64,000 nucleotides of DNA. It comes from Mesorhizobium sp. YIM 152430 (lineage in GTDB: Bacteria > Pseudomonadota > Alphaproteobacteria > Rhizobiales > Rhizobiaceae). Each line of letters begins with the position of its first letter. The first letter of the stretch is position 1. Location of the stretch: contig NZ_JARGES010000015.1 in NCBI RefSeq assembly GCF_029210365.1, positions 124,001 through 188,000 of the forward strand, in the 5' to 3' direction. The position numbers were made by a program, and so were the translations under genes. Shown piece after piece: positions 1 through 64,000 of the stretch. Under the pieces are notes generated by a model. The model made no database searches, was not told the DNA's origin, and worked only from the letters and a program-made list of their open reading frames with translations.

Positions 1-423
1 CTGCTTCTGGAACCCCTGATGACGCAGGCTCTCGTCGCTCTGACGCGGGCCTCACGTCCCGGCGACCGCCAGCAGGAACAGAGCCGGGACCTCGCGCGCA
101 TCGAGGAACTGCTGACGATCGTCGACACGCATTTCCGCCGACGTCTTCCCATCACCTTCTATTCAGAGAGGCTCGGCGTCTCAGCCGCGCATCTGAACCG
201 CATCACCCGCAGCGCGACGGGCCTCTCGATCCAGAACCTGATCGACCGGCGAACCCTCGAAGCCGCACGGCGCGACCTGATCTTCACACCGACGCCGATC
301 AGCAAGATCGCCTATTCGCTCGGCTTTGCCGATCCCGCCTATTTCAACCGTTTTTTCCGCAAGCAGACCGGCCTCACCCCCGGCGCCTTCCGCGACCGCG
401 AGCGCCGGCGACTGGCGGATTGA
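1..423 (+). CDS. AraC-family transcriptional regulator, C-terminal part (5' truncated by window edge)
   Basis: The reading frame is open at the first base of the window and ends at TGA. The visible ~140 residues contain the two helix-turn-helix motifs of an AraC/XylS DNA-binding domain: an HTH around ERLGVSAAHLNRITRSATG and the conserved C-terminal signature KIAYSLGFADPAYFNRFFRK followed by GLTPGAFR. The N-terminal ligand-binding part lies outside the window, so no inducer can be proposed. An ATG at position 19 is in frame but would give a bare DNA-binding domain, so truncation by the window edge is more likely. It converges on the ABC transporter operon to the right. Confidence 0.85.
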   Translation: MLLEPLMTQALVALTRASRPGDRQQEQSRDLARIEELLTIVDTHFRRRLPITFYSERLGVSAAHLNRITRSATGLSIQNLIDRRTLEAARRDLIFTPTPISKIAYSLGFADPAYFNRFFRKQTGLTPGAFRDRERRRLAD

Positions 424-426
424 ACG

Positions 427-451
427 AAAAAGGGGCGGTCGCCCGCCCCTT
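427..451 (-). terminator. Rho-independent terminator of the pyrimidine ABC operon
   Basis: A 9-bp perfect stem (AAGGGGCGG with CCGCCCCTT, 4-nt loop) lies 25 nt beyond the stop codon of the leftward substrate-binding protein gene. On the minus strand the stem runs into a T-rich tract, as expected for an intrinsic terminator of that operon. It also sits directly after the rightward AraC gene. Confidence 0.7.
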
Positions 452-475
452 CCGAACTGTCGATGCGGCCGGGCC

Positions 476-1471
476 TTACTGAAGCTGGTCAGTGACCACT
501 GTCGAGAACGCGCCTTCCGGCTCCGTGGTGATCGCCGGATTGTCGGGCGAGACGGCGGAGAGCAGCGTCTGCACCGTCTGCTCGTAGGCGGCCGGATCGA
601 GCGCCGCGCTGTCGCCGACGAGGCCGGCGGCGACTTCCACCTGCCAGAGCTGGCTTTCCTCGGTCAGCGCACCGGAGAGATCGTTTTCGAGCACGATCCC
701 GGCGGCCTCTTCGATGTTTTCTCCGGCATATTCCCAGCCGCGCATCGAGGCGCGCACGAAGCGAACCATCTGGTCGACGAACTCCGGATCGTCGAGACGA
801 TCTTCCATCACGTAGAGGCCGTCTTCGAGCATACCGACGCCTTCGTCGGCATAGTTGAAGACCTTGAGGCTGTCTTCCGGCACGCCCGCGTCAAGCAACT
901 GCTTGAACTCGTTGTATTGCATGGTTGAGATGCAGTCGGCTTGGTTCTGTAGGAGCGGGTCGACATTGAAGGCCTGGCGAAGCACTTCGACGCCCTCTTC
1001 GCCGCCTTCGGTCGGCAGGTCGAGCTTGGCCATCCAGGCGTAGAACGGATATTCGTTGCCGAAGAACCAGACGCCGAGCTTCTTGCCCTTGAAATCGTCG
1101 GTCGATTCCACGCCGCTTTCTTCCGAGCAGACGAGTTGCAAAGCCTGATTGGCGAAGGGCTGGGCGATGTTGACCAGCGGCACGCCGCGTTCGCGTGCGG
1201 CCAGACCTGCCGCCATCCAGGTCGTGATGACGTCGGCGCCGCCACCGGCGATCACCTGCTCGGGCGCGATGTCCGGCCCGCCCGGATTGATCGTGACGTC
1301 GAGCCCCTCTTCCTCGTAGAAGCCCTTGTCCTTGGCAACGAGATAGCCGGCGAACTGGCCCTGATTGACCCATTTCAACTGGAAGGTGATCGGATCGAGA
1401 TCCTGCGCCATGGCCGGCAGAGCGGCCGTGGCGACGGTGGAGGCGAGAACCCCCGCAATAAGCTTCATCAT
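476..1471 (-). CDS. NMT1/THI5-like ABC transporter substrate-binding protein
   Basis: 331-residue periplasmic binding protein of the NMT1/ThiY/SsuA type. It has an N-terminal signal peptide (MMKLIAGVLASTVATAALPAMAQ) and the family pattern FQLKWVNQGQFAGYLVAKDK followed by GFYEEEGLDV and an IAGGGADV segment. The ATG at 1471 is preferred over the upstream 340-residue start because AAGGGGAA lies just before it and the signal peptide then starts cleanly. It is the last gene of a four-gene leftward operon (ATPase, two permeases, binding protein). Known ligands of this family include hydroxymethylpyrimidine-type compounds and sulfonates. The adjacent pyrimidine-degradation genes make a pyrimidine or its breakdown product the likely ligand, by inference. 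Confidence 0.85.
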   Translation of the reverse strand: MMKLIAGVLASTVATAALPAMAQDLDPITFQLKWVNQGQFAGYLVAKDKGFYEEEGLDVTINPGGPDIAPEQVIAGGGADVITTWMAAGLAARERGVPLVNIAQPFANQALQLVCSEESGVESTDDFKGKKLGVWFFGNEYPFYAWMAKLDLPTEGGEEGVEVLRQAFNVDPLLQNQADCISTMQYNEFKQLLDAGVPEDSLKVFNYADEGVGMLEDGLYVMEDRLDDPEFVDQMVRFVRASMRGWEYAGENIEEAAGIVLENDLSGALTEESQLWQVEVAAGLVGDSAALDPAAYEQTVQTLLSAVSPDNPAITTEPEGAFSTVVTDQLQ

Positions 1472-1494
1472 GTCATTCCCCTTTTTTCTTATGT

Positions 1495-2361
1495 TCACGT
1501 CTTTCCACCACGGATCGACGGATGCCAGAAGGTCACGCCGCGCTCGATGAGCGCGATGAGACCGTAGAAGACCGAGCCGGCAAGAGCGGCCACCGCGATT
1601 TCAGCCCAGACCATGTCGACGTTCAAGCGCCCGATTGCGGACGAGATGCGGAATCCCATCCCCACGACCGGCGTGCCGAAGAATTCGGCAACGATCGCGC
1701 CGATCAGCGCCAGCGTCGAATTGATCTTGAGCGCGTTGAAGATGAAGGGCCACGCCGCCGGCAGCCGCAGCCGGAACAATGTCTGCCAGTGGCTCGCCGC
1801 ATAGGTGCGCATCAAATCGCGCTCCATCTGGTTCGACGCGTTGAGGCCGGCGACGGCGTTCACCAGCATGGGGAAGAATGTCATCACGACCACGACCGCC
1901 GCCTTCGACTGCCAGTCGAAGCCGAACCACATGACCATGATCGGCGCGATGCCGACGAGCGGCAGGGCGGACACGAAATTGCCCACCGGCAGCAGTCCGC
2001 GTTTCAGGAATGGCGATCGGTCGATGAGGATGGCGACGAGAAGCCCGGCAAGGCAGCCGATCGCATAGCCGGGCAGAACCGAGCGGATGAAGGTCTGGTG
2101 GAAGTCGGCCCAGAGCGTCGGCACGGACGAGGTGATCCGCGCCCAGATCGCGCTCGGCGGCGGCAGGAGCACCGGCGGCACATTGAAGCCCCGCACCAGC
2201 CCCTCCCACAGCACCATTAGCGCCGCGCCGAAAAGCAGCGGCACGATGAAGTTGATCGCGCGCGCGGCCGATCCCTTTGCGCGCAGGCGCACCAGCCACT
2301 CGTTGATCGCCCAGGCGACGAGCCAGAAGGCGACAGCTCCGAAGACGAGCGATCCGTTCAT
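1495..2361 (-). CDS. ABC transporter permease (SsuC/TauC-type), second subunit
   Basis: 288-residue integral membrane protein of the BPD_transp_1 fold. It carries the EAA-type loop near AVAGLNASNQMERDLMRTY, five to six hydrophobic segments and the motif FGTPVVGMGFRISSA near the end. The start ATG overlaps the stop of the preceding permease in an ATGA tetranucleotide, indicating translational coupling. A long open frame extends upstream in the same frame, but it is antisense-like shadow sequence over the neighbouring permease. It forms a heterodimeric channel with the other permease and is powered by the ATPase two genes upstream. Confidence 0.88.
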   Translation of the reverse strand: MNGSLVFGAVAFWLVAWAINEWLVRLRAKGSAARAINFIVPLLFGAALMVLWEGLVRGFNVPPVLLPPPSAIWARITSSVPTLWADFHQTFIRSVLPGYAIGCLAGLLVAILIDRSPFLKRGLLPVGNFVSALPLVGIAPIMVMWFGFDWQSKAAVVVVMTFFPMLVNAVAGLNASNQMERDLMRTYAASHWQTLFRLRLPAAWPFIFNALKINSTLALIGAIVAEFFGTPVVGMGFRISSAIGRLNVDMVWAEIAVAALAGSVFYGLIALIERGVTFWHPSIRGGKT

Positions 2362-3284
2362 GGTCGTGCTCCGGTGCGTGCGAGGACGATGCGCTGGACG
2401 ACGCCGATGGCAAGGATGAGCATGGCCGACAGCGCCGCCGCCATCAGGAGCGCAGACCAGATCTGCACCGTCTGCCCGTAATAGGAGCCGGCCAACAGTC
2501 GCGAGCCGAGACCGCCGGCAGCCCCTGTCGGCAGTTCGCCGACGATGGCGCCGACGAGACTTGCCGCGACGCCCACCTTCATCGAGGTGAACAGATAGGG
2601 CAAGGCGGACGGAAAGCGCAGCTTCCAGAAGGTCTGGCTCTGGCTCGCATGATAGGTGCGCATCAGATCGAGTTGGATCGTGTCGGGACTGCGGAAGCCC
2701 TTCACCATGCCGACGACGACGGGAAAGAACGACAGATAGGTCGAGATCAGCGCCTTGGGCACCAGCCCGGTCATGCCGATCGACGCGAGAACCACAACTA
2801 CCATCGGCGCGATGGCGAGGATCGGGATCGTCTGGGAGGCGATGATCCACGGCATCAGCGAGCGGTCCATCGCGCGGTTGTGGACGATCAGCACGGCAAG
2901 CAGGATGCCAAGCACCGTGCCCATGACGAAGCCGAGCAGCGTCGCCGACAGCGTGATCCAGGCATGGTAGACGAGGCTGCGCCGCGAGGTGACATGCTGG
3001 CCGATGACGGTGTTCCACAGTTCCACCGCGATCTGATGCGGCGCGGGCAGAAGCGGCCGGTCCTGGCTCATCGTGCCGGCGAGGAAGTCGACCCAGGTCC
3101 AGTCGCCCTCGCCGCGCGCGAAGATCTGCAACTGCCACGCCGAGTTGAGCCAGACGGCGGCGAGATACCAGACTGCGAGGATCGCCATGACGACGATCAG
3201 CACCGGGACCGCGGTGCCCTGGCTCATGCGGGTCCAGATGCCGGAGCGGCCGATCGCCCCGCCGGGAACGGCAATCGCACTCAT
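2358..3284 (-). CDS. ABC transporter permease (SsuC/TauC-type), first subunit
   Basis: 308-residue permease with an N-terminal membrane segment (AVPVLIVVMAILAVWYLAAVWL), a long periplasmic stretch, and further membrane helices including the EAA-like loop around VKGFRSPDTIQLDLMRTYHA. It starts 9 nt after the ATPase stop and overlaps the next permease by 4 nt. The two permeases share the DLMRTY loop motif, consistent with two paralogous subunits of one importer. The substrate is inferred only from context (pyrimidine catabolism). Confidence 0.88.
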   Translation of the reverse strand: MSAIAVPGGAIGRSGIWTRMSQGTAVPVLIVVMAILAVWYLAAVWLNSAWQLQIFARGEGDWTWVDFLAGTMSQDRPLLPAPHQIAVELWNTVIGQHVTSRRSLVYHAWITLSATLLGFVMGTVLGILLAVLIVHNRAMDRSLMPWIIASQTIPILAIAPMVVVVLASIGMTGLVPKALISTYLSFFPVVVGMVKGFRSPDTIQLDLMRTYHASQSQTFWKLRFPSALPYLFTSMKVGVAASLVGAIVGELPTGAAGGLGSRLLAGSYYGQTVQIWSALLMAAALSAMLILAIGVVQRIVLARTGARP

Positions 3285-3293
3285 GCGCCGTCC

Positions 3294-4088
3294 TCACTCA
3301 TAGCTGTGCCCCGCCCGCAACCCCTCGCGCACCCTCGCCGCAATCGCCAGGAACTCCGGCGTCTCGCGAATGTCGAGCGGACGCTCTTTAGGCAGCGTGC
3401 TTTCGATCACGTCGGTCACACGGCCGGGCCGCGGCGACATCACCACGATCTTGGTGGACAGATAGACGGCTTCGGGAATGGAGTGGGTGACGAAGCAGAT
3501 CGTCTTGCTCGTCCGCGCCCAAAGTTGCAGCAACTGCTCGTTCAGATGATCGCGCACGATCTCGTCGAGCGCGCCGAACGGCTCGTCCATCAGCAGAAGG
3601 TCGGCATCGAAGGCGAGCGCGCGGGCGATCGAGGCGCGCTGCTGCATCCCGCCCGACAATTGCCACGGATATTTCTTCTCGAATCCCGTGAGGTTGACGA
3701 GGTCGAGCGTGCGCGCGACGCGCGCCTGTCGCTCTGCGCGCGAATGGCCCATGATTTCGAGCGGCAGCGCGACATTGCGCTCGATGGTGCGCCAGGGATA
3801 AAGCGCCGCGGCCTGAAAGACATAGCCATAGGCCCGGCTGCGCCGCGCCTCCTCCGGCGTCATGCCGTTGACCGAGATCGTGCCGGATGTCGGCTGTTCG
3901 AGATCCGCGATGACCCGCAGGAACGTCGTCTTGCCGCAGCCCGACGGCCCGATGAACGACACGAACTCGCCCTTGGCGATGTCGAGGTCGACATCGGACA
4001 GCGCGTGTACCGGTCCGTCATTGGTCTCGAAGGTCAGCCCGAGCCGGCTGGCGGAAATGACGGTATCGGAAATGGGTTTTATGAGCAT
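3294..4088 (-). CDS. ABC transporter ATP-binding protein (SsuB/TauB-type)
   Basis: 264-residue nucleotide-binding subunit with Walker A GPSGCGKTTF, signature LSGGMQQRASIARAL, Walker B LLLMDEPFGALD and the switch histidine in CFVTHSIPEA. The frame is open up to 4163, but MLIKPISDTV at 4088 gives the normal family length. A start at 4121 cannot be excluded because no strong ribosome-binding site decides. It is the first gene of the leftward importer operon and is divergent from the cupin gene, with a short shared upstream region. Confidence 0.85.
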   Translation of the reverse strand: MLIKPISDTVISASRLGLTFETNDGPVHALSDVDLDIAKGEFVSFIGPSGCGKTTFLRVIADLEQPTSGTISVNGMTPEEARRSRAYGYVFQAAALYPWRTIERNVALPLEIMGHSRAERQARVARTLDLVNLTGFEKKYPWQLSGGMQQRASIARALAFDADLLLMDEPFGALDEIVRDHLNEQLLQLWARTSKTICFVTHSIPEAVYLSTKIVVMSPRPGRVTDVIESTLPKERPLDIRETPEFLAIAARVREGLRAGHSYE

Positions 4089-4200
4089 GGATGACCGCTC
4101 TGGCGCGCGTCCGCCGGCCATTGACGGCGCGCGTTCTGGAAGGAATTGATGTGACGTTCGCATAGGCCATGCGCCGTGCCAAGAACAGCGAGGAGGAAGG

Positions 4201-4611
4201 ATGTCCCCATCATCTGCCAGGGCCTGCCGGCTCGTGCGCGCGACGGCGAGTTTCGACGGGCGTCAGGGGCTGACCTATGCCGGGGGCATCACGGCCCAGA
4301 GCGTCGGCGCGACGGGCCTGTCGATGCACCTCGTCACCATCCCGCCCGGCGCGCGCGCCAAGGCGCATCTGCACGAAAGCCACGAGACGGCCATATTCGT
4401 GACGGCCGGCACGGCGCGCACCTGGTATGGCGAGCGGCTGGAGCACCATGTCGATATGGGTGCCGGCGACATGCTCTACATTCCGGCCGGTCTGCCGCAT
4501 CTGCCGATCAATATCGGTAGTGAGCCCTGCACGGCCGTGATCGCGCGCACCGACGCCAACGAGCAGGAAGCCGTCAGGCTCCTGCCGGAACTTGACGCAC
4601 TGGTGCCCTGA
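4201..4611 (+). CDS. Cupin-domain protein
   Basis: 136-residue single cupin. Motif 1 is seen as PGARAKAHLHESHETAIFVTAG (His, His and Glu metal ligands) and motif 2 as GDMLYIPAGLPHLPIN. A strong ribosome-binding site, AGGAGGAAGG, ends directly before the ATG. It is divergent from the importer ATPase and convergent with the dihydropyrimidinase gene. Its function is unknown: the fold suggests a small metalloenzyme or binding protein. Its place inside the pyrimidine cluster suggests an accessory role there, which is inference only. Confidence 0.75.
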   Translation: MSPSSARACRLVRATASFDGRQGLTYAGGITAQSVGATGLSMHLVTIPPGARAKAHLHESHETAIFVTAGTARTWYGERLEHHVDMGAGDMLYIPAGLPHLPINIGSEPCTAVIARTDANEQEAVRLLPELDALVP

Positions 4612-4665
4612 AACCCGATGCCGGAAGCGCCCGGCACCGAAGATGGTCCGAGCCGATCCCATGGA

Positions 4666-6117
4666 TCAAACCCCGCTGGCCGGAATGCCCGAGCGCTCGA
4701 TCTTGCGCGGCGCGACGACTTCCTTCCAGGTCGACAGCGCCTGGCTGACGGAGGTCTTCGCCTCGCGCGCCACGAACTTGCCGTGGCCGGGCTTCGCCTT
4801 CACCTCGCCATCCTCGATCGCAACCACGCCGCGCGTGAAGACCGTGCGCGGCAGGCCCTTCACCTCGATGCCCTCGAACACGTTGTAGTCGATCACCGAT
4901 TGCTGGCTCGAAGCCGAGATCGTCTTTGTCTTCTCCGGGTCCCAGATGACGATGTCGGCATCCGCGCCTTCGACGATCGCGCCCTTCTTCGGATACATGC
5001 CGAATATTTTGGCGGTATTGGTCGAGGTCGCAGCGACGAATTCGTTCATCGTCAGCCGGCCGGTATTGACGCCGAAGGTCCACAGAACCGGCATCCGGTC
5101 TTCGAGGCCGCCTGTCCCGTTCGGGATCTTGGTGAAATCGCCGATACCGGTCCGCTTCTGCTCGGTCGTGAAGGCGCAATGGTCGGTCGCGACCACCTGA
5201 AGCGAGCCGGCCGAAAGCCCCGCCCACAGCGAATCCTGATGCTGTTTCGAACGGAAGGGCGGGCTCATCACGCGGCGCGCGGCATGGTCCCAGTCTTTGT
5301 CGAAATATTCGGTCTCGTCGAGCACCAGATGCTGCACCAGCGGCTCGCCATAGACGCGCATCCCTTTCTGGCGCGCACGGCGGATCGCCTCGTGGCTCTG
5401 CTCGCACGACACATGGACGACATAGAGCGGCACGCCTGCCATGTCGGCGATCATGATCGCGCGGTTGGTCGCCTCGCCTTCCACTTCCGGCGGACGCGAA
5501 TAGCCATGCGCCTCGGGGCCGTTATTGCCGGCGGCGAGCAGCTTTTGCTGCAACTGCGCGACCACGTCGCCGTTTTCGGCATGGACCATCGGCAGCGCGC
5601 CAAGCTCGGCGCAGCGCTGGAACGACGAATACATCTCGTCATCGTCCACCATCAGCGCGCCCTTGTAGGCCATGAAGTGCTTGAACGAGGTGATGCCCTT
5701 CTCGACCACCGCGGGCATCTCATCGAACACCTTCTCCCCCCACCAGGTGATCGCCATGTGGAAGGAGTAGTCGCACGCCGCCTTGGTCGACTTGTTGTCC
5801 CACATTTGCAGCGCTTCAATCAGCGACTGCTCCGGCGACGGCAGGCAGAAATCGATCACCATCGTCGTGCCGCCGGCCAGCGCCGCGCGGGTGCCGCTCT
5901 CGAAATCGTCGGCCGAATAGGTGCCCATGAAGGGCATTTCCAGATGCGTGTGCGGATCGATGCCACCCGGCATGACATAGCAGCCGGTCGCATCGAAGGT
6001 CTCGTCGCCGGACAGGTTCTGGCCGATCGCGGCGATCGTCTCGCCATCGATCAGGATGTCGGCCTTCCAGGTACGGTCGGCCGTGACAATGGTGCCGTTC
6101 TTGATGACTTTCGTCAT
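4666..6117 (-). CDS. hydA: Dihydropyrimidinase (D-hydantoinase)
   Basis: 483 residues, the usual length. It hydrolyses 5,6-dihydrouracil or dihydrothymine to the N-carbamoyl-beta-amino acid, the second step of reductive pyrimidine catabolism. The binuclear zinc site is complete: H56-x-H58 in GGIDPHTHLEMPF, the carboxylated lysine K152 in FKHFMAYKG, H179 in MVHAEN, H235 in VVHVSC and D312 in VATDHCAF. The start at 6117 follows AAAAAGGGGAACGAGA. The in-frame extension to 6300 lacks family similarity and would overlap the upstream gene. It lies between the amidohydrolase and the cupin, in the same direction as the next enzyme of the pathway. Confidence 0.95.
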   Translation of the reverse strand: MTKVIKNGTIVTADRTWKADILIDGETIAAIGQNLSGDETFDATGCYVMPGGIDPHTHLEMPFMGTYSADDFESGTRAALAGGTTMVIDFCLPSPEQSLIEALQMWDNKSTKAACDYSFHMAITWWGEKVFDEMPAVVEKGITSFKHFMAYKGALMVDDDEMYSSFQRCAELGALPMVHAENGDVVAQLQQKLLAAGNNGPEAHGYSRPPEVEGEATNRAIMIADMAGVPLYVVHVSCEQSHEAIRRARQKGMRVYGEPLVQHLVLDETEYFDKDWDHAARRVMSPPFRSKQHQDSLWAGLSAGSLQVVATDHCAFTTEQKRTGIGDFTKIPNGTGGLEDRMPVLWTFGVNTGRLTMNEFVAATSTNTAKIFGMYPKKGAIVEGADADIVIWDPEKTKTISASSQQSVIDYNVFEGIEVKGLPRTVFTRGVVAIEDGEVKAKPGHGKFVAREAKTSVSQALSTWKEVVAPRKIERSGIPASGV

Positions 6118-6187
6118 TCTCGTTCCCCTTTTTGATGAGCCGCTTCTTTGGCGAGCGGCTTCAAGGATTTCGTTCAGGCGATTGCGA

Positions 6188-7438
6188 TTACTCCACGATC
6201 TCCGCGGTCTCGACGACGGCGTGGAAGAGAACGTCGGCACCCGCGCGCGCCCAGTCCTTGGTGATCTCCTCCGCTTCATTGTGCGAAAGACCGTCGACAC
6301 AGGGGCACATCACCATCGCGGTCGGCGCGACGCGGTTGATCCAGCAGGCGTCGTGGCCCGCACCCGAGACGATGTTCCGGTGCGAATAGCCCAGACGTTC
6401 TGCGGCATCGCGCACCGCCTTCACGCAGCTCTCGTCGAAGGTGACGGGATCGAAATGCCCCACCGCCTCGACGTCGCAGGCGATGTCGAGCGCCTCGCAG
6501 ATCGTCGCGGCACCGTCCTCGATCCGCTCGCGCATCTGCGTCAGCGTGTCGAGATCAGGCGAGCGGATATCGACCGTGAAGACGACCTTGCCCGGAATGA
6601 CGTTGCGCGAGTTCGGATAGACCTCGACATGGCCGATGGCGCCGACCGCGTCGGGCTGGAAATCCATCGCCACTTCATGGACGAGTTCGGTGATCCGCGC
6701 CATGCCGAGGCCGGCATTGCGGCGCTTCGGCATCGGCGTTGAGCCGGTGTGCGAATCCTTGCCGGTCAGCGTGAATTGAAGCCACCAGAGCCCCTGCCCG
6801 TGCGTGACGACGCCGATGTCGATCCCTTCGTCTTCGAGGATCGGCCCCTGTTCGATGTGAAGCTCGAAAAACGCCTTCATCTTACGTTGGCCGACTTCCT
6901 CGTCGCCCTTCCAGCCGATGCGCTCCAGCTCGTCGCCGAAGCGCTTGCCCTTGGCGTCCATGCGGTCATAGGCCCAGTCGAGGTCGATTTCGCCGGCAAA
7001 GACGCCCGATGCGATCATGGCCGGCGCAAAGCGCGTCCCCTCCTCGTTCGTCCAGTTGGTCACGACGATCGGATGCCTGGTCTTGATGCCGAGATCGTTC
7101 AGCGTGCGAATGACCTCAAGCCCGCCCAGAACGCCGAGAACGCCGTCGAACTTGCCGCCCGTCGGCTGCGTGTCGAGATGCGAGCCGACATAGACCGGCA
7201 GTGCGTCGGGGTCGGTGCCCTCGCGCCGCGCGAACATCGTGCCCATCTGGTCGACGGCGACGGACATGCCCGCATCCTCGCACCAGCGCTTGAACAGATG
7301 ACGCCCCTCGCCGTCTTCGTCGGTCAGCGTCTGGCGGTTGTTGCCGCCGGCAACGCCCGGCCCGATCTTCGCCATTTCCATCAGCGAATCCCACAAACGG
7401 TCTGGATTGATTCGCAGATTTTCGCCCGGCGCCGCCAT
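6188..7438 (-). CDS. Zn-dependent N-carbamoyl-amino-acid amidohydrolase (M20 family; N-carbamoyl-beta-alanine hydrolase)
   Basis: 416 residues of the M20/AllC/HyuC family. Visible metal and catalytic motifs are VYVGSHLDTQPTGGKFDG (His and Asp), TNWTNEEGTRF (Glu-Glu), FELHIEQGPILE (His) and the distal SGAGHDACW (His). It removes the carbamoyl group from N-carbamoyl-beta-alanine or N-carbamoyl-beta-aminoisobutyrate, giving the beta-amino acid plus CO2 and ammonia, the third step of the pathway. GGGGGAG lies just before the ATG. It sits between the small cupin (upstream, 8-nt gap) and dihydropyrimidinase (downstream, 70-nt gap). Related allantoate hydrolases share the fold, but context favours the pyrimidine role. 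Confidence 0.92.
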   Translation of the reverse strand: MAAPGENLRINPDRLWDSLMEMAKIGPGVAGGNNRQTLTDEDGEGRHLFKRWCEDAGMSVAVDQMGTMFARREGTDPDALPVYVGSHLDTQPTGGKFDGVLGVLGGLEVIRTLNDLGIKTRHPIVVTNWTNEEGTRFAPAMIASGVFAGEIDLDWAYDRMDAKGKRFGDELERIGWKGDEEVGQRKMKAFFELHIEQGPILEDEGIDIGVVTHGQGLWWLQFTLTGKDSHTGSTPMPKRRNAGLGMARITELVHEVAMDFQPDAVGAIGHVEVYPNSRNVIPGKVVFTVDIRSPDLDTLTQMRERIEDGAATICEALDIACDVEAVGHFDPVTFDESCVKAVRDAAERLGYSHRNIVSGAGHDACWINRVAPTAMVMCPCVDGLSHNEAEEITKDWARAGADVLFHAVVETAEIVE

Positions 7439-7446
7439 GTCTCCCC

Positions 7447-7737
7447 CTATGCTTTCAGTTCGATCTCGACGAAGGACATCGTCGCATCGCCGTCATTGAC
7501 GACATTGTGCTCGACGCCCTCGTTCCTGCGGTAGGCGTCGCCGGCCTTGAAGTCGACCCGGCGGCTCGTCCCGCCGGGTTCCTCCAGAAGCATGTTGCAG
7601 GGCGTCAGCGTCGTGATCACATAGTCCATGCCGTGCCGGTGCCACCCCGTCTCCGCACCGGGCGCGAAGTCCCAGCGTGTGACGCGCACCTTTTCATCAT
7701 CGACCAGGACTTCGTGCGTCGCCTGCGCCCGCGCCAT
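7447..7737 (-). CDS. Small cupin protein in the pyrimidine operon
   Basis: 96-residue single-domain cupin: GWHRHGMDYV supplies two metal-binding histidines and VEHNVVND a third. The start codon overlaps the stop of the aminotransferase by 1 nt (TGATG) and the next gene begins 8 nt downstream, so it is translationally embedded in the catabolic operon. Such placement implies a function in the pathway, for example in handling 3-oxopropionate, the aldehyde made by the aminotransferase, or a sensing role. No specific reaction can be read from the sequence. Confidence 0.8.
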   Translation of the reverse strand: MARAQATHEVLVDDEKVRVTRWDFAPGAETGWHRHGMDYVITTLTPCNMLLEEPGGTSRRVDFKAGDAYRRNEGVEHNVVNDGDATMSFVEIELKA

Positions 7738-9065
7738 CACGCCACCTCGTTCAGCACCGTGCGCACGCAATCGACGATCTCGTCGATCTGCCCCCTTTCG
7801 ATGATCAAGGGCGGCGAGAGCGCGATGATGTCGCCGGTGGTGCGGATCAAAACCCCCTTCTCGAACGCCTTGACGAAGGCCGAGAAGGCGCGCTTGGTCG
7901 GCTCGCCCGCAATCGGCTGGAGTTCGATCGCGCCGACGAGCCCGATATTGCGGATGTCGATGACGTTCGGTGCGTCCTTCAGCGAGTGAAGCGCGTCCTC
8001 CCAGTAGGGCGCAAGCTCGGCGCCGCGCGTGAGCAACCCCTCCTCCTTGTATGTGTCGAGCGTCGCGATCGCCGCGGCCGAGGCGATCGGATTGCCCGAA
8101 TAGGTGTAGCCGTGGAAGAACTCGATCATGTGCTCGGGACCGGTCATGAACGCGTCGTGGATTTCCGACGTCACGAACACCGCGCCCATCGGGATAACGC
8201 CGTTGGTCACGCCCTTGGCCGTGGTGATGATGTCGGGCATCACGCCGAAATAGTCGGCCGCGAACGGGGTTCCAAGACGGCCGAAACCGGTGATGACCTC
8301 GTCGAATATCAACAGGATGCCGTGCTTGGTGCAGATGTCGCGCAGGCGCTTCAGATAGCCCTGCGGCGGTATCAGCACGCCGGTCGAACCGGCCACCGGC
8401 TCGACGATGACGGCGGCGACGGTCGAGGCATCGTGCAGCGTGACGATGCGCTCGAGCTCGTCGGCAAGATCGCCGCCATGCTCCGGCACGCCGCGCGTGA
8501 ACGCGTTCTTTGCCGGCAGATGCGTGTGCGGCATGTGGTCGACACCGGTGAGCAGCGTGCCGAACATCTTGCGGTTGGTGACGATGCCGCCAACCGAGAT
8601 ACCGCCGAAATTGACGCCGTGATAGCCGCGTTCGCGCCCGATGAGGCGGGTGCGCGCCCCCTGCCCCTTCACGCGCTGGTAGGCGAGCGCGATCTTGAGC
8701 GCGGTATCGACGGATTCCGAACCGGAATTGGTGAAGAACACATGGTCCATGCCTTGCGGAGCGACGTCGACCAGCCGGTTCGCCAGTTCGAAGACGATCG
8801 GATGGCCCATCTGGAACGCCGGCGCGTAGTCGAGTTCGGCGACCTGGCGCTGCACCGCCTCGGTGATCTTCGGCCGGCAGTGGCCGGCATTGACGCACCA
8901 CAGACCCGCCGTGCCGTCGAGAATCTCACGGCCATCGGTCGTGCGGTAGTGCATGTCCTTCGCAGATGCCAGCATACGCGGCGCCTGCTTGAACTGCCGG
9001 TTGGAGGTGAACGGCATCCAGAATGCGGAAAGATCGTTCGGCGCGACATTGAGCCGGTTCGACAT
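7737..9065 (-). CDS. Class III aminotransferase (omega-amino acid/beta-alanine:pyruvate type)
   Basis: 442 residues, a PLP-dependent fold-type I enzyme. The N-terminal motif SAFWMPFTSNRQFKQAPRM, the SGSESVDTALK loop, GYHGVNFGGISVGG, LLIFDEVITGFGRLG and the PLP lysine in ITTAKGVTNG match omega-amino acid:pyruvate aminotransferases. It would convert beta-alanine (from uracil) to malonic semialdehyde. The start at 9065 follows AAAAAGGGGAAGCTTGGTC. The longer frame to 9419 would overlap the divergent regulator gene. It is the first gene of the leftward catabolic operon, and a RutR-like box lies 76-91 nt upstream. Confidence 0.92.
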   Translation of the reverse strand: MSNRLNVAPNDLSAFWMPFTSNRQFKQAPRMLASAKDMHYRTTDGREILDGTAGLWCVNAGHCRPKITEAVQRQVAELDYAPAFQMGHPIVFELANRLVDVAPQGMDHVFFTNSGSESVDTALKIALAYQRVKGQGARTRLIGRERGYHGVNFGGISVGGIVTNRKMFGTLLTGVDHMPHTHLPAKNAFTRGVPEHGGDLADELERIVTLHDASTVAAVIVEPVAGSTGVLIPPQGYLKRLRDICTKHGILLIFDEVITGFGRLGTPFAADYFGVMPDIITTAKGVTNGVIPMGAVFVTSEIHDAFMTGPEHMIEFFHGYTYSGNPIASAAAIATLDTYKEEGLLTRGAELAPYWEDALHSLKDAPNVIDIRNIGLVGAIELQPIAGEPTKRAFSAFVKAFEKGVLIRTTGDIIALSPPLIIERGQIDEIVDCVRTVLNEVA

Positions 9066-9140
9066 GACCAAGCTTCCCCTTTTTCGTGTTCCCTTTTCGG
9101 CCAACGCTTGGTGTGTCGGACGCAGTCGTGCTACGCATTT

Positions 9141-9156
9141 TTGACCGATTGGACAA
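9141..9156. promoter_or_regulatory. RutR-like operator (aminotransferase operon / rutR)
   Basis: TTGACCGATTGGACAA matches the E. coli RutR palindrome TTGACCAnnTGGTCAA at 12 of the 14 defined positions. It lies between the divergent aminotransferase and RutR-like genes, where a uracil- or thymine-responsive repressor would be expected to act. The consensus is established knowledge; binding here is inference. Confidence 0.65.
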
Positions 9157-9238
9157 ACGTTAGCACCGCCACCATGGCGGTCAAGGACATAGTAGGGGAA
9201 ATGGCGCAGCATCCTCGCGCTCCACACGCGATGAGCAA

Positions 9239-9261
9239 CTGGTCCAGTCAATTGGTCCAGT
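9239..9261. repeat. Tandem 10-bp direct repeat upstream of the RutR-like gene
   Basis: CTGGTCCAGT (9239-9248) is repeated as TTGGTCCAGT (9252-9261) with a 13-bp period, ending 12 nt before the regulator start codon. Each copy contains TGGTCCA, one mismatch from the RutR half-site TGGTCAA. It may be an autoregulatory site that overlaps the translation start region. Confidence 0.5.
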
Positions 9262-9273
9262 GGAGATGTCGCC

Positions 9274-9912
9274 ATGGACGCTGAAACACCCGTTCGCAGG
9301 CGCCGCACGCGCATCCAGACTGAGAAGCGCGAACTGATCCTGGATGCCGCGCTCGACGTCTTCGCCCAGCACGGCTTTCGCGGCGCGACCATCGACCAGA
9401 TCGCAGAGGCGGCCGGCATGTCGAAGCCGAACCTTCTTTATTATTTCCGCTCGAAGGAGGCGATGTTCACGACGCTGATCGAGCGCCTGTTGCAGACCTG
9501 GCTGGCACCGCTGCGCGAACTCGACGACATCGGCGACCCGGTCAGTGAACTGCGCTCCTATATCCGCCGCAAGCTGGAAATGGCGCGCGACTACCCGCGC
9601 GAAAGCCGTCTCTTCGCCAACGAGATTTTGCAGGGCGCCCCCCGCATCCAGCACCTGATCGAGGACGAGTTGAAGCCTCTCGTCGACGAAAAGGCCGCGC
9701 TCATCAAGGGCTGGATGAAGGCCGGCAAGATCGCGACGACCGACCCCTGGCACCTCATCTTCTCGATCTGGGCGACGACGCAGCACTATGCCGATTTCGA
9801 CGTCCAGGTCCGGACGGTCCTCGGGCCGGACAGAGGCGGCGATGGCCGCTTCGAGGACGCGGCACGCTATCTGGAGCAGTTGTTTCTGGAGGGGTTGAGG
9901 CCGAAGGGGTGA
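9274..9912 (+). CDS. rutR: TetR-family pyrimidine regulator RutR
   Basis: 212 residues. The N-terminal TetR helix-turn-helix reads FRGATIDQIAEAAGMSKPNL followed by LYYFRSKEAMF. The rest closely follows E. coli RutR as I recall it, in stretches such as DYPRESRLFANE, LIDEK-like LVDEKAALIKGW and HLIFSIWATTQHYADF. RutR senses uracil and thymine and controls pyrimidine use. Here it is divergent from the aminotransferase-cupin-amidohydrolase-dihydropyrimidinase operon, and sequences resembling its operator occur in that shared region and in front of preT. It replaces the E. coli role at rutA with control of the reductive pathway, by inference. Confidence 0.88.
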   Translation: MDAETPVRRRRTRIQTEKRELILDAALDVFAQHGFRGATIDQIAEAAGMSKPNLLYYFRSKEAMFTTLIERLLQTWLAPLRELDDIGDPVSELRSYIRRKLEMARDYPRESRLFANEILQGAPRIQHLIEDELKPLVDEKAALIKGWMKAGKIATTDPWHLIFSIWATTQHYADFDVQVRTVLGPDRGGDGRFEDAARYLEQLFLEGLRPKG

Positions 9913-10127
9913 CGCTTGCGCACCTGCCTTGATCGATCTTTCTTACATTTCGCCAGAGATGCCCGCCACGTTGTTGAGTTGATCGAGTTTGCGGAGCGCA
10001 ACCTTCTCGATCATTCGCCAGCTTCGCTGCCAGACTCCTTCGCCGAATAAAGCCTGTGTGTGCTTGTCTGCGAAGCTTCGGATCATGTTACGTTAGACAT
10101 AACAAAGCGGATGACCATCTGCAACAT

Positions 10128-11048
10128 CTAGCGGTCCGGCGCCATCGCCAGCACCACCAGCGCCGCCATCGTGAACAGTGCGCCGGCGGCCACCGCGCCA
10201 CTCGCCCAGCCATGTCCAAGCAGCCCTTCATAGAGAATGATGAAGGACGGCGTCAGATAGGTGTAGGCCATCACCTTCGCCGCTGGCAGGCGCATCGCGC
10301 CGAACTGGACGAGAAACGTCGTGCCGGCCGTGGTGAAGACGGCGAGGTAGGCGACCGCGATCCAGACGATCGGCGGCAGCGTCGCCCAGTCGGTCCCGAG
10401 GAGTTCGGGCACCGAATAAAGCGTGATCCAGAGGCCGGTGCCGAACAGCGTCCAGAGCGTGAAGACCGGCAGCGCCTCGCCGCGATTGAGCCGGCGCACC
10501 AGCGGCGCATAGGCCGCGTGGCAGGCGACGCCGACGAGGAAGATCAGTTCGCCCAGCCCGAGGTCGAAGGCGAGCAACGCGCTCACGTCCCCTCGAAAGA
10601 TGACCCAGATCGCCCCGCAGGCGGCGACGACGAGGCTGACGAGCACGATCGCGCGCGGCTTTTCGCTAAGAAAGATCAGCCCGAACCCCGCCGCCATCAG
10701 CGGCATCAGCGTGAACACGGCGCCCGTCGCCACCGGCGTCGTCAGCCGCAGCGCGATGAACATGGTGATGAAGAACACGGCCATCAGGAAGCCCAATACG
10801 CCGTAGCGCCAGATTTCGCGCGGCGCCGGAACGCGGCCCTTGTTCAGGAGCGCCACCACCGTCGCCATCACGGCAATGCCGAAGACGAAACGCACGGCAT
10901 TGATCGCGCCCGGCCCGATATGAGAAGCAGCCATCGCGCCGATCGAATAGGAGCCGGAAACGAGCGCGGCGAAGCCGAGCATCGCCATATGCCCGATCAT
11001 CTTGTCGCGGCCCTGCGCGTGCGTGCGCCTGATTGAAATATCCGCCAC
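10128..11048 (-). CDS. EamA/DMT-family transporter
   Basis: 306-residue membrane protein with about ten hydrophobic helices arranged as two EamA repeats, for example GHMAMLGFAALVSGSYSIGA near the start and GAVAAGALFTMAALVVLAMA near the end. It is an inner-membrane exporter or importer of unknown metabolite. It follows preA in the same direction after an 82-nt gap that holds a hairpin. The position suggests possible export or uptake of a pathway compound, but the family is too broad to name a substrate. The 215 nt between rutR and this gene hold nothing recognisable. Confidence 0.85.
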   Translation of the reverse strand: MADISIRRTHAQGRDKMIGHMAMLGFAALVSGSYSIGAMAASHIGPGAINAVRFVFGIAVMATVVALLNKGRVPAPREIWRYGVLGFLMAVFFITMFIALRLTTPVATGAVFTLMPLMAAGFGLIFLSEKPRAIVLVSLVVAACGAIWVIFRGDVSALLAFDLGLGELIFLVGVACHAAYAPLVRRLNRGEALPVFTLWTLFGTGLWITLYSVPELLGTDWATLPPIVWIAVAYLAVFTTAGTTFLVQFGAMRLPAAKVMAYTYLTPSFIILYEGLLGHGWASGAVAAGALFTMAALVVLAMAPDR

Positions 11049-11070
11049 GCGGCCTCCTCGCCAATGCGAA

Positions 11071-11097
11071 ATCGGGCGCGGATTTCCCGCGCCCGAT
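11071..11097 (-). terminator. Hairpin after preA
   Basis: An 11-bp perfect stem (ATCGGGCGCGG with CCGCGCCCGAT, 5-nt loop) lies between preA and the EamA gene. On the minus strand only a short TT follows, so it may be a weak terminator or a processing site. Confidence 0.45.
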
Positions 11098-11130
11098 GCA
11101 CTTCACATGAGAACCATCCCGCCCGCAAGC

Positions 11131-12444
11131 CTACTCGGCGGCAACCTTTGCGGCAGGATTGTTCGGATGCGTGGTCCAGTTCGCATAGGTGGGAGAAACC
11201 GGCCTGTCGGTCCGCTGGTCCATGACGCCGGCCGCAAGCGGCTCCATGGTGATGCAGTTCTCGACCGGGCAGACATTGACGCACAGATTGCAGCCGACGC
11301 ACTCCGCCTCAATCACCTCGAAATGCCGCTTGCCGTCCACCATGTTGGTGATCGCCTGGTGCGAGGTGTCCTCGCAGGCGATGTGGCAGCGCCCGCACTT
11401 GATGCACAAATCCTGGTCGATATGCGCCTTGGTGACGTAGTTGAGGTTCAGATACTGCCAGTCGGTGACGTTCGGCGTCGCGCGGCCGATGATGTCGTCG
11501 AGGTCGCGATGGCCCTTCTCGTCCATCCATTCCGAAAGGCCGGTGATCATCTCCTCGACGATCTTGAAGCCATAGGTCATCGCCGCCGTGCAGACCTGCG
11601 CATTGCCGGCGCCGAGCGCCAGGAACTCTGCCGCGTCGCGCCATGTGGTGATGCCGCCGATCGCCGAGATCGGCAGGCCGCGCGTTTCGGGGTCGCGGGC
11701 GATTTCGGCGACCATGTTCATCGCGATCGGTTTCACCGCCGGGCCGCAATAGCCGCCATGCGTGCCCTTGCCGTCGATGGTCGGCTCCGGCGCGAAGCTG
11801 TCGAGATTGACCGCCGTGATCGAGTTGATCGTGTTGATCAGCGAAACCGCATCCGTTCCGCCGGCAAGCGCTGCCCGCGCGGGCTTGCGGATGTCGGTGA
11901 TGTTCGGCGTCAGCTTGGTGATGACGGGCATCCGCGTATACTGCTTGCACCAGCGCACGACCATTTCGATATATTCGGGAACCTGGCCGACGGCCGCGCC
12001 CATGCCGCGCTCGCTCATGCCGTGCGGACAGCCGAAATTGAGCTCGATGCCGTCCGCGCCGGTTTCCTCGACCAGCGGCAGGATCGACTTCCAGGCATTT
12101 TCCTCGCACGGAACCATGATTGACACGACCATCGCCCGGTCGGGCCAGTCGCGCTTCACCTGCTTGATCTCGCGCAGATTGGTCTGGAGGTCGCGGTCGG
12201 TGATGAGCTCGATATTGTTGAGGCCGAGCAGGCGCCTGTCCGCGCCCCAGATGGCGCCGTAGCGCGGGCCGTTGACGTTGACGACGGGCGGCCCTTCCTC
12301 GCCCAGCGTCTTCCAGACGACCCCACCCCAGCCCGCCTTGAAGGCGCGCACGACATTGTACGCCTTGTCGGTCGGCGGCGCCGAGGCCAGCCAGAACGGA
12401 TTGGGCGACTTGATGCCGACGAAGTTCGAACGAATGTCTGCCAT
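11131..12444 (-). CDS. preA: NAD-dependent dihydropyrimidine dehydrogenase, PreA subunit
   Basis: 437 residues: an FMN-binding TIM barrel of the dihydroorotate dehydrogenase class followed by a two-[4Fe-4S] ferredoxin domain. Motifs include GWGGVVWKTLG, ELNFGCPHGMSERGMG (active-site Cys region), KLTPNITDIRKPA, GIGGITTWRDAAEFLALGAG and the cluster ligands CIKCGRCHIAC and CVGCNLCVNVCPVENC. It reduces uracil or thymine to the 5,6-dihydro form with electrons from PreT. The ATG at 12444 is chosen because GAGG lies 8 nt before it. Two ATGs further upstream are in frame. It follows preT, separated by an intergenic repeat. Confidence 0.93.
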   Translation of the reverse strand: MADIRSNFVGIKSPNPFWLASAPPTDKAYNVVRAFKAGWGGVVWKTLGEEGPPVVNVNGPRYGAIWGADRRLLGLNNIELITDRDLQTNLREIKQVKRDWPDRAMVVSIMVPCEENAWKSILPLVEETGADGIELNFGCPHGMSERGMGAAVGQVPEYIEMVVRWCKQYTRMPVITKLTPNITDIRKPARAALAGGTDAVSLINTINSITAVNLDSFAPEPTIDGKGTHGGYCGPAVKPIAMNMVAEIARDPETRGLPISAIGGITTWRDAAEFLALGAGNAQVCTAAMTYGFKIVEEMITGLSEWMDEKGHRDLDDIIGRATPNVTDWQYLNLNYVTKAHIDQDLCIKCGRCHIACEDTSHQAITNMVDGKRHFEVIEAECVGCNLCVNVCPVENCITMEPLAAGVMDQRTDRPVSPTYANWTTHPNNPAAKVAAE

Positions 12445-12464
12445 GCTCATGCCCTCACACCAAA

Positions 12465-12510
12465 GCATCGGACCGAAAAGTGGAAACCGGTTTTCGGACG
12501 GTTCCGATGC
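12465..12510. repeat. Rhizobial-type palindromic intergenic repeat
   Basis: Imperfect palindrome with outer arms GCATCGGA and TCCGATGC and the core GAAAAGTGGAAACCGGTTTT. I recognise this as a dispersed intergenic element common in Rhizobiales genomes. It lies between preT and preA, so the cotranscribed message would carry a stable hairpin. Confidence 0.6.
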
Positions 12511-12520
12511 GCATTAGAAA

Positions 12521-13891
12521 CTAGATCGCCGCAGGCGATCGGTCGCTGAGTGTCCGGTGAATGCTCTCGGCCGCTTCGCGGCCTTGCGCGACGGCGGAGA
12601 CCGTCAGGTCGTCACCGCCGAGGATGCAGTCACCGCCGGCCCAGATCTTCGGCGCAGAGGTGCGGCCCTCATCGTCGACCTTGATGCGCCCGGCCTCCAT
12701 CGCGATTGCCGAGCCCGAGCCGTTGAGCGGCATCGGATCGAAGGTCTGGCCGATCGCCTTGAACACCTGATCGGCCTCGATGCGCACCGTCTCGCCGGTG
12801 CCGGCAACGCGGCCGTCGCGGATTTCGGTGTATTCGAGCTCGATGCCGGTCACCTTGCCGTTCTCCGCAAGAATGCGCACCGGCTTCAGCCAGTGGCGGA
12901 TGGTGACGCCCTTGGACGCCGCCAGGTCCTGCTCGAATTCCGAAGCGTTCATGTCATCCTTGCCGCGACGGTAAGCGATGGTGACCTGCTCGGCACCGAG
13001 CAGCTTCGACTGGACCGCGGCATCGACCGCCGTCATGCCGCCGCCGATGACGACGACGCGCCGGCCGACCTGCAATTGCGACAAATCCGGCGACTGGCGA
13101 AGCGTGGCGATGAAATCGACCGCGTTCTCGACGCCCTCGAAATCCTCGCCATCGGCCTGCAATGCGTTGACGCCGGTCAACCCCGCGCCGACGAAGACCG
13201 CATCGTAATTGGCGGCGAGTTCGGCAAGCGCGAAGTCGCGGCCCATCATCTGGCCGTTCTTGACCTCGATATTGCCGATGCCCAGCACATAATCGACTTC
13301 CGCCTGCGCGAAGTTTTCCGGCGCCTTGTAGGCCGCGATGCCGTATTCGTTGAGACCGCCGGACTTCGGCCGCGCCTCGTAGATGGTGACGTGGTGGCCG
13401 TGCATGGCGAGACGGTGCGCGCAGGCAAGACCTGCGGGCCCGGCGCCGACGACCGCGACCTTGCGTCCGGTTGATGCAGCCGGCTCGTAGAACTGCACGC
13501 CCCGCGCCATCGCGGTGTCGGTCGCATAGCGCTGCAAGCGGCCGATCTGCACCGGCTTGCCTTCGGCCACCTCGCGCACGCAGACCTCTTCGCACAAGGT
13601 CTCGGTCGGGCAGACGCGGGCGCACATGCCGCCGAGGATGTTCTGGTCGAAGATCGTCTTGGCCGAGCCGAGCGGATTGCCTGTCGAGATCTGCCGGATG
13701 AAGAGCGGAATGTCGATCGAGGTCGGACACGCCTGCATACAGGGCGCGTCGTAGCAGAAATAGCACCGATCGGATTCGACCAGCGCCTCATGCCTGTCGA
13801 GCGGCGGATGCAAATCCGCGAAATTCTTCGGATACTGATCGGAGGGAAGCCGCTGTGCGGCAATCCCCTCTTTGTAGAGGCCTTCAGCCAT
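12521..13891 (-). CDS. preT: NAD-dependent dihydropyrimidine dehydrogenase, PreT subunit
   Basis: 456 residues, of the glutamate-synthase small-subunit type. An N-terminal Fe-S domain is seen as CYFCYDAPCMQACPTSIDI and CARVCPTETLCEEVC. It is followed by an FAD-binding GAGPAGLACAHRL, an NAD(P)-binding VVIGGGMTAVDAA, and a C-terminal FAD loop in IWAGGDCILGGDDL. It passes electrons from NADH to PreA. It is the first gene of the leftward preT-preA unit and has a RutR-like box 50-65 nt upstream of its start. Confidence 0.93.
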   Translation of the reverse strand: MAEGLYKEGIAAQRLPSDQYPKNFADLHPPLDRHEALVESDRCYFCYDAPCMQACPTSIDIPLFIRQISTGNPLGSAKTIFDQNILGGMCARVCPTETLCEEVCVREVAEGKPVQIGRLQRYATDTAMARGVQFYEPAASTGRKVAVVGAGPAGLACAHRLAMHGHHVTIYEARPKSGGLNEYGIAAYKAPENFAQAEVDYVLGIGNIEVKNGQMMGRDFALAELAANYDAVFVGAGLTGVNALQADGEDFEGVENAVDFIATLRQSPDLSQLQVGRRVVVIGGGMTAVDAAVQSKLLGAEQVTIAYRRGKDDMNASEFEQDLAASKGVTIRHWLKPVRILAENGKVTGIELEYTEIRDGRVAGTGETVRIEADQVFKAIGQTFDPMPLNGSGSAIAMEAGRIKVDDEGRTSAPKIWAGGDCILGGDDLTVSAVAQGREAAESIHRTLSDRSPAAI

Positions 13892-13940
13892 TCGGGTTCC
13901 CCATTATTGGTTTTCCCGGAAGGCTAGCACGGATTCTTTT

Positions 13941-13956
13941 TTTATCAATCGGTCAA
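13941..13956. promoter_or_regulatory. RutR-like operator upstream of preT
   Basis: TTTATCAATCGGTCAA matches the RutR palindrome TTGACCAnnTGGTCAA at 11 of 14 defined positions. A weaker related sequence, TTGTCCAGTTATTCCA, follows at 14001-14016. Together with the box at 9141 this would place both catabolic units under one regulator. Confidence 0.5.
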
Positions 13957-14053
13957 AAATTGGCGCAGCGCACACAAACCACTGATTAATATGAGTATTT
14001 TTGTCCAGTTATTCCATCTTGGCGGACGCCGCTTATCGCGTTAAGCAAAGCGC

Positions 14054-14749
14054 ATGTCAGAATTCGCCTTCGCCGCCCCCGCCCAGCCCTCGCTCGCCAT
14101 CGCCGGCAGCCACCAGCGCTTTCCCATCCGCCGCATCTATTGCGTCGGCCGCAACTACGCGGCGCATGTGCGCGAAATGGGCAATGACGAGCGCGATCCG
14201 CCCTTCTTTTTCATGAAGCCCGCCGACGCCGCCTTCGACGCGGCGGGCGACATCCCCTACCCGCCCTTGACGGCGAACCTGCACCACGAAGTCGAACTCG
14301 TGGTGGCCCTCGGCAAGGGCGGCCGCGACATCGCACCCGAAGACGCGCTCGATCATGTCTGGGGCTATGGCGTCGGCATCGATCTGACCCGGCGCGACGT
14401 GCAGGAAGAGGCGAAGAAAGCCGCCCGCCCCTGGGAGTGGGCGAAGGCATTCGATCATTCCGCTCCGATCTCGCCGCTGGTGCCCGCAGGGCGCGTCGGC
14501 CATCCGGCGTCCGGCCGTATCTGGCTGTCCGTCAATGGCGAGCCGCGCCAGGAGGGCGACCTGGCCGAACAGATCTGGCCCGTCCCGGACATCATCTCGA
14601 TCGCCAGCCGCTCGGTCGAACTGAAGGCCGGCGATCTGATCATGACCGGAACGCCGGCGGGCGTCGGGGCGCTCGTCCCCGGCGACGGCATCGAGGCCGG
14701 CATCGACGGCATTGGCGCGATCAGCGTGACGATGACCGGCTATCCCTGA
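14054..14749 (+). CDS. Fumarylacetoacetate hydrolase (FAH) family protein
   Basis: 231 residues, a single FAH domain. Features are IYCVGRNYAAHVREMG, the metal ligands in HHEVELVVALG (E-x-E pattern), GYGVGIDLTRRD (Asp ligand), KAFDHSAP and IMTGTPAGVGAL. Family members hydrolyse acylpyruvates such as fumarylpyruvate or act as decarboxylases/isomerases. It is divergent from preT and shares its promoter region, so it could be coregulated, but no acylpyruvate arises in pyrimidine catabolism and the substrate is open. Confidence 0.85.
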   Translation: MSEFAFAAPAQPSLAIAGSHQRFPIRRIYCVGRNYAAHVREMGNDERDPPFFFMKPADAAFDAAGDIPYPPLTANLHHEVELVVALGKGGRDIAPEDALDHVWGYGVGIDLTRRDVQEEAKKAARPWEWAKAFDHSAPISPLVPAGRVGHPASGRIWLSVNGEPRQEGDLAEQIWPVPDIISIASRSVELKAGDLIMTGTPAGVGALVPGDGIEAGIDGIGAISVTMTGYP

Positions 14750-14796
14750 GGTCTGGAACCGAACTGCATCAGGCGCCGCAGGTCGTTCACGGCCTT

Positions 14797-15339
14797 TCAG
14801 GAATTGTCGCCGCCGACCACGTCGCGCATCTTCTGCGCCTTGATGATCGAGCGGGCATACTGCTCCCAGGACGAGCGCAGGTGGAGCATCGTCGTCGTCA
14901 GATTCTCGGCCACTGCCTCGAGTTCTTCGAGCGCCTTGAGATTCTTGGAAAACTGCCCGGCGAGGTCTTCGGAAATGTCGCCCGCCTTGGTGGTGGCGAT
15001 CATCGCCTTCAACGCCTTGCCGGTGTCCTGCGCCTGCGGAACGATCTTGGCCAGCGTCTCATAGGCCGCATCATATTGCAGTTCCGCCGCTTCGAGTTGC
15101 GGGCGCTGCTGGTCGAGAACGCGCAGCATGTTGCGCCAGTCGCGCATCCGCCGGTCGAGGTCCTCGCTCAGGCCGGCAAAGCCGCCGGCGATTCGGCGCG
15201 GCGCGCGTGCCTGGTCGCCGGGCGCACCCGGCAGGTTCAATTCGCGGCGCGGACGCGCCGGTTCGGAAGTCTTGGCGGCATCGATCCGAAGTGCTTCGGT
15301 CAATCCCGCGTCAAGCGTCTTGATTGTGCTCTGTTCCAT
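14797..15339 (-). CDS. Hypothetical protein, 180 aa, largely helical
   Basis: Not recognised. The N-terminal ~55 residues are polar and probably disordered (PARPRRELNLPG and GDQARAPRR). The rest looks like long amphipathic helices or coiled coil rich in Leu, Glu and Ala, for example KNLKALEELEAVAENL and the tail RSIIKAQKMRDVVGG. It has no signal peptide or membrane segment. The ATG at 15339 has GGAG 7 nt upstream; an in-frame GTG lies 12 nt earlier. A CtrA-type box sits about 80-95 nt upstream, which hints at cell-cycle control. Confidence 0.65.
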   Translation of the reverse strand: MEQSTIKTLDAGLTEALRIDAAKTSEPARPRRELNLPGAPGDQARAPRRIAGGFAGLSEDLDRRMRDWRNMLRVLDQQRPQLEAAELQYDAAYETLAKIVPQAQDTGKALKAMIATTKAGDISEDLAGQFSKNLKALEELEAVAENLTTTMLHLRSSWEQYARSIIKAQKMRDVVGGDNS

Positions 15340-15418
15340 AGCGAACTCCACTTGAATGAGGACTTGTCAACTCTCTCGGCGAAACTGCACACAAAAAGCT
15401 GAACGCGCAACGATAACG

Positions 15419-15433
15419 TTAAGGTCTGGTTAA
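15419..15433. promoter_or_regulatory. CtrA-type binding site TTAA-N7-TTAA
   Basis: TTAA-GGTCTGG-TTAA fits the full consensus of the alphaproteobacterial cell-cycle regulator CtrA exactly. It lies upstream of the leftward 180-aa gene. The surrounding 15340-15608 stretch is otherwise AT-richer than its neighbours and holds no gene that I can support. Confidence 0.5.
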
Positions 15434-15581
15434 CATGCTGATTTTCATGCCCTTGTAGAGCAAGTAGAACGACCGGATTTCTTGAACTGCGGCCCACGCG
15501 GCATCACGATTTTTTTGCCTGTTTTCCCCATATTTATTGGCCTGGGCAGGCGACATTGGCGATGAGCTTCGTTAGCTTTCG

Positions 15582-15589
15582 TTAACCAT
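15582..15589 (+). promoter_or_regulatory. TTAACCAT motif (CtrA half-site variant)
   Basis: TTAACCAT is the alternative CtrA half-site core and occurs 20 nt before the small GTG-initiated reading frame. It is short enough to occur by chance, and its weight comes only from the complete site 160 nt away. Confidence 0.3.
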
Positions 15590-15608
15590 TCGGGGGAACG
15601 GGGTCGTC

Positions 15609-15803
15609 GTGAAGCCTTGCACACATAACACATTGAATCTGCTTGCAGAAATGCAGGAAAACGAAGCCGCCATGTGGGGCCGTCGCGCGGGCGATGCCGC
15701 ACGCTGGGGCCTGTGCGACGACCATGCCGACGCACGCAGCCGCGCGCAGTCGCACCGGATCGAAGCGCTTGCTCTGCGCGCCGGAATCGACAGCGGCGCC
15801 TGA
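15609..15803 (+). CDS. Possible small protein, 64 aa, GTG start
   Basis: Not recognised. It starts with GTG after a purine-rich GGGGGAACGGGG segment and encodes a charged soluble peptide with WGRRAGDAARWG and DDHADARSRAQSHR stretches. It lies in an otherwise empty gap and converges on the flavoprotein gene. Composition is plausible for a real small gene in this genome, but there is no homology that I can name, so it may be spurious. Confidence 0.4.
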   Translation: MKPCTHNTLNLLAEMQENEAAMWGRRAGDAARWGLCDDHADARSRAQSHRIEALALRAGIDSGA

Positions 15804-15825
15804 GCGCCGGGCAGTCCTTAACCGC

Positions 15826-18249
15826 TCATCCTCTCATTCGGGCAAAGTCCGGGTCGAACAGCACCCCGCCAAGCCGACGCGCAGCGTGCCGCCGACCGAG
15901 AAACTCGATCTCGAAACCGTCCGTCTCCCCGGCGATTTCCTTCGGCAAATAGCCCATCGCGACCGACATTGCGCAATGGTGCGCATAGCCGCCGGACGTC
16001 ACCCAGCCCCTGACCGCGCCGCGATGCCAGATCGGTTCGTCGCCGATGACGTCGGCATCGATCGCCTCGACGGCGAAACTGCACAGCCGAAGCTTGCCGC
16101 CATCCCGCTTCTCTGCCAGCGCCGCCTCCTTGCCGATGAAATCGGCCGCCTTGTCATAGGCCACGAAGCGGTCGAGCCCGGCTTCCAGCGGCCCGTAGAT
16201 CGGCCGGAATTCGCGCGCCCACGAGCCATAGCCCTTTTCGAGCCGCAGCGAATTGAGCGCCCGCGCGCCGAAGAGCCCGACGCCGAACGCCTCGCCTGCG
16301 TCCAGCAGCGCGTCGAGCACTTGCCGCTGGTATTCCGGCGCCATCCAGAGCTCAAAGCCGAGATCTCCCGTATAGCTCACCCGCCCGACGAGGCACGGCG
16401 CCATCGCAACGTCCATCCTGCGGATCGCCATGAACGGAAACGCCCCGTTCGAGACATCGACGCGCGTGACCTTCTCCAGCACCCGCCGCGCCTCCGGCCC
16501 GGCGATCGACAGGCCCACCTTGCCGAGCCCCAGCGCCTCCACCCGCACCGACCCACCCTCGGGCAGATGGCGTTCGAACCAGCGCATATGGAACTGCTCG
16601 GCGATGCCGGAACCGAAGATGAGGTATTCACCGTCGAGGTTTGCCACCGTAAAGTCCCCGATCAGGCCGCCATCTTCCTTCAGCATCGGCGCCAGCGTCA
16701 TCCGCCCCGGCTTCGGCAGCCGGCAGGCGAGCATCCGGTCGAGCCACGCTTGCGCCCCCGCGCCCGTCACGCGATACTTGGCGAAACTCGAGATCTCCGA
16801 CAGCCCGACCCGCTCGCGCACCGTCGTGACCTCGCGCGCGACATGTTCGAAATCGGTCGAGCGCCGCCAGGAAAATTCGTCCTTCACGCCCGCCGGCGCA
16901 TACCAGAGCGGCACTTCCAGCCCGTAGGCCGCACCCCATTGCGCGCCGCGTTCCGACAGGCGGTCATAGACCGGCGTCGTCTTGAGCGGCCGGCCGGCCG
17001 GCAGTTCCTCGTTCGGAAAGCGGATCGAGAAGCGGCGCGAATAATTCTCGCGCACCTTGGCGTTGGTATAGGCCATCGACGCCCAGTCGCCGTAGCGCGC
17101 GACGTCCATCGCCCAGATGTCGGCGCCCGGATCGCCCTCGATCATCCAGTTGGCGATGGCAAGCCCGACGCCGCCGCCCTGGCTGAACCCGGCCATCACC
17201 CCGCACGCGACCCAGAAGCCCGGCAGGCCGCGCACCGGCCCGACCAGCGGATTGCCGTCCGGCGCGAAGGTGAAAGGCCCGTTGATGATCTGCTTGATTC
17301 CGGTCGTCTGGAAGGCCGGGAAATGCCGGAAGCCGACTTCGAGCGAAGGCGCGATGCGATCGATATCAGGCTCCAGCAATTCGTGTCCGAAGCTCCACGG
17401 CGTCTCGACCTCCGACCACGGCTTGCCGGCCTTTTCATAGGTCCCCATCAGCATCCCGCCGCGCTCCTGGCGCAGGTATAGCTCGCCGTCGAAATCGACC
17501 GCATGGATGATTTCCCTGCCGGTCTTCGCGTTCCACTTCGTGACCTCCGGCATGTCTTCGGTGATGAGATACATGTGCTCCATGGCGAGCACCGGCAGTT
17601 CGAGCCCGACCATGCGCCCGACCTCGCGCGCCCACAGCCCGCCGGCATTGACGACGTGCTCGGCCACCACCTCGCCCTTGTTGGTGATGACGCGCCACAT
17701 GCCGTCCTCTCGGCGCACGATGTCCTCGACCTTGTTGAAACGTTCGACGCTCGCCCCCAGCTTCCGCGCCGCCTTGGCATAGGCATGGGTGACGCCGGAC
17801 GGGTCCAGATGCCCGTCCTCCTTGTTCTTCACGGCGCCGACGAATTCCTTCGGATCGAGAAGTGGCATCAGTTCGCCGGCTTCCTTGGCCGATATTTCCT
17901 CAAGCTCGATCCCCAGATAGCGCCCCTTGGCGACGAGGTTGCGCAGCCAGTCCATACGTGCTTCGGTCGCCGCCAGCAGCACGCCGCCGGTCAGATGCAC
18001 GCCGGTCGCCTGGCCCGACAGTTCCTCGATCTCCTTGTAGAGTTCGATCGTGTATTTCTGAAGCTTGGCGACGTTCGGATCGCCATTGATCGTGTGCATC
18101 CCGCCGGCCGCGTGCCAGGTCGAGCCGGAGGTGAGTTCGTCGCGCTCCAGAAGGACGACATCCGTCCAGCCCGCGCGCGCGAGATGATAGAGCACGGAGC
18201 AGCCGACGACACCGCCTCCGATGACCGCGACCCTGGCATGTGATTTCAT
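15826..18249 (-). CDS. FAD-dependent dimethylglycine/sarcosine dehydrogenase-like protein (DAO + GcvT domains)
   Basis: 807 residues. The N-terminal half is a D-amino-acid-oxidase-type FAD domain starting ARVAVIGGGVVGCSVLYHLA. It has the covalent-flavin-type histidine in SGSTWHAAGGMH. The C-terminal half is a GcvT aminomethyltransferase-like folate domain (RVGLSEISSFAKYRVTG, RLEKGYGSWAREF and LGRRHAARRLGG). This architecture oxidises N-methyl groups of dimethylglycine, sarcosine or similar and hands C1 units to tetrahydrofolate. The ATG at 18249 gives the dinucleotide-binding strand at the N-terminus. It is the last gene of the leftward transporter/MttB unit, 117 nt after the methyltransferase. 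Confidence 0.9.
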   Translation of the reverse strand: MKSHARVAVIGGGVVGCSVLYHLARAGWTDVVLLERDELTSGSTWHAAGGMHTINGDPNVAKLQKYTIELYKEIEELSGQATGVHLTGGVLLAATEARMDWLRNLVAKGRYLGIELEEISAKEAGELMPLLDPKEFVGAVKNKEDGHLDPSGVTHAYAKAARKLGASVERFNKVEDIVRREDGMWRVITNKGEVVAEHVVNAGGLWAREVGRMVGLELPVLAMEHMYLITEDMPEVTKWNAKTGREIIHAVDFDGELYLRQERGGMLMGTYEKAGKPWSEVETPWSFGHELLEPDIDRIAPSLEVGFRHFPAFQTTGIKQIINGPFTFAPDGNPLVGPVRGLPGFWVACGVMAGFSQGGGVGLAIANWMIEGDPGADIWAMDVARYGDWASMAYTNAKVRENYSRRFSIRFPNEELPAGRPLKTTPVYDRLSERGAQWGAAYGLEVPLWYAPAGVKDEFSWRRSTDFEHVAREVTTVRERVGLSEISSFAKYRVTGAGAQAWLDRMLACRLPKPGRMTLAPMLKEDGGLIGDFTVANLDGEYLIFGSGIAEQFHMRWFERHLPEGGSVRVEALGLGKVGLSIAGPEARRVLEKVTRVDVSNGAFPFMAIRRMDVAMAPCLVGRVSYTGDLGFELWMAPEYQRQVLDALLDAGEAFGVGLFGARALNSLRLEKGYGSWAREFRPIYGPLEAGLDRFVAYDKAADFIGKEAALAEKRDGGKLRLCSFAVEAIDADVIGDEPIWHRGAVRGWVTSGGYAHHCAMSVAMGYLPKEIAGETDGFEIEFLGRRHAARRLGGVLFDPDFARMRG

Positions 18250-18366
18250 GGAAATTCCTGTGAATTCAGTTAGTTGGTTTGGCTTGTGGAATCGGGATGG
18301 GAAGTGGTTCAAACCGTGAATGTCTGCGTCCCTTCGCGCCCGGCGAGCGCTGACGATCAGCGAACA

Positions 18367-19905
18367 TCAAGGCTCCCCACCTCCAATCGCTTTCCGCCGC
18401 TTCGCTACATAGTCATCGAGCTCCTCGCGAGCGCCCTCGTCCATCACCGGCTCGACATATTCCTCCAGCGCCTTTTTCCACACCGCCGTCGCGCGCTGCG
18501 TCGCATCCAGCCCGCCGGCCTCTTCCCAGCTTTCGAAATTCTGCCAGTTGGACAGGATCGGCTGATAGAAGGCCGTCGAGTAGCGTTCCAGCGTGTGCGC
18601 ATCGCCGAAAAAGTGCCCGCCCGTCGGCACGCGGCCGAGCGCGTCGAGCGCCAGTTCCCCATCATCGACCGCGATGGGCTGCAAAAATTCCATCATGTGC
18701 TGAATCAGCTCGACGTCGATGACGAACTTCTCGAAGCTTGCCGTCAGCCCGCCCTCCTGCCAGCCGGCAGCGTGATAGACGAGGTTGCCGTGGCCGAGGA
18801 TCGCGCCCCACAGAGCCATCATCGTCTCATAGGCGCCCTGCGCGTCGGCCGCGTTGGAGGCCGAGCCGGGGGTGGTGCGGTATGGCAGTCCGTATCTGCG
18901 CGCAAGCTGCCCCGACGCGATGTTGGCCTTGGTGTTCTCCGGCGTCCCGAAGGCCGGCGCGCCCGACTTCATGTCGACATTCGAAGTGAACGCGCCATAG
19001 ATCGCCGGCGCGCCCGACCGCACGAGTTGCGTCAGCGCGATGCCGGCCAGCGCCTCGGCGTTCTGCTGCGCCAGCGCACCGGCCAGCGTCACCGGGCTCA
19101 TCGCCCCCATCAGCGTGAACGGCGTCACGCAGACCGACTGGCCGTGTTCGGACATCGCGATCATGCCGTCCAGCATGTCGCCGTCGAAGCGGCGCGGCGA
19201 GTTGACCGAGATGATCGTCGTCACCGACGGATCGCCCCGCATCTGGTCCAGCGTCAGTCCGCGCGCGATCGCCGCCATCTTGATGCCGTCCAGCGCCCGG
19301 CCAGCGCCGATCGCCGAGACGTGAAACGCCTTGTCGGTCAGCGTCAGATTGGCGCGATAGGTGTCGAGATGGCGCGAATTGGCCGGCAGTTCGATCGGCG
19401 CGCAGACCTGGTTGCCGAGCATGTGGATGCAGTTGAAATGCTGCGCCAGCCGCACGAGGTCGCAATAGTCGCGGTAGTTCCCCGAGCGCCGCCCGCGCTC
19501 CATGTCGTGAACGTTGGGCGGGCCGGCGACGAGCGTGAAATTGATTGCATCGCCGCCGATCGTCAGCCGGTTCGTCGCATTGCGCGGCGTCAGGTGGAAC
19601 GACGACGGCGCCCTGGCAACCGCATCGAGAACGAGCCCCCGGTCGAGCCGCACCAGCCCGGTCGAATGGTCCACTGTCGCCCCAGCAGCCCCGAAGATCG
19701 ACAGCGCCCGCGCGCTCATGATCTCGACGCCGAAATTTTCCAGGATATGCATCGAGGCGTCGTGGATCGCCTCGATCTGGTCGGCCGAAAGCAGTTCCAT
19801 CGGTGGATAGGGATTGCGCACCGCGCGCCGCGGCAGTTGCGCGATGCCCGCATCCTCGGATCGGCGGGCACGGTCGGCGGAACGGCGGCGGCGGGGCTGG
19901 GTCAT
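18367..19905 (-). CDS. MttB-family (trimethylamine methyltransferase-like) protein without pyrrolysine
   Basis: 512 residues of the MttB superfamily: LSADQIEAIHDASMHILENF, a TIM-barrel core with NFTLVAGPPNVHDMERG, SPVTLAGALAQQNAEALAGI and a C-terminal ALEEYVEPVMDEGAREELDDYV. There is no in-frame amber codon, so it is a non-Pyl member like the glycine betaine methyltransferases that pass a methyl to a corrinoid protein. The frame is open upstream to 20157, but the ATG at 19905 starts the family-like region. It lies between the peptide-type importer and the dimethylglycine-dehydrogenase-like gene, suggesting breakdown of an imported methylated amine. No corrinoid protein is encoded in the window. 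Confidence 0.85.
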   Translation of the reverse strand: MTQPRRRRSADRARRSEDAGIAQLPRRAVRNPYPPMELLSADQIEAIHDASMHILENFGVEIMSARALSIFGAAGATVDHSTGLVRLDRGLVLDAVARAPSSFHLTPRNATNRLTIGGDAINFTLVAGPPNVHDMERGRRSGNYRDYCDLVRLAQHFNCIHMLGNQVCAPIELPANSRHLDTYRANLTLTDKAFHVSAIGAGRALDGIKMAAIARGLTLDQMRGDPSVTTIISVNSPRRFDGDMLDGMIAMSEHGQSVCVTPFTLMGAMSPVTLAGALAQQNAEALAGIALTQLVRSGAPAIYGAFTSNVDMKSGAPAFGTPENTKANIASGQLARRYGLPYRTTPGSASNAADAQGAYETMMALWGAILGHGNLVYHAAGWQEGGLTASFEKFVIDVELIQHMMEFLQPIAVDDGELALDALGRVPTGGHFFGDAHTLERYSTAFYQPILSNWQNFESWEEAGGLDATQRATAVWKKALEEYVEPVMDEGAREELDDYVAKRRKAIGGGEP

Positions 19906-20053
19906 GCCGCCAATGTGCAAAGGGACGAAAAGCGGCGCTAGAAGAAATACGACATCGAATTGTGGCGATCCAACCGGATCGCCAAACCCTGGAGGGATTG
20001 AATAAAAACAAAGCGACACGTCATGCCGCTCATTCGACAATGTCGGAAACCGA

Positions 20054-22519
20054 TCAGCCCTTGTCGGTGTCGCCCGCCGGCCGCGCGCCGATGGCCCGGC
20101 GGGCCTCCTCGGGCGAAGCCGCCACGTCGACGGGCCGGCTCGGCTTGGGCTTGGCATCTGCTGCCTCGGCCTCTTCCTCGGCCGTCGCGCCGAACGCAGG
20201 CTTCACTTCGGCGCTCGCCGCCGACCGCCCCTCGCCCGCTTCCGTCAGCGATTTTTCCGGCGCCGAGTGGCCCGGCACGGCGGACATTTGTTTCGACGCC
20301 ACGACCGGCGGCTCACTGCCCGGCGCCCCATCGTCAACCGGATGTTCGTCAGCATCCTGCACATGGCCGCGCGGGGCGTCCGCGGTCGGCGGCTGGCTGG
20401 CGGCATCGGCCTCCTTGCCCCCGTCGAAGCTGATCACCGGCTCCATCTTCGCCAGTTCCGCGTCGTCGAGCCAGCAAAGGCTCTTGTGTCCCCCACCGAG
20501 TTCGCGCAGCGGCGGCAATTCGGTCTCGCATTTGTTGCCCGGCACGAGATGCTTGTAGTTGCAGCGCGTCTGGAACGGGCAGCCCGAAGGCGGGTTCATC
20601 GCCGAGGGAATGTCGCCCTCGAGCACGATATGCTTCTTCACCACGCTCGTATCGGCGATCGGGATCGCGGACAGAAGCGCCTCGGTATAAGGATGGTAGG
20701 GCGGCGCGAAGATCTGGTCGGTCGTCCCCTGCTCGACGATATGGCCGAGATACATGACGACGACGCGGTCGGCGAGGTAGCGCACGACGGACAGATCGTG
20801 GCTGATGAACAGCATCGTCGTCTTGTTCTTGCGCTGGATGTCCATCAAGAGTTCGGTCACCGCCGCCTGCACGGACACGTCGAGCGCGGAGACTGGTTCG
20901 TCGGCCACCACCACTTTCGCATTGCCGGCGAAGGCGCGCGCGACGCCGATGCGCTGCTTCTGTCCGCCCGAAAGCTGGCGCGGCATCCGCGTGGCGAACG
21001 CGCGCGGCAATTTCACCAGATCGAGCAGTTCGAACATGCGCTGTTTGCGTTCGGCCGTGTTGCTGCCGACCTTGAATTTTTCCAGCGTGCGGATGATCTG
21101 CGCGCCGACCGAATGGCTCGGATTGAGCGTGTCGAACGGGTTCTGGAACACCATCTGGATCGACGAGATCGTCTCGGTGTCGCGCCCCTCGATCGCCGTT
21201 CCGCCGATCGGCTTGTTGTCGAGCGTCACGGTGCCGTCGGTCGCCGTCTCCAGCCCGAGCAGCACTTTCGCCAGCGTCGACTTCCCGCAACCGCTCTCGC
21301 CGACGATCGCGACAGTTTCGCTCTCGCGCGCCTCGAAGCTGATCTGCTCGTTCGCCTTGACGGTGCGCGTGTCGCCGCCGCCGAAGATGGCGTTGGCCGC
21401 GACCTCGTAGTGCTTCTTCAGCTTCTCGATCCGCAACACCGGCGCGCCCGGCTTCACCGCCTCTTTCTGCGTCTTCGCGCCCTCCGGCAGCGCCGTCCAG
21501 TCGATCTGGTCGAACCGCACGCAGCGGCTCAAATGCCCCTCGTGCCCTTCCACCATCACCATCGGGATTTCGGCGGCGTTGCACACGCCCTCCACGAAAT
21601 GATGGCAGCGTGGGCCGAAATTACAGCCCTTCGGCCGCTCGTGCGGCAGCGGCAACTGGCCGGGAATGGCGATCAGCGGCCGCGAATTCTTGTCGGCGCC
21701 GGGCAGCGGGATCGAGCGGAACAGCCCCTGCGTATAGGGATGGCGCATATGGTCGAAGACGTCGCGGATCGAGCCCGTCTCCACCGCCTCGCCCGAATAC
21801 ATCACCGTGATCCGGTCGCAGGTTTCGAGGATCAGCCCCAGATTGTGCGACACGAAGATCATCGACGTGCCAAACCGCTTGCCGAGATCCTTGACGAGCT
21901 GGACGATGCCGGCCTCCACCGTCACGTCGAGCGCCGTCGTCGGCTCGTCGAGCAGCAACAGCGCGGGCTTCGACAAGAGCGCCATGGCGATGACGATGCG
22001 CTGCTGCTGGCCGCCCGAAAGCTGGTGCGGATACGACCCCATCATGCGCGCCGGATCGGGCAGCCGAACGGCCGTCAGCATGTCGAGCGCGCGATCATAG
22101 GCTTCCTTTTTGGAAACCTTCTCGTGGATGATCGGCACTTCCATCAACTGCCGCCCGACCTTCATGGCCGGGTTCAGGCTCGCCATCGGCTCCTGATAGA
22201 TCATTGCGATCTTGTTGCCGCGAATGGCGCGCAGTTCGTCATCCGACATGTCGCCCATGTCGCGGCCCTGAAACCTGATTCGCCCCCCGACGATCTTCCC
22301 GACATTGGACAGGTCGCGCATGATGCCGAGCGAGACGGTCGACTTCCCGCACCCCGATTCCCCCACGATCCCCATCGCCTCGCCCGGCATGACCGAGCAG
22401 GAAAAGTCCATCACGGCGGGGATTTCCCCGCGCTTGGTGAAGAAGGAGATGGACAGGTTCTCGATTTCGAGGATCGGTTTTGCGTCCTCGACGACGGAGG
22501 ATTTGACGGTCTCGTTCAT
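20054..22519 (-). CDS. Fused dipeptide/oligopeptide-type ABC ATPase with long C-terminal tail
   Basis: 821 residues containing two complete nucleotide-binding domains (OppD/OppF or DppD/DppF type) in one chain. Domain 1 (about residues 15-270) has GIVGESGCGKST and LSGGQQQR. Domain 2 (about 345-600) has AIVGESGCGKST and LSGGQKQR. Each is followed by the oligopeptide-transporter C-terminal Cys motif region (CNFGPRCHHFVEGVC, CPFQTRCNYKH). The last ~120 residues are low-complexity, rich in Ala, Pro, Glu and Asp, and unlike the family. It starts 4 nt after the permease stop. Confidence 0.9.
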   Translation of the reverse strand: MNETVKSSVVEDAKPILEIENLSISFFTKRGEIPAVMDFSCSVMPGEAMGIVGESGCGKSTVSLGIMRDLSNVGKIVGGRIRFQGRDMGDMSDDELRAIRGNKIAMIYQEPMASLNPAMKVGRQLMEVPIIHEKVSKKEAYDRALDMLTAVRLPDPARMMGSYPHQLSGGQQQRIVIAMALLSKPALLLLDEPTTALDVTVEAGIVQLVKDLGKRFGTSMIFVSHNLGLILETCDRITVMYSGEAVETGSIRDVFDHMRHPYTQGLFRSIPLPGADKNSRPLIAIPGQLPLPHERPKGCNFGPRCHHFVEGVCNAAEIPMVMVEGHEGHLSRCVRFDQIDWTALPEGAKTQKEAVKPGAPVLRIEKLKKHYEVAANAIFGGGDTRTVKANEQISFEARESETVAIVGESGCGKSTLAKVLLGLETATDGTVTLDNKPIGGTAIEGRDTETISSIQMVFQNPFDTLNPSHSVGAQIIRTLEKFKVGSNTAERKQRMFELLDLVKLPRAFATRMPRQLSGGQKQRIGVARAFAGNAKVVVADEPVSALDVSVQAAVTELLMDIQRKNKTTMLFISHDLSVVRYLADRVVVMYLGHIVEQGTTDQIFAPPYHPYTEALLSAIPIADTSVVKKHIVLEGDIPSAMNPPSGCPFQTRCNYKHLVPGNKCETELPPLRELGGGHKSLCWLDDAELAKMEPVISFDGGKEADAASQPPTADAPRGHVQDADEHPVDDGAPGSEPPVVASKQMSAVPGHSAPEKSLTEAGEGRSAASAEVKPAFGATAEEEAEAADAKPKPSRPVDVAASPEEARRAIGARPAGDTDKG

Positions 22520-22523
22520 GGCC

Positions 22524-23681
22524 TCAATCCTTCAACGACTGCTCGCGCAGCGCATCCGCCAGGAGATTGAGCCCCAAGACGAAACTCATCAGTGCAATGA
22601 CGGGCGGAAGCGCCGGATGCACATAGGCGCGCAGGAGCCGGCTCGCATCCTTGATCGCCGTGCCCCAGTCGGGACTTTCCGGCGACAGGCCAAGGCCGAA
22701 ATAGCCGAGCGTGCCAAGCAGGATGGTCGTGTAGCCGATGCGCAGGCACGCATCGACGATCAGCGGCCCGCGCGCATTGGGCAGCACTTCCCACAGCATG
22801 ATGTACCAGGGGGTCTCGCCGCGCGTCTGCGCCGCCGCCACATAGTCGCGCGTCTTGATGTCCATCACGAGGCCGCGCACGATGCGAAAGACGCCGGGGC
22901 TCGACGCGAACACCACCGCCACGAAGATGTTGAGTTCGTTCGGCGCGATCTGGATGAAGCCGAGCGGATCGGCGTTGAACACCAGCCCCGCATAGATCCA
23001 GCCCCCGATCGCCACCGTCAGTCCAAGCTGGATCGCCAGCAGGCCCGGCCGGTGCTTGTTGCGTGTATAGAAGAGCGTGGCGAAGAAGATGATCGGGAAC
23101 AGGAAGAACACACCGGCCATCGTATAGGGGATCGGCGTCTCCATGATGCCGGGTGTGACCAGCAGGTAGAACAGCAGGATGACCGGGAAGGCGAGGACGA
23201 GATTGGCGAGGAAGGACAGGATCGAGTCGATCCGCCCGCCATAATATCCGGCAGGAAGGCCGAGCGTCGTTCCCACCATCAGCGCGAAACCGGTCGCCGC
23301 CGGCGCGATCAGAAGCACGATCTGGCTGCCATAGATGGTGCGCGAGAAGATGTCGCGCGCCAGCCGGTCGCCGCCGAAGAGATAGGCCTGGCCCGATTCC
23401 GTCTCGATCGCGCCGGGCAGCGCATCCTTCATCATCAGCATCTGGCCCAGCGGGTCGAAGGGTGCAATCGTGCCGGCGAAGATCGCCGTGAACAGCCAGA
23501 AATAGCAGATCGTCACGCCGACGACACCGACCCCATTGCCGAAGAGTTCGCCGTAAAGCCCGAGCCGCTTGCGAAAGGCGAAGCTTGCCCCCAGCACGAT
23601 GGCGAGCGCGATCCAGACCGGCCAGAATCGGGCAAGAACGCCTGTCAGGATCTGCAAGCCACTCAGATATTCGTGTTGCAT
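22524..23681 (-). CDS. Dipeptide-type ABC transporter permease (DppC/OppC-like)
   Basis: 385-residue permease. It has an N-terminal membrane segment (FWPVWIALAIVLGASFAF), another around GVTICYFWLFTAIFAGTIAPF, and the DppC-type stretch ARDIFSRTIYGSQIVLLIAP. The EAA loop is seen as AAAQTRGETPWYIMLWEVLPN. It is longer than the usual ~300 residues because of an extra multi-helix insert near FFLFPIIFFATLFYTRNKHRPG. It forms the importer channel with the next-door DppB-like subunit. Confidence 0.9.
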   Translation of the reverse strand: MQHEYLSGLQILTGVLARFWPVWIALAIVLGASFAFRKRLGLYGELFGNGVGVVGVTICYFWLFTAIFAGTIAPFDPLGQMLMMKDALPGAIETESGQAYLFGGDRLARDIFSRTIYGSQIVLLIAPAATGFALMVGTTLGLPAGYYGGRIDSILSFLANLVLAFPVILLFYLLVTPGIMETPIPYTMAGVFFLFPIIFFATLFYTRNKHRPGLLAIQLGLTVAIGGWIYAGLVFNADPLGFIQIAPNELNIFVAVVFASSPGVFRIVRGLVMDIKTRDYVAAAQTRGETPWYIMLWEVLPNARGPLIVDACLRIGYTTILLGTLGYFGLGLSPESPDWGTAIKDASRLLRAYVHPALPPVIALMSFVLGLNLLADALREQSLKD

Positions 23682-23693
23682 ACGCGTCTTCCC

Positions 23694-24728
23694 CTACTGA
23701 ACGCGGATGCGCGGATTGAGATAGGCATAGCCGACATCGGAAATGAGCTGTGTGAACAGCACCACGAAGACCGAGACAAGCGAGCAGCCGAGAAGCATGT
23801 CGATGTCGTTGTTGCCCGCCGCTTCCACCAGCGTGAAGCCGAAGCCCTGGTAGCGGAACATCACCTCGACGATGACGACGCCGGTCAGAAGCCACGGAAA
23901 TTGCAGCATGATGACGGTGAAAGGCGCGATCAGCGCGTTGCGCAGCGCGTGCTTGACGACGACGGCCGAAAAGCCGAGCCCCTTGAGTCGCGCGGTGCGG
24001 ATATATTGCTGCGTCATCACCTCGACCATCGAGGCGCGCGTCATGCGGGCGATGTAGCCGATGCCGTAGATCGCCATCGTCATCACCGGCAGCGTGAAAT
24101 TGTTGAAGGTGATGCCCTGGTTGGTCGCGCTCGCCGCCGATCCGTTCAGCCAGCCGAGCCACGAGGCGAAGATCACGGTGAAGATGACGCCCGAGACATA
24201 TTCGGGCGTCGCCGTGGTGGTGATCGCGGCGACCGAGAGACTTCGGTCCGTCCGCGTGCCCTCGCGCATTCCCGCAAGAATGCCCATCAGGAGCGCGATG
24301 GGCACCATCGTCACCATCACCCAGAACATCAGCTTGCCCGTCGCCGCCAGCGCCGGGAACAGCCGGTCCTCGACCGAGGTGCGGAACTTCGTCGAACAGC
24401 CCCAGTCGCCTTGGAGAATCCCCGAATAGCCCGGCTCCATCGGGCCGGAACAGTAACTGAAGCGCGGCTGCGGCTCGCCGGCGGCGTTCGTCGCCGGCTG
24501 CTTCGGCACCACGCCGAGCCATTGCCCGTAGCGCACGAAGAACGGCTCCCGATAACCGTTGTTCACCAGCCATTGCTCGATCTGCGCGTCCGAGGACCGC
24601 ATGTCGATCTGGCTGATCGACAGGCGCCGCAAATTCGGCTCCAGATTGACGAGGAAGAACACCACCAGCGTCAGGCAGACCATGGTGAGTGCCATGACGC
24701 CGAGACGCCGCAAGATGAATGACAGCAT
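23694..24728 (-). CDS. Dipeptide-type ABC transporter permease (DppB/OppB-like)
   Basis: 344 residues. It opens with the typical MLSFILRRLGVMALTMVCLT helix, then a large periplasmic loop, and continues with the TM domain including the EAA loop YIRTARLKGLGFSAVVVKHA and LRNALIAPFT. It ends with the characteristic AYLNPRIRVQ, the DppB-type YxxxNPRIR tail. It is encoded between the binding protein and the DppC-like permease, 12 nt before the latter. Confidence 0.92.
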   Translation of the reverse strand: MLSFILRRLGVMALTMVCLTLVVFFLVNLEPNLRRLSISQIDMRSSDAQIEQWLVNNGYREPFFVRYGQWLGVVPKQPATNAAGEPQPRFSYCSGPMEPGYSGILQGDWGCSTKFRTSVEDRLFPALAATGKLMFWVMVTMVPIALLMGILAGMREGTRTDRSLSVAAITTTATPEYVSGVIFTVIFASWLGWLNGSAASATNQGITFNNFTLPVMTMAIYGIGYIARMTRASMVEVMTQQYIRTARLKGLGFSAVVVKHALRNALIAPFTVIMLQFPWLLTGVVIVEVMFRYQGFGFTLVEAAGNNDIDMLLGCSLVSVFVVLFTQLISDVGYAYLNPRIRVQ

Positions 24729-24826
24729 TGGCCCCCTGCCGTTCTGGTTGGGGTTTTGTTTTTATGTTCCCGATGAAGTCCGGCGAAGGCCGCGATGCGG
24801 CCTCCGCCTGTCTCGTATGCGACCGG

Positions 24827-26491
24827 TCAGGCGCCTTCGGCCAGCCAGACCTTGCCCAGGTCGATCTCGAAGGTCGGGTGCATCCCGTGGTTCTTCACCG
24901 CCTCGACCGAGTGGTTGTAGAGCGTGCGCCAGTAGGGCTGGATGATGATGCCAGAATCCTGGATGATCGTCTCGATCTTCCCCATCACTTCCTTGCGCTC
25001 TTCCGAATCGCCGATCGCCAGGCCCTGGGTGATCAGGCCGTCGAGCTCTTGGTTCGCATAGGCCGTCTCGTTCCAGCTACCGCCCGAGCGATAGGCGAGC
25101 GCGATGACCTGGATGCCGAGCGGACGCATGTTCCAGTTCGTCGCCGAGAAGGGATATTTCGTCCAGTCGTTCCAGAAGGTGGAGCCCGGAAGAACGGTGC
25201 GCTTGACCTTGAAGCCGGCGTCGCGAAGCTGCGCGGCCACCGCGTCGCATGAATTGCGGTGCCAGGTCTCGTCGACCGAGATGATCTCGTGCTCGAAATC
25301 CATCTGGCCGGCTTCTTCCATCATCTGTTTGGCGCGCTCGACGTCGCGCTCATGCGTGGCGATCTCGACATGGTCCGGCTGGATCGGCGAGACGTGGTAG
25401 TTGTCGGCCTTCGCGCCGGCATTGTCGATGCCGAGCTGGAGGATGACGTTGTTGTCGACGCCGTACTGCACGGCCTTGCGCACGTTCTGGTCGTCATAGG
25501 GTGCGTTGTCGACGTTCATGCGGATGCACAGCGTCGTGCCGGTCATCACTTCCGAGCGCACGAGCCCGATGCCGTCCATGATGTCGAGATAGTCCGAGGT
25601 CGTCTCGTAATTGGTGTGAACTTCGCCGGATTCGAAGGCCGAGACCATCGCCGCCGGGTCGGTGCCGTAGTCGATGAACTCGATGCCGTCGAGATAGGCT
25701 TCACCGTCCCACCAGGAGCCGTTCTCGCGGCGCTTGAAGACGATGCGGTCGCCGACCGCATAGGAGACGAGTTCGAACGGTCCGGTGCCGATCGGGTTCG
25801 CCACCCAGTCCGCGCCGGTCTCGTCGAAGGTCGGATGGACGATCAGAGCGGGGTAGTCGGCGAAGCCGGGAATGATAGACACGTCCGGCTCGGGCAGCGT
25901 CAGCTTGACCGTATAGTCGTCCACGCGCTCGACGGCCCCTTCGCGCAGCTTCTTGGTTTCCGGGTCGATCAACGAGGAGACGCGCGTGGCCATCGAGTTG
26001 CCTTCGGCGTCCTGATCGGCCCAGCGTGTCAGGTTGTAGATGACGTCGTCGGCGTTGAATTCGTCGCCATTCGTCCAGGTCACGCCCTGGCGCACGTTGA
26101 GGATATATTCGGTCGCGTCCTCATTGACCTCCCAGCTTTCCAGAAGCCGGCCCTCGAAGGTGAAGTCACGAGTATACTTGACGAGCGGCTCGAGCGACTG
26201 GCGCATTCCGTTGGCGATCTCGGACCAGTCGGCCGTCCGCGGGTCCTTGTTGGCCTTGACGAACATCGCCACGCGCAGTGTGCCGCCGGTAACGGGCTCG
26301 CCTGCGTCCTGCGCCAGCGCCCTGCCGGGCGCCGCCATGCCGATCATCGAATAGGCAAGCGCGGTCGTCGCGCCGAAGGTGCTGGCCAGCGCCAGGAATT
26401 CGCGACGGTCCAGATCGCCGGCCTTGGCCTCGTCAGCCATCTTTTCGATATGCGCGGGAACGCGATCGCCTTCGCTCTTGAAGAACCTCAT
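24827..26491 (-). CDS. Dipeptide-type ABC transporter substrate-binding protein (SBP_bac_5), Tat signal
   Basis: 554 residues. A twin-arginine motif, [10 protein letters not shown], precedes a hydrophobic segment and an ALAQ cleavage-like site, suggesting Tat export. The mature part follows the SBP_bac_5 pattern ([49 protein letters not shown] and [11 protein letters not shown]). The ATG at 26491 is preferred because GGGAG stands 9 nt before it. A second ATG at 26500 is directly adjacent to the same ribosome-binding site. It is the first gene of the importer operon that continues into the MttB-like and dimethylglycine-dehydrogenase-like genes, so a quaternary or methylated amine is a candidate ligand. 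Confidence 0.9.
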
Positions 26492-26780
26492 GACTGTCAT
26501 CTCCCATTATTTTTGCCTGAACCCCTAGCATCCCGTATCGGCCCGCCATTGTCAAAAACGGTGCCGGATCAGGATGTTCGGCGCTGAATGTGCCCCGCAA
26601 CGCCTGCCGCGAACCGCGCAAATGCGACATGGATGACGCTTTTTCGTCACTCGCGCGACAAAAACTGACGTTACGTCGCTCGCGCTGGCGTTGCGGGCTC
26701 GCCACAGGAGCACGCCCGGATAACATCTTGGTGACAGTGCCGATTGACGCCGGCTTTCCCGCCCTGCTACCCATCGTCCA
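26492..26780. other. Intergenic region between divergent transporter and btu operons
   Basis: About 290 nt that hold the promoters of the leftward peptide-type importer and the rightward cobalamin-controlled btu operon. I see no convincing gene or strong operator in it. Short open frames here run into the riboswitch and do not look coding. Confidence 0.5.
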
Positions 26781-26956
26781 GCTTGAGGTGCCTTGCGTCG
26801 TCGGACGCGGGCTAAGAGGGAATACGGAAGGACGAAGCCTCGTCCGAGCCGTGGCTGCCCCCGCAACTGTAAGCGCCGAGGACATTCGAACGACCACTGG
26901 GCCACCGGTCCGGGAAGGTGAATGATCCGCCGAAGCGCGAGCCAGGAAACCTGCCT
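26781..26956 (+). ncRNA. Cobalamin (adenosylcobalamin) riboswitch
   Basis: The conserved blocks occur in order: GAGGTGCC near the 5' end, GGGCTAAGAGGGAA, the central GCTGCCCCCGCAACTGTAAG, the CCACTGG block and GGGAAGG, and the 3' B12 box GCGCGAGCCAGGAAACCTGC. Spacing and order fit the cobalamin riboswitch class. It precedes the btuB leader by about 160 nt and should repress outer-membrane B12 receptor and probably importer expression when cobalamin is plentiful. Confidence 0.93.
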
Positions 26957-27119
26957 TGAGTGTCACCTTTGCCGGATGCGGGGCGCGTTCGGGGCTGTGG
27001 TTTCGCAGTGGTGACTTCCGTCATCGCTGGCGATATCGGGGCTGCAACGGTTCCTTTTCCCAGCATCGTTGAGAAGCTTGAGCTGCCGCCCGCGACACGC
27101 GGCCGGCATGGGGGACCGA

Positions 27120-29015
<1,896 letters not shown>

Positions 29016-29058
29016 TGCGTGGATGTCCGGCAGATCGTGAAGGTCGGCGCTCCGTCGC

Positions 29059-29155
29059 ACGCCCCTCTGTCCTGTCGGACATCTCCCCCGCGAGGGCGGA
29101 GATCAATCTCGTCCTCGCCGCGGATAATCTTCCCCCCTGCGGGGGGGCCGTAGGA
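29059..29155. repeat. Rhizobial-type intergenic repeat (CCTGTCGGACATCTCCCCC element)
   Basis: The stretch contains CCTCTGTCCTGTCGGACATC, a CTCCCCCGCGAGGG palindrome and a second C-run/G-run palindrome CCCCCCTGCGGGGGGG. I recognise this type of sequence as a dispersed intergenic element in rhizobial genomes. It lies between btuB and btuF, and the whole 200-nt gap holds no separate gene. Confidence 0.5.
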
Positions 29156-29218
29156 CGGGCCGAGACCCGTGGCTCGGGCCAGGGCGTCTGGCAGCCCAGA
29201 GGGGGGCGCCGCAGGGCA

Positions 29219-30052
29219 ATGCTGCTGACGGCTATCGTCAGCGCCCTGTCATCAACAGCCCCCGCCGCCGACCTCCCTCGCATCATGTCGATGAACGTCT
29301 GCACCGATCAACTCGTCCTCCTCCTCGCCGAGACCGAGCAGATCGTTTCCCTCTCCGACCTCTCCCTCGACCCCTCCCTCTCCTACCTCCACGCCGAGGC
29401 CGCACCCTACCCGAAGAACAGCGGCCGCGCCGAAGAAGTCTTCCTCGCCAGGCCCGACCTCGTCGTCACCGGCACCTTCTCGCTCCACAACACGACGAGC
29501 CTCCTCGAAACGCTCGACTTCGCCGTCGAGGAATTCGCCTACGACCAGTCCGTCGACACCATCCCCGGTGAGATCCGCCGCATGGGCGCACTCATCGGCC
29601 AGGACGCCAGGGCCGAAACCATCGCATCGGCCTACGAGCGCGACCTCGCCGACCTGCGCGCCCGCCAATGCACCATGAAGCCGACCGCCATCGCTTACGA
29701 ACAGAACGGCGTCGTCCTCGGCGAAGGCACGCTCGCCGACAGCGTCATCGACGCCGCCGGCTTCACCAATCTGGCGACCGAACTCGGCTATTCGGCCATG
29801 ACGCCGCTGCCGCTCGAACACCTCGTCTCGCACCAGCCCGACATCGTCGTCGTCTCCGAGCCGATGACTGATGCCCCTGCCCTCGCCGACCAGATCGCTC
29901 ACCATCCTGCCTTGCGCGCGCTCGAAACCTCGCGCATCGGCGCCTTCGTGCCGCGCGGTGCCTGGGCCTGCGGCGGGCCGTTCGTCATCGAGGCGGTGCG
30001 CGCCTTGACCGAGTTGCGCGAAGAGATCGCTTCCTGCGATCCGGCGCGGTAG
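29219..30052 (+). CDS. btuF: Cobalamin ABC transporter substrate-binding protein BtuF-like
   Basis: 277 residues, a helical-backbone (class III) periplasmic binding protein with a short signal peptide (MLLTAIVSALSSTAPAA). Family features are RIMSMNVCTDQLVLLLAE, EEVFLARPDLVVTGTF, EQNGVVLGEGTLADSVIDAA and a C-terminal WACGGPFVIEAVRAL. The frame is open far upstream, but that part overlaps btuB and is not coding. It binds vitamin B12, cobinamide or a related corrinoid. Siderophore-binding homologues share the fold, but the riboswitch-btuB-btuC-btuD context supports B12. Confidence 0.88.
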   Translation: MLLTAIVSALSSTAPAADLPRIMSMNVCTDQLVLLLAETEQIVSLSDLSLDPSLSYLHAEAAPYPKNSGRAEEVFLARPDLVVTGTFSLHNTTSLLETLDFAVEEFAYDQSVDTIPGEIRRMGALIGQDARAETIASAYERDLADLRARQCTMKPTAIAYEQNGVVLGEGTLADSVIDAAGFTNLATELGYSAMTPLPLEHLVSHQPDIVVVSEPMTDAPALADQIAHHPALRALETSRIGAFVPRGAWACGGPFVIEAVRALTELREEIASCDPAR

Positions 30053-30060
30053 AAGGCGCG

Positions 30061-31038
30061 ATGCTGAACGCGATCCTCGGCCTTGCCTGCCTCATCCTGA
30101 CTGCCGCCTCGCTGCTCGTCGGCCCCGCCGATCTCGACCTCAGGTCGAGCTTTTCCGGCCTCTTTGCCGGCGGCGACGAGGCGGCGATGATCATCATGCA
30201 GGAAATCCGCCTCCCCCGCGCGCTCCTCGCGCTCACCATCGGCATCAGCCTCGGCCTCGCCGGCGCGGTGCTTCAGGGCTTGCTGCGCAATCCGCTCGCC
30301 GAGCCCGGCCTGATCGGCGTCACCTCGTCGGCTTCCTTCGGCGCCGTCGCCATCTTTTACACCGGCCTTGCCGGCGCCTCGCTCTATGCGCTGCCGGCCG
30401 GCGCGCTCGCGGGCGCGGCCCTGTCCGTCGTCCTTCTCCTCGCCATCGCCGCGCGCAACGGCGCGACGCTCACGCTCATCCTCGCCGGCGTCGCTCTGAC
30501 AAGCCTCACCGGCGCGCTGACCTCGCTGGTGCTGAACCTTTCGCCCAACCCCTTCGCCTCCTACGAGATCATCTTCTGGCTGCTCGGCTCGCTGCGCGAC
30601 CGCTCGATGAGCCATGTCTGGCTGGCGCTGCCGCTGATGGCGCTTGGCTGGCTGCTGCTCGCCGCCTCCGCCCGCGCGCTCGACGCGCTGTCGCTGGGCG
30701 AGGAAGCTGCGTCCAGCCTCGGCATCCGCCTCTCGGCGACGCGGCTTCTGGTCGTGCTCGGCACCGCCCTTGCCGTCGGCGCGGGCACGGCGGTCGCCGG
30801 CGCCATCGGCTTCATCGGCCTCGTCGTCCCACATCTCGTGCGTCCCTTCACCGACCGCCTGCCCTCGAGCCTCCTCGTCCCCAGCGCGCTCGGCGGCGGT
30901 GCGCTGCTTCTGGCCGCCGACATCGCCGCGCGCCTCGTCGTGCCGACGCGCGAGCTCAATGTTGGCGTCCTGACAGCGCTGATCGGCGCACCCTTCTTCC
31001 TCTGGCTCGTCGTGCGCGCCCGGCGGGAGCTCTTCTGA
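30061..31038 (+). CDS. btuC: Cobalamin ABC transporter permease BtuC-like (FecCD family)
   Basis: 325-residue permease with about ten hydrophobic helices. FecCD landmarks are IRLPRALLALTIGISLGLAG, VLQGLLRNPLAEPGLIGVTS and GAIGFIGLVVPHLVR followed by a NVGVLTALIGAPFFLWLV end. It begins 8 nt after btuF and its TGA overlaps the btuD start (TGATG). It forms a homodimeric inner-membrane channel for cobalamin with BtuD. Confidence 0.9.
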   Translation: MLNAILGLACLILTAASLLVGPADLDLRSSFSGLFAGGDEAAMIIMQEIRLPRALLALTIGISLGLAGAVLQGLLRNPLAEPGLIGVTSSASFGAVAIFYTGLAGASLYALPAGALAGAALSVVLLLAIAARNGATLTLILAGVALTSLTGALTSLVLNLSPNPFASYEIIFWLLGSLRDRSMSHVWLALPLMALGWLLLAASARALDALSLGEEAASSLGIRLSATRLLVVLGTALAVGAGTAVAGAIGFIGLVVPHLVRPFTDRLPSSLLVPSALGGGALLLAADIAARLVVPTRELNVGVLTALIGAPFFLWLVVRARRELF

Positions 31039-31817
31039 TGCTCGCCGCCCGCAACCTCTTCGTCAGCCTCTCCGGCCGCGCCATCCTTCATGACGTTTCC
31101 ATGGCACTGGAACCCGGCGAAGTGGTCGGCCTTCTCGGCCCCAACGGCGCCGGCAAATCGACTTTGATGCGCGCTCTGTCCGGCCTGCTTCCCTTCTCCG
31201 GCACCGTCGAACTCGACGGCGACAACCTCGCCGCCATGAGCGACCGCGCCCGCGCGCGCCACATCGCATTCCTGCCGCAGGCCCGCGCCATCGCCTGGCC
31301 GCTATCGGTGGAGAACGTCGTCCGCCTCGGCCGCAGCCCTTGGCGCGGCCTCGGCGCGCTGTCGCAAAAGGACCTCGCCATCGTCACAGATGCCATGGAG
31401 GCCATGGATGTCGCGGCACTTGCGGATCGCCCCGTCACCGAACTCTCCGGCGGCGAACAGGCCCGCGTCCTCGCCGCCCGCGCGATGGCGCAGACGACGC
31501 CGGTCCTGCTTGCCGACGAACCCGTCTCCGGGCTCGACCCCGCGCATCAGATGACGATGATGGCCGCCTTGCGCCGCCTCGCCGGCCAACGCCGCGCAAT
31601 CCTCGTCTCCCTCCACGACCTGACCCTCGCTGCCCGCTGGTGCGACCGTCTCGTCGTGATGGCGGAAGGCCGCATCGTCGCCGAAGGCAGGCCCGCCGAC
31701 ATCATGACCGGGGAGCGCCTGCGCGACGTCTTCGGCATCACCGCCCACATCGCCCATGACGAATGCGGCCTGATCTTCGCGCCGACGGGTCTGGCTGCGC
31801 TGGAGCCGAAGGGCTAG
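31038..31817 (+). CDS. btuD: Cobalamin ABC transporter ATP-binding protein BtuD-like
   Basis: 259 residues. Walker A is GPNGAGKST, the signature [15 protein letters not shown], Walker [13 protein letters not shown], and the switch region VSLHDLTLA. It has the FecE/BtuD-type [20 protein letters not shown]-loop. It overlaps btuC by one nucleotide. Its stop codon overlaps that of the convergent glycerol kinase gene in the palindrome CTAG. Confidence 0.9.
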
Positions 31818-33301
31818 CTCAACGTCCGCCTAACCGCATCCCGCCACCCCGCCAGCTTCGTCTCCCTAAGTCCGTCCGCCATCGCCGGCTCGAACCGGTG
31901 ATCGAGCTTCCACGCCTGCGAAAACTCCGCCATCCCCGGCCAGACCCCGGCGCGCGATCCCGCCAGCCATGCCGCTCCCAGCGCCGTCGTTTCCAGGATC
32001 GTCGGCCGGTCGACCGGCGCGTCGAGGATGTCGGCGAGGCGCTGCATCGTCCAGTCGGAGGCGACCATGCCGCCATCGACCCTCAGCACCGTCTGCCCCG
32101 AGGCATCCGCCCAGTCCTTCCTCATCGCGTCGAGCAGGTCGCGCGTCTGGAACGCGACGGATTCGAGGGCGGCGCGGGCGAACTCTGCCGGGCCGGTGCT
32201 GCGCGTCAGGCCGAAAATCGCGCCGCGCGCATCCGCGTCCCAGTGCGGCGCGCCGAGCCCGACGAAGGCCGGCACGAGATACACCTGTTGGCTCTCGTCC
32301 GCCTCGGCCGCCAGTTGTCCGCTTTCCTCGGCCTTGCCGATCACCCTGATCCCGTCGCGCAGCCACTGCACCGCGGCGCCGGCCACGAAGATCGAGCCTT
32401 CCAGCGCATAGGTCGTGCGCCCGTCGAGCCGATAGGCGATGGTCGTCAACAGCCGGTTCTTCGAGCGCACCAGCGTCTCCCCGGTGTTGAGCACGGCGAA
32501 ACAGCCCGTCCCATAGGTGGATTTCATCATGCCCGGCTGGAAACACGCCTGGCCGATCGTCGCCGCCTGCTGGTCGCCGGCAACGCCCAGGATCGGGATC
32601 GCCGCGCCGAACAGCGACGCCTTCGTCACGCCGAAATCGGCCGCGCTGTCCATGACCTCCGGCAGCATCGAAAGCGGCACGTTCAGCAGCCCTGCCAGTT
32701 CGTCATCCCATGCATTCGTCTCGATATTGAAGAGCAGCGTGCGCGAGGCGTTGGTCGCGTCGGTGACATGCGCCGCCTCGCCCGTCAGTTTCCAGATCAG
32801 GAAGGCATCCATCGTGCCGGCCAGAAGTTCGCCCGCCTCGGCCCGCGCCCGCGCACCCTCCACATTGTCGAGCAGCCAGGCGAGCTTGGTGCCGGAAAAG
32901 TAAGGGTCGAGCAGCAACCCGGTCTTTTCGGCAAAGACCTCTTCGAGGCCCTTTTCCTTCATCTCATGGCAGATCGCGGCCGTGCGCCGGTCCTGCCAGA
33001 CGATTGCGTTGTGAATGGGCCTGCCCGTCGCCTTCTCCCAGACGACGACTGTCTCGCGCTGGTTGGTGATGCCGATCGCGGCGATGTCGGATGCGCCGAT
33101 GCCAGCCTTGTCGAGCGCCGTCTTCACCACCGCGACGACGCTCTCCCAGATCTCGTCGGCATCGTGCTCGACCCAGCCGGACTGCGGGAAATGCTGCGTG
33201 AATTCCTGCTGCCCGACGCCGGCGATCTTCATCTCGCCGTCGAAGACGATCGCCCGGCTCGATGTCGTGCCCTGGTCGATCGCGAGAACGAACCCGCCCA
33301 T
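31814..33301 (-). CDS. glpK: Glycerol kinase
   Basis: 495 residues, standard length. The FGGY-family phosphate motif [18 protein letters not shown] opens the protein. Further GlpK features are HYPQ-like [32 protein letters not shown] and [20 protein letters not shown]. It phosphorylates glycerol to sn-glycerol-3-phosphate. It is the third gene of a compact glpR-glpD-glpK unit, 24 nt after glpD. No glycerol transporter is next to it. It directly neighbours the candidate sulfoquinovose locus through glpR. Confidence 0.96.
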
Positions 33302-33325
33302 GAAATTCTCCCCGATTCTGGTCTG

Positions 33326-34831
33326 TCAGGCCGCCTCGGCAAGCCCGCCCATGAAGGTCTGAAGTCGCGCGACATCGCCTTCGGACACCACCAGACCGCG
33401 CTTGGTGCGTCGCCACAACACGTCCTCGGCGGTCATCGCCCACTCATGCGCCATCAGATAGCAGATTTCCGCCTCATAGAGGTCGGAGCCGAAGTGACGC
33501 CCCAGATCGTCGCGCGATGTCGCCGAACCGAGGATCGTGCGCACCCGCGTGCCGTAGAGCCGGGTCAGCCGCCGCGCGTGATCCTTGCCTAAAAACGCAT
33601 AATCGGCTTGCAGCTTGCGCACCGTCTCGTCGAACGTGCCGACCGCGAAGTCGCCGCCCGGCAGCGTCGTATTTTGCGTCCAGGGTCGGCCCTTGGTTCC
33701 GATCAGTCCCTCGATCTTCGCCAGCATGGATTCGGCCAGCCGCCGATAGGTGGTGATCTTGCCGCCGAAGATGTTGATCAGCGGCGCGCCGTCCGTATCG
33801 GCTTTCAACACATAGTCGCGCGTCGCCTCCTGCGCCTTCGACGCGCCGTCGTCATAAAGCGGGCGCACGCCCGAGAAGGTCCAGACGATGTCCTCGCGCC
33901 GCACCGGCTCGGCGAAATATTCGCTCGCCGAGGCGATCAGATAGTCGATCTCCGCCTCGCTGATCGCGACGTCCTTCGGGTCGCCGTCATAATCCTGGTC
34001 GGTCGTCCCGATCATGGTGAAGTCGTCGTGATAGGGAATGGCGAAGATGATCCGCCCGTCGGCATTCTGGAAGAAATAGGCGCGGGGATCGTCGAACTTC
34101 TTCCTCACGACGATATGGCTGCCCTGGACGAGCCGCACGTTGTGAACGTCCCCACGCCCCACCGTCTCGGCGAGCACATGGTCGACCCACGGCCCGCCAG
34201 CATTGACGAGAAGCCGCGCGCGCACCGCCTCGCGGCGGCCCGTCTTCTGGTCCTCGATCCCGACCGACCAGCTATCGCCCTCACGCCTTGCCGAAACCAC
34301 CTTGGTCCGCGTGCGGATGACCGCGCCCTTGTCGGCGGCGTCGCGCGCGTTGAGCACGACGAGCCGCGCGTCATCGACCCCGCAATCCGAATACTCGAAT
34401 GCCTTCGAGAAAAGCGGTTTCAAAGGCCGGCCTGCCGGATCGGTCGTCATGTCGAGGACGCGCGTTTTCGGCAACAGCTTGCGCCCGCCGATATGGTCGT
34501 AGAGGAAAAGACCGAGCCGCAGGAGCCAGGCCGGTCGCAAGCCCCTGTGGTGCGGCAGGACGAAACGCATCGGCCAGATGATGTGCGGTGCGTTCGCCCA
34601 GAGAATTTCGCGCTCTTCCAGCGCTTCGCGTACCAGCCGGAACTCGTAATGTTCGAGATAGCGCAGCCCGCCATGGATCAGCTTGGTCGACCAGGACGAG
34701 GTGCCGCTCGCCAGATCGTTCATCTCGGCCAGAAACACCGAATAGCCGCGACCGGCGGCATCCCGCGCGATCCCACATCCGTTGATGCCGCCACCGATGA
34801 TGAAGATGTCGTGGGTCGTCTCGTCAGGCAC
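33326..34831 (-). CDS. glpD: Aerobic glycerol-3-phosphate dehydrogenase
   Basis: 501 residues. The FAD-binding N-terminus reads HDIFIIGGGINGCGIARDAAG, followed by GTSSWSTKLIHGGLRYLEHYEFRLV, the GlpD substrate-site signature. Later motifs are GPWVDHVLAE, RAYFFQNADGRIIFAIPYHD, and the IGTTDQDY stretch. It oxidises glycerol-3-phosphate to dihydroxyacetone phosphate and passes electrons to quinone at the inner membrane. A palindromic site that could bind GlpR lies just upstream of its start. Confidence 0.96.
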   Translation of the reverse strand: MPDETTHDIFIIGGGINGCGIARDAAGRGYSVFLAEMNDLASGTSSWSTKLIHGGLRYLEHYEFRLVREALEEREILWANAPHIIWPMRFVLPHHRGLRPAWLLRLGLFLYDHIGGRKLLPKTRVLDMTTDPAGRPLKPLFSKAFEYSDCGVDDARLVVLNARDAADKGAVIRTRTKVVSARREGDSWSVGIEDQKTGRREAVRARLLVNAGGPWVDHVLAETVGRGDVHNVRLVQGSHIVVRKKFDDPRAYFFQNADGRIIFAIPYHDDFTMIGTTDQDYDGDPKDVAISEAEIDYLIASASEYFAEPVRREDIVWTFSGVRPLYDDGASKAQEATRDYVLKADTDGAPLINIFGGKITTYRRLAESMLAKIEGLIGTKGRPWTQNTTLPGGDFAVGTFDETVRKLQADYAFLGKDHARRLTRLYGTRVRTILGSATSRDDLGRHFGSDLYEAEICYLMAHEWAMTAEDVLWRRTKRGLVVSEGDVARLQTFMGGLAEAA

Positions 34832-34842
34832 GTCGATTATCC

Positions 34843-34864
34843 GATTTCGAAATCAAACGAAATC
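34843..34864. promoter_or_regulatory. Putative GlpR operator upstream of glpD
   Basis: A perfect inverted repeat, GATTTCG (34843-34849) and CGAAATC (34858-34864), sits 12 nt upstream of the glpD start in the glpR-glpD gap. TTTCG/CGAAA half-sites resemble operators of DeoR-family glycerol regulators. Confidence 0.5.
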
Positions 34865-34915
34865 TAAATGAAACATCGTCGAAATCCAAGGGGCGCGCCG
34901 CCGCCGGTCCCTGCG

Positions 34916-35680
34916 CTATTGGCTGGTTTCCACCAATTGCACGCCGGCTTCCTTGCAAACGCGCCTGATCTCGCCGTTCGGGCACCTGTCGGTGACGAAG
35001 CTCGAAACCTGCGACAGATGCGCGATGCGAACAGGCGCGGTGCGCTCGAACTTGGTCGAATCGGCGACGAGGATGACGTGCCGTGCATTGGCGATGATCG
35101 CCTGCGCGACTTTCACTTCGCGAAAGTCGAAATCGAGCAGCGCCCCGTCCTCGTCGATCGCGGAGGTTCCGATCACCGCATAGTCGGCCTTGAACTGGCG
35201 GAAGAAATCGACCGCCGCCTCGCCCACCACGCCGCCATCCGAGCCGCGCACCACGCCGCCCGCGATCACCACCTCGATCGAGGGCTGCACGCGCATCCGG
35301 TTGGCGACGTTGATGTTGTTGGTGATGACCATCAGCCCCTTGTGGTCGCCCAGCGCCTCGCTGACGGCTTCGGTCGTCGTGCCGATATTGATGAAGAGGG
35401 AGGCGTTGTCGGGGATGAGGGCCGCGGCCGCACGGCCGATCGCCTGCTTCTCGTCGGCCGCGATCCGGCGCCGCGCCTCGTATTCCATGTTCTCGATGCC
35501 CGACGGGATCACCGCCCCGCCATGGATGCGCGCGAGAAGACGCTTGTCGCAAAGCTCGTTCAGATCCTTGCGGATCGTCTGCGGCGAGACGTCGAAGCGA
35601 ACCGCGAGGTCATCGACGAGGACGCGCCCGCTGTCCTTGGCGAGTTGCACGATTTCGGCATGACGAGGAAGAAGAAACAT
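34916..35680 (-). CDS. glpR: DeoR-family glycerol-3-phosphate regulon repressor
   Basis: 254 residues with an N-terminal DeoR winged helix (RHAEIVQLAKDSGRVLVDDL, VSPQTIRKDLNELCDKRLLARIHGG) and the sugar-phosphate-sensor domain (LFINIGTTTEAVSEAL, VVIAGGVVRGSDGGVVG, DYAVIGTSAIDEDGALLDFD). It precedes glpD and glpK in the same direction. TTCG-rich palindromes upstream of this gene and of glpD suggest autoregulation. It differs from the GntR regulator of the neighbouring sugar locus. Confidence 0.92.
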   Translation of the reverse strand: MFLLPRHAEIVQLAKDSGRVLVDDLAVRFDVSPQTIRKDLNELCDKRLLARIHGGAVIPSGIENMEYEARRRIAADEKQAIGRAAAALIPDNASLFINIGTTTEAVSEALGDHKGLMVITNNINVANRMRVQPSIEVVIAGGVVRGSDGGVVGEAAVDFFRQFKADYAVIGTSAIDEDGALLDFDFREVKVAQAIIANARHVILVADSTKFERTAPVRIAHLSQVSSFVTDRCPNGEIRRVCKEAGVQLVETSQ

Positions 35681-35693
35681 GGCCGCAGTCTGC

Positions 35694-35730
35694 TTTCGTT
35701 TTCGATTGTTCTAATGCAGTTCGAAAGCGA
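35694..35730. promoter_or_regulatory. Putative GlpR operator upstream of glpR
   Basis: TTCGTTTTCG (35694-35703) and CGAAAGCGAA (35721-35730) form a 10-bp inverted repeat with one mismatch, beginning 14 nt upstream of the glpR start codon. The half-sites resemble those of the site in front of glpD. Confidence 0.5.
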
Positions 35731-35736
35731 ATGCAC

Positions 35737-36747
35737 CTATTTCGAGAACCGGTATTCGGTCGCCTGCCGGTAGACCTCGCCCGGCCGCAGCAGCGCCTGC
35801 GGAAAGTCGGGATTGTTCGGCGCATCGGGCCATATCTGGGGTTCTAGGCAAAGGCCGGAAAATGCGCCGTAGCTGCGCCCGTCCAGCCCGCCCCCTTCGA
35901 TGGCGAGTTTGTGGCCGGCATAGAACTGGAGGCCCGGCTCGCTCGTCCAGACCTCCATCGCCAAACCTGACTGCGCGCCCTCCAGCCGAGCCGCGCGCGT
36001 CAGCGGTCGTCTTGCATCGGCGAGACACCAATTATGGTCGTAGACGAAAGGTACGCTGTCCTGGTCCCACGCGATCCTGCGGATCTGTCGAAAATCGAAC
36101 GGTCCGCCCGCGACCGGTTCCGTGCCGCCTGTCGGAATCCACTCCTCGTCGACGGGCACATAGCGCTCGGCGTCGATCATCAGCCGATGGTCGAGCACGT
36201 CGCCCACACCGCCATCGTCGAGGTTGAAATAGGAGTGATGGGCCAGATTGCACAGCGTCGGGGAGTCGGTGCGGGCCGTCAGTCCCACCTTCAGCGCGCC
36301 ATCCTCGAGCCTGTAGACACATTCGATGTCGAGATTGCCCGGAAAGCCCATCTCGCCATTGCGGTCGGCAAGCGTCAGCCGGACGAAATCGGAACCCGCC
36401 TCCGCGATCGACCAGACGCGCTTGCCGGTTCCCTTGACGCCGCCGTGAAGCAAATGCTTGCCGAGGAAATTGGTGTCCACCTGCACGGTCCGGCCATCCA
36501 GTTCGAACCGGCCGTGCCTGATCCGGTTGGCATAGCGTCCCGCAATCGCGCCGAAGAAGGGCGAGCGGACGGGATAATCCTCGAAGCGCTCAAAGCCGAG
36601 CACCAGTGGCGGTTCATGGCCGGCAAGGCGCAGATCCTGCACCAAGGCGCCCCAGGTCAGAACCTTGGCCGTCAGTCCGCCGCCAGCGATGGTGATCCGC
36701 TTGACTGTCTCGCCATCCGGCGTGCGGGCGAATTCCTCGATCCTCAT
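35737..36747 (-). CDS. Aldose 1-epimerase (candidate sulfoquinovose mutarotase)
   Basis: 336 residues of the GalM family: FFGAIAGRYANRIRHGRFEL, LLHGGVKGTGKRVW, and the catalytic-type NLAHHSYFNLDD (His) and GLCLEPQIWPDAPNNPDFP (Glu). It interconverts alpha and beta anomers of an aldose. Its start overlaps the stop of the upstream dehydrogenase in ATGA. It is the last gene of a four-gene unit with SlcC-like and ComC-like dehydrogenases. In E. coli the sulfoquinovose cluster also contains a mutarotase (YihR), so this would be the equivalent. That assignment is from context. Confidence 0.88.
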   Translation of the reverse strand: MRIEEFARTPDGETVKRITIAGGGLTAKVLTWGALVQDLRLAGHEPPLVLGFERFEDYPVRSPFFGAIAGRYANRIRHGRFELDGRTVQVDTNFLGKHLLHGGVKGTGKRVWSIAEAGSDFVRLTLADRNGEMGFPGNLDIECVYRLEDGALKVGLTARTDSPTLCNLAHHSYFNLDDGGVGDVLDHRLMIDAERYVPVDEEWIPTGGTEPVAGGPFDFRQIRRIAWDQDSVPFVYDHNWCLADARRPLTRAARLEGAQSGLAMEVWTSEPGLQFYAGHKLAIEGGGLDGRSYGAFSGLCLEPQIWPDAPNNPDFPQALLRPGEVYRQATEYRFSK

Positions 36748-37748
36748 GCGGCACTGATCGCGCCGATCTCGTCGATCAGCGCCTGCTCGACTGCAATGCC
36801 GTCCGCCGTCAGTCTTTCGCGCAGCGCGATGCGGCGATGTCCGGGTACGCGCGCGCCCGCGCTGCCTGCGATTTGATCCGCCATTTCGGCGAACCGCGCC
36901 AGCGCGTGAGCGCCGAAGACGCCCGGATCGATGGCGATGATCGCCTGTCCCGTCCCCGGCGGATCGCCCGCCGCGTCGAAGAACGAGGTCTGCTCATAGC
37001 CGTAATTCGCACCGGTCAGCCCGGCGCACAAGAGTTCGACCATCAGCGCCAGTGCCGTGCCCTTGGCGTCGCCGAGCGGGATCATCGTGCCGGAAAGCGC
37101 CGCCTTGGCGTCGGTGGTCGGCCTGCCGTCGGCATCGAGCGCCCAGCCTTCGGGAATGGCCTCGCCCTTCTGGTTCGCGGCCATGATCTTGCCGCGCGCC
37201 ACCTTGGAGAGCGACACGTCGACGACGATCGGATCGCCGCCTTCGCTCGGGCAGGCAAAGGCGATCGGATCGGTGCCGAAGAGCGGGCGACGCCCGCCCC
37301 ATGGCGCCATCGCCGCCGGTGCATTGGCGAACATCAGCGCCACCAGCCCACGCGCGGCCAGCGCTTCCACGGCAAGCCCGGCGACGCCGGCATGGTGCGA
37401 GCGGCGGATGCCGGCAATCGCGATCCCCTGCCTTGGTGCCATCTCGGCGAGTTGCGCATTGGCGAGTTCCAGCGCCGGATAGGCAAAGCCGAACCCGGCA
37501 TCGATCTTCACCGCTCCCGGCCGCACGCGCTCGGCGCGCACCGCCGCATGGCCCTTGACCTTGCCGGCCCGCGCCTGCGCCGCATAGGCCGGCACCCGCC
37601 TCAAACCGTGCCCGCCCTGCCCGACCAGTTCTGCGCCGACCAGCGCCCGCGCGACCGCATCGGCGTTCTCGACCGACGTGTCCGACGCCGTCAGTGCGGC
37701 GGCGATCAACGCGTGTGCCTCGCCGACCGTCAGCACCTGCTCGTTCAT
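36744..37748 (-). CDS. Ldh-family (malate/L-lactate/sulfolactate) dehydrogenase, ComC-like
   Basis: 334 residues of the NAD(P)-dependent Ldh_2 family: ELVGQGGHGLRRVPAYAAQA, RRSHHAGVAGLAVEALAARG (catalytic His), GTDPIAFACPSEG, VDVSLSKVARGKIM and GTALALMVELLCAGLTGA. Family members oxidise or reduce 2-hydroxyacids, including (R)-sulfolactate dehydrogenase ComC. It overlaps its upstream and downstream neighbours by 4 nt each. Pairing with a D-2-hydroxyacid dehydrogenase of the SlcC type repeats the known arrangement in which the two enzymes together invert sulfolactate through sulfopyruvate. Confidence 0.85.
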   Translation of the reverse strand: MNEQVLTVGEAHALIAAALTASDTSVENADAVARALVGAELVGQGGHGLRRVPAYAAQARAGKVKGHAAVRAERVRPGAVKIDAGFGFAYPALELANAQLAEMAPRQGIAIAGIRRSHHAGVAGLAVEALAARGLVALMFANAPAAMAPWGGRRPLFGTDPIAFACPSEGGDPIVVDVSLSKVARGKIMAANQKGEAIPEGWALDADGRPTTDAKAALSGTMIPLGDAKGTALALMVELLCAGLTGANYGYEQTSFFDAAGDPPGTGQAIIAIDPGVFGAHALARFAEMADQIAGSAGARVPGHRRIALRERLTADGIAVEQALIDEIGAISAA

Positions 37749-38677
37749 TCCTGCGTCTCCAGATGCGCGATCACGAGATCCGCGATCATGTCGGAGACGC
37801 GCACATTCGATTCCTCCGTCACGCCCGCGATATGCGGCGTCAGGACGAGATTGGAAAGCCCCTTGAACTTCGCGCCGTCCTCTGCCGTCAGCGGCTCGGC
37901 TTCGAAGACGTCGAGCGCAGCCCCTCCAAGCTTCCCGTCACGCAGCGCATCGGCCAGCGCCGCCTCGTCGACGACGCCGCCGCGCGCGGCATTGATCAGG
38001 ATCGCGTCGCGCTTCATCAGCCCGAGCCGCCGCGCGTCGATCATGTGCCGCGTCGCCTCGGTCAGCGGCACATGCAGCGAAACGACGTCGGCAAGCTCCA
38101 TCAGCCCGTCGAGCGAAACGTTGCGGGCCACCTGCCAGGCCGGATGGCCTGCATCGAGATGCGGGTCGTAGGCGACGAGGCCCATGCCGTAGTCATGCGC
38201 CCGCCACGCCACTTCCTGCGCGATCGCGCCGAAGCCGATCAGGCCGAGCGTCTTGCCGGCGAGTTCGCGCCCCATCATCTTCTGGCGCGGCCATTTCCCC
38301 GCCGCCACCGCTTCGCTCGATGCGTAGGCCCGGCGCAGAAGCAGCATCGCATTGGCAATGACATATTCGGCGACGGCGAGATTGTTGGCCCCGGTCGCCG
38401 GATGCACGACGATCCCGCGCGCCGAACACGCCTCCATGTCGATATTGTCGAGCCCGACGCCCAGCCGGCCGACGACCTTGAGGTTGCCGGCTCCGTCCAG
38501 AAGCGCACCGCGAACCTGCGTCCGGTTGCGCACGACCAGCGCCCGCGCCGGCCGGACAGCCTCGGCCAGACGCTCCGGCACGTCGACCAGTTTCGGATCG
38601 TAGAGCGTGTCGAACCGCGCCGTCAGCCGCGCGACCGCCGCTTCGTCCATGAATTCGCAGATGACGATGTCGGTCAT
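37745..38677 (-). CDS. D-2-hydroxyacid dehydrogenase, (S)-sulfolactate dehydrogenase (SlcC)-like
   Basis: 310 residues. The NAD motif is LGLIGFGAIAQEVA. The catalytic Arg-Glu-His set is complete: R232 in NAARGGVVDE, E261 in DVFEAEPL and H282 in LTPHIAGVTEES. The N-terminal RNRTQVRGALLDGAGNLKVV and VGRLGVGLDNID resemble SlcC-type sequences as I recall them. The start at 38677 is 2 nt after the stop of the small upstream gene. The more extended start at 38722 would overlap that gene. It would interconvert (S)-sulfolactate and sulfopyruvate. Other 2-hydroxyacids remain possible. Confidence 0.85.
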   Translation of the reverse strand: MTDIVICEFMDEAAVARLTARFDTLYDPKLVDVPERLAEAVRPARALVVRNRTQVRGALLDGAGNLKVVGRLGVGLDNIDMEACSARGIVVHPATGANNLAVAEYVIANAMLLLRRAYASSEAVAAGKWPRQKMMGRELAGKTLGLIGFGAIAQEVAWRAHDYGMGLVAYDPHLDAGHPAWQVARNVSLDGLMELADVVSLHVPLTEATRHMIDARRLGLMKRDAILINAARGGVVDEAALADALRDGKLGGAALDVFEAEPLTAEDGAKFKGLSNLVLTPHIAGVTEESNVRVSDMIADLVIAHLETQE

Positions 38678-38679
38678 GT

Positions 38680-38880
38680 TCACGCGCTGCGATAGAGGTT
38701 GGCCATCGGAAACTCGCGGCACCAGAGCGCCTCTGCCGCCATGTTGCGCCCGTTGACCTTCAGCCCGAAACTGGAATGATCATGCATGACGACGGATTGC
38801 ATCTTCGTGCCCGCCGTCAGCCCTTCGATGGCGACGGCATTGTGCTGGGGCCCGTCAACGGGCAAACGGGGGATCGCCAT
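38680..38880 (-). CDS. Unknown 66-residue protein leading the SlcC/ComC-like operon
   Basis: Not recognised. The ATG at 38880 has a near-ideal ribosome-binding site (GAGGAGGT) and the stop is 2 nt before the dehydrogenase start, so it is clearly translated with it. The sequence has a His-rich central motif, VVMHDHSSFGLKVNG, and ends RNMAAEALWCREFPMANLYR. There is no signal peptide or membrane helix. It is too small for an enzyme by itself and could be a subunit, a metal- or ligand-binding partner, or a fragment of a larger family. It is the first gene after a GntR-type operator. Confidence 0.75.
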   Translation of the reverse strand: MAIPRLPVDGPQHNAVAIEGLTAGTKMQSVVMHDHSSFGLKVNGRNMAAEALWCREFPMANLYRSA

Positions 38881-38929
38881 CCTGACCTCCTCGAAAAACG
38901 CAAAGCCGACGCTGGCAGCACGGCGATGG

Positions 38930-38950
38930 CTCTTGTATAAGATAAAAGAC
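38930..38950. promoter_or_regulatory. Putative GntR operator, right-flank promoter
   Basis: CTCTTGTA-N5-TAAAAGAC, an 8-5-8 palindrome with two deviations from symmetry, sits 50 nt upstream of the 66-residue gene and about 90 nt upstream of the divergent GntR gene. It matches at 14 of 16 arm positions the perfect palindrome at 44364-44384. Confidence 0.65.
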
Positions 38951-39041
38951 CCACGACGCAATCCGTCGGACATGCACCCGGTTTCGTCAAGGGGTTCGTC
39001 GAGCCAGGCGGGGAATCGAAGGTTACTTGGCGGAGAAGCGG

Positions 39042-39824
39042 ATGACTGGTGCGCAGATGGACGAAACGGACGGCGATGTCCAGGAAGCGCGCTTTCGCGC
39101 CGAGCGGACAGGCAAGCTCGGCTATCAGCCGCTCTACAAGCGTGTGAAGGCGCTGCTCGTCGCCCGCATCGCTGATGGCCGCTGGCAGCCGGGCCAGTCG
39201 ATCCCCAACGAATTCCAGATCGCCGAGGAACTGAACGTCTCCCAGGGCACCGTGCGCAAGGCGCTGCACGAAATGACGCTCGACAATCTGCTCGTCCGCC
39301 GGCAGGGGCGCGGCACCTTCGTCACATCCTATGACGACGAACGCATCCTGTTCCAGTTTTTCAAGCTGACGGCCGATGAAGGCAAGCGCGAGTTTCCCGA
39401 CAGCACGGTCCTGTCACTGGAAAGCGGCGCGTCAAATGCGTCGGAGGCCGACGCGCTGGCGATCGCTGCGGATGAGCCCGTCTGGCGTCTCGTCCGCCGC
39501 CGCACGCTCGGCGAAAAGCCGCTGATCATCGAGCGCATCGTCCTCCCCGCCGAAATCTTCCCCGAACTCGACCGCTTCGAGACCATCCCCAACAATGTCT
39601 ACGGCCTTTATTCCAGCCGATACGGCGTCACCGTAGCGCGCGCGGTGGAGAAGCTGAAGGCCGTCGGCGCCGACGCGCACGACGCCCGTCATCTCAATTG
39701 CCCGTTCGGGATGCCGCTGCTCGAAGTCGACCGCCGCGCCGTCGGCCTCGACGACCGCATCGTCGAATGGCGCATCTCCCGCTGCCTCACCGAAGCGCAT
39801 CATTATCTGTCGGATTTGAAGTAG
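39042..39824 (+). CDS. GntR-family (HutC/UTRA) regulator of the sugar locus
   Basis: 260 residues. The N-terminal GntR winged helix is seen in LGYQPLYKRVKALLVARIAD, ADGRWQPGQSIPNE and the recognition region ELNVSQGTVRKALHEM. The C-terminal UTRA domain includes ADEPVWRLVRRRTLGEKPLI and the closing GMPLLEVDRRAVGLDDRIVE. The ATG at 39042 follows GGAGAAG; a TTG start 15 nt earlier is less likely. It lies between the two leftward operons and is transcribed against them. Palindromes of the same design in both upstream regions suggest it controls all three units, with a sugar phosphate or sulfonated sugar as inducer. Confidence 0.9.
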   Translation: MTGAQMDETDGDVQEARFRAERTGKLGYQPLYKRVKALLVARIADGRWQPGQSIPNEFQIAEELNVSQGTVRKALHEMTLDNLLVRRQGRGTFVTSYDDERILFQFFKLTADEGKREFPDSTVLSLESGASNASEADALAIAADEPVWRLVRRRTLGEKPLIIERIVLPAEIFPELDRFETIPNNVYGLYSSRYGVTVARAVEKLKAVGADAHDARHLNCPFGMPLLEVDRRAVGLDDRIVEWRISRCLTEAHHYLSDLK

Positions 39825-39825
39825 A

Positions 39826-40938
39826 TCACGCGACCTGACGGTCGCGCCACCCTTCCGCAAACTCCACCGCCTGCCCCGTGCGCGCGGAAAGTTCCGCCGC
39901 CGCGCCCATCTCGACCGAGCGCAGCCCATCCTCCAGCGACACTTCCGGCTCGCCGCCGTCCAGCACCATCTGCCGGAACAGGCGATGCTGATAGAAGGTG
40001 GAGCCGTGATGGTCGCCGGCGGCGAGGATTTCCGGGTCGACCTCGATCACGCGCCGCTGTGGCCCCTTCGGCTCACGCGGCGAGATGACGATCTCGGCCG
40101 CGCGCTCGCCCGTGCCCGGCCAGAACCGCGCCGGCCCCGGCACGAAGGCTTCGATCTTGCCCGCAGAACCCATTGCCGAGACATGCTCCTGGAACCAGCT
40201 TCCTTCCGAAAACATGCACAATTCCAGCATTGCGCGCATCCCGTTGGCGAAATCGGCGATCACATAGGCATTGTCGAGAATGTCCGGCGCGCGGCCGTCA
40301 TAGGTCTCGTCCTTGTGGTTCACGTCCTGCCCCCCCGACGCATAGATCCGCACCGGTTCCGACTGCGTGACGAGCCGCATCAGGTCGAAGAAGTGGCAGC
40401 ATTTTTCCACCAGCGTCCCGCCGGTCTCGGCCGCAAAACGGTTCCAGTGCCCGACCTTGTGCAGGAACGGAAACCGGTGCTCGCGGATCGTCAGCATCCT
40501 GGTCTCGCCGATCGTCCCGGCGCGGATTTCCTCGATCATCCGCGCGATCGGCGGCATGTAGCGATATTCCATCGCCACCCAGACCGGCGCCTTTCGCCCC
40601 GCAGCCGCGGCGAGGATGTGCCGGCTCGTCTCGGCCGTCGAACAGAGCGGCTTTTCGACCAGGATGGGCAGGTCCGTCGGCAGAACGTCGAGCAGGATGT
40701 CGTGATGCGTATGGTTGGGGCTGGCGATGACCAGCACGTCGGCGAGCCCCGCATCCATCAGCGCGCGATGGTCGCTGAACTGCCGCGCCCCGCCGGCAAG
40801 CGCCGCTGCGCGCTCGCGCATTCCCTCGTCCGGGTCGCTGACGGCGACGATTTCCGCCTCGGGCAGAAGCATGATGTTGCGGATATGCTCCTGCCCCATC
40901 ATGCCCGAACCGATGATCGCATAGCGCAGTTTCGACAT
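39826..40938 (-). CDS. Gfo/Idh/MocA-family protein (candidate NAD-dependent sulfoquinovosidase)
   Basis: 370 residues. The Rossmann motif is YAIIGSGMMGQEHI, the family signature lysine K96 is in VEKPL, and the second-domain EKCCHFFDLMR holds K179, H182 and D185 at the usual catalytic positions. Such proteins are sugar dehydrogenases or NAD-dependent glycosidases. I recall that NAD-dependent sulfoquinovosidases of this fold have been reported. No other glycosidase is present in the locus, which makes that role attractive here. It ends the kinase-aldolase-isomerase unit and converges on the GntR gene, with a 1-nt gap. Confidence 0.85.
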   Translation of the reverse strand: MSKLRYAIIGSGMMGQEHIRNIMLLPEAEIVAVSDPDEGMRERAAALAGGARQFSDHRALMDAGLADVLVIASPNHTHHDILLDVLPTDLPILVEKPLCSTAETSRHILAAAAGRKAPVWVAMEYRYMPPIARMIEEIRAGTIGETRMLTIREHRFPFLHKVGHWNRFAAETGGTLVEKCCHFFDLMRLVTQSEPVRIYASGGQDVNHKDETYDGRAPDILDNAYVIADFANGMRAMLELCMFSEGSWFQEHVSAMGSAGKIEAFVPGPARFWPGTGERAAEIVISPREPKGPQRRVIEVDPEILAAGDHHGSTFYQHRLFRQMVLDGGEPEVSLEDGLRSVEMGAAAELSARTGQAVEFAEGWRDRQVA

Positions 40939-40949
40939 GGGATTTCCTT

Positions 40950-42347
40950 TTAGAATTCGATAACCGGCAGGCCCATCTCGGCGCCGAGCGCCCGCAGTGC
41001 CGGCCGGTGGTCGCCATAAACGAGACTGAGGTGATGCTCGAGCCCGGCCCCCACGATCGTCTCTGCTACCGTTTCGACCGGCGCATCAAAGGCGAGCACG
41101 CCCGCCGTGCCGGAAAATGCCAGCGGCCGGCGCAGCATCTCGCCACCCGCGATCACCATCGTCGGATGCCCGCGCGCCTGGCTGATCCGCGCGAAGGTGA
41201 CGCGGCCGGGCTTCAGCGGAAACTCGAACAGAAGCGGCATCTTGCGGTTGGAATGGATCGCCGTCTTCGCCGTCACGCTCTCGTCGCGCATCGAAACGGG
41301 CGCCTGCCCGCAATGCCAGACGACGCCGGTGCCGTCCTGCGCATCGAGGTCGACGAGATCGACGAGGAATGCGGCGTCGCCGGTCATCTCCTGCAAAAGG
41401 AGATTGGTCAGCGCGCCGTGAACGTCGGCCTCGCAGGCGCACGGCACGCGCCGCTCGCCCATCATTCCGACCGGCCCGCAGACCGCGCCGCCATAGTGCG
41501 TGAACATTTCCGGCCAACAGCGCACAGCGAAGGCCGAATAGCCGCCTGTCGCGCGCACGTCCTCCAGCGCCGCGCGCAGGCGCAGCGACCGGTCGAGCTG
41601 CTCCTGGTCGACACTGTCGAGATCGGCGAGCGTCGCGCTGGCCTCTGCCCGTGCCTTCCTTACATCACTTTCGCCCGCATCCCGCGCCGCCGCGAACAGC
41701 GCGTCAAGCGCGATCGGCTCGACCGAGACGCCCGCAAGGCTTTCGAGCCTTTCGGGGTCGTAATCGCAGGTGAAGAACCCGTCCGGCCGCTCGCCGATCC
41801 GCCCGATCCGGCTGCCGGCGATCCGCGCCAGAACCGCCCGCGCGCCGGCCCGCTCGGTCTCTCCCGCATCCGCTCTCGCCAGCGGCAGCGCCTTCGCCTG
41901 CCGCTTCCCGGCCAGAAGCTCGGCGGCCAGCGCGCCGACATCCGCCATGGCCGGATCGGCATGGACCCAGCCGAACGCGACATCGTTGAGCCCCAGCGCA
42001 TGGGCGGCGAGATTGAGCCCGCAAAAGGCGTTGAGCCGCAGCCGTCCGCCGGTTCGCGGCTCGGGAAACGACCAGATCGCAAGCGGCGCATCCGCCGCCT
42101 CCGCGATCTTCACCGTCATCGTCGCATCGGTGAACGTCACCTGCACGATCAGCAGCAGGTCGAGCCCCCGGCCCTTCATCGCCGCCAGCGCTCCCTCGGT
42201 CGCCGGCGCGTCGAACAGCAACGCCTCGCCGCCGACCATCTCATGCCCCGCAACCGAAAGTCCTTCCCTCAGCTTGCCGTAAAGCTCCTCGGCGTAAGGC
42301 ACGTCGAAAGTCGCGCGTGCCAGCGGCAACAGCCCGATCCGCGCCAT
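40950..42347 (-). CDS. L-fucose/L-arabinose isomerase-like protein (candidate SQ isomerase)
   Basis: 465 residues. The N-terminal half, with MARIGLLPLARATFDVPYAE, a GGEALLFDAP stretch and a LLIVQVTFTDATM segment, has the look of the L-fucose isomerase-type fold (COG2407). The C-terminal half (WPEMFTHYGGAVCGPVGMMG, CACEADVHGALTNLLLQEM, DLVDLDAQDGTGVVWHCGQA) contains likely metal ligands E, D and H. It should interconvert an aldose and ketose. In E. coli the equivalent step on sulfoquinovose uses the unrelated YihS, which is absent here. The start at 42347 overlaps the aldolase stop by 1 nt. Confidence 0.75.
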   Translation of the reverse strand: MARIGLLPLARATFDVPYAEELYGKLREGLSVAGHEMVGGEALLFDAPATEGALAAMKGRGLDLLLIVQVTFTDATMTVKIAEAADAPLAIWSFPEPRTGGRLRLNAFCGLNLAAHALGLNDVAFGWVHADPAMADVGALAAELLAGKRQAKALPLARADAGETERAGARAVLARIAGSRIGRIGERPDGFFTCDYDPERLESLAGVSVEPIALDALFAAARDAGESDVRKARAEASATLADLDSVDQEQLDRSLRLRAALEDVRATGGYSAFAVRCWPEMFTHYGGAVCGPVGMMGERRVPCACEADVHGALTNLLLQEMTGDAAFLVDLVDLDAQDGTGVVWHCGQAPVSMRDESVTAKTAIHSNRKMPLLFEFPLKPGRVTFARISQARGHPTMVIAGGEMLRRPLAFSGTAGVLAFDAPVETVAETIVGAGLEHHLSLVYGDHRPALRALGAEMGLPVIEF

Positions 42348-43387
42348 CACGCGCCTCCCATGCCGGCATACGAATGCCGGAACGAAGCGTCCGCGTGGGC
42401 GATCCCGGCCTTGCCGCCGTAAAGCGGCGTCTCGAACCACGGCGTCGCGCTTTGGTCCGTCAGCGCATTGATCCGCTTCACATAGGGCAGGCTCGTCTGC
42501 CGCAATCCCGAGCGAATGCCGTCCCAGTCGGGAAACGCCTTGAACGGCTCCGACCAGATCGCACGGCCGGCCAGATAGCCCGACGCCCCCGCCGCATAGG
42601 CGTGCTTCAGCACCGCCTCGAACTCCGCCATTCCCGCACCCGCCGAAAGCATCACCCAGGGCCGGCCGGCGATGCGGCCCATCTCGTCGAACAGCTTCTG
42701 CGTCGCCGCATCCGTCCCCTCGCCGATGCCCTTGGCCGGCACCGGACTTTCCAGCTTGAAGATGTCGATGCCGAAGGCTGGGTCGGCGAAGCGGCGCACG
42801 CTTTCGAGCACGTTGTCGGCCTGCTTCGCGGCCATCTCGACATAGTCCTTCGTCTGCTCGGCCTCGCCCGGCAGCGGATAGACGAGAAGCTCGAAAAGAT
42901 ACGGAATGTCATAGGCTTGGCAGGCTTCCCCGATTCGCTTCGCGAAATCCTCCTGCGCCCGGCAATTGGCCGGGTCCGCGTCCGGCCGGTACCAGGCGAG
43001 CACCTTCACCGCATCGCCGCCGGCGCGCTTGATCTTCTCCACCGACCAGTCGTCGATCTCGTCCGACAGCCGTCCCGTTGCCGTCTCGCGGAAGATCGAA
43101 TCCTCCAGCGTCACCACCATGCCCTTGGCGGGCGAGGCGACGGAAAGCCCGCGCGGCAGCGCGAAATGCGGGTCCATCAGGACGGCCGAAGTCTCGGCCT
43201 GCAATTCCTCCACCAGCATCAGCTTGAAGCCGGCCACGTCCTCATAGGGCGCTTCAGCCGTGCCGCGTATCGTCATGATCGGATTCTTGATCGGCGGCCG
43301 CTGGTCCACCGCCAGCATCTTGAACCGGCCCTTTGCGTCGGCAAGCCGGCGCAGGCCCCAGAGCTTGCCGGCCGAAAGTGTGGTCAT
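42347..43387 (-). CDS. Class I aldolase, LacD/YihT family (candidate sulfofructose-phosphate aldolase)
   Basis: 346 residues. LacD/YihT features are FKMLAVDQRPPIKN near the start, DAVKVLAWYRPDAD, and IDIFKLESPVP, whose K211 is the predicted Schiff-base lysine. Late in the protein are PWVMLSAG and AGASGYLAGRAIW, the latter carrying R275 at the position of the sulfonate- or phosphate-binding arginine. The family cleaves tagatose-1,6-bisphosphate or 6-deoxy-6-sulfofructose-1-phosphate to dihydroxyacetone phosphate and a C3 aldehyde. The start at 43387 overlaps the kinase stop by 4 nt. Confidence 0.85.
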   Translation of the reverse strand: MTTLSAGKLWGLRRLADAKGRFKMLAVDQRPPIKNPIMTIRGTAEAPYEDVAGFKLMLVEELQAETSAVLMDPHFALPRGLSVASPAKGMVVTLEDSIFRETATGRLSDEIDDWSVEKIKRAGGDAVKVLAWYRPDADPANCRAQEDFAKRIGEACQAYDIPYLFELLVYPLPGEAEQTKDYVEMAAKQADNVLESVRRFADPAFGIDIFKLESPVPAKGIGEGTDAATQKLFDEMGRIAGRPWVMLSAGAGMAEFEAVLKHAYAAGASGYLAGRAIWSEPFKAFPDWDGIRSGLRQTSLPYVKRINALTDQSATPWFETPLYGGKAGIAHADASFRHSYAGMGGA

Positions 43388-44289
43388 GCCTGCGATCCTT
43401 CGTGTTCGTCCAGAAATCGATCGAGTTCGGGGCGCGTCGGAATGCCCGCCCGCCCGCCGAATTTCGTGCATTTGATTGCCGCAGCCGCCGAGGCGAAGCG
43501 GATCGCCGCGCGCGTTTCCATGCCTTCGGCGAGCGCCACGGTCAGCGCGCCATGCCAGACGTCACCCGCCCCGAGCGTGTCGACGACCTCGACCGTGAAG
43601 GCCGGCACATGCGCGATATCGGCGCCGTCGAAAAACAACGTCCCCTCCGCCCCGATCGTCACCGAGAGATGCGCGGAACAGCGGTCGCGCAAGCGCAGAA
43701 GCCCTTCCCGCGGATCGTCGGTCCCACTCATTTCACGCAGCGCCTGCGCCGACAGCGCGACATGGCTTGCGGCATCGAGCAGGCTCGCATCGAAGGGCGG
43801 CCGGTCGACGTCGAGCACGGCGGGCAGGCCCGCCGCGCGCGCAAGACCGAAAAGGTGCCGCGCGCCCTCCTCCCAGCGAATGTCGCCCATCACCGCGCCG
43901 GTTCCAGCCGGCAGTTCACTCGGCAGCCAGTCGGTCGAAGTCGGGATCGACCAGTCGCCATAATTGACGATCATCCGCTCACCCGCCTTGTCGACGAAGA
44001 CCGAGGACAGTGGCGAGCGATGCCCGGCGAAGCGCCGCAACCCGGTGCAGTCGACGCCCTCGGCCGCAAGCCCTTCGATGATCTGCGTGGCCACGACATC
44101 ATCACCCAAACGCCCGATCATGTGCGCCTTGTGCCCGAGCCGGGCCGCCGTCGCCGCCGCGTTCGCGGCCAGCCCGCCGCCCACCACCCGCATGTCGCGG
44201 GCACGGTATTTCTCGGCGCGGTCCGGCATCCGGACGACCGAAAACACATAGTCCACGACCGCGATGCCGATGAAGAAGATGTCGCTCAT
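43384..44289 (-). CDS. PfkB-family kinase, sulfofructose kinase (YihV)-like
   Basis: 301 residues. It has the ribokinase-fold motifs VGGGLAANAAATAARLG and VDTLGAGDVWHGAL, with D243 as the catalytic base. Compared from memory with E. coli sulfofructose kinase YihV, it aligns without gaps from residue 1 to 139. It keeps K27 (AEKYRAR), N109 (GERMIVNY) and R138 (GDIRWEEGA), the residues I recall as contacting the sulfonate. The C-terminal KCTKFGGRAGIP also matches. It should phosphorylate sulfofructose at C1. It is the first gene of the kinase-aldolase-isomerase-Gfo unit and is divergent from the ABC importer, with a perfect palindrome between them. Confidence 0.88.
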   Translation of the reverse strand: MSDIFFIGIAVVDYVFSVVRMPDRAEKYRARDMRVVGGGLAANAAATAARLGHKAHMIGRLGDDVVATQIIEGLAAEGVDCTGLRRFAGHRSPLSSVFVDKAGERMIVNYGDWSIPTSTDWLPSELPAGTGAVMGDIRWEEGARHLFGLARAAGLPAVLDVDRPPFDASLLDAASHVALSAQALREMSGTDDPREGLLRLRDRCSAHLSVTIGAEGTLFFDGADIAHVPAFTVEVVDTLGAGDVWHGALTVALAEGMETRAAIRFASAAAAIKCTKFGGRAGIPTRPELDRFLDEHEGSQA

Positions 44290-44363
44290 GGACCTGTGTC
44301 GCACTGTTCGCGCGGATGACCTGCGCTATCTGAAAGCGCCCTTGATGAGCGGAACGGTAACAG

Positions 44364-44384
44364 GTCTTGTATCTTTTACAAGAC
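44364..44384. promoter_or_regulatory. Putative GntR operator between kinase operon and ABC importer
   Basis: GTCTTGTA-N5-TACAAGAC is a perfect 8-bp inverted repeat, about midway between the two divergent start codons. It shares its 8-5-8 design and 14 of 16 arm bases with the site at 38930-38950, consistent with one dimeric GntR regulator acting at both promoters. Confidence 0.75.
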
Positions 44385-44470
44385 ATGGCATGATCCCCAT
44401 CGAGCGTCGCCCTTTACGGCGCCGCGGATAGGATTATGGTCCCGCCAAGAGGGCTGTCTGGGAGGTATGC

Positions 44471-45556
44471 GTGGCAGGCGTCGAAATCCGCCGGGTCGTC
44501 AAGCAATATGGCCGCGTCGAGGTGCTCCACGGCGTCGACCTTTCGGTGCGCGACGGCGAATTCACCGTCCTCGTCGGCCCCTCCGGCTGCGGCAAGTCCA
44601 CGCTTTTACGCATGATCGCGGGACTGGAGGGCATCACCGGCGGCGAGATCGCCATCGACGGCACCGTCGTCAACGACATGCCGCCGCGCGAGCGCGACAT
44701 CGCCATGGTCTTCCAGGACTACGCGCTTTATCCGCACAAGAGCGTCTACGACAATATGGGCTTCGGCCTCAGGATGCGTGGCGCCGCAAAATCCGAGATC
44801 GAGACGCTTGTCCACGAGGCGGCCGACATCCTCCAGATCAGGCACCTGCTCCAGCGCCGGCCCGGCCAGCTCTCCGGCGGCCAGCGCCAGCGCGTCGCCA
44901 TGGGCCGCGCCATCGTGCGCCGGCCGAAAGTCTTTCTGTTCGACGAACCGCTCTCCAACCTCGACGCGCAGTTGCGTGCCGAAATGCGCGTTGAGATCAA
45001 GAAACTGCACCAGCGCTTCGGCACCACCATCGTCTATGTCACCCACGACCAGATCGAGGCGATGACGCTTGCCGACCGGATCGCGATCATGAAGGATGGC
45101 TATCTCCAGCAATATGGCAGCCCGGACGAGGTCTACAACCGCCCGGCCAACCGCTTCGTCGCCTCCTTCATCGGCGCCCCGCCCATGAACATGACGCCCG
45201 CCAGCGTCTCGGCCGATGCGCGGATGATCCGGCTGCCGTCCGGCATGGACGTTACCCCGCGCGGTGCGAACCTTTCCGCCTGCGCCGGCCGCGACATCGT
45301 CATCGGCCTGCGCCCCGAACATGTTTCGCTTGGGGATGATCCCGCGCGCACGCCCGTTGCCGGCAAGGTCGAGCTGGTCGAGCCGCTGGGTTCCGAAACG
45401 CAGGCGACCGTGCGCGTGGGCGATGCCCGCTTCACCGGACGCTTCTCGCCGGAGGCCGGGCTGAAGCACGGTCAGGACGTGACGCTCGGCCTCGCGCTCG
45501 ACCGCGCCCATTTCTTCGACGCCGAAACCGGCGAGGCCATCCGCCTCGCCGCATGA
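44471..45556 (+). CDS. Sugar ABC transporter ATP-binding protein (UgpC/MalK-type), GTG start
   Basis: 361 residues: Walker [10 protein letters not shown], signature [16 protein letters not shown], Walker [13 protein letters not shown], switch His in [10 protein letters not shown], and a C-terminal OB-type regulatory domain beginning near [13 protein letters not shown] and containing [13 protein letters not shown] at 44471 is the start, with GGGAGG 6 nt before it. It energises the importer formed with the following binding protein and two permeases, all in one rightward unit. Confidence 0.92.
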
Positions 45557-45606
45557 AACATGCCTTCCCGCCCGCATGTCGGGCCTGCAACATCAGGGAG
45601 AGAGAG

Positions 45607-46866
45607 ATGACGAGACTGATTACCGGAACCGCGCTCGCCGCGATCATGACCTTGTCGGCCGGTTCGGCCTTCGCGCAGACCGAACTGCGCATCTTCACCG
45701 GCGGCCAGCAGCGGCCCGACGTGATGCGCCAGATCCTCGACGCCTATCAGGAGCAGAATCCCGACGTGACCGTCGAGATCGAGGTCGGCGGCGCGACGTC
45801 CGAGCAACAGCAGCAATATCTCAACACCGTCCTCGCCTCGCAGGATTCGACGCTCGACGTGGTGCTGATCGACGTCATCCGCCCGGCGCAATGGGCCGCC
45901 GCCGGCTGGGCCGAACCGCTCGACGACTATCTCGGCGACGAGCGCGATGCGATCATGGAGCGCTATCTACCCGCCTATCGCGAGGCCAACATCGTCGACG
46001 GGCAGGTCATGGCGCTGCCCTATTTCGCGGATTCGCAATTCCTCTATTACCGCACCGACCTTCTCGAAAAGCACGGCATCGAGCCGCCGAAAACCTGGGA
46101 CGAGTTGAAGGAAGCCGCGCTCAAGATCAAGGAAGCCGAAGGCAATCCCAACCTCGCCGGGTTCCTGACTGCCGGCGCGCCGATCGAGGGCACGGTCTGC
46201 ACCTACCTCGTTCCCTATTGGGGCGCGGGCGGCGAACTCGGCGGCGAAGGCGGCGCGATCACCCTGTCGGCCGAACAGGCCGCACGGCCCTTCGAGCTTT
46301 GGGGCGACTTCAAGGAAGCCGGCGTCCTGCCGCCGAACATCGCCGAAATCCCGACCGACCGCATCCGCCAGGACTTCCAGGCCGGGAACGCCATCTTCGC
46401 GATGAACTGGGGCTATGTCTGGAACCGCGTCCAGAACGACGAGGACAGCCAGGTCAAGGGCAATGTCGGCGTCGTCACCCTGCCCGGCTTCACCGCCGAC
46501 ACGCCGGCGACCTGCATCGGCGGCTGGCAGCTTGCCGTCTCCGCCTTCTCGGAGAACAAGGAAGCCGCCGTCGATCTGGTCAAATATCTCTCCAGCCCGG
46601 AAGTCTCCAAGCAGCAGGCGATCCTCGCCTCGCACATGCCGGTCTTCCCCGAGGTCTACACCGACGCCGAGGTGCTGGAGGCCAATCCGTGGTTCGAGGA
46701 TGCGCTGCCAGTCGTCGAAACCGCCCGCTCGCGCCCCGTCAGCCCGGCCTATCCGCGGGTCTCGGAAGTCGTCCGCACCAACATGAACGCCTTCCTCGCC
46801 GGAACCCAGGACGGCGCGACGTCCCTGCAAGCCATCGAGCAGGGGCTTTCCGAGGTCATGCAGTAA
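45607..46866 (+). CDS. Sugar ABC transporter substrate-binding protein (SBP_bac_1; candidate SQ/SQ-glycerol binder)
   Basis: 419 residues with a signal peptide (MTRLITGTALAAIMTLSAGS then AFAQ). The mature protein is a family 1 sugar-binding protein: TELRIFTGGQQRPDVMRQIL, LDVVLIDVIRPAQWAAAGW, ALPYFADSQFLYYRTDLLEK and a typical VGVVTLPGF stretch. The ATG at 45607 has AGGGAGAGAG just upstream; an in-frame start at 45553 would overlap the ATPase stop and displace the signal peptide. Sulfoquinovosyl-glycerol binding proteins such as SmoF belong to this broad family. The specific ligand is inferred from the locus. Confidence 0.88.
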   Translation: MTRLITGTALAAIMTLSAGSAFAQTELRIFTGGQQRPDVMRQILDAYQEQNPDVTVEIEVGGATSEQQQQYLNTVLASQDSTLDVVLIDVIRPAQWAAAGWAEPLDDYLGDERDAIMERYLPAYREANIVDGQVMALPYFADSQFLYYRTDLLEKHGIEPPKTWDELKEAALKIKEAEGNPNLAGFLTAGAPIEGTVCTYLVPYWGAGGELGGEGGAITLSAEQAARPFELWGDFKEAGVLPPNIAEIPTDRIRQDFQAGNAIFAMNWGYVWNRVQNDEDSQVKGNVGVVTLPGFTADTPATCIGGWQLAVSAFSENKEAAVDLVKYLSSPEVSKQQAILASHMPVFPEVYTDAEVLEANPWFEDALPVVETARSRPVSPAYPRVSEVVRTNMNAFLAGTQDGATSLQAIEQGLSEVMQ

Positions 46867-46929
46867 GTCTCCAGCGCGGCCGGAGCCATCCGGCCGCCTT
46901 TTCCATCTGAAAGGCAGAGGACCGAGCCG

Positions 46930-47865
46930 ATGGCGCCACGCACGGGCAAGACAGTGGCTCTGAAGCCCCTCCCCCTCACCCGCCTCGAAAAGTCCGAGCG
47001 CCGCCTCGGCCTCCTGATGATCCTGCCGGCCTTCCTGCTCCTGTTCGCCGTCGTCCTCTTCCCGATTGGCCGCCTTCTCGTCACCTCGACGCAGCAACTG
47101 CGCCTCACCGAACCGTGGCTCGGCACGCCCTTCATCGGTCTCGCGCACTACCAGAAGGCGCTCGCCGATCCGCGCTTCTGGGAAACGACGCTCAACACCT
47201 TCATCTATATCGCTGTCACCGTGCCCGGCGCTATCGTCGTCGGCCTCGGCCTCGCGCTCCTCGCCAACCAGCCCTTCAGGGTCAAATGGCCGGTGCGCCT
47301 CGGCCTGCTCCTGCCCTGGGCGCTGCCGCTGGTCTTCGCGGGCCTGATCTTCCGCTGGTTCTTCGAGTTCAACCAGGGCATCGTCAACAACATCCTGATG
47401 TGGGTCGGCCTGCCCAAGCTCGCCTGGCTCACCGATCCCTTCCTCGCCACCGTCGCCATCTGCATCGCCATCATCTGGAAGACGTCGAGCTTCGTCGCGC
47501 TGATCCTGCTTGCCGGCCTCCAGACGATTCCGAAATCGCTCTACGAGGCGGCCGAGATCGACGGCGCGTCGAAATGGCAGCAATTCATCGAGATCACGCT
47601 GCCCATGCTGCGCCCCGCGATCATCGTCGCCGCCATCTTCCGCACCATCACCGCGATCCAGACCTTCGACATTCCCTACGCCATGACCAATGGCGGGCCG
47701 GGCAATTCGACCGAGACGCTCGCCATGTACATCCACAAGACGACGATCGACTTCCTCGACCTCGGCTACGGCTCGGCGCTGGCCGTGCTGATGTTCGTCG
47801 TTTCGCTCGCCATGACCGCCGGCTATTTGCGCTACACGCGCCGCGACCCGCGGCAGGAGGCGTGA
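46930..47865 (+). CDS. Sugar ABC transporter permease (MalF/UgpA-type)
   Basis: 311 residues with six hydrophobic helices, starting with LGLLMILPAFLLLFAVVLFP. The EAA loop is seen as YEAAEIDGASKWQQFIEITL followed by PMLRP. It partners with the adjacent MalG-like permease. It follows the binding protein by a 63-nt gap that contains GGCAGAGGACC upstream of the ATG. Confidence 0.92.
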   Translation: MAPRTGKTVALKPLPLTRLEKSERRLGLLMILPAFLLLFAVVLFPIGRLLVTSTQQLRLTEPWLGTPFIGLAHYQKALADPRFWETTLNTFIYIAVTVPGAIVVGLGLALLANQPFRVKWPVRLGLLLPWALPLVFAGLIFRWFFEFNQGIVNNILMWVGLPKLAWLTDPFLATVAICIAIIWKTSSFVALILLAGLQTIPKSLYEAAEIDGASKWQQFIEITLPMLRPAIIVAAIFRTITAIQTFDIPYAMTNGGPGNSTETLAMYIHKTTIDFLDLGYGSALAVLMFVVSLAMTAGYLRYTRRDPRQEA

Positions 47866-47866
47866 G

Positions 47867-48697
47867 ATGATGCGCTTCCCCCGCCCTCGCGTCATGGTGC
47901 TGATCGCCGGCCTCATCGTCGTCGTCAACGGCTTCGTGCCGGCGATCTGGATCGTGCTGACCTCGCTCAAGACCGAGGCCGAGCTTCTGCGCCTGCCGAT
48001 CACCATCCTGCCCGACACGCTGACCTTCCAGAACTACACGCGCGTCTTCACCGACCAGCCGATCCTGACCTTCATGTGGAATTCGGTCGCCGTCGCGACA
48101 CTGTCGACGCTGCTTTGCGTCACGGTCTCGGCGCTCGCCGCCTATGCGCTGGTTCGCCTTCGCCTGCCCGCGCCCGGTCTCATCCTGTCGCTCTTGATGG
48201 CGATTGCGATGTTCCCGCTGATCTCGCTGATGGTGCCGCTGTTCCAGGTCATGCGCACGATCGGCCTGCTCAATACATGGTGGGCACTGGTCTTTCCCTA
48301 TGCGGTGCTCTCGATGCCGGTCTGCACGATGGTCCTGATCTCCTTCTTCCAGGACATCCCGAAGGACCTCGAAAGCGCCGCCATGATCGACGGCTGCTCG
48401 CGCCTCGGCGCGCTGTGGCACGTCGTCATTCCGTTGACGGCGCCCGGCGTCTTCACCGCCGGCATCCTCGCCTTCGTCAATGCCTGGGACGAGTTCCTTC
48501 TGGCGCTGACGCTGTCCTCGCGCGTGTCGAGCCGCACGCTGCCGGTCGGCATCACGCTTTATCAGGGCGAGTTCTCGTTTCCCTGGCCGATCATCTCCGC
48601 CGCGCTCGTCGTCGCCATCGTGCCGATCTCGATCATCATCGCCCTGTTCCAGGAACGCGTCGTCGGCGGGCTGACGCAGGGCGGCATGAAGGGTTGA
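47867..48697 (+). CDS. Sugar ABC transporter permease (MalG/UgpE-type)
   Basis: 276 residues with six predicted helices and the EAA loop DLESAAMIDGCSRLGALWHV followed by VIPLTAPG. The C-terminal RVVGGLTQGGMKG is the usual MalG-type ending (Q-G-M/L-x-x-G). It begins one nucleotide after the previous permease stop; a second ATG directly follows. It completes the importer. Confidence 0.92.
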   Translation: MMRFPRPRVMVLIAGLIVVVNGFVPAIWIVLTSLKTEAELLRLPITILPDTLTFQNYTRVFTDQPILTFMWNSVAVATLSTLLCVTVSALAAYALVRLRLPAPGLILSLLMAIAMFPLISLMVPLFQVMRTIGLLNTWWALVFPYAVLSMPVCTMVLISFFQDIPKDLESAAMIDGCSRLGALWHVVIPLTAPGVFTAGILAFVNAWDEFLLALTLSSRVSSRTLPVGITLYQGEFSFPWPIISAALVVAIVPISIIIALFQERVVGGLTQGGMKG

Positions 48698-48792
48698 ACG
48701 CCAAAATTGGCCGGGCGGGGGTTGACCTGCGCATTTGCCCCGCCATGCTTACGGGTCTCTCCGCCTTCCGATCATCGAGACCTTCGTTCCAG

Positions 48793-51069
48793 ATGCGATT
48801 CCTTGCCTGCGCCTTCCTCGTCCTGTTCCTCGCCATGGGGGGCGCGAGCGCCCAGTTCACTGCTCCTGCGGAGCCGGCTGCGGCTGATGAGGCACCCGCG
48901 GCGAGCGTCGATAATCTCATCCGGCTTCTCGAAAACGAGACGACCCGCAACGAATTGATCGAGCGCCTGCGCGCGGCAGGCGGCAGCGAAAGCCGCACAG
49001 ATGCACAGGCGGCCGAAGGCACCTCCGACCCGACCATCGCGCGCCAGATCGCCGAATACACGCGCGAGATCGCGGAAGGCGTTTCCGCGACCATTGGCGC
49101 GGTCGTGGAATTGGGCTCCGATATCGGCAACGTCTTCTCGTCCGCCTCCACCCGCGACTATGGCGAGATCACGCGGGTTGCGACGAATGTCGCGATCCTC
49201 GCGATCGCCCTGTTCGCCAGCTATTTCTTCCTGCGCGCCTTCGCGATCCAGGGACAGAAGGCGATTTCGAACCGGGTCGCCGGGCACGGCTGGCTGGCGC
49301 GCCTGCTGGGCATCGTCGGCGCGACGGCGATCGGCGTCGCAGCGGTCGCTGCGGCCTGGGCGATCGGCTATGCGATCTCGCTTTATTTCCTCACCGGCCC
49401 GACGGGGCGCATGGGCATCAACCAGACCCTGCTTCTCAATGCCTTTCTGGTCGTCGAACTGACCAAGGTGGTCGTGCGCGCGGTGTTCGAGCCGCACGGC
49501 CCGGCGCTGCGTCCGCTCCCCATGAACGACACGACCGCGGCCTACTGGTATTTCTGGTTCTCGCGCATCATCAGCCTCATCGGCTATTCGTTCATGTTCG
49601 TCGCGCCGATCCTCGCCGACATGGTCAGCCCCACCGCCGCGCAGGCGCTACGCGTTCTGGCCATGATCACCGCCGTCGTCATCGGCATTCTGATCGTGCT
49701 GCAAAACAAGGCCGCCGTGCGCCATGCCCTGACCTGGCGCGCCAATAATGGCCGTCAGGACGCCCTGTCGAAGTCGCTCGCCTTCCTCGGCGCCTTCTGG
49801 CACATGATCGCCATCGCATACATGGTCATCATCCTGATCGCCTGGCTGGCCCATCCGCAAGGCGCCCTGCCCTACATGCTGCGCGCCACCGTCCAGTCGA
49901 TCGCCGCCATCGTCGTCGGCGTGGTCATCATCTCGTTCATCTCGCGCTTCATCCATGTCGGCGTGCGCCTTCCCGACGAGATCAAGCAGCGCCTGCCGCT
50001 GCTCGAAACCCGGCTCCACGCCTTCGTGCCGCGCGTCATGCAGGTGGTCCGCACCGTGACGCTGATCGGCGTCGCCATCGCCATCGCGCAGGCGTGGGGC
50101 CTGATCGATTTCCTCGGCTGGGTCGCATCCGAAGGTGGCCAGCGCGTCACCGGCTCGGTCATCTCGGCGGCCGTCATCCTGCTCGTCGGCTTCCTGATCT
50201 ATCTGGCCATGTCGTCATGGGTGGAGTACCGCCTCAATCCCAATTTCGGCACGGTGCCGACGGCGCGCGAAAAGACGCTGCTGTCCCTGTTCCGCAATGC
50301 CTTCACGGTGGGGCTCGCGATCTTCATCTTCATGCTCGCCCTGGCCCAGATCGGCATCAACATCGCGCCGCTTCTGGCCGGCGCGGGCGTGCTCGGCCTT
50401 GCGATCGGCTTCGGCGCGCAGAAATTCGTCCAGGACATCATCACCGGCATCTTCATCCAGCTCGAGAACATCATGAACGAGGGCGATGTCGTCAGCGTCG
50501 GCGCGACCTCTGGCGTGGTGGAGAGGCTGACGATCCGCTCCGTGTCGATCCGTTCGCTGGACGGCACGCTGCATCTGATCCCGTTCTCCTCGGTCGACAT
50601 GGTGTCGAACTCGATGAAGGGCTTCTCCTACCATGTGGCCGAGATCGGCGTCGCCTACGACAGCGACATCGCGGAGGTGAAGGAAGCGATGCAGGAAGCG
50701 TTCGACAATCTGATGCAGACGGACGCCAGGACGGCCATCCTCGAACCGCTCGACATGCAGGGCGTCACGCTCTTCGGCGATTCCGCGATCAATGTCCGTG
50801 CGCGCATCAAGACCCTGCCCGGTTCGCAATGGGGCATCGGCCGCAAGTACAACGAATTCATCAAGGACGCATTCGAGCGCCGCGGCATCGAGATTCCGTT
50901 CCCGCAGGTCACCTATCACGTCAGTTCCGACAGTTCGTCGGACGCCGCGCTTCCGCAATCCAGATCACGCAGGACGCGCAAGCAGTCGGGCGAAAGCCTG
51001 ACGACGCCGAGCACGGACAATCCTGAAGAAATGGTCGAGGGCGACAATGCTGAAGACGCACCGCGTTGA
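48793..51069 (+). CDS. MscS-family mechanosensitive ion channel, large form
   Basis: 758 residues. It has a signal peptide (MRFLACAFLVLFLAMGGASA), a charged periplasmic segment, and multiple membrane helices. The MscS core spans roughly residues 500-720: the pore helix region IAPLLAGAGVLGLAIGFGAQ with KFVQDIITGIFI, then the beta domain EGDVVSVGATSGVVERLTIR. It ends in a ~50-residue polar, Ser/Arg/Glu-rich tail. Such channels release solutes on hypo-osmotic shock. An in-frame ATG at 48745 is a possible alternative start. The frame is open still further upstream but only as shadow of the permease gene. Confidence 0.88.
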   Translation: MRFLACAFLVLFLAMGGASAQFTAPAEPAAADEAPAASVDNLIRLLENETTRNELIERLRAAGGSESRTDAQAAEGTSDPTIARQIAEYTREIAEGVSATIGAVVELGSDIGNVFSSASTRDYGEITRVATNVAILAIALFASYFFLRAFAIQGQKAISNRVAGHGWLARLLGIVGATAIGVAAVAAAWAIGYAISLYFLTGPTGRMGINQTLLLNAFLVVELTKVVVRAVFEPHGPALRPLPMNDTTAAYWYFWFSRIISLIGYSFMFVAPILADMVSPTAAQALRVLAMITAVVIGILIVLQNKAAVRHALTWRANNGRQDALSKSLAFLGAFWHMIAIAYMVIILIAWLAHPQGALPYMLRATVQSIAAIVVGVVIISFISRFIHVGVRLPDEIKQRLPLLETRLHAFVPRVMQVVRTVTLIGVAIAIAQAWGLIDFLGWVASEGGQRVTGSVISAAVILLVGFLIYLAMSSWVEYRLNPNFGTVPTAREKTLLSLFRNAFTVGLAIFIFMLALAQIGINIAPLLAGAGVLGLAIGFGAQKFVQDIITGIFIQLENIMNEGDVVSVGATSGVVERLTIRSVSIRSLDGTLHLIPFSSVDMVSNSMKGFSYHVAEIGVAYDSDIAEVKEAMQEAFDNLMQTDARTAILEPLDMQGVTLFGDSAINVRARIKTLPGSQWGIGRKYNEFIKDAFERRGIEIPFPQVTYHVSSDSSSDAALPQSRSRRTRKQSGESLTTPSTDNPEEMVEGDNAEDAPR

Positions 51070-51254
51070 CGCCAGCGTCGGAATCTTATGCACGCTTTCT
51101 ATGGATCGCGAAGCCGGATGCGAAGCGCAACCCGCTTGATTAGCAGGAACCAAAATGCCCGATCGCACATTATTGCAGCGCGAAAAGGGACATCGCATCC
51201 GCCGCAAAGACTGATCCGCCGGTGGAATGCCCATGAATTTGAGAGGAAATACCA

Positions 51255-51476
51255 ATGTCTGATCGTGGACCGACGATTATCAATACGGGTCGCGGCGGCG
51301 GTGGCGGAGGCGGCTGGGCCGTCGCGCTGCTCCTTGCGGTCGTCGTCATCATCGGCGGCGTCTGGCTGCTCGGCGGCTTCGGCGGCGGCGGAACCGGCGC
51401 GAACGACGTCAACGTGACCATCGACACCCCGGACATCGATGTGCCGGATGTCGACGTCACGACCGAAGGCAACTGA
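51255..51476 (+). CDS. Small single-pass membrane protein with Gly-rich linker and Asp/Val tail
   Basis: 73 residues, not recognised. The layout is a short polar head (MSDRGPTIINTGRG), a Gly run, one membrane helix (WAVALLLAVVVIIGGVWLL), a second Gly patch and an acidic DVxVxxDTPDIDVPDVDV tail. GAGAGGAAA lies upstream of the ATG and a strong terminator follows. The tail would probably face the periplasm and might bind cations. The preceding 51070-51254 stretch holds no gene that I can support. Confidence 0.75.
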   Translation: MSDRGPTIINTGRGGGGGGGWAVALLLAVVVIIGGVWLLGGFGGGGTGANDVNVTIDTPDIDVPDVDVTTEGN

Positions 51477-51515
51477 TCTGCTGGCGAATGCCAGCTATCA
51501 AATGATTGAACGAAA

Positions 51516-51547
51516 CGCCCGCCGGTTCAGCCGGCGGGCGTTTTTTT
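51516..51547 (+). terminator. Strong Rho-independent terminator
   Basis: A perfect 10-bp GC-rich stem (CGCCCGCCGG with CCGGCGGGCG), 5-nt loop and seven consecutive T residues, 40 nt after the small membrane protein gene. Confidence 0.92.
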
Positions 51548-51639
51548 GGTGTTTGGCGCCGGGTTGTTAAAAAATCTGGTGGCGTTTCTTGGATCGATGC
51601 GCCATTGCTCGGTCGGGGACTTTGAGCCGAACGATCTGA

Positions 51640-53130
51640 ATGCCGATTGCAAATAAAAATTTCGTCAGGACCACCGCGATCCTGCTGCTCATCGGCATGT
51701 TCGCGCTGGTGGCCATCGTCGGCACGTCGATCTGGCTCGTCGAGCAGACCCAAAATCATTTCGACGAGGTGATCGAGGCCCGCCAGGCCCGGTCCGCCAC
51801 AGTCGATCTGCGCAGCGCCTTGCAGGATATCGAGACCAGCCAGCGCGGCTACATCCTGACTCAGGAAGAACGCTACCTCGAACCCTACGACGCCGCGCGC
51901 GGCACGATCATGGAGCGCTACGAGAAACTGCGCACGATCCTTCTGCCCTATCCGCAGGCCACCGAGCCGATGGCGCGCCTTTTGGAAGGCATCGAACTGA
52001 AGATTGCCGAAATCGACGAAACGATCGACCTCGTCCGCCAGGGCGAAGTCGCGGAAGCCGTCGCGATCGTCAGGACGGATCGCGGCAAGGCGGTCATGGA
52101 CGAGGCGCGCGAGCTCTTCGCCGCCATCGTGCGTGCCGCCGACGCGCGTCTCGACACCGGCGCGGAGCGCCAGCGCGAAACGGCGAACTGGCTGCGTCTG
52201 ACGACGTTTCTCGGCGCGCTCGTCATATTCGCGGTGGTCGGCATGGCTGTCTGGATGGCGCTGCGCTACACGCGCGAGCTTCTGAACGCGCGCGAGGAGG
52301 TCAAGGCGCTCAATGTCGGCCTCGAGCAGCGCATCGCCGAACGCACCGAAGATCTGGTTCGCGCGAACGAGGAAGTGCAGCGCTTCGCCTATATCGTCAC
52401 GCACGATCTGCGCGCGCCCCTCGTCAACATCATGGGCTTCACGAGCGAGCTCGACGCCACCATGAAAACGATCCAGACCTACGTCCTGGCCGATGGCGAC
52501 CCGCTGAACGAGCAGGAGATCAAGGATGCGCGCCTTGCCGCATCCGAGGACCTTCCCGAGGCGATCGGCTTCATCCGTTCGTCCACCCGCAAGATGGACG
52601 CGCTGATCAACGCGATCCTCAAGATTTCCCGCGACGGCCGGCGCCCGTTGAAGCCCGAGCGCATCGACCTGAAGGAACTGATCGAGGCCAACGCCAACAC
52701 GATGCAGCATCAGGTCGCCGACAGCGAGGGCCGCATCGATGTCGACGTCGCGGTCCCGCCGATCCTGTCCGACCGCCTGTCGCTCGAGCAGATCATCGGC
52801 AATCTTTTGGACAATGCGGTGAAGTACCGCGCGCCCGACCGACCGATCGAGATCGACGTCTCCGCCCGCAAGATGAACGGTCGCCAGATCGTCATCGACG
52901 TGAAGGACAATGGCCGCGGCATCGCCGAACAGGATCACCAGCGCGTCTTCGATCTTTTCCGCCGTTCCGGCACGCAGGACAAGCCTGGCGAAGGCATCGG
53001 CCTCGCCCATGTCCGCACGCTTGTTCGGAACCTTGGCGGCGATATCACCCTTGAGTCCGAGTTCGGACGCGGAACCACGTTCCGGGTGACGCTGCCCGAA
53101 AAACTTCCCACGGTTCAAAGGAGTGCATGA
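51640..53130 (+). CDS. Membrane histidine kinase with CHASE3 sensor domain
   Basis: 496 residues. Membrane helix 1 is at about 11-34 and helix 2 at about 190-212. Between them is a CHASE3-type helical sensor (DLRSALQDIETSQRGYILTQ, EERYLEPYDAARG). The cytoplasmic part has a coiled linker, the phosphoacceptor H255 in IVTHDLRAPL, and an ATPase domain with NLLDNAVKYR (N box), DVKDNGRGIAEQD (G1) and GEGIGLAHVRTLVRNLGG (G2). Its stop is followed almost directly by a single-domain receiver, so they form a signalling pair. The stimulus is unknown. Confidence 0.92.
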   Translation: MPIANKNFVRTTAILLLIGMFALVAIVGTSIWLVEQTQNHFDEVIEARQARSATVDLRSALQDIETSQRGYILTQEERYLEPYDAARGTIMERYEKLRTILLPYPQATEPMARLLEGIELKIAEIDETIDLVRQGEVAEAVAIVRTDRGKAVMDEARELFAAIVRAADARLDTGAERQRETANWLRLTTFLGALVIFAVVGMAVWMALRYTRELLNAREEVKALNVGLEQRIAERTEDLVRANEEVQRFAYIVTHDLRAPLVNIMGFTSELDATMKTIQTYVLADGDPLNEQEIKDARLAASEDLPEAIGFIRSSTRKMDALINAILKISRDGRRPLKPERIDLKELIEANANTMQHQVADSEGRIDVDVAVPPILSDRLSLEQIIGNLLDNAVKYRAPDRPIEIDVSARKMNGRQIVIDVKDNGRGIAEQDHQRVFDLFRRSGTQDKPGEGIGLAHVRTLVRNLGGDITLESEFGRGTTFRVTLPEKLPTVQRSA

Positions 53131-53131
53131 G

Positions 53132-53575
53132 TTGACCGACGGACAGCCAGTGACGATCATCATGATCGAGGACGATGAAGGCCATGCGCGCCTGATCGAA
53201 AAGAACATTCGCCGCGCCGGCGTCAGCAACCAGATCATCCCGTTCACCGACGGCACGTCTGCGCTCTCTTATCTTTTCGGTGCCGACGGTTCGGGCGAGG
53301 ACAGCGCCCGCCGCCAGCTCCTGATTTTACTGGATCTGAACCTGCCGGACATGACCGGCGTCGACATTCTCGAAAAGATCAAGAACAACATCCACACCAA
53401 GCGTTCGCCGGTCGTCGTGCTCACCACGACGGACGACCAGCGCGAAATCCAGCGTTGCTACGATCTGGGCGCCAACGTCTACATCACCAAACCGGTCGAC
53501 TATGACGGGTTCGCCAATGCGATCCGCCAGCTCGGCCTGTTCTTTTCGGTGATGCAGGTCCCGGAGACCGCTTGA
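53132..53575 (+). CDS. Single-domain response regulator (Rcp1-like), TTG start
   Basis: About 147 residues made up of a receiver only. IIMIEDDEGHARLIEKNIRR has the acidic pocket, LLILLDLNLPDMTG the phosphoacceptor Asp, VVVLTTTDDQREI the Thr, and VYITKPVDYDGF the Lys. AAAGGAG at 53116-53122 suits a TTG start at 53132, while a GTG at 53123 is directly adjacent to it. There is no output domain, so it probably relays phosphate or acts on protein partners. It resembles the small regulators paired with phytochrome or CHASE3 kinases. Confidence 0.9.
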   Translation: MTDGQPVTIIMIEDDEGHARLIEKNIRRAGVSNQIIPFTDGTSALSYLFGADGSGEDSARRQLLILLDLNLPDMTGVDILEKIKNNIHTKRSPVVVLTTTDDQREIQRCYDLGANVYITKPVDYDGFANAIRQLGLFFSVMQVPETA

Positions 53576-54633
53576 AGCCGATGACCGACCCCGTCCGCGT
53601 CCTTTATGTCGACGACGACCCGGCCCTTGCGCGCCTGGTGCAAAAGCGGCTTGAGCGGCAGGGTTTCATCGTCGAGCATTCCGGCGACATCGTGGACGGT
53701 CTGGCCCGCGTCGACGCGCAGACCTTCGACGTCGTGGTGCTGGATCACTATCTGGCATCGGGAACCGGGCTCGACATGCTGGCCGCCCTCAAGAATCGGA
53801 CGGCCGCGCCGCCGGTCGTCTATGTCACCGGCTCCTCCGAAGCGACCGTCGCGGTGGAGGCGCTGAAGGCGGGCGCGGCCGACTATGTTCTCAAAAGCGT
53901 CGGCGACGAGTTCTTCGTTCTGTTGTCGAGCGCCATCGACCAGTCGATCGAGAAGGCGCGTCTTCAGAGTGAGAAGGACCGCGCCGAACAGGAGGTTCGC
54001 GACGCGCGCGACCGGGCCGTCATCCTGCTCGCCGAAGTCAACCATCGCGTCGCCAATTCCCTTGCGCTGGTCGCCGCCCTCGTGCGGATGCAGACTTCCG
54101 CCGTGGCCGAGCCGAAGGCCAAGGATGCGCTTGCCGAAACGCAGGCGCGCATCTCCGCCATCGCCGGGCTGCATCGGCGTCTCTATACGTCCGACGACGT
54201 GACGATGGTCGATCTCGATGCCTATATCTCGACCCTGATCACCGAACTCGACACCTCGATGAAGGCGGCGGGCCACGCCTCGCGCATCCGTGCCGATCTG
54301 GAACCCTTGACGGTTCCCACCGACAAGGCCGTCTCGATCGGCATGATCGTCACCGAACTCGTCACCAATGCCTACAAATACGCTTATCCGGGCGATGCCG
54401 AGGGCGAGGTCCGCGTCTATATCCGCCGCGCGGGCTGCGATTCCGCTATCCTGCGGGTCGAAGACGACGGCATCGGCTGGAATGGCGAAGGCCAGCCGAG
54501 GGGCACCGGCCTCGGCTCGCGCATCGTCAAGGCAATGGCGACCAGCCTCAACACGTCGATCGTCTATGGCGACGGCGTGGGCGGCACCCGGCTGACGATG
54601 GATCTGCCGATCGGCCGGCCGGTTCAGCACTGA
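53572..54633 (+). CDS. Receiver-HisKA_2 hybrid histidine kinase
   Basis: 353 residues. The N-terminal receiver domain (VRVLYVDDDPALARLVQKRL, DVVVLDHYLASGTGLDML, PPVVYVTGSSE) precedes a HisKA_2-type kinase core with EVNHRVANSLALVAALVRMQ (phosphoacceptor His), NAYKYAYPGDAEG, EDDGIGW and GTGLGSRIVKAM. TTG at 53572 overlaps the previous stop (TTGA) and has GGAG 6 nt upstream. ATG at 53581 is an alternative. The receiver-first order means the kinase is itself regulated by phosphorylation, probably from the upstream CHASE3 kinase. Confidence 0.88.
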   Translation: MKPMTDPVRVLYVDDDPALARLVQKRLERQGFIVEHSGDIVDGLARVDAQTFDVVVLDHYLASGTGLDMLAALKNRTAAPPVVYVTGSSEATVAVEALKAGAADYVLKSVGDEFFVLLSSAIDQSIEKARLQSEKDRAEQEVRDARDRAVILLAEVNHRVANSLALVAALVRMQTSAVAEPKAKDALAETQARISAIAGLHRRLYTSDDVTMVDLDAYISTLITELDTSMKAAGHASRIRADLEPLTVPTDKAVSIGMIVTELVTNAYKYAYPGDAEGEVRVYIRRAGCDSAILRVEDDGIGWNGEGQPRGTGLGSRIVKAMATSLNTSIVYGDGVGGTRLTMDLPIGRPVQH

Positions 54634-54693
54634 ATTCACGCATTGCACAGCAAGCGCAGGGACCTGCGGTTTGCAGGCCATCCAGGCCAAGAT

Positions 54694-55764
54694 TCAGCCT
54701 GACAGCCAGCGCAGGACCAGCGCCTCTTCCTCGTCAAGCCCTTCGATCGGCGTGCGGTAGCGCTTGCGCGCCTCCGCCAGTTCTTCCATCAGCCGCCCGG
54801 TCGACCAGGAATCGACCACGCGCGGGTGGATGTAGCAGCGCCGGCAGACCGCCCGCGTATTGCCGAGCCGCGCCGCCACCTTGTCGATCAGTGCGTTGAG
54901 CACGCGCGCCGTCTCGGTCTTCGTCTCCGGCAGGTCGACGGTCGAAAACAGCGCGGCCGCGCTGGTCGTCCCGCCCCAGGTGCGGAAGTGCTTGGAGGAA
55001 AACTCCGCGCCCGTCGCCTCGCGGATATAGGCGTTGACGTCCTGCGAGCGCACCATGCGCCGCTCGCCCTCCTCGTCGCGATACTGGAAAAGATGCTGGC
55101 CCGGCAGGTCGAGGATGTCCTTCATGATCCGCGCCATGCGCCTGTCGACGAGCTTCAGGTTCCATTCCTTGCCCGACTTGCCCTTGAAGGCGAAGCGCAG
55201 CTTCGAGCCCTCCACCTCGACATGGCGCGCCCGCAGCGTCGTCAGGCCGAAGCTCTTGTTCTCACGAGCATAGGCCGGATTGCCGACGCGGATCATCGTG
55301 TTGTCGAGCAGCCAGACGATCGAGGCGAGCACCTTCTCGCGCGGCAGCCCGCGCTTGCGCAAATCCGTCTCCATCCTGTCGCGCAGCCGCGGCAGCGCGG
55401 TCGCGAAGTCGACGAGGCTCTGATACTTCACGTCGTCGCGATATTCGCCCCAGCGCGCGTGATAGCGATATTGCTTACGGCCCTTCTGGTCGCGCCCGGT
55501 CGCCTGGATGTGGCCGAGCGGATCGGGCGAAATCCACACATCGGTCCAGGCCGGCGGGATGACCAGCGCCTTGATCCGCGCGATCTCGCTTTTGTCCGTC
55601 AGCTTCGCCCCTTCCGGCGTCAGGAACGAAAACCCCTTGCCGGCGCGCTTTCGCCTTATGCCGGGCTCGGCGTCGCTGACATAGGCAAGGTCGTCCGGCC
55701 GACGCAATGCCATCGGCAGGTCGCTGTCATCCAGCCCGTTCTGCTTGGAAACGGCTTCAAGCAC
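54694..55764 (-). CDS. Eukaryote/poxvirus-type DNA topoisomerase IB
   Basis: 356 residues. Features of the bacterial TopIB family are VIPPAWTDVWISPDPLGHIQ, ATGRDQKGRKQYRYHARWGE, and IRVGNPAYARENKSFGLTTL. The catalytic pocket residues include R-K-R-H positions (KLRFAFKGKSGKEW, SSKHFRTWGGT), and the nucleophile Y311 is in CRRCYIHPRV. It relaxes supercoils through a 3'-phosphotyrosine intermediate. It converges on the signalling trio, with no obvious operon partner. Confidence 0.93.
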   Translation of the reverse strand: MLEAVSKQNGLDDSDLPMALRRPDDLAYVSDAEPGIRRKRAGKGFSFLTPEGAKLTDKSEIARIKALVIPPAWTDVWISPDPLGHIQATGRDQKGRKQYRYHARWGEYRDDVKYQSLVDFATALPRLRDRMETDLRKRGLPREKVLASIVWLLDNTMIRVGNPAYARENKSFGLTTLRARHVEVEGSKLRFAFKGKSGKEWNLKLVDRRMARIMKDILDLPGQHLFQYRDEEGERRMVRSQDVNAYIREATGAEFSSKHFRTWGGTTSAAALFSTVDLPETKTETARVLNALIDKVAARLGNTRAVCRRCYIHPRVVDSWSTGRLMEELAEARKRYRTPIEGLDEEEALVLRWLSG

Positions 55765-55930
55765 TCAACATCGCTCCTGATCGGTTTCGCCAAATGCGCC
55801 GGAGGCGCGGAAGGTTCCTCTCGGGAAGCGCGTTATGCGGGAACCCGCTCCGCCTTTGCGCGTTTCCGTTCGCCCACCCAATGGGCCGACCGAAAAAGAC
55901 GATCACAAGAAGACATAGGCATACCCCCTC

Positions 55931-56161
55931 ATGGACCATCGCGACCGGCTCATTCTCGCACTGTCAGCCCTGATCCGCGCGGAGCGCGAAGCCCGCAACG
56001 CCTGGGACTCGGCGATCGCCGCCAACGCTCTGGCACCCGAAATCATCGACGCCATCGGTGACGATCCGAAACGGCTGATCGGACATGAAGACCTCGAACT
56101 GGCGGAGGCGTTCGTCTCGCCGTCTTCGTCGCGCAGCCGCGCCACCGCACGCTTCGCCTGA
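55931..56161 (+). CDS. Hypothetical 76-residue protein
   Basis: Not recognised. It is a soluble, mostly helical small protein (DRLILALSALIRAEREARNA, LGHEDLELAEAF-like segment IGHEDLELAEAFV) with a polar Ser/Arg tail. It is a stand-alone gene, divergent from topoisomerase IB, and followed by a good terminator, which supports it being real. Confidence 0.65.
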   Translation: MDHRDRLILALSALIRAEREARNAWDSAIAANALAPEIIDAIGDDPKRLIGHEDLELAEAFVSPSSSRSRATARFA

Positions 56162-56184
56162 TCCTCAGAAGATCGCGCGTTCTG

Positions 56185-56209
56185 GCCCGGCGGTTTCGCC
56201 GGGCTTTTT
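56185..56209 (+). terminator. Rho-independent terminator
   Basis: An 8-bp stem (GCCCGGCG with CGCCGGGC), 4-nt loop, and five T residues, 24 nt after the 76-residue gene. Confidence 0.88.
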
Positions 56210-56277
56210 GCTGTCTGGCCCTTGGATGCCCCGCCCCGCCTCGTTATCAGGGGCAGGCACAATTGGGAGGCGCATGA

Positions 56278-57699
56278 ATGACATCCGAACTGATCCGCAA
56301 ATCCGCCTGTGAAATCGTCGACGGCCTTCGCGCCGAAAAATGGTCGCCGCGCCAATTGCTCGACGCGCTGGAGGAGCGGATCGCCGCCGTCGATCCCGCC
56401 GTCAATGCCTTGCCCACTCTCGCCTTCGACCGCGCCCGGAAACATGCCGACGACCTCGCCAAACGACCCGTCGCCGAACGAGGCCAGCTTGCCGGCGCAC
56501 CCGTCGCCATCAAGGACCTGACCGAAGTCGAGGGCGTGCGCACCACCCATGGCTCGCGCATCTTCGAGAACCACATTCCCGCCCGCTCCGACCTCATGGT
56601 CGGGCATCTGGAGGACGAAGGCGCCATCGTCTACGCCAAGACCGCGACGCCCGAATTCGGCGCCGGCGCCAACACCTTCAACGACGTCTTCGGCGCGACG
56701 CTCAATCCGTGGAACACGTCCCGCTCCGCCGCCGGCTCGTCGGGCGGCTCGGCCGTGGCGCTCGCCACCGGCATGGCGTGGCTGGCGCAGGGCTCCGATC
56801 TCGGCGGCTCGCTGCGCAACCCGGCCTCCTTCAACGGCATCGTCGGCCTTCGCCCCTCACCCGGCCGCGTCGCCGCCGATCCGGGAATGCTCGTCGACGA
56901 TATCCTCTCGGTCGAAGGCCCGATGGCCCGAACCGTCGAAGACCTCGCGCTTCTCCTCGACGCCATGACCGGCGAGCATCCCGCCAATCCGATCTCCCTG
57001 CCGCGCGACGGCATCAGCTTCCGCAAGGCCGCGCAGAGCCGGACCCTGCCGAAGTGCGTCGCCTTCTCGGCCGATCTCGGCGGCATCACCCCAGTCGATC
57101 CGGAAGTCGCCGACATTTGTCGCGCCGCCGCCTACCGCTTCACCGAACTCGGCGTCGAAGTCACCGATGCCCATCCCGATCTGTCGGATGCGCGCGAAAC
57201 CTTCCAGACGCTGCGCGCCGTCAGCTTCGCGACCGGCCACGCCGCCAAGCTCGAAACGCATCGCGATCTTCTGAAGCCCGAAGTGATCTGGAACATCGAG
57301 AAGGGCCTGGCGCTCACCGTCGGCGACGTCGCCAGGGCCGAGGCCCGCCGCGCCGGCATCATCACGCGCGCGCTTGCCTTCTACGAGGACTACGACCTCC
57401 TCCTGACGCCGGCGACCATCGTCGCGCCCTTCCCGGTCGAGAACCGCTACGTCACCGAATGCGCCGGCGTGAAGTTCGACACCTATATCGACTGGCTGAC
57501 CATCGCCTTCGCCATCACGCTGACGACCGGCCCGGCCCTCTCGCTGCCCTGCGGCTTCACCCGCGAGGGGCTGCCGGTCGGGTTGCAGATCGCGGCGCGC
57601 CCGCGCGGTGAAGCGCGGCTCCTGGCGGGAGCCGCCGCACTCGAGCGCCATCTCGATCTCGGCACTGTCGAGCCGATCGATCCTCGTCCGGGCAACTGA
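56278..57699 (+). CDS. Amidase-signature family enzyme
   Basis: 473 residues. The Ser-cisSer-Lys triad is visible: K79 in PVAIKDLTEVEG, S154 in AAGSSGGSAVALA and S178 in GSDLGGSLRNPA, with the expected 24-residue spacing between the serines. It hydrolyses an amide or acts as a transamidase. GatA is unlikely because there is no gatB or gatC neighbour and the C-terminal half has the generic amidase layout (LSLPCGFTREGLPVGLQIAA). GGGAGG lies 8 nt before the ATG. The substrate is unknown. Confidence 0.9.
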   Translation: MTSELIRKSACEIVDGLRAEKWSPRQLLDALEERIAAVDPAVNALPTLAFDRARKHADDLAKRPVAERGQLAGAPVAIKDLTEVEGVRTTHGSRIFENHIPARSDLMVGHLEDEGAIVYAKTATPEFGAGANTFNDVFGATLNPWNTSRSAAGSSGGSAVALATGMAWLAQGSDLGGSLRNPASFNGIVGLRPSPGRVAADPGMLVDDILSVEGPMARTVEDLALLLDAMTGEHPANPISLPRDGISFRKAAQSRTLPKCVAFSADLGGITPVDPEVADICRAAAYRFTELGVEVTDAHPDLSDARETFQTLRAVSFATGHAAKLETHRDLLKPEVIWNIEKGLALTVGDVARAEARRAGIITRALAFYEDYDLLLTPATIVAPFPVENRYVTECAGVKFDTYIDWLTIAFAITLTTGPALSLPCGFTREGLPVGLQIAARPRGEARLLAGAAALERHLDLGTVEPIDPRPGN

Positions 57700-57703
57700 C
57701 GGT

Positions 57704-58438
57704 CTATTCGGGCGTCTCGCCGCCGCCGATGGCGAACGTCACGTCGACATGGACGACATAGTTGTTCTCGCCGGTCTCGACGGGAACCGACCCGCCCGCG
57801 TCGGCCGCCGACATGCGCATCATCGCCCGCTCCTGCATCGGCATCGGCGGCGGCGCGGTGCGCTCCGACATCTCGATCACGTCGCCGAGCGTCACGCCCG
57901 CCGCCTCGGCCAGCGTCCGCGCCCGCCCCATCGCGTCCTCGACGGCCTTGCGGCGCGCCTCGGCGGTCGCTGCCGACGGATCGTCATTGACGAAGGAGAT
58001 CGACCCGCCCTGATTGACGCCCAGCGTCACCGACTGGTCGAGAATTTCGCCCACCTTCTCGATGTCGCGGATGCGGATCGTCAGGTTGTTGGTCACCTGA
58101 TACGCGACGATGCGCGGCTGTTCCGTGCCGTCATTGTTCTGCGGATAGACGTAGCGCGGATTGATCGACAGCCCCGCGGTCTGAAGATCGCGGTCCGCGA
58201 TGCCCGCCTCCTTCATCGCTGCGATCACGTCCGCCATCGCCTCGTTGTTGTCGTCGAGCGCCGCGCGCGCCGTCTCGGCCTCGCGCAGCACGGCGAGGTT
58301 GATGATCGCCATGTCGGGCGCGACGGCGGCCTCGCCCTTGCCGGAGACGACGATCTTGGGAAAGGGTCGCTCGTCCTGCGCCTGTGCGGCGAGCGGCAGG
58401 GCGAGCGCAAGGATGGCGGTCGAAACGAAAAGGCGCAT
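57704..58438 (-). CDS. SIMPL (DUF541) domain periplasmic protein
   Basis: 244 residues with a signal peptide (MRLFVSTAILALALPLAAQA). The SIMPL pattern is FPKIVVSGKGEAAVAPDMAI near the start, followed by GIADRDLQTAGLSINPRYVY and a C-terminal VDVTFAIGG. The start at 58438 gives the proper signal peptide, with GGGAG a few bases upstream. Members are linked to envelope or oxidative stress. It converges on the amidase with a 4-nt gap. Confidence 0.88.
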   Translation of the reverse strand: MRLFVSTAILALALPLAAQAQDERPFPKIVVSGKGEAAVAPDMAIINLAVLREAETARAALDDNNEAMADVIAAMKEAGIADRDLQTAGLSINPRYVYPQNNDGTEQPRIVAYQVTNNLTIRIRDIEKVGEILDQSVTLGVNQGGSISFVNDDPSAATAEARRKAVEDAMGRARTLAEAAGVTLGDVIEMSERTAPPPMPMQERAMMRMSAADAGGSVPVETGENNYVVHVDVTFAIGGGETPE

Positions 58439-58557
58439 GAAGAGAACTCCCGGAGAATGCGGATCGAGCATCCACGCCTATGCGTCGATTATGGGCGCAT
58501 TGCGGCGCACTGCGGCTTGTGCGAGGCGTCAAAAGCCACTAATCCCAACAGCCGTGT

Positions 58558-58634
58558 GGGGCCTGTAGCTCAATGGTTAGAGCCGGCGGCTCATAACCGC
58601 TTGGTTGGGGGTTCGAGTCCCTCCGGGCCCACCA
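58558..58634 (+). tRNA. tRNA with CAT anticodon, probably tRNA-Ile2 (lysidine type)
   Basis: A full cloverleaf can be folded. The acceptor stem GGGCCTG pairs with CGGGCCC (one G-U). The D arm is GCTCAATGGTTAGAGC, the anticodon stem GGCGG/CCGCT with loop CTCATAA, and the T arm GGGGGTTCGAGTCCCTC. CCA is encoded. The anticodon CAT allows elongator Met or Ile2. The AATGGTTAGAGC and GGCTCATAACCGCTTGGT segments are closer to bacterial ileX-type tRNA-Ile2 as I recall it. Confidence 0.9.
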
Positions 58635-58767
58635 CCTTATCCTCTATATGGCTCGCCGCCCCGCATCCCGGTCCCCTTCGATGCCGGCCGATGAAATTCC
58701 GGTTGAGCTTCCACCTGCTGGAACTTCTATCCTGCGAGCATCGCATCGAACACGAGGATGGTTCCCG

Positions 58768-59142
58768 ATGAAGCTTGCCCGAACTATCGCACTGACGTCC
58801 CTGCTGGTCGTCGGCGCCGCCGGCGTCCACGCGCAGACCTCGCATGACGGCCATGCCGGTCACGCGTCCGGCCAAAGCGAATCCGCATCCACGACGGCCT
58901 ATCGCGAGGCGATGGACAGGATGCACGAGGACATGGCGGCGATGGCCTATTCGGGCGATGCCGACATCGACTTCGCGCGCGGTATGATCCCGCATCACCA
59001 GGCCGCGATCGACATGGCGCGCATCCAGTTGGAGGAAGGCGACGATCCAGAAATGCGCGCGCTCGCCGAGGAGATCATCGCGGCGCAGGAGCGCGAGATC
59101 GCGCAACTCGAAGCCTGGCTCGAGGCGAACGACACCGAATAG
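58768..59142 (+). CDS. DUF305-family secreted protein
   Basis: 124 residues with a signal peptide ([20 protein letters not shown] then HAQ), a His-rich linker ([11 protein letters not shown]), and the DUF305 core [20 protein letters not shown] followed by [11 protein letters not shown]. The paired histidines of [10 protein letters not shown] suggest metal binding, and copper is often proposed for the family. The ATG at 58768 fits the signal peptide. The frame is open upstream towards the tRNA but not coding there. Confidence 0.88.
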
Positions 59143-59153
59143 GCTGAACGCGC

Positions 59154-59187
59154 GAAAGGCGCCGGACAGGTGGGTCCGGCGCCTTTC
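59154..59187. terminator. Bidirectional hairpin terminator
   Basis: A perfect 14-bp stem (GAAAGGCGCCGGAC with GTCCGGCGCCTTTC) and a 6-nt loop, between the convergent DUF305 and small secreted protein genes. Short T runs on both strands suit termination in either direction. Confidence 0.75.
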
Positions 59188-59214
59188 GTCTTCCGCGGAT
59201 CAGTCTCGCGGGTC

Positions 59215-59571
59215 TTACCTGATCACCGGGCAGTTCGGCGCGCGGGCGAAGACGATCGCCGTGCGGCCGTAACGCCAGGCGCGGCCGGCGACGCGGATCA
59301 CGTTGCGGTTGGCGTTGACGACGCGCGGATTGCGCAGGCCCATGCGGGCGGCCTTGTGAACGGCCTGGCCGGGCGTGCAGGCCTGGCGATGGTGACGATG
59401 TCCGCCGCGGTGCCAGCGGTCGCCGCGATAGCCTCCGCCCCACTGGACGGTGACCGTTCCGGCATTGCCGTGAAATTGCAGGCTGGTCGCATTGGCCTGC
59501 GCGGGCGCTGCGGCAAGCGCGCCAAGTCCGATCAGAGCGGAAAGGGCCGCTGTCTTTGCGAATTTGAACAT
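59215..59571 (-). CDS. Small secreted protein, Gly/His/Arg-rich centre
   Basis: 118 residues. A signal peptide (MFKFAKTAALSALIGLGALA then AAPAQA) is followed by a Gly/Arg/His-rich segment (GYRGDRWHRGGHRHHRQ) and a C-terminal domain with CTPGQAVHKAARMGLRNPRV and a second Cys near the end (APNCPVIR). The two Cys could form a disulfide in the periplasm. The function is unknown. Similar small proteins are familiar in rhizobia. Confidence 0.75.
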   Translation of the reverse strand: MFKFAKTAALSALIGLGALAAAPAQANATSLQFHGNAGTVTVQWGGGYRGDRWHRGGHRHHRQACTPGQAVHKAARMGLRNPRVVNANRNVIRVAGRAWRYGRTAIVFARAPNCPVIR

Positions 59572-59685
59572 CTCTTTTCTCCTCGTCGATGATGCGGATC
59601 AGGACATCTCGTGTCGCTCAAGGCGATGGGAGGAGAATGGCGCCGGGAAACTGAACATGTTTGGAACCTCGCATTCATGCGCGGT

Positions 59686-60285
59686 TCATGTCGCGGGATC
59701 GAGATCCTTCATCCAATATTCCATCGGCTTCTCGGTCGCTTCCGGGGCGCCGACATCGCGCCACGAAAATCTTGTCACCAGGCCGTCCAGCCTGCGATAG
59801 CCACGCTTTTCCCAGAACCGGTCGAGCGGGACGTGATCATGTGGTCGCATCGGATGGTCCGCCGGACGAATGACGGCGGAAAAGATGCATTTCGAAAAGC
59901 CGGCGTCTTTCGCGGCGCGCTCGCGCTCCTGGAAGAAACGAACGCCGATGCCCCTCCCCCGATAGCCCGCCTTGAGAACGGATTCGCCGAAATAGAAGAA
60001 GCTGTCCACCTCCAGCCCGCGTTCGGCAAAGGGAGCGGCGAATTCGTCGTGATGCTCGCCGAGCGGCGAGGCCGTCGCCGCGCCGGCCAGCGCCTCGCCA
60101 TCGAACGCGCCGATCACCACCGCGCCCGGCGCTTTCGCATATGTCGCCAGATAGTCCCGCTCATAGCCGGCATCCCCGTCATAAAGATAGGGAAAAGCCC
60201 GGAACACCTCGATACGCAGCGCAGCCAGATCGTCGATCCGCGTTTCGATTTCGGCGCGCGACAGGCGCCGGACGGTGACGGTCAC
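59686..60285 (-). CDS. GNAT-family N-acetyltransferase
   Basis: 199 residues. The acetyl-CoA-binding loop appears as VLKAGYRGRGIGVRFFQERE, preceded by the beta strands VVIGAFDGEALAGAATASPL. It probably acetylates a small molecule or protein N-terminus; the substrate is unknown. It follows the NTF2-like gene by 3 nt, suggesting cotranscription. Confidence 0.87.
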   Translation of the reverse strand: MTVTVRRLSRAEIETRIDDLAALRIEVFRAFPYLYDGDAGYERDYLATYAKAPGAVVIGAFDGEALAGAATASPLGEHHDEFAAPFAERGLEVDSFFYFGESVLKAGYRGRGIGVRFFQERERAAKDAGFSKCIFSAVIRPADHPMRPHDHVPLDRFWEKRGYRRLDGLVTRFSWRDVGAPEATEKPMEYWMKDLDPAT

Positions 60286-60288
60286 GGT

Positions 60289-60702
60289 TCAGCCTTTCGA
60301 GACCGCTTCGATCCAGTTCTTGAGATTATAGTAGGTCGTCACCCGCGAGATGCGCCCGCCATCGACCTCGAACAGGATCGCGCCGGGCACCGAATAACGT
60401 TGCCCGTTCGCCTCGGGCAGCCCCTCCGCCGTGGCGAGATATTCGCCGTGAACGGTGAACTCGGCCGCGCCGCGGCTGCCCGTCTCGTTGGTCATGATGA
60501 CGATGTCGGCCAGTTCTTCCTTGTAGTGGCGGTCCATCATGCCGAGGAACCACTTGAACTTGTCCTTGCCGATCTCGCGCCCGCCCTCGTTGATGTCGTG
60601 CGCCACGTCCTCGTCGAGGCAGTCGAGCATCCCCTGGCTGTCGCCGGCATTGAACGCTTCGAGATAGCGTTCGATCAGGACTTTGGTTTCGGTCTGGCTC
60701 AT
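60289..60702 (-). CDS. SnoaL/NTF2-like (ketosteroid-isomerase-related) protein
   Basis: 137 residues with the small alpha+beta barrel pattern: IERYLEAFNAGDSQGMLDCL near the start, VAHDINEGGREIGKDKFKWF, and the final strand GRISRVTTYYNLKNWIE. The ATG at 60702 (MSQTETKVL) follows AAGGAA; the upstream extension is not family-like. Function cannot be told from the fold alone. Confidence 0.82.
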   Translation of the reverse strand: MSQTETKVLIERYLEAFNAGDSQGMLDCLDEDVAHDINEGGREIGKDKFKWFLGMMDRHYKEELADIVIMTNETGSRGAAEFTVHGEYLATAEGLPEANGQRYSVPGAILFEVDGGRISRVTTYYNLKNWIEAVSKG

Positions 60703-60769
60703 GGGGGATTCCTTCGTTCGAATTCGAAGCATTGCGGATAGGCCGGGCGGCCTTGTCCGCGCAAGCGCC

Positions 60770-61216
60770 TTATGGTTCCTCGTCGAGTATATGGTCGAAA
60801 TAGTCGTCGACTCTCGCCATGTCGGTTTCAAGCGCCGTCACCTTGCCGCGCACCGAAATGCCGGCCTCGTGCACGCTCTCGCGCGAGCCGGAGACGAGAT
60901 GGTGCCACCATTTCAGATCGTCGCCATTTGCGATCAGCCGGTAGGCGCAGGTCGAGGGCAGCCAGGGCAGCGTACGCACCTTTTCCGGCGTCAACTTCAC
61001 GCAGTCCGGCACCTTGGCAAGCCGGCCGGGATAGTCCGAACATCGGCATTTGGCGGCATCGAACAGCCGGCAGCCGATGCTGGTCCAGTAGATGTCGCCG
61101 GTGTCCTCTTCCTCCAGCTTCGACAGGCAGCATTTGCCGCAGCCGTCGCACAGCGACTCCCATTCGGACGCCGTCATCGCTTCGAGGGTCTTCGTTTTCC
61201 AGAAGGGCGTGGACAT
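60770..61216 (-). CDS. YcgN/UPF0260 family cysteine-cluster protein
   Basis: 148 residues with the ordered cysteine motif CDGCGKCC near residue 20, [19 protein letters not shown] in the middle, and CAYRLI with WWHHLVSGS later, as in YcgN. It probably binds a metal or Fe-S cluster; the role is not established. It is upstream of the NTF2-like and GNAT genes in the same direction, but with a 67-nt gap. Confidence 0.9.
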
Positions 61217-61395
61217 GGCGCGGATGTGGACCCGCGTCCCGCCGCGGTCAAGCGGATGTGGTCCGGCAATCGTCGATTTGCCGCGTCATTGCCGTGAAAT
61301 GGCCCCGGCAGCGCCTGTTTTCCCGCCAAACCGGAACAAAAAGCTGGTCTTTCTGTTGAAGCCGGGTTGGGACCTACTTTCAGGAGCACACTCTA

Positions 61396-63300
61396 ATGAA
61401 GAGACAGTCGCGGATATTGGCCGGGACCGCCCTCGGGCTGATCATGGCTACCGCTCAGTTGAGCGCGGCGCCTTACGCCGGCGCACAGGCCGATTTCGAC
61501 GCCTTGCAGAAGGATGGGCAGCTTAACGCGCCGGTCATCCTCGCACAGGCGACAGAGGAAACTGAAGAAGAGCGTCTCCAGCGCGAGGCGCAGGAAGCAC
61601 AGGAAGCGGCCGAGGAGGCCGAGGAAGAAGCCGTAGAGGAAGCCCCTGCTGAGGAAGCGCCCGTCGAAGAAGCGCCGGCCGAGGAACCCCCTGCGGAAGA
61701 GCCCCCGGCGGCTGAAGAGCCGGCGCCGGAGCCGGAGGCCGCTCCGGCCGAAGAACCTGCCGCTGAAGAAGCGCCCGCCCCGGAAGAGACGCCCGTAGAG
61801 GAAGCGCCGGCCGAAGAGCCTGCCACCGAGGAGCCCGCAGCCGAGGAAGCTCCGGCCGCCGAAGAAGCGCCGGCTGAACAACCCGCCGCCGAGGAGGCCC
61901 CGGCTGCCGAAGAGCCGCCAGCGGAAGAGCCGGCTGCACAGGATGCCCCAGCCGAACAACCCGCTGCCCAAGAAGCGCCCGCAGAGGCTCCGGCCGCCGA
62001 AGAGGCGCCCGCTGAAGCTGCACCCGCTCCAGAAGCGCCGGCCGATGCTGCTCCGGAAGCGGCACCTGCCGAAGAGGCGCCGGCCGAAGGCGCGGCCACC
62101 CAGCCGGCCGAGCCCGGCGAGGCGCTCCAGGTCGAGATCCCGCCCGAACAGGCATTCGAGGAGAGCGACGATCTCGCGCCGATCCTCGATTCGCAGAAGG
62201 TCGATCCCGCCGAAGCCGAGGCCGCGTTCGAAGCCGAGGCTGCCGCCGAGGGCGAGACACCCGAGCAGATCGAGCAGGAACGCGCGCGCCGCGCACGCCC
62301 TGCCGGCCCTGCCCCGACCTCCGAGCAGGATTCGCAGGCTCTCGAACAGCCGATCGAGATCCAGTCCCTGCGCGCCGAGGAAGGCCGCCGTCTGGAGGAA
62401 ACCGAAATCCGCGAGCGTCGTCGTGAACGCCGCGAGGGAGCCGAAGTCGTTCGCGAGATCGACAACCGCTTCATCATCAACTTCAACAACACGACCGTCA
62501 TCCAGAGCGACGACCGTCCGCGTCTCGTCCGCGAGTCGGAAGTGTATTACGAGGAACTGCCGCGCGGCCGCACCCGCGAAGTGATCGTGCGTCCGAACGG
62601 CGTCGAGATCGTCACGATCCGCGACCGCTATGGCGATGTGATCCAGCGCTCGCGCTTTGAGCCCGATGGTCGCGAATACGTCCTCGTCTATGCCGACGAC
62701 CGCCGCTTCGACTACGATCGGCCCCGCCGCTGGCGCGACCCGGCTCGCGATCTTCCGCCGCTGCGACTGACGATCCCCGTCAGCCAGTACATCCTGGAAG
62801 CCAATCGCGTGGAAGATCCGGACATCTACTACGAGTTTCTGGATCAGCCGCCGGTCGAGCAGGTTCGTGAGGTCTACACGATCGACGAGGTCAAGTACTC
62901 CTCGCGTGTCCGCGACATCGCGCGGCGCGTCGATCTCGACACGCTGACCTTCGATTTCGGTTCGGCGACCATCCCGCAGAGCGAGGTCGGCCGTCTCCAG
63001 GGCATTGCCGACGCGATGACGCGTATGCTCGACGAGAACCCCGCCGAGACGTTCCTGATCGAGGGTCACACCGACGCCGTCGGCTCGGAAGCCGCCAATC
63101 TGGCGCTTTCCGACCGGCGTGCCGAAGCCGTAGCCATCGCCTTGACGGATTTCTTCGACATTCCGCCGGAAAATCTGGTCACTCAGGGCTATGGCGAGCA
63201 GTTTTTGAAGGTGAACACGCAGGAGGAAGAGCGCCGCAACCGCCGCGTCGCGATCCGCCGCATCACCCAGCTTGTCGCCCCGGTGGCACAGGCCCGGTAG
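61396..63300 (+). CDS. OmpA-family outer-membrane/peptidoglycan-binding protein with long Ala/Pro/Glu tract
   Basis: 634 residues. A signal peptide (MKRQSRILAGTALGLIMATA and on to AGAQA) is followed by a low-complexity segment from about residue 55 to 235, built of repeated EEAPAEE-, AAEEAPA- and EEPAAE-like units. A charged middle region follows with many Arg and Glu. The C-terminal OmpA domain shows LTFDFGSATIPQSEVGRLQG, FLIEGHTDAVGSEAANLALS and the LVTQGYGEQFLKV stretch with NRRVAIRR. The repeats probably act as a flexible spacer between envelope layers. The long opposite-strand frame here is a shadow. Confidence 0.92.
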   Translation: MKRQSRILAGTALGLIMATAQLSAAPYAGAQADFDALQKDGQLNAPVILAQATEETEEERLQREAQEAQEAAEEAEEEAVEEAPAEEAPVEEAPAEEPPAEEPPAAEEPAPEPEAAPAEEPAAEEAPAPEETPVEEAPAEEPATEEPAAEEAPAAEEAPAEQPAAEEAPAAEEPPAEEPAAQDAPAEQPAAQEAPAEAPAAEEAPAEAAPAPEAPADAAPEAAPAEEAPAEGAATQPAEPGEALQVEIPPEQAFEESDDLAPILDSQKVDPAEAEAAFEAEAAAEGETPEQIEQERARRARPAGPAPTSEQDSQALEQPIEIQSLRAEEGRRLEETEIRERRRERREGAEVVREIDNRFIINFNNTTVIQSDDRPRLVRESEVYYEELPRGRTREVIVRPNGVEIVTIRDRYGDVIQRSRFEPDGREYVLVYADDRRFDYDRPRRWRDPARDLPPLRLTIPVSQYILEANRVEDPDIYYEFLDQPPVEQVREVYTIDEVKYSSRVRDIARRVDLDTLTFDFGSATIPQSEVGRLQGIADAMTRMLDENPAETFLIEGHTDAVGSEAANLALSDRRAEAVAIALTDFFDIPPENLVTQGYGEQFLKVNTQEEERRNRRVAIRRITQLVAPVAQAR

Positions 63301-63317
63301 GATACCTAGATAAAAGG

Positions 63318-63362
63318 TTCCCTGCCCCATCCCCCTCGGGCTTCGGGCCCGGCGGGGAGAGG
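63318..63362. repeat. GC-rich palindromic intergenic stretch
   Basis: Contains CCCCATCCCCCTCGGG, the inverted repeat GGGCTTCGGGCCC and GGCGGGGAGAGG, between the OmpA gene and a terminator. It resembles dispersed GC-rich intergenic elements in rhizobia, but assignment is tentative. Confidence 0.35.
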
Positions 63363-63366
63363 CACC

Positions 63367-63400
63367 AGAGCCCGGTCGTCCTCCAGCGACCGGGCTCTTC
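63367..63400. terminator. Hairpin terminator between convergent genes
   Basis: A perfect 12-bp stem (AGAGCCCGGTCG with CGACCGGGCTCT), 8-nt loop, followed by TTCTCGTT. It separates the OmpA gene from the convergent PhoU-like gene. Confidence 0.75.
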
Positions 63401-63404
63401 TCGT

Positions 63405-64000
63405 TCAGATCGCCTTGAGTCGGCTGTCGCGCAGCAGGCCGTGTTCCTCGAGGACCGGATAGGCAATCGACGCCAGAAGCGAATTGATCTGCTTCAGGTC
63501 GCGGATCGTGTCGAGATGGATCGAGCTCGTCTCGACGCTCTCGGCCGTCCCGAGGCGCAGCCGGTCGAAATGACGCTGGCTGGAGCTCTTTTCGAGATCG
63601 CGCAGCCGCTCCTTTTCCTGGACGAGCTGGCGTGCCGTCTCTCGGTCGCGCGAGACGAGAACGTTGAAGGCGAGCCGGGCATTGGCGAGCACCGCCGCGT
63701 GCATCTCGTGCAGTTCGTCGAGCCCGTCATCGGAAAACTTCACGCCGCGCTCCAGCTTCTTCTTCACCTGCGCCAGCATGTTGCGCACGATGATGTCGCC
63801 CACCTGTTCGAGCTTCACGCAGGCGCCGAGCAGTTCCTGGTAGCGCAACGCCTGGTCCTCGCTCATCTGCGAAGCGCTGATGCGCGCAAGGTAGAGCTTG
63901 ATGGCCGCATGGCGCTCGTCCACCCGGTCGTCCAGCGCCGTCAGCGCCGCGATCTTCGGCTTGTCGGCGTCCTCGTAAAGCTCCATCACATTGGTCAGCA
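63405..64000 (-). CDS. Na/Pi-cotransporter family protein, C-terminal PhoU-like part (5' truncated by window edge)
   Basis: The frame is still open at the window end, so the start is outside. About 198 residues are visible. They form a helical PhoU-like domain: DRVDERHAAIKLYLARISAS, LGACVKLEQVGDIIVRNMLA, and the closing DTIRDLKQINSLLASIAYPV with LEEHG. This arrangement is typical of the C-terminus of NptA/YjbB-type sodium-phosphate cotransporters. A stand-alone PhoU is less likely because the sequence continues upstream without a convincing start. Confidence 0.75.
   Translation of the reverse strand, partial: LTNVMELYEDADKPKIAALTALDDRVDERHAAIKLYLARISASQMSEDQALRYQELLGACVKLEQVGDIIVRNMLAQVKKKLERGVKFSDDGLDELHEMHAAVLANARLAFNVLVSRDRETARQLVQEKERLRDLEKSSSQRHFDRLRLGTAESVETSSIHLDTIRDLKQINSLLASIAYPVLEEHGLLRDSRLKAI

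Follow-up and report, generated by a model that had tools for sequence, protein, structure and literature searches.

Sulfoquinovose is an abundant plant sulfosugar, formed in amounts of billions of tons annually. Its breakdown by sulfoglycolysis is usually described as passing a sulfonate on to a second organism. The locus studied here lies in a stretch of 64,000 nucleotides from Mesorhizobium sp. YIM 152430 (the window) and raises the question of whether a single cell can take the sugar beyond sulfolactate. A first-pass annotation had proposed that two coupled dehydrogenases, SlcC-like and ComC-like, invert sulfolactate on a sulfosugar pathway within one cell. If the pair inverts the handedness of sulfolactate, as it probably does, sulfur release could take place in the same cell and would not depend on a partner species.

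Both open reading frames were found on the minus strand, overlapping by 4 nt (ATGA) as the annotation had described: a comC-like gene of the Ldh_2 family (36744..37748, 334 aa; PF02615, 314 bits, E 2e-93) and an slcC-like D-2-hydroxyacid dehydrogenase gene (37745..38677; PF02826/PF00389; E 9e-57 against 2-Hacid_dh_C in Pfam). With its ATG at 38677, SlcC has 310 aa and is as long as the Paracoccus aestuarii protein. A galM-type aldose 1-epimerase gene (35737..36747, minus strand; PF01263, E 7e-73) occupies the same place in same-genus genomes; its start at 36747 gives a 4-nt overlap with comC too, and its product is proposed to be a sulfosugar mutarotase. The slcC-like product is proposed to be an (S)-sulfolactate dehydrogenase, converting (S)-sulfolactate to sulfopyruvate, and the comC-like product an (R)-sulfolactate dehydrogenase, converting sulfopyruvate to (R)-sulfolactate.

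SlcC has the fold of a D-2-hydroxyacid dehydrogenase with catalytic Arg/Glu/His residues, and Arg232, Glu261 and His282 are identical in the five SlcC-like proteins aligned. Identity was 61-67% to suyAB-linked proteins and 61-64% to plasmid SlcC; in the tree, the window protein falls in a group (support 96/94) of 15 rows, of which 11 come from sulfoquinovose clusters. Identity, tree and co-occurrence all group it with SlcC encoded beside SuyAB. The best NCBIfam and PDB matches are phosphoglycerate dehydrogenases; the purified SlcC of Chromohalobacter salexigens falls in or beside the SERA clade (PMC6303947). It might be argued that the substrates of the pair are non-sulfonated 2-hydroxyacids and that its place in a sulfosugar cluster is accidental or serves some unrelated sugar acid, and the family-level annotation, taken alone, suits malate, lactate or phosphoglycerate enzymes. 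This is countered by the motif R-N-R-T, which the SlcC of the window shares without change with four plasmid SlcC proteins, whereas the phosphoglycerate dehydrogenase 1wwk has R-S-K-P.

For the comC-like frame the top NCBIfam model was L-sulfolactate dehydrogenase, at 195 bits against a cut-off of 500. This score does not set the window ComC apart, because a suyAB-linked Paracoccus ComC scores alike on this model (193.5 bits). ComC is 57-75% identical to five aligned homologues, four of which adjoin suyAB (loci L099, L021, L022 and L024) and one of which, from P. ferrooxidans, does not. The closest plasmid relatives of both proteins (59-67%) are adjacent slcC-comC pairs, mostly next to suyAB; suyAB adjoins the plasmid pair in Paracoccus aestuarii, P. 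seriniphilus, Methylobacterium radiotolerans and Sinorhizobium mexicanum.

The distribution of these genes was analyzed in 298 genomes of the family. SlcC and SuyB occurred together in 54 of 63 genomes (p 6e-41), and the isomerase of the sugar cluster and SuyB in 34 of 42 (p 3e-20), both p values ignoring relatedness; all four markers were present in 29 of the 298 genomes sampled. Nine genomes carry SlcC without SuyB, which counts against our preferred reading. ComC was accompanied by SuyB in 55 of 82 ComC-bearing genomes; the other 27 have ComC-like proteins and no SuyB, which speaks against our reading and for a non-sulfonated substrate. Among these 27 is the same-genus genome G060, which encodes a ComC-like protein 77% identical to that of the window and has no SlcC, SuyB or isomerase. 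The co-occurrence of SlcC with SuyB and their clustering with SuyAB in several lineages argue against non-sulfonated substrates, which we consider very improbable for the pair.

Upstream of slcC, and divergent from the slcC-comC operon, lies a GntR/UTRA regulator gene (39027..39824, plus strand; PF00392/PF07702). Its homologues adjoin suyA in many suyAB loci (mostly 44-57% identity, about 91% within the genus), and the protein is proposed to be a sulfolactate regulator. Next to it is sqgA (39826..40938, minus strand), for a GH188 NAD+-dependent sulfoquinovosidase whose nearest solved structures, 8qc3/8qc2 (E 2e-128), have been identified as SqgA (PMC10755693). The alignment keeps the equivalents of Arg166, Leu170, Lys172, Lys107, Tyr136, Glu189, His193 and His321, so that all residues for sulfoquinovose contact, sulfonate binding and catalysis are intact.

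The SqvD/SftI-like aldose-ketose isomerase gene (40950..42350, minus strand) has a single NCBIfam match, the sulfoquinovose isomerase (SftI) model, at 256 bits, far short of its cut-off of 700, which counts against our reading. Its AlphaFold model resembles arabinose/fucose isomerases (VIA Z 25-30) and is not of the YihS type, PF07221; the enzyme is proposed to convert sulfoquinovose to sulfofructose. A PfkB kinase gene (43384..44304, minus strand), YihV-like and with the E. coli sulfofructose kinase 7ag6 as top solved structure (E 1e-60), would encode the sulfofructose kinase. The class I aldolase of the DeoC/LacD type (42347..43387, minus strand; PF01791, E 7e-25), whose start was deduced to be 43387 because the gene overlaps the stop of the kinase gene, is the proposed sulfofructose-1-phosphate aldolase; its structure matches include YihT (7ag7/7ne2), and 8tnf and LacD are nearer, which does not favour our reading. 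An ABC sugar importer (44471..48697, plus strand) comprises the ATPase (44471-45556) and binding protein (45553-46866), both recognised by Pfam, and two permeases (46930-47865 and 47867-48697) assigned by translation and conserved position. GH188, the isomerase of arabinose/fucose isomerase fold, kinase, class I aldolase, mutarotase and importer together make up what is, by sequence, a hybrid sulfo-EMP set.

On the other side of galM, glpK, glpD and a DeoR-type regulator gene (31814..35680, minus strand) were identified from their translations and are kept beside the cluster in same-genus genomes; they also occur in G060, which has no sulfoquinovose cluster. Their products could use the glycerol of sulfoquinovosyl glycerol, but they are probably adjacent, general glycerol genes.

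The sulfolyase that would act after the pair was found in the operon of relatives. In three same-genus genomes (G148, G212 and G266) suyA-suyB lies directly upstream of slcC-comC-galM, in the order SuyA-SuyB-SlcC-ComC-GalM, beside the same sugar genes, which supports the proposal of a sulfolactate-inverting pair on a sulfosugar pathway. In the window only a scar is left at this place (38680..38880, minus strand), seen by alignment with the same-genus locus L056: an open remnant of 66 codons with a relaxed codon pattern, in which the 5' end of suyA is fused to the 3' end of suyB and which still precedes slcC. The first-pass annotation had reported neither SuyAB nor a sulfolactaldehyde dehydrogenase in the window; this holds for intact genes near the pair and overlooks the suyAB remnant.

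Intact suyA and suyB are present in the strain's own genome on another contig (G000:C12), SuyB (393 aa) being encoded at C12:252314-253492. This SuyB is 81% identical to Paracoccus SuyB, 99-100% to its siblings and 78-93% to seven relatives. Codon differences in C12 suyAB (0-3 amino-acid-changing against 55-82 silent) indicate that it is under strong purifying selection. A cut-and-paste move of suyAB from the window to C12 was considered and rejected, as the C12 copy resembles the scar no more closely than the sibling copies do, and the sequences on either side of it do not match those around the second copy in G266. Being on a separate contig, C12 suyAB need not be co-regulated with the sugar operon.

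Loss of suyAB from the operon could also mark a switch to sulfolactate excretion, with C12 suyAB serving imported C3 sulfonates and slcC and comC kept for that separate diet. The deletion itself fits such a division, as do the TRAP-type transporter near C12 suyAB (DctM and an NMT1-like binding protein) and the fact that neither suyAB nor the candidate gabD described below is linked to the sugar genes. We find this division unlikely, given that the selected C12 suyAB has its product in the same cytoplasm as the pathway, that slcC and comC are intact with their coupling to galM kept, and that G266 has retained both suyAB copies.

Oxidation of sulfolactaldehyde (SLA) may be carried out by a GabD-type dehydrogenase on a third contig, C19. 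The protein is 84% identical to the GabD encoded between comC and galM in relatives' clusters, the next best being 46%. It contains the motifs PWNFPSSMLSRKI and KYRNSGQTCVC, and shares with the SLA dehydrogenase RlGabD, as described in PMC10599462, the sulfonate-binding Arg pair, a Cys-x-Cys and a WNF motif, residues that SSADH has as well. Because an orthologue is also present in G060, which weighs against our reading, GabD may be a general succinate-semialdehyde dehydrogenase. HpsN was rejected as the SLA oxidiser: the genome's own second histidinol-dehydrogenase paralogue is 43% identical to HpsN, compared with 69-80% for HpsN in related suy loci.

Intact suyAB and a GabD-type candidate were both located elsewhere in the genome, where the annotation had suggested looking. 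No protein of the genome matched sulfopyruvate decarboxylase above the cut-off (seven weak TPP-enzyme matches, the best at 44.6 against 221.5 bits), and a SorA-type sulfite dehydrogenase was not recognised in the Pfam scan, in which the sole PF00174 protein had no second domain; the latter also counts against our reading. The decarboxylase result bears on a branch in which the sulfopyruvate that SlcC forms would be converted by decarboxylation to sulfoacetaldehyde, which Xsc would then cleave, ComC being a side reaction. A bifurcated route of this kind is known from Roseovarius nubinhibens, according to work cited in PMC8873060, and the weak TPP-enzyme matches speak for it; with none reaching the cut-off, we give this branch hardly any credence.

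With good confidence, we interpret the coupled dehydrogenases as a sulfolactate racemase split over two enzymes, within a single-cell route of sulfoquinovose mineralisation, served by the suyAB copy elsewhere. This agrees with the one-cell reading of the annotation, which gains further support from the strain's intact suyAB, its orthologue of the cluster GabD, the GH188 residues and SlcC-SuyB co-occurrence. We infer the enzyme activities, stereochemistry and flux as follows. The ABC importer would take up the substrate, from which SqgA would then free sulfoquinovose; mutarotase, isomerase, kinase and class I aldolase would yield DHAP and (S)-sulfolactaldehyde, and the unlinked GabD would oxidise the latter to (S)-sulfolactate. 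SlcC would form sulfopyruvate, ComC (R)-sulfolactate, and SuyAB, now encoded on C12 only, pyruvate and sulfite; the window suyAB would have been deleted, leaving the scar, and the C12 copy would substitute for it.

We think it rather likely that complete conversion of sulfoquinovose glycosides to sulfite in one cell, by hybrid sulfo-EMP and SlcC/ComC/SuyAB, is a lasting and widespread strategy of this alphaproteobacterial family, the window strain having lost the operon sulfolyase and kept an open remnant before slcC. Sulfoquinovose carbon and sulfur would then need no cross-feeding in the family. Sulfosugar cleavage with sulfolactate mineralisation in one bacterium has been called unusual (PMC12421959); the window locus and its relatives predict that such coexistence is common in one bacterial family.

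Close precedents exist in a tandem sulfofucose pathway and in Actinobacterial GH188 clusters with a sulfo-lyase. The two-enzyme SlcC/ComC racemase of C. salexigens, cited in PMC9594981 and PMC6303947, belongs to the same enzyme families, with the same proposed roles ahead of SuyAB; it is known from sulfolactate degradation and is not known to stand in a sulfosugar cluster. The sulfo-EMP pathways of E. coli and Arthrobacter (PMC9594981, PMC8873060) share with the window a PfkB-type kinase and a PF01791 class I aldolase, that of E. coli also a mutarotase and that of Arthrobacter a GabD-type SLA dehydrogenase and the GH188 SqgA. Their isomerase, however, is PF07221, and, unlike the proposed route, these organisms excrete DHPS or SL. 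The Actinobacterial Y160 and Y158 clusters (PMC11465081) likewise list GH188, fucose isomerase and SF kinase, together with D-3-phosphoglycerate dehydrogenase and (2R)-sulfolactate sulfo-lyase, Y160 adding an SFP aldolase. In their GH188, Tyr stands in the position of Leu170, at which the window enzyme carries Leu; the authors did not settle on a pathway and named no SlcC/ComC racemase.

The tandem sulfofucolytic-sulfolactate sulfolyase pathway of Paracoccus wurundjeri Merri (PMC12421959) likewise joins a sulfosugar pathway to SlcC/ComC/SuyAB in one bacterium, and its cluster also holds sulfo-EMP-like kinase and aldolase genes. It differs in that P. wurundjeri degrades sulfofucose by an Entner-Doudoroff route, whereas GH188 and the isomerase of the window point to sulfoquinovose and hybrid sulfo-EMP, and in that suyAB is gone from the window operon and persists elsewhere. 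The SLA dehydrogenase, not identified in P. wurundjeri (PMC12421959) and lacking from the window cluster too, has in the C19 GabD a concrete candidate.

DNA sequence analysis placed both dehydrogenase genes of the first-pass annotation on the minus strand: a comC-like gene for an Ldh_2 protein, the proposed (R)-sulfolactate dehydrogenase (36744-37748), and an slcC-like gene for a D-2-hydroxyacid dehydrogenase, the proposed (S)-sulfolactate dehydrogenase (37745-38677). The 4-nt overlap of the two genes (ATGA) is present, and the ATG used there as SlcC start was upheld; the automatic ORF starts at a GTG 15 codons upstream. An overlap of the same kind joins comC to galM (35737-36747, minus strand). 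A GntR regulator gene lies on the plus strand (39027-39824), and beyond it genes for a kinase, an aldolase, an isomerase and a Gfo/Idh/MocA protein are closely packed on the minus strand; nearby, the plus strand encodes an ABC importer.

The sugar substrate of this cluster is very probably sulfoquinovose (SQ). The closest PDB entries to the Gfo/Idh/MocA protein were 8qc3 and 8qc2 (E 2e-128), which are SqgA, the GH188 NAD+-dependent sulfoquinovosidase (PMC10755693). The residue list of that paper was mapped on the 8qc3 alignment, using a 13-residue numbering offset inferred from matching residues; in this alignment the sulfonate contacts (Arg166, Leu170, Lys172) and the sugar/catalytic contacts (Lys107, Tyr136, Glu189, His193, His321) have identical equivalents in the window protein. 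The top solved-structure match of the kinase was E. coli sulfofructose kinase (E 1e-60), and the sole NCBIfam match of the isomerase, under cut-off, was the SQ isomerase SftI. The predicted isomerase structure (pLDDT 80) resembles L-arabinose and L-fucose isomerases (VIA Z 25-30, about 300 residues), and for the aldolase, of the DeoC/LacD class I family, YihT is a more distant match than 8tnf and tagatose-bisphosphate aldolases. The gene set is of a hybrid sulfo-EMP type, with precedents (PMC9594981, PMC12890257). A fucose/arabinose-type isomerase, 39% identical, is encoded on a 34-kb Zymomonas mobilis plasmid (NC_013785.1:2123-3448).

Three genomes of the same genus (G148, G212, G266) show the order kinase-aldolase-isomerase-SqgA, a divergent GntR, and SuyA-SuyB-SlcC-ComC-GalM. 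The first-pass annotation inferred that one cell takes SQ past sulfolactate, and saw no sulfolactate sulfolyase (SuyAB) in the window; the latter holds for an intact copy near the pair, but a 201-nt remnant occupies the suyAB slot (38680-38880), aligning to the start of suyA (~40 codons) and the end of suyB (75 nt). The alignment indicates that suyAB was deleted here. Of 62 codons compared with intact copies, ~22 in the remnant differ with a change of amino acid and 7-11 differ silently, whereas the intact copies differ among themselves mainly silently at the same codons; the remnant has stopped evolving as a functional protein. The slot is a single open frame of 66 codons, with its stop just ahead of the slcC start, an arrangement that might keep translational coupling after the deletion.

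Outside the window, intact SuyA (96 aa) and SuyB (393 aa) were found on contig C12, beside SDR, TRAP-type transporter and BipA genes. This SuyB is 81% identical to that of P. aestuarii and 99-100% to siblings, with 0-3 amino-acid-changing and 55-82 silent codon differences from other genus copies. In G266, suyAB is present both in the cluster and at another locus; between this second copy and the one on C12, flanking sequence matches little past suyAB itself. The second copy of this MAG is intact (G266:C9:90978-92156, L091 / L170), at a site unlike that on C12. Additional copies of suyAB may have had more than one origin.

The pair of putative sulfolactate dehydrogenases goes with the predicted sulfolyase. 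When annotated plasmids were searched with the proteins, the closest relatives were adjacent SlcC and ComC pairs. On P. aestuarii, P. seriniphilus and M. radiotolerans plasmids these adjoin two 'UxaA family hydrolase' genes, which are SuyA and SuyB; neither gene accompanies the pair in a P. ferrooxidans stretch. S. mexicanum, listed as a carrier of such homologues (PMC12421959), has the order SuyAB-SlcC-ComC. Of the 80 loci retained when public genomes were scanned for SuyB, 24 carry both SlcC and ComC, and 8 carry at least two of the sugar genes. Among 298 family genomes, SlcC occurred in 63, SuyB in 62 and both in 54 (Fisher p 6e-41, relatedness ignored). The isomerase occurred in 42, 34 of them with SuyB (p 3e-20, relatedness likewise ignored); it lay within 25 kb of suyB on one contig in 20 genomes, and all four markers occurred together in 29. 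The chief counter-evidence to the proposed role of ComC is its presence without SuyB in 27 genomes.

Several other loci were noted. In G004, G121 and G021 (L067, L070, L073), SQ-type clusters have SlcC with ComC not adjacent; G121 lacks SuyB too, so a different fate of sulfopyruvate may exist. A Paracoccus seriniphilus plasmid (L024:2517-24957) carries genes taken here as HpsN/O/P-like with SuyAB-SlcC-ComC, close to aldolase/citrate lyase, GabD, SDR and sugar ABC transporter genes, possibly another sulfosugar set next to the same sulfolactate module. In G060, of the same genus and without an SQ cluster, a 77% identical ComC adjoins the same DeoR-GlpD-GlpK genes (L207:8728-9822), possibly a leftover of cluster loss.

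In relatives, GabD, the candidate sulfolactaldehyde (SLA) dehydrogenase, lies between comC and galM (L093, L096, L099, L103, L107). The genome check for such an enzyme gave a candidate ALDH on contig C19 (115578-116993), 84% identical to the GabD at this slot in L064; the second-best ALDH reached 46%. In most relatives checked, the single close GabD orthologue is the cluster copy. In RlGabD, an Arg pair and a Cys motif have been proposed to bind SLA; the C19 protein has both, as do succinate-semialdehyde dehydrogenases. G252, G196 and G030 show the order transporter-ComC-GabD-GalM at a locus with same-type neighbours (Mem_trans transporter, ketoacyl synthase), linking the candidate to ComC. 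Retention of a GabD orthologue in G060, without SQ genes, argues against a dedicated SLA role. The genomes of the three transporter-ComC-GabD-GalM sets (L210, L211, L212) are without SuyB or SlcC, and two of the three have a kinase 45-47% like that of the window.

The SLA configuration is (S), set by sugar C5, while SuyAB takes (R)-sulfolactate (PMC12421959); hence an inverting pair is needed. SlcC and ComC would invert sulfolactate between the (S)-SLA-derived product and the (R)-specific SuyAB. The SERA-type arginine is retained in SlcC and its plasmid relatives, but where phosphoglycerate dehydrogenase 1wwk reads R-S-K-P these proteins read R-N-R-T. The genome encodes five TauE-family proteins; no SorA-type sulfite enzyme was recognised in it.

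Every single element of the system is already known. A tandem sulfosugar-sulfolyase pathway has been published for sulfofucose (PMC12421959), whereas the sugar here is very probably SQ. Among possible new pathways, PMC11465081 lists clusters of Actinobacteria that combine GH188 with genes for fucose isomerase, phosphoglycerate dehydrogenase and sulfo-lyase. No report of an SQ version in Hyphomicrobiales was found in the literature searched. What is new, compared with these systems, is the SQ version, its spread and the unlinked GabD candidate, together with a suyAB deletion combined with an intact copy elsewhere in the genome.
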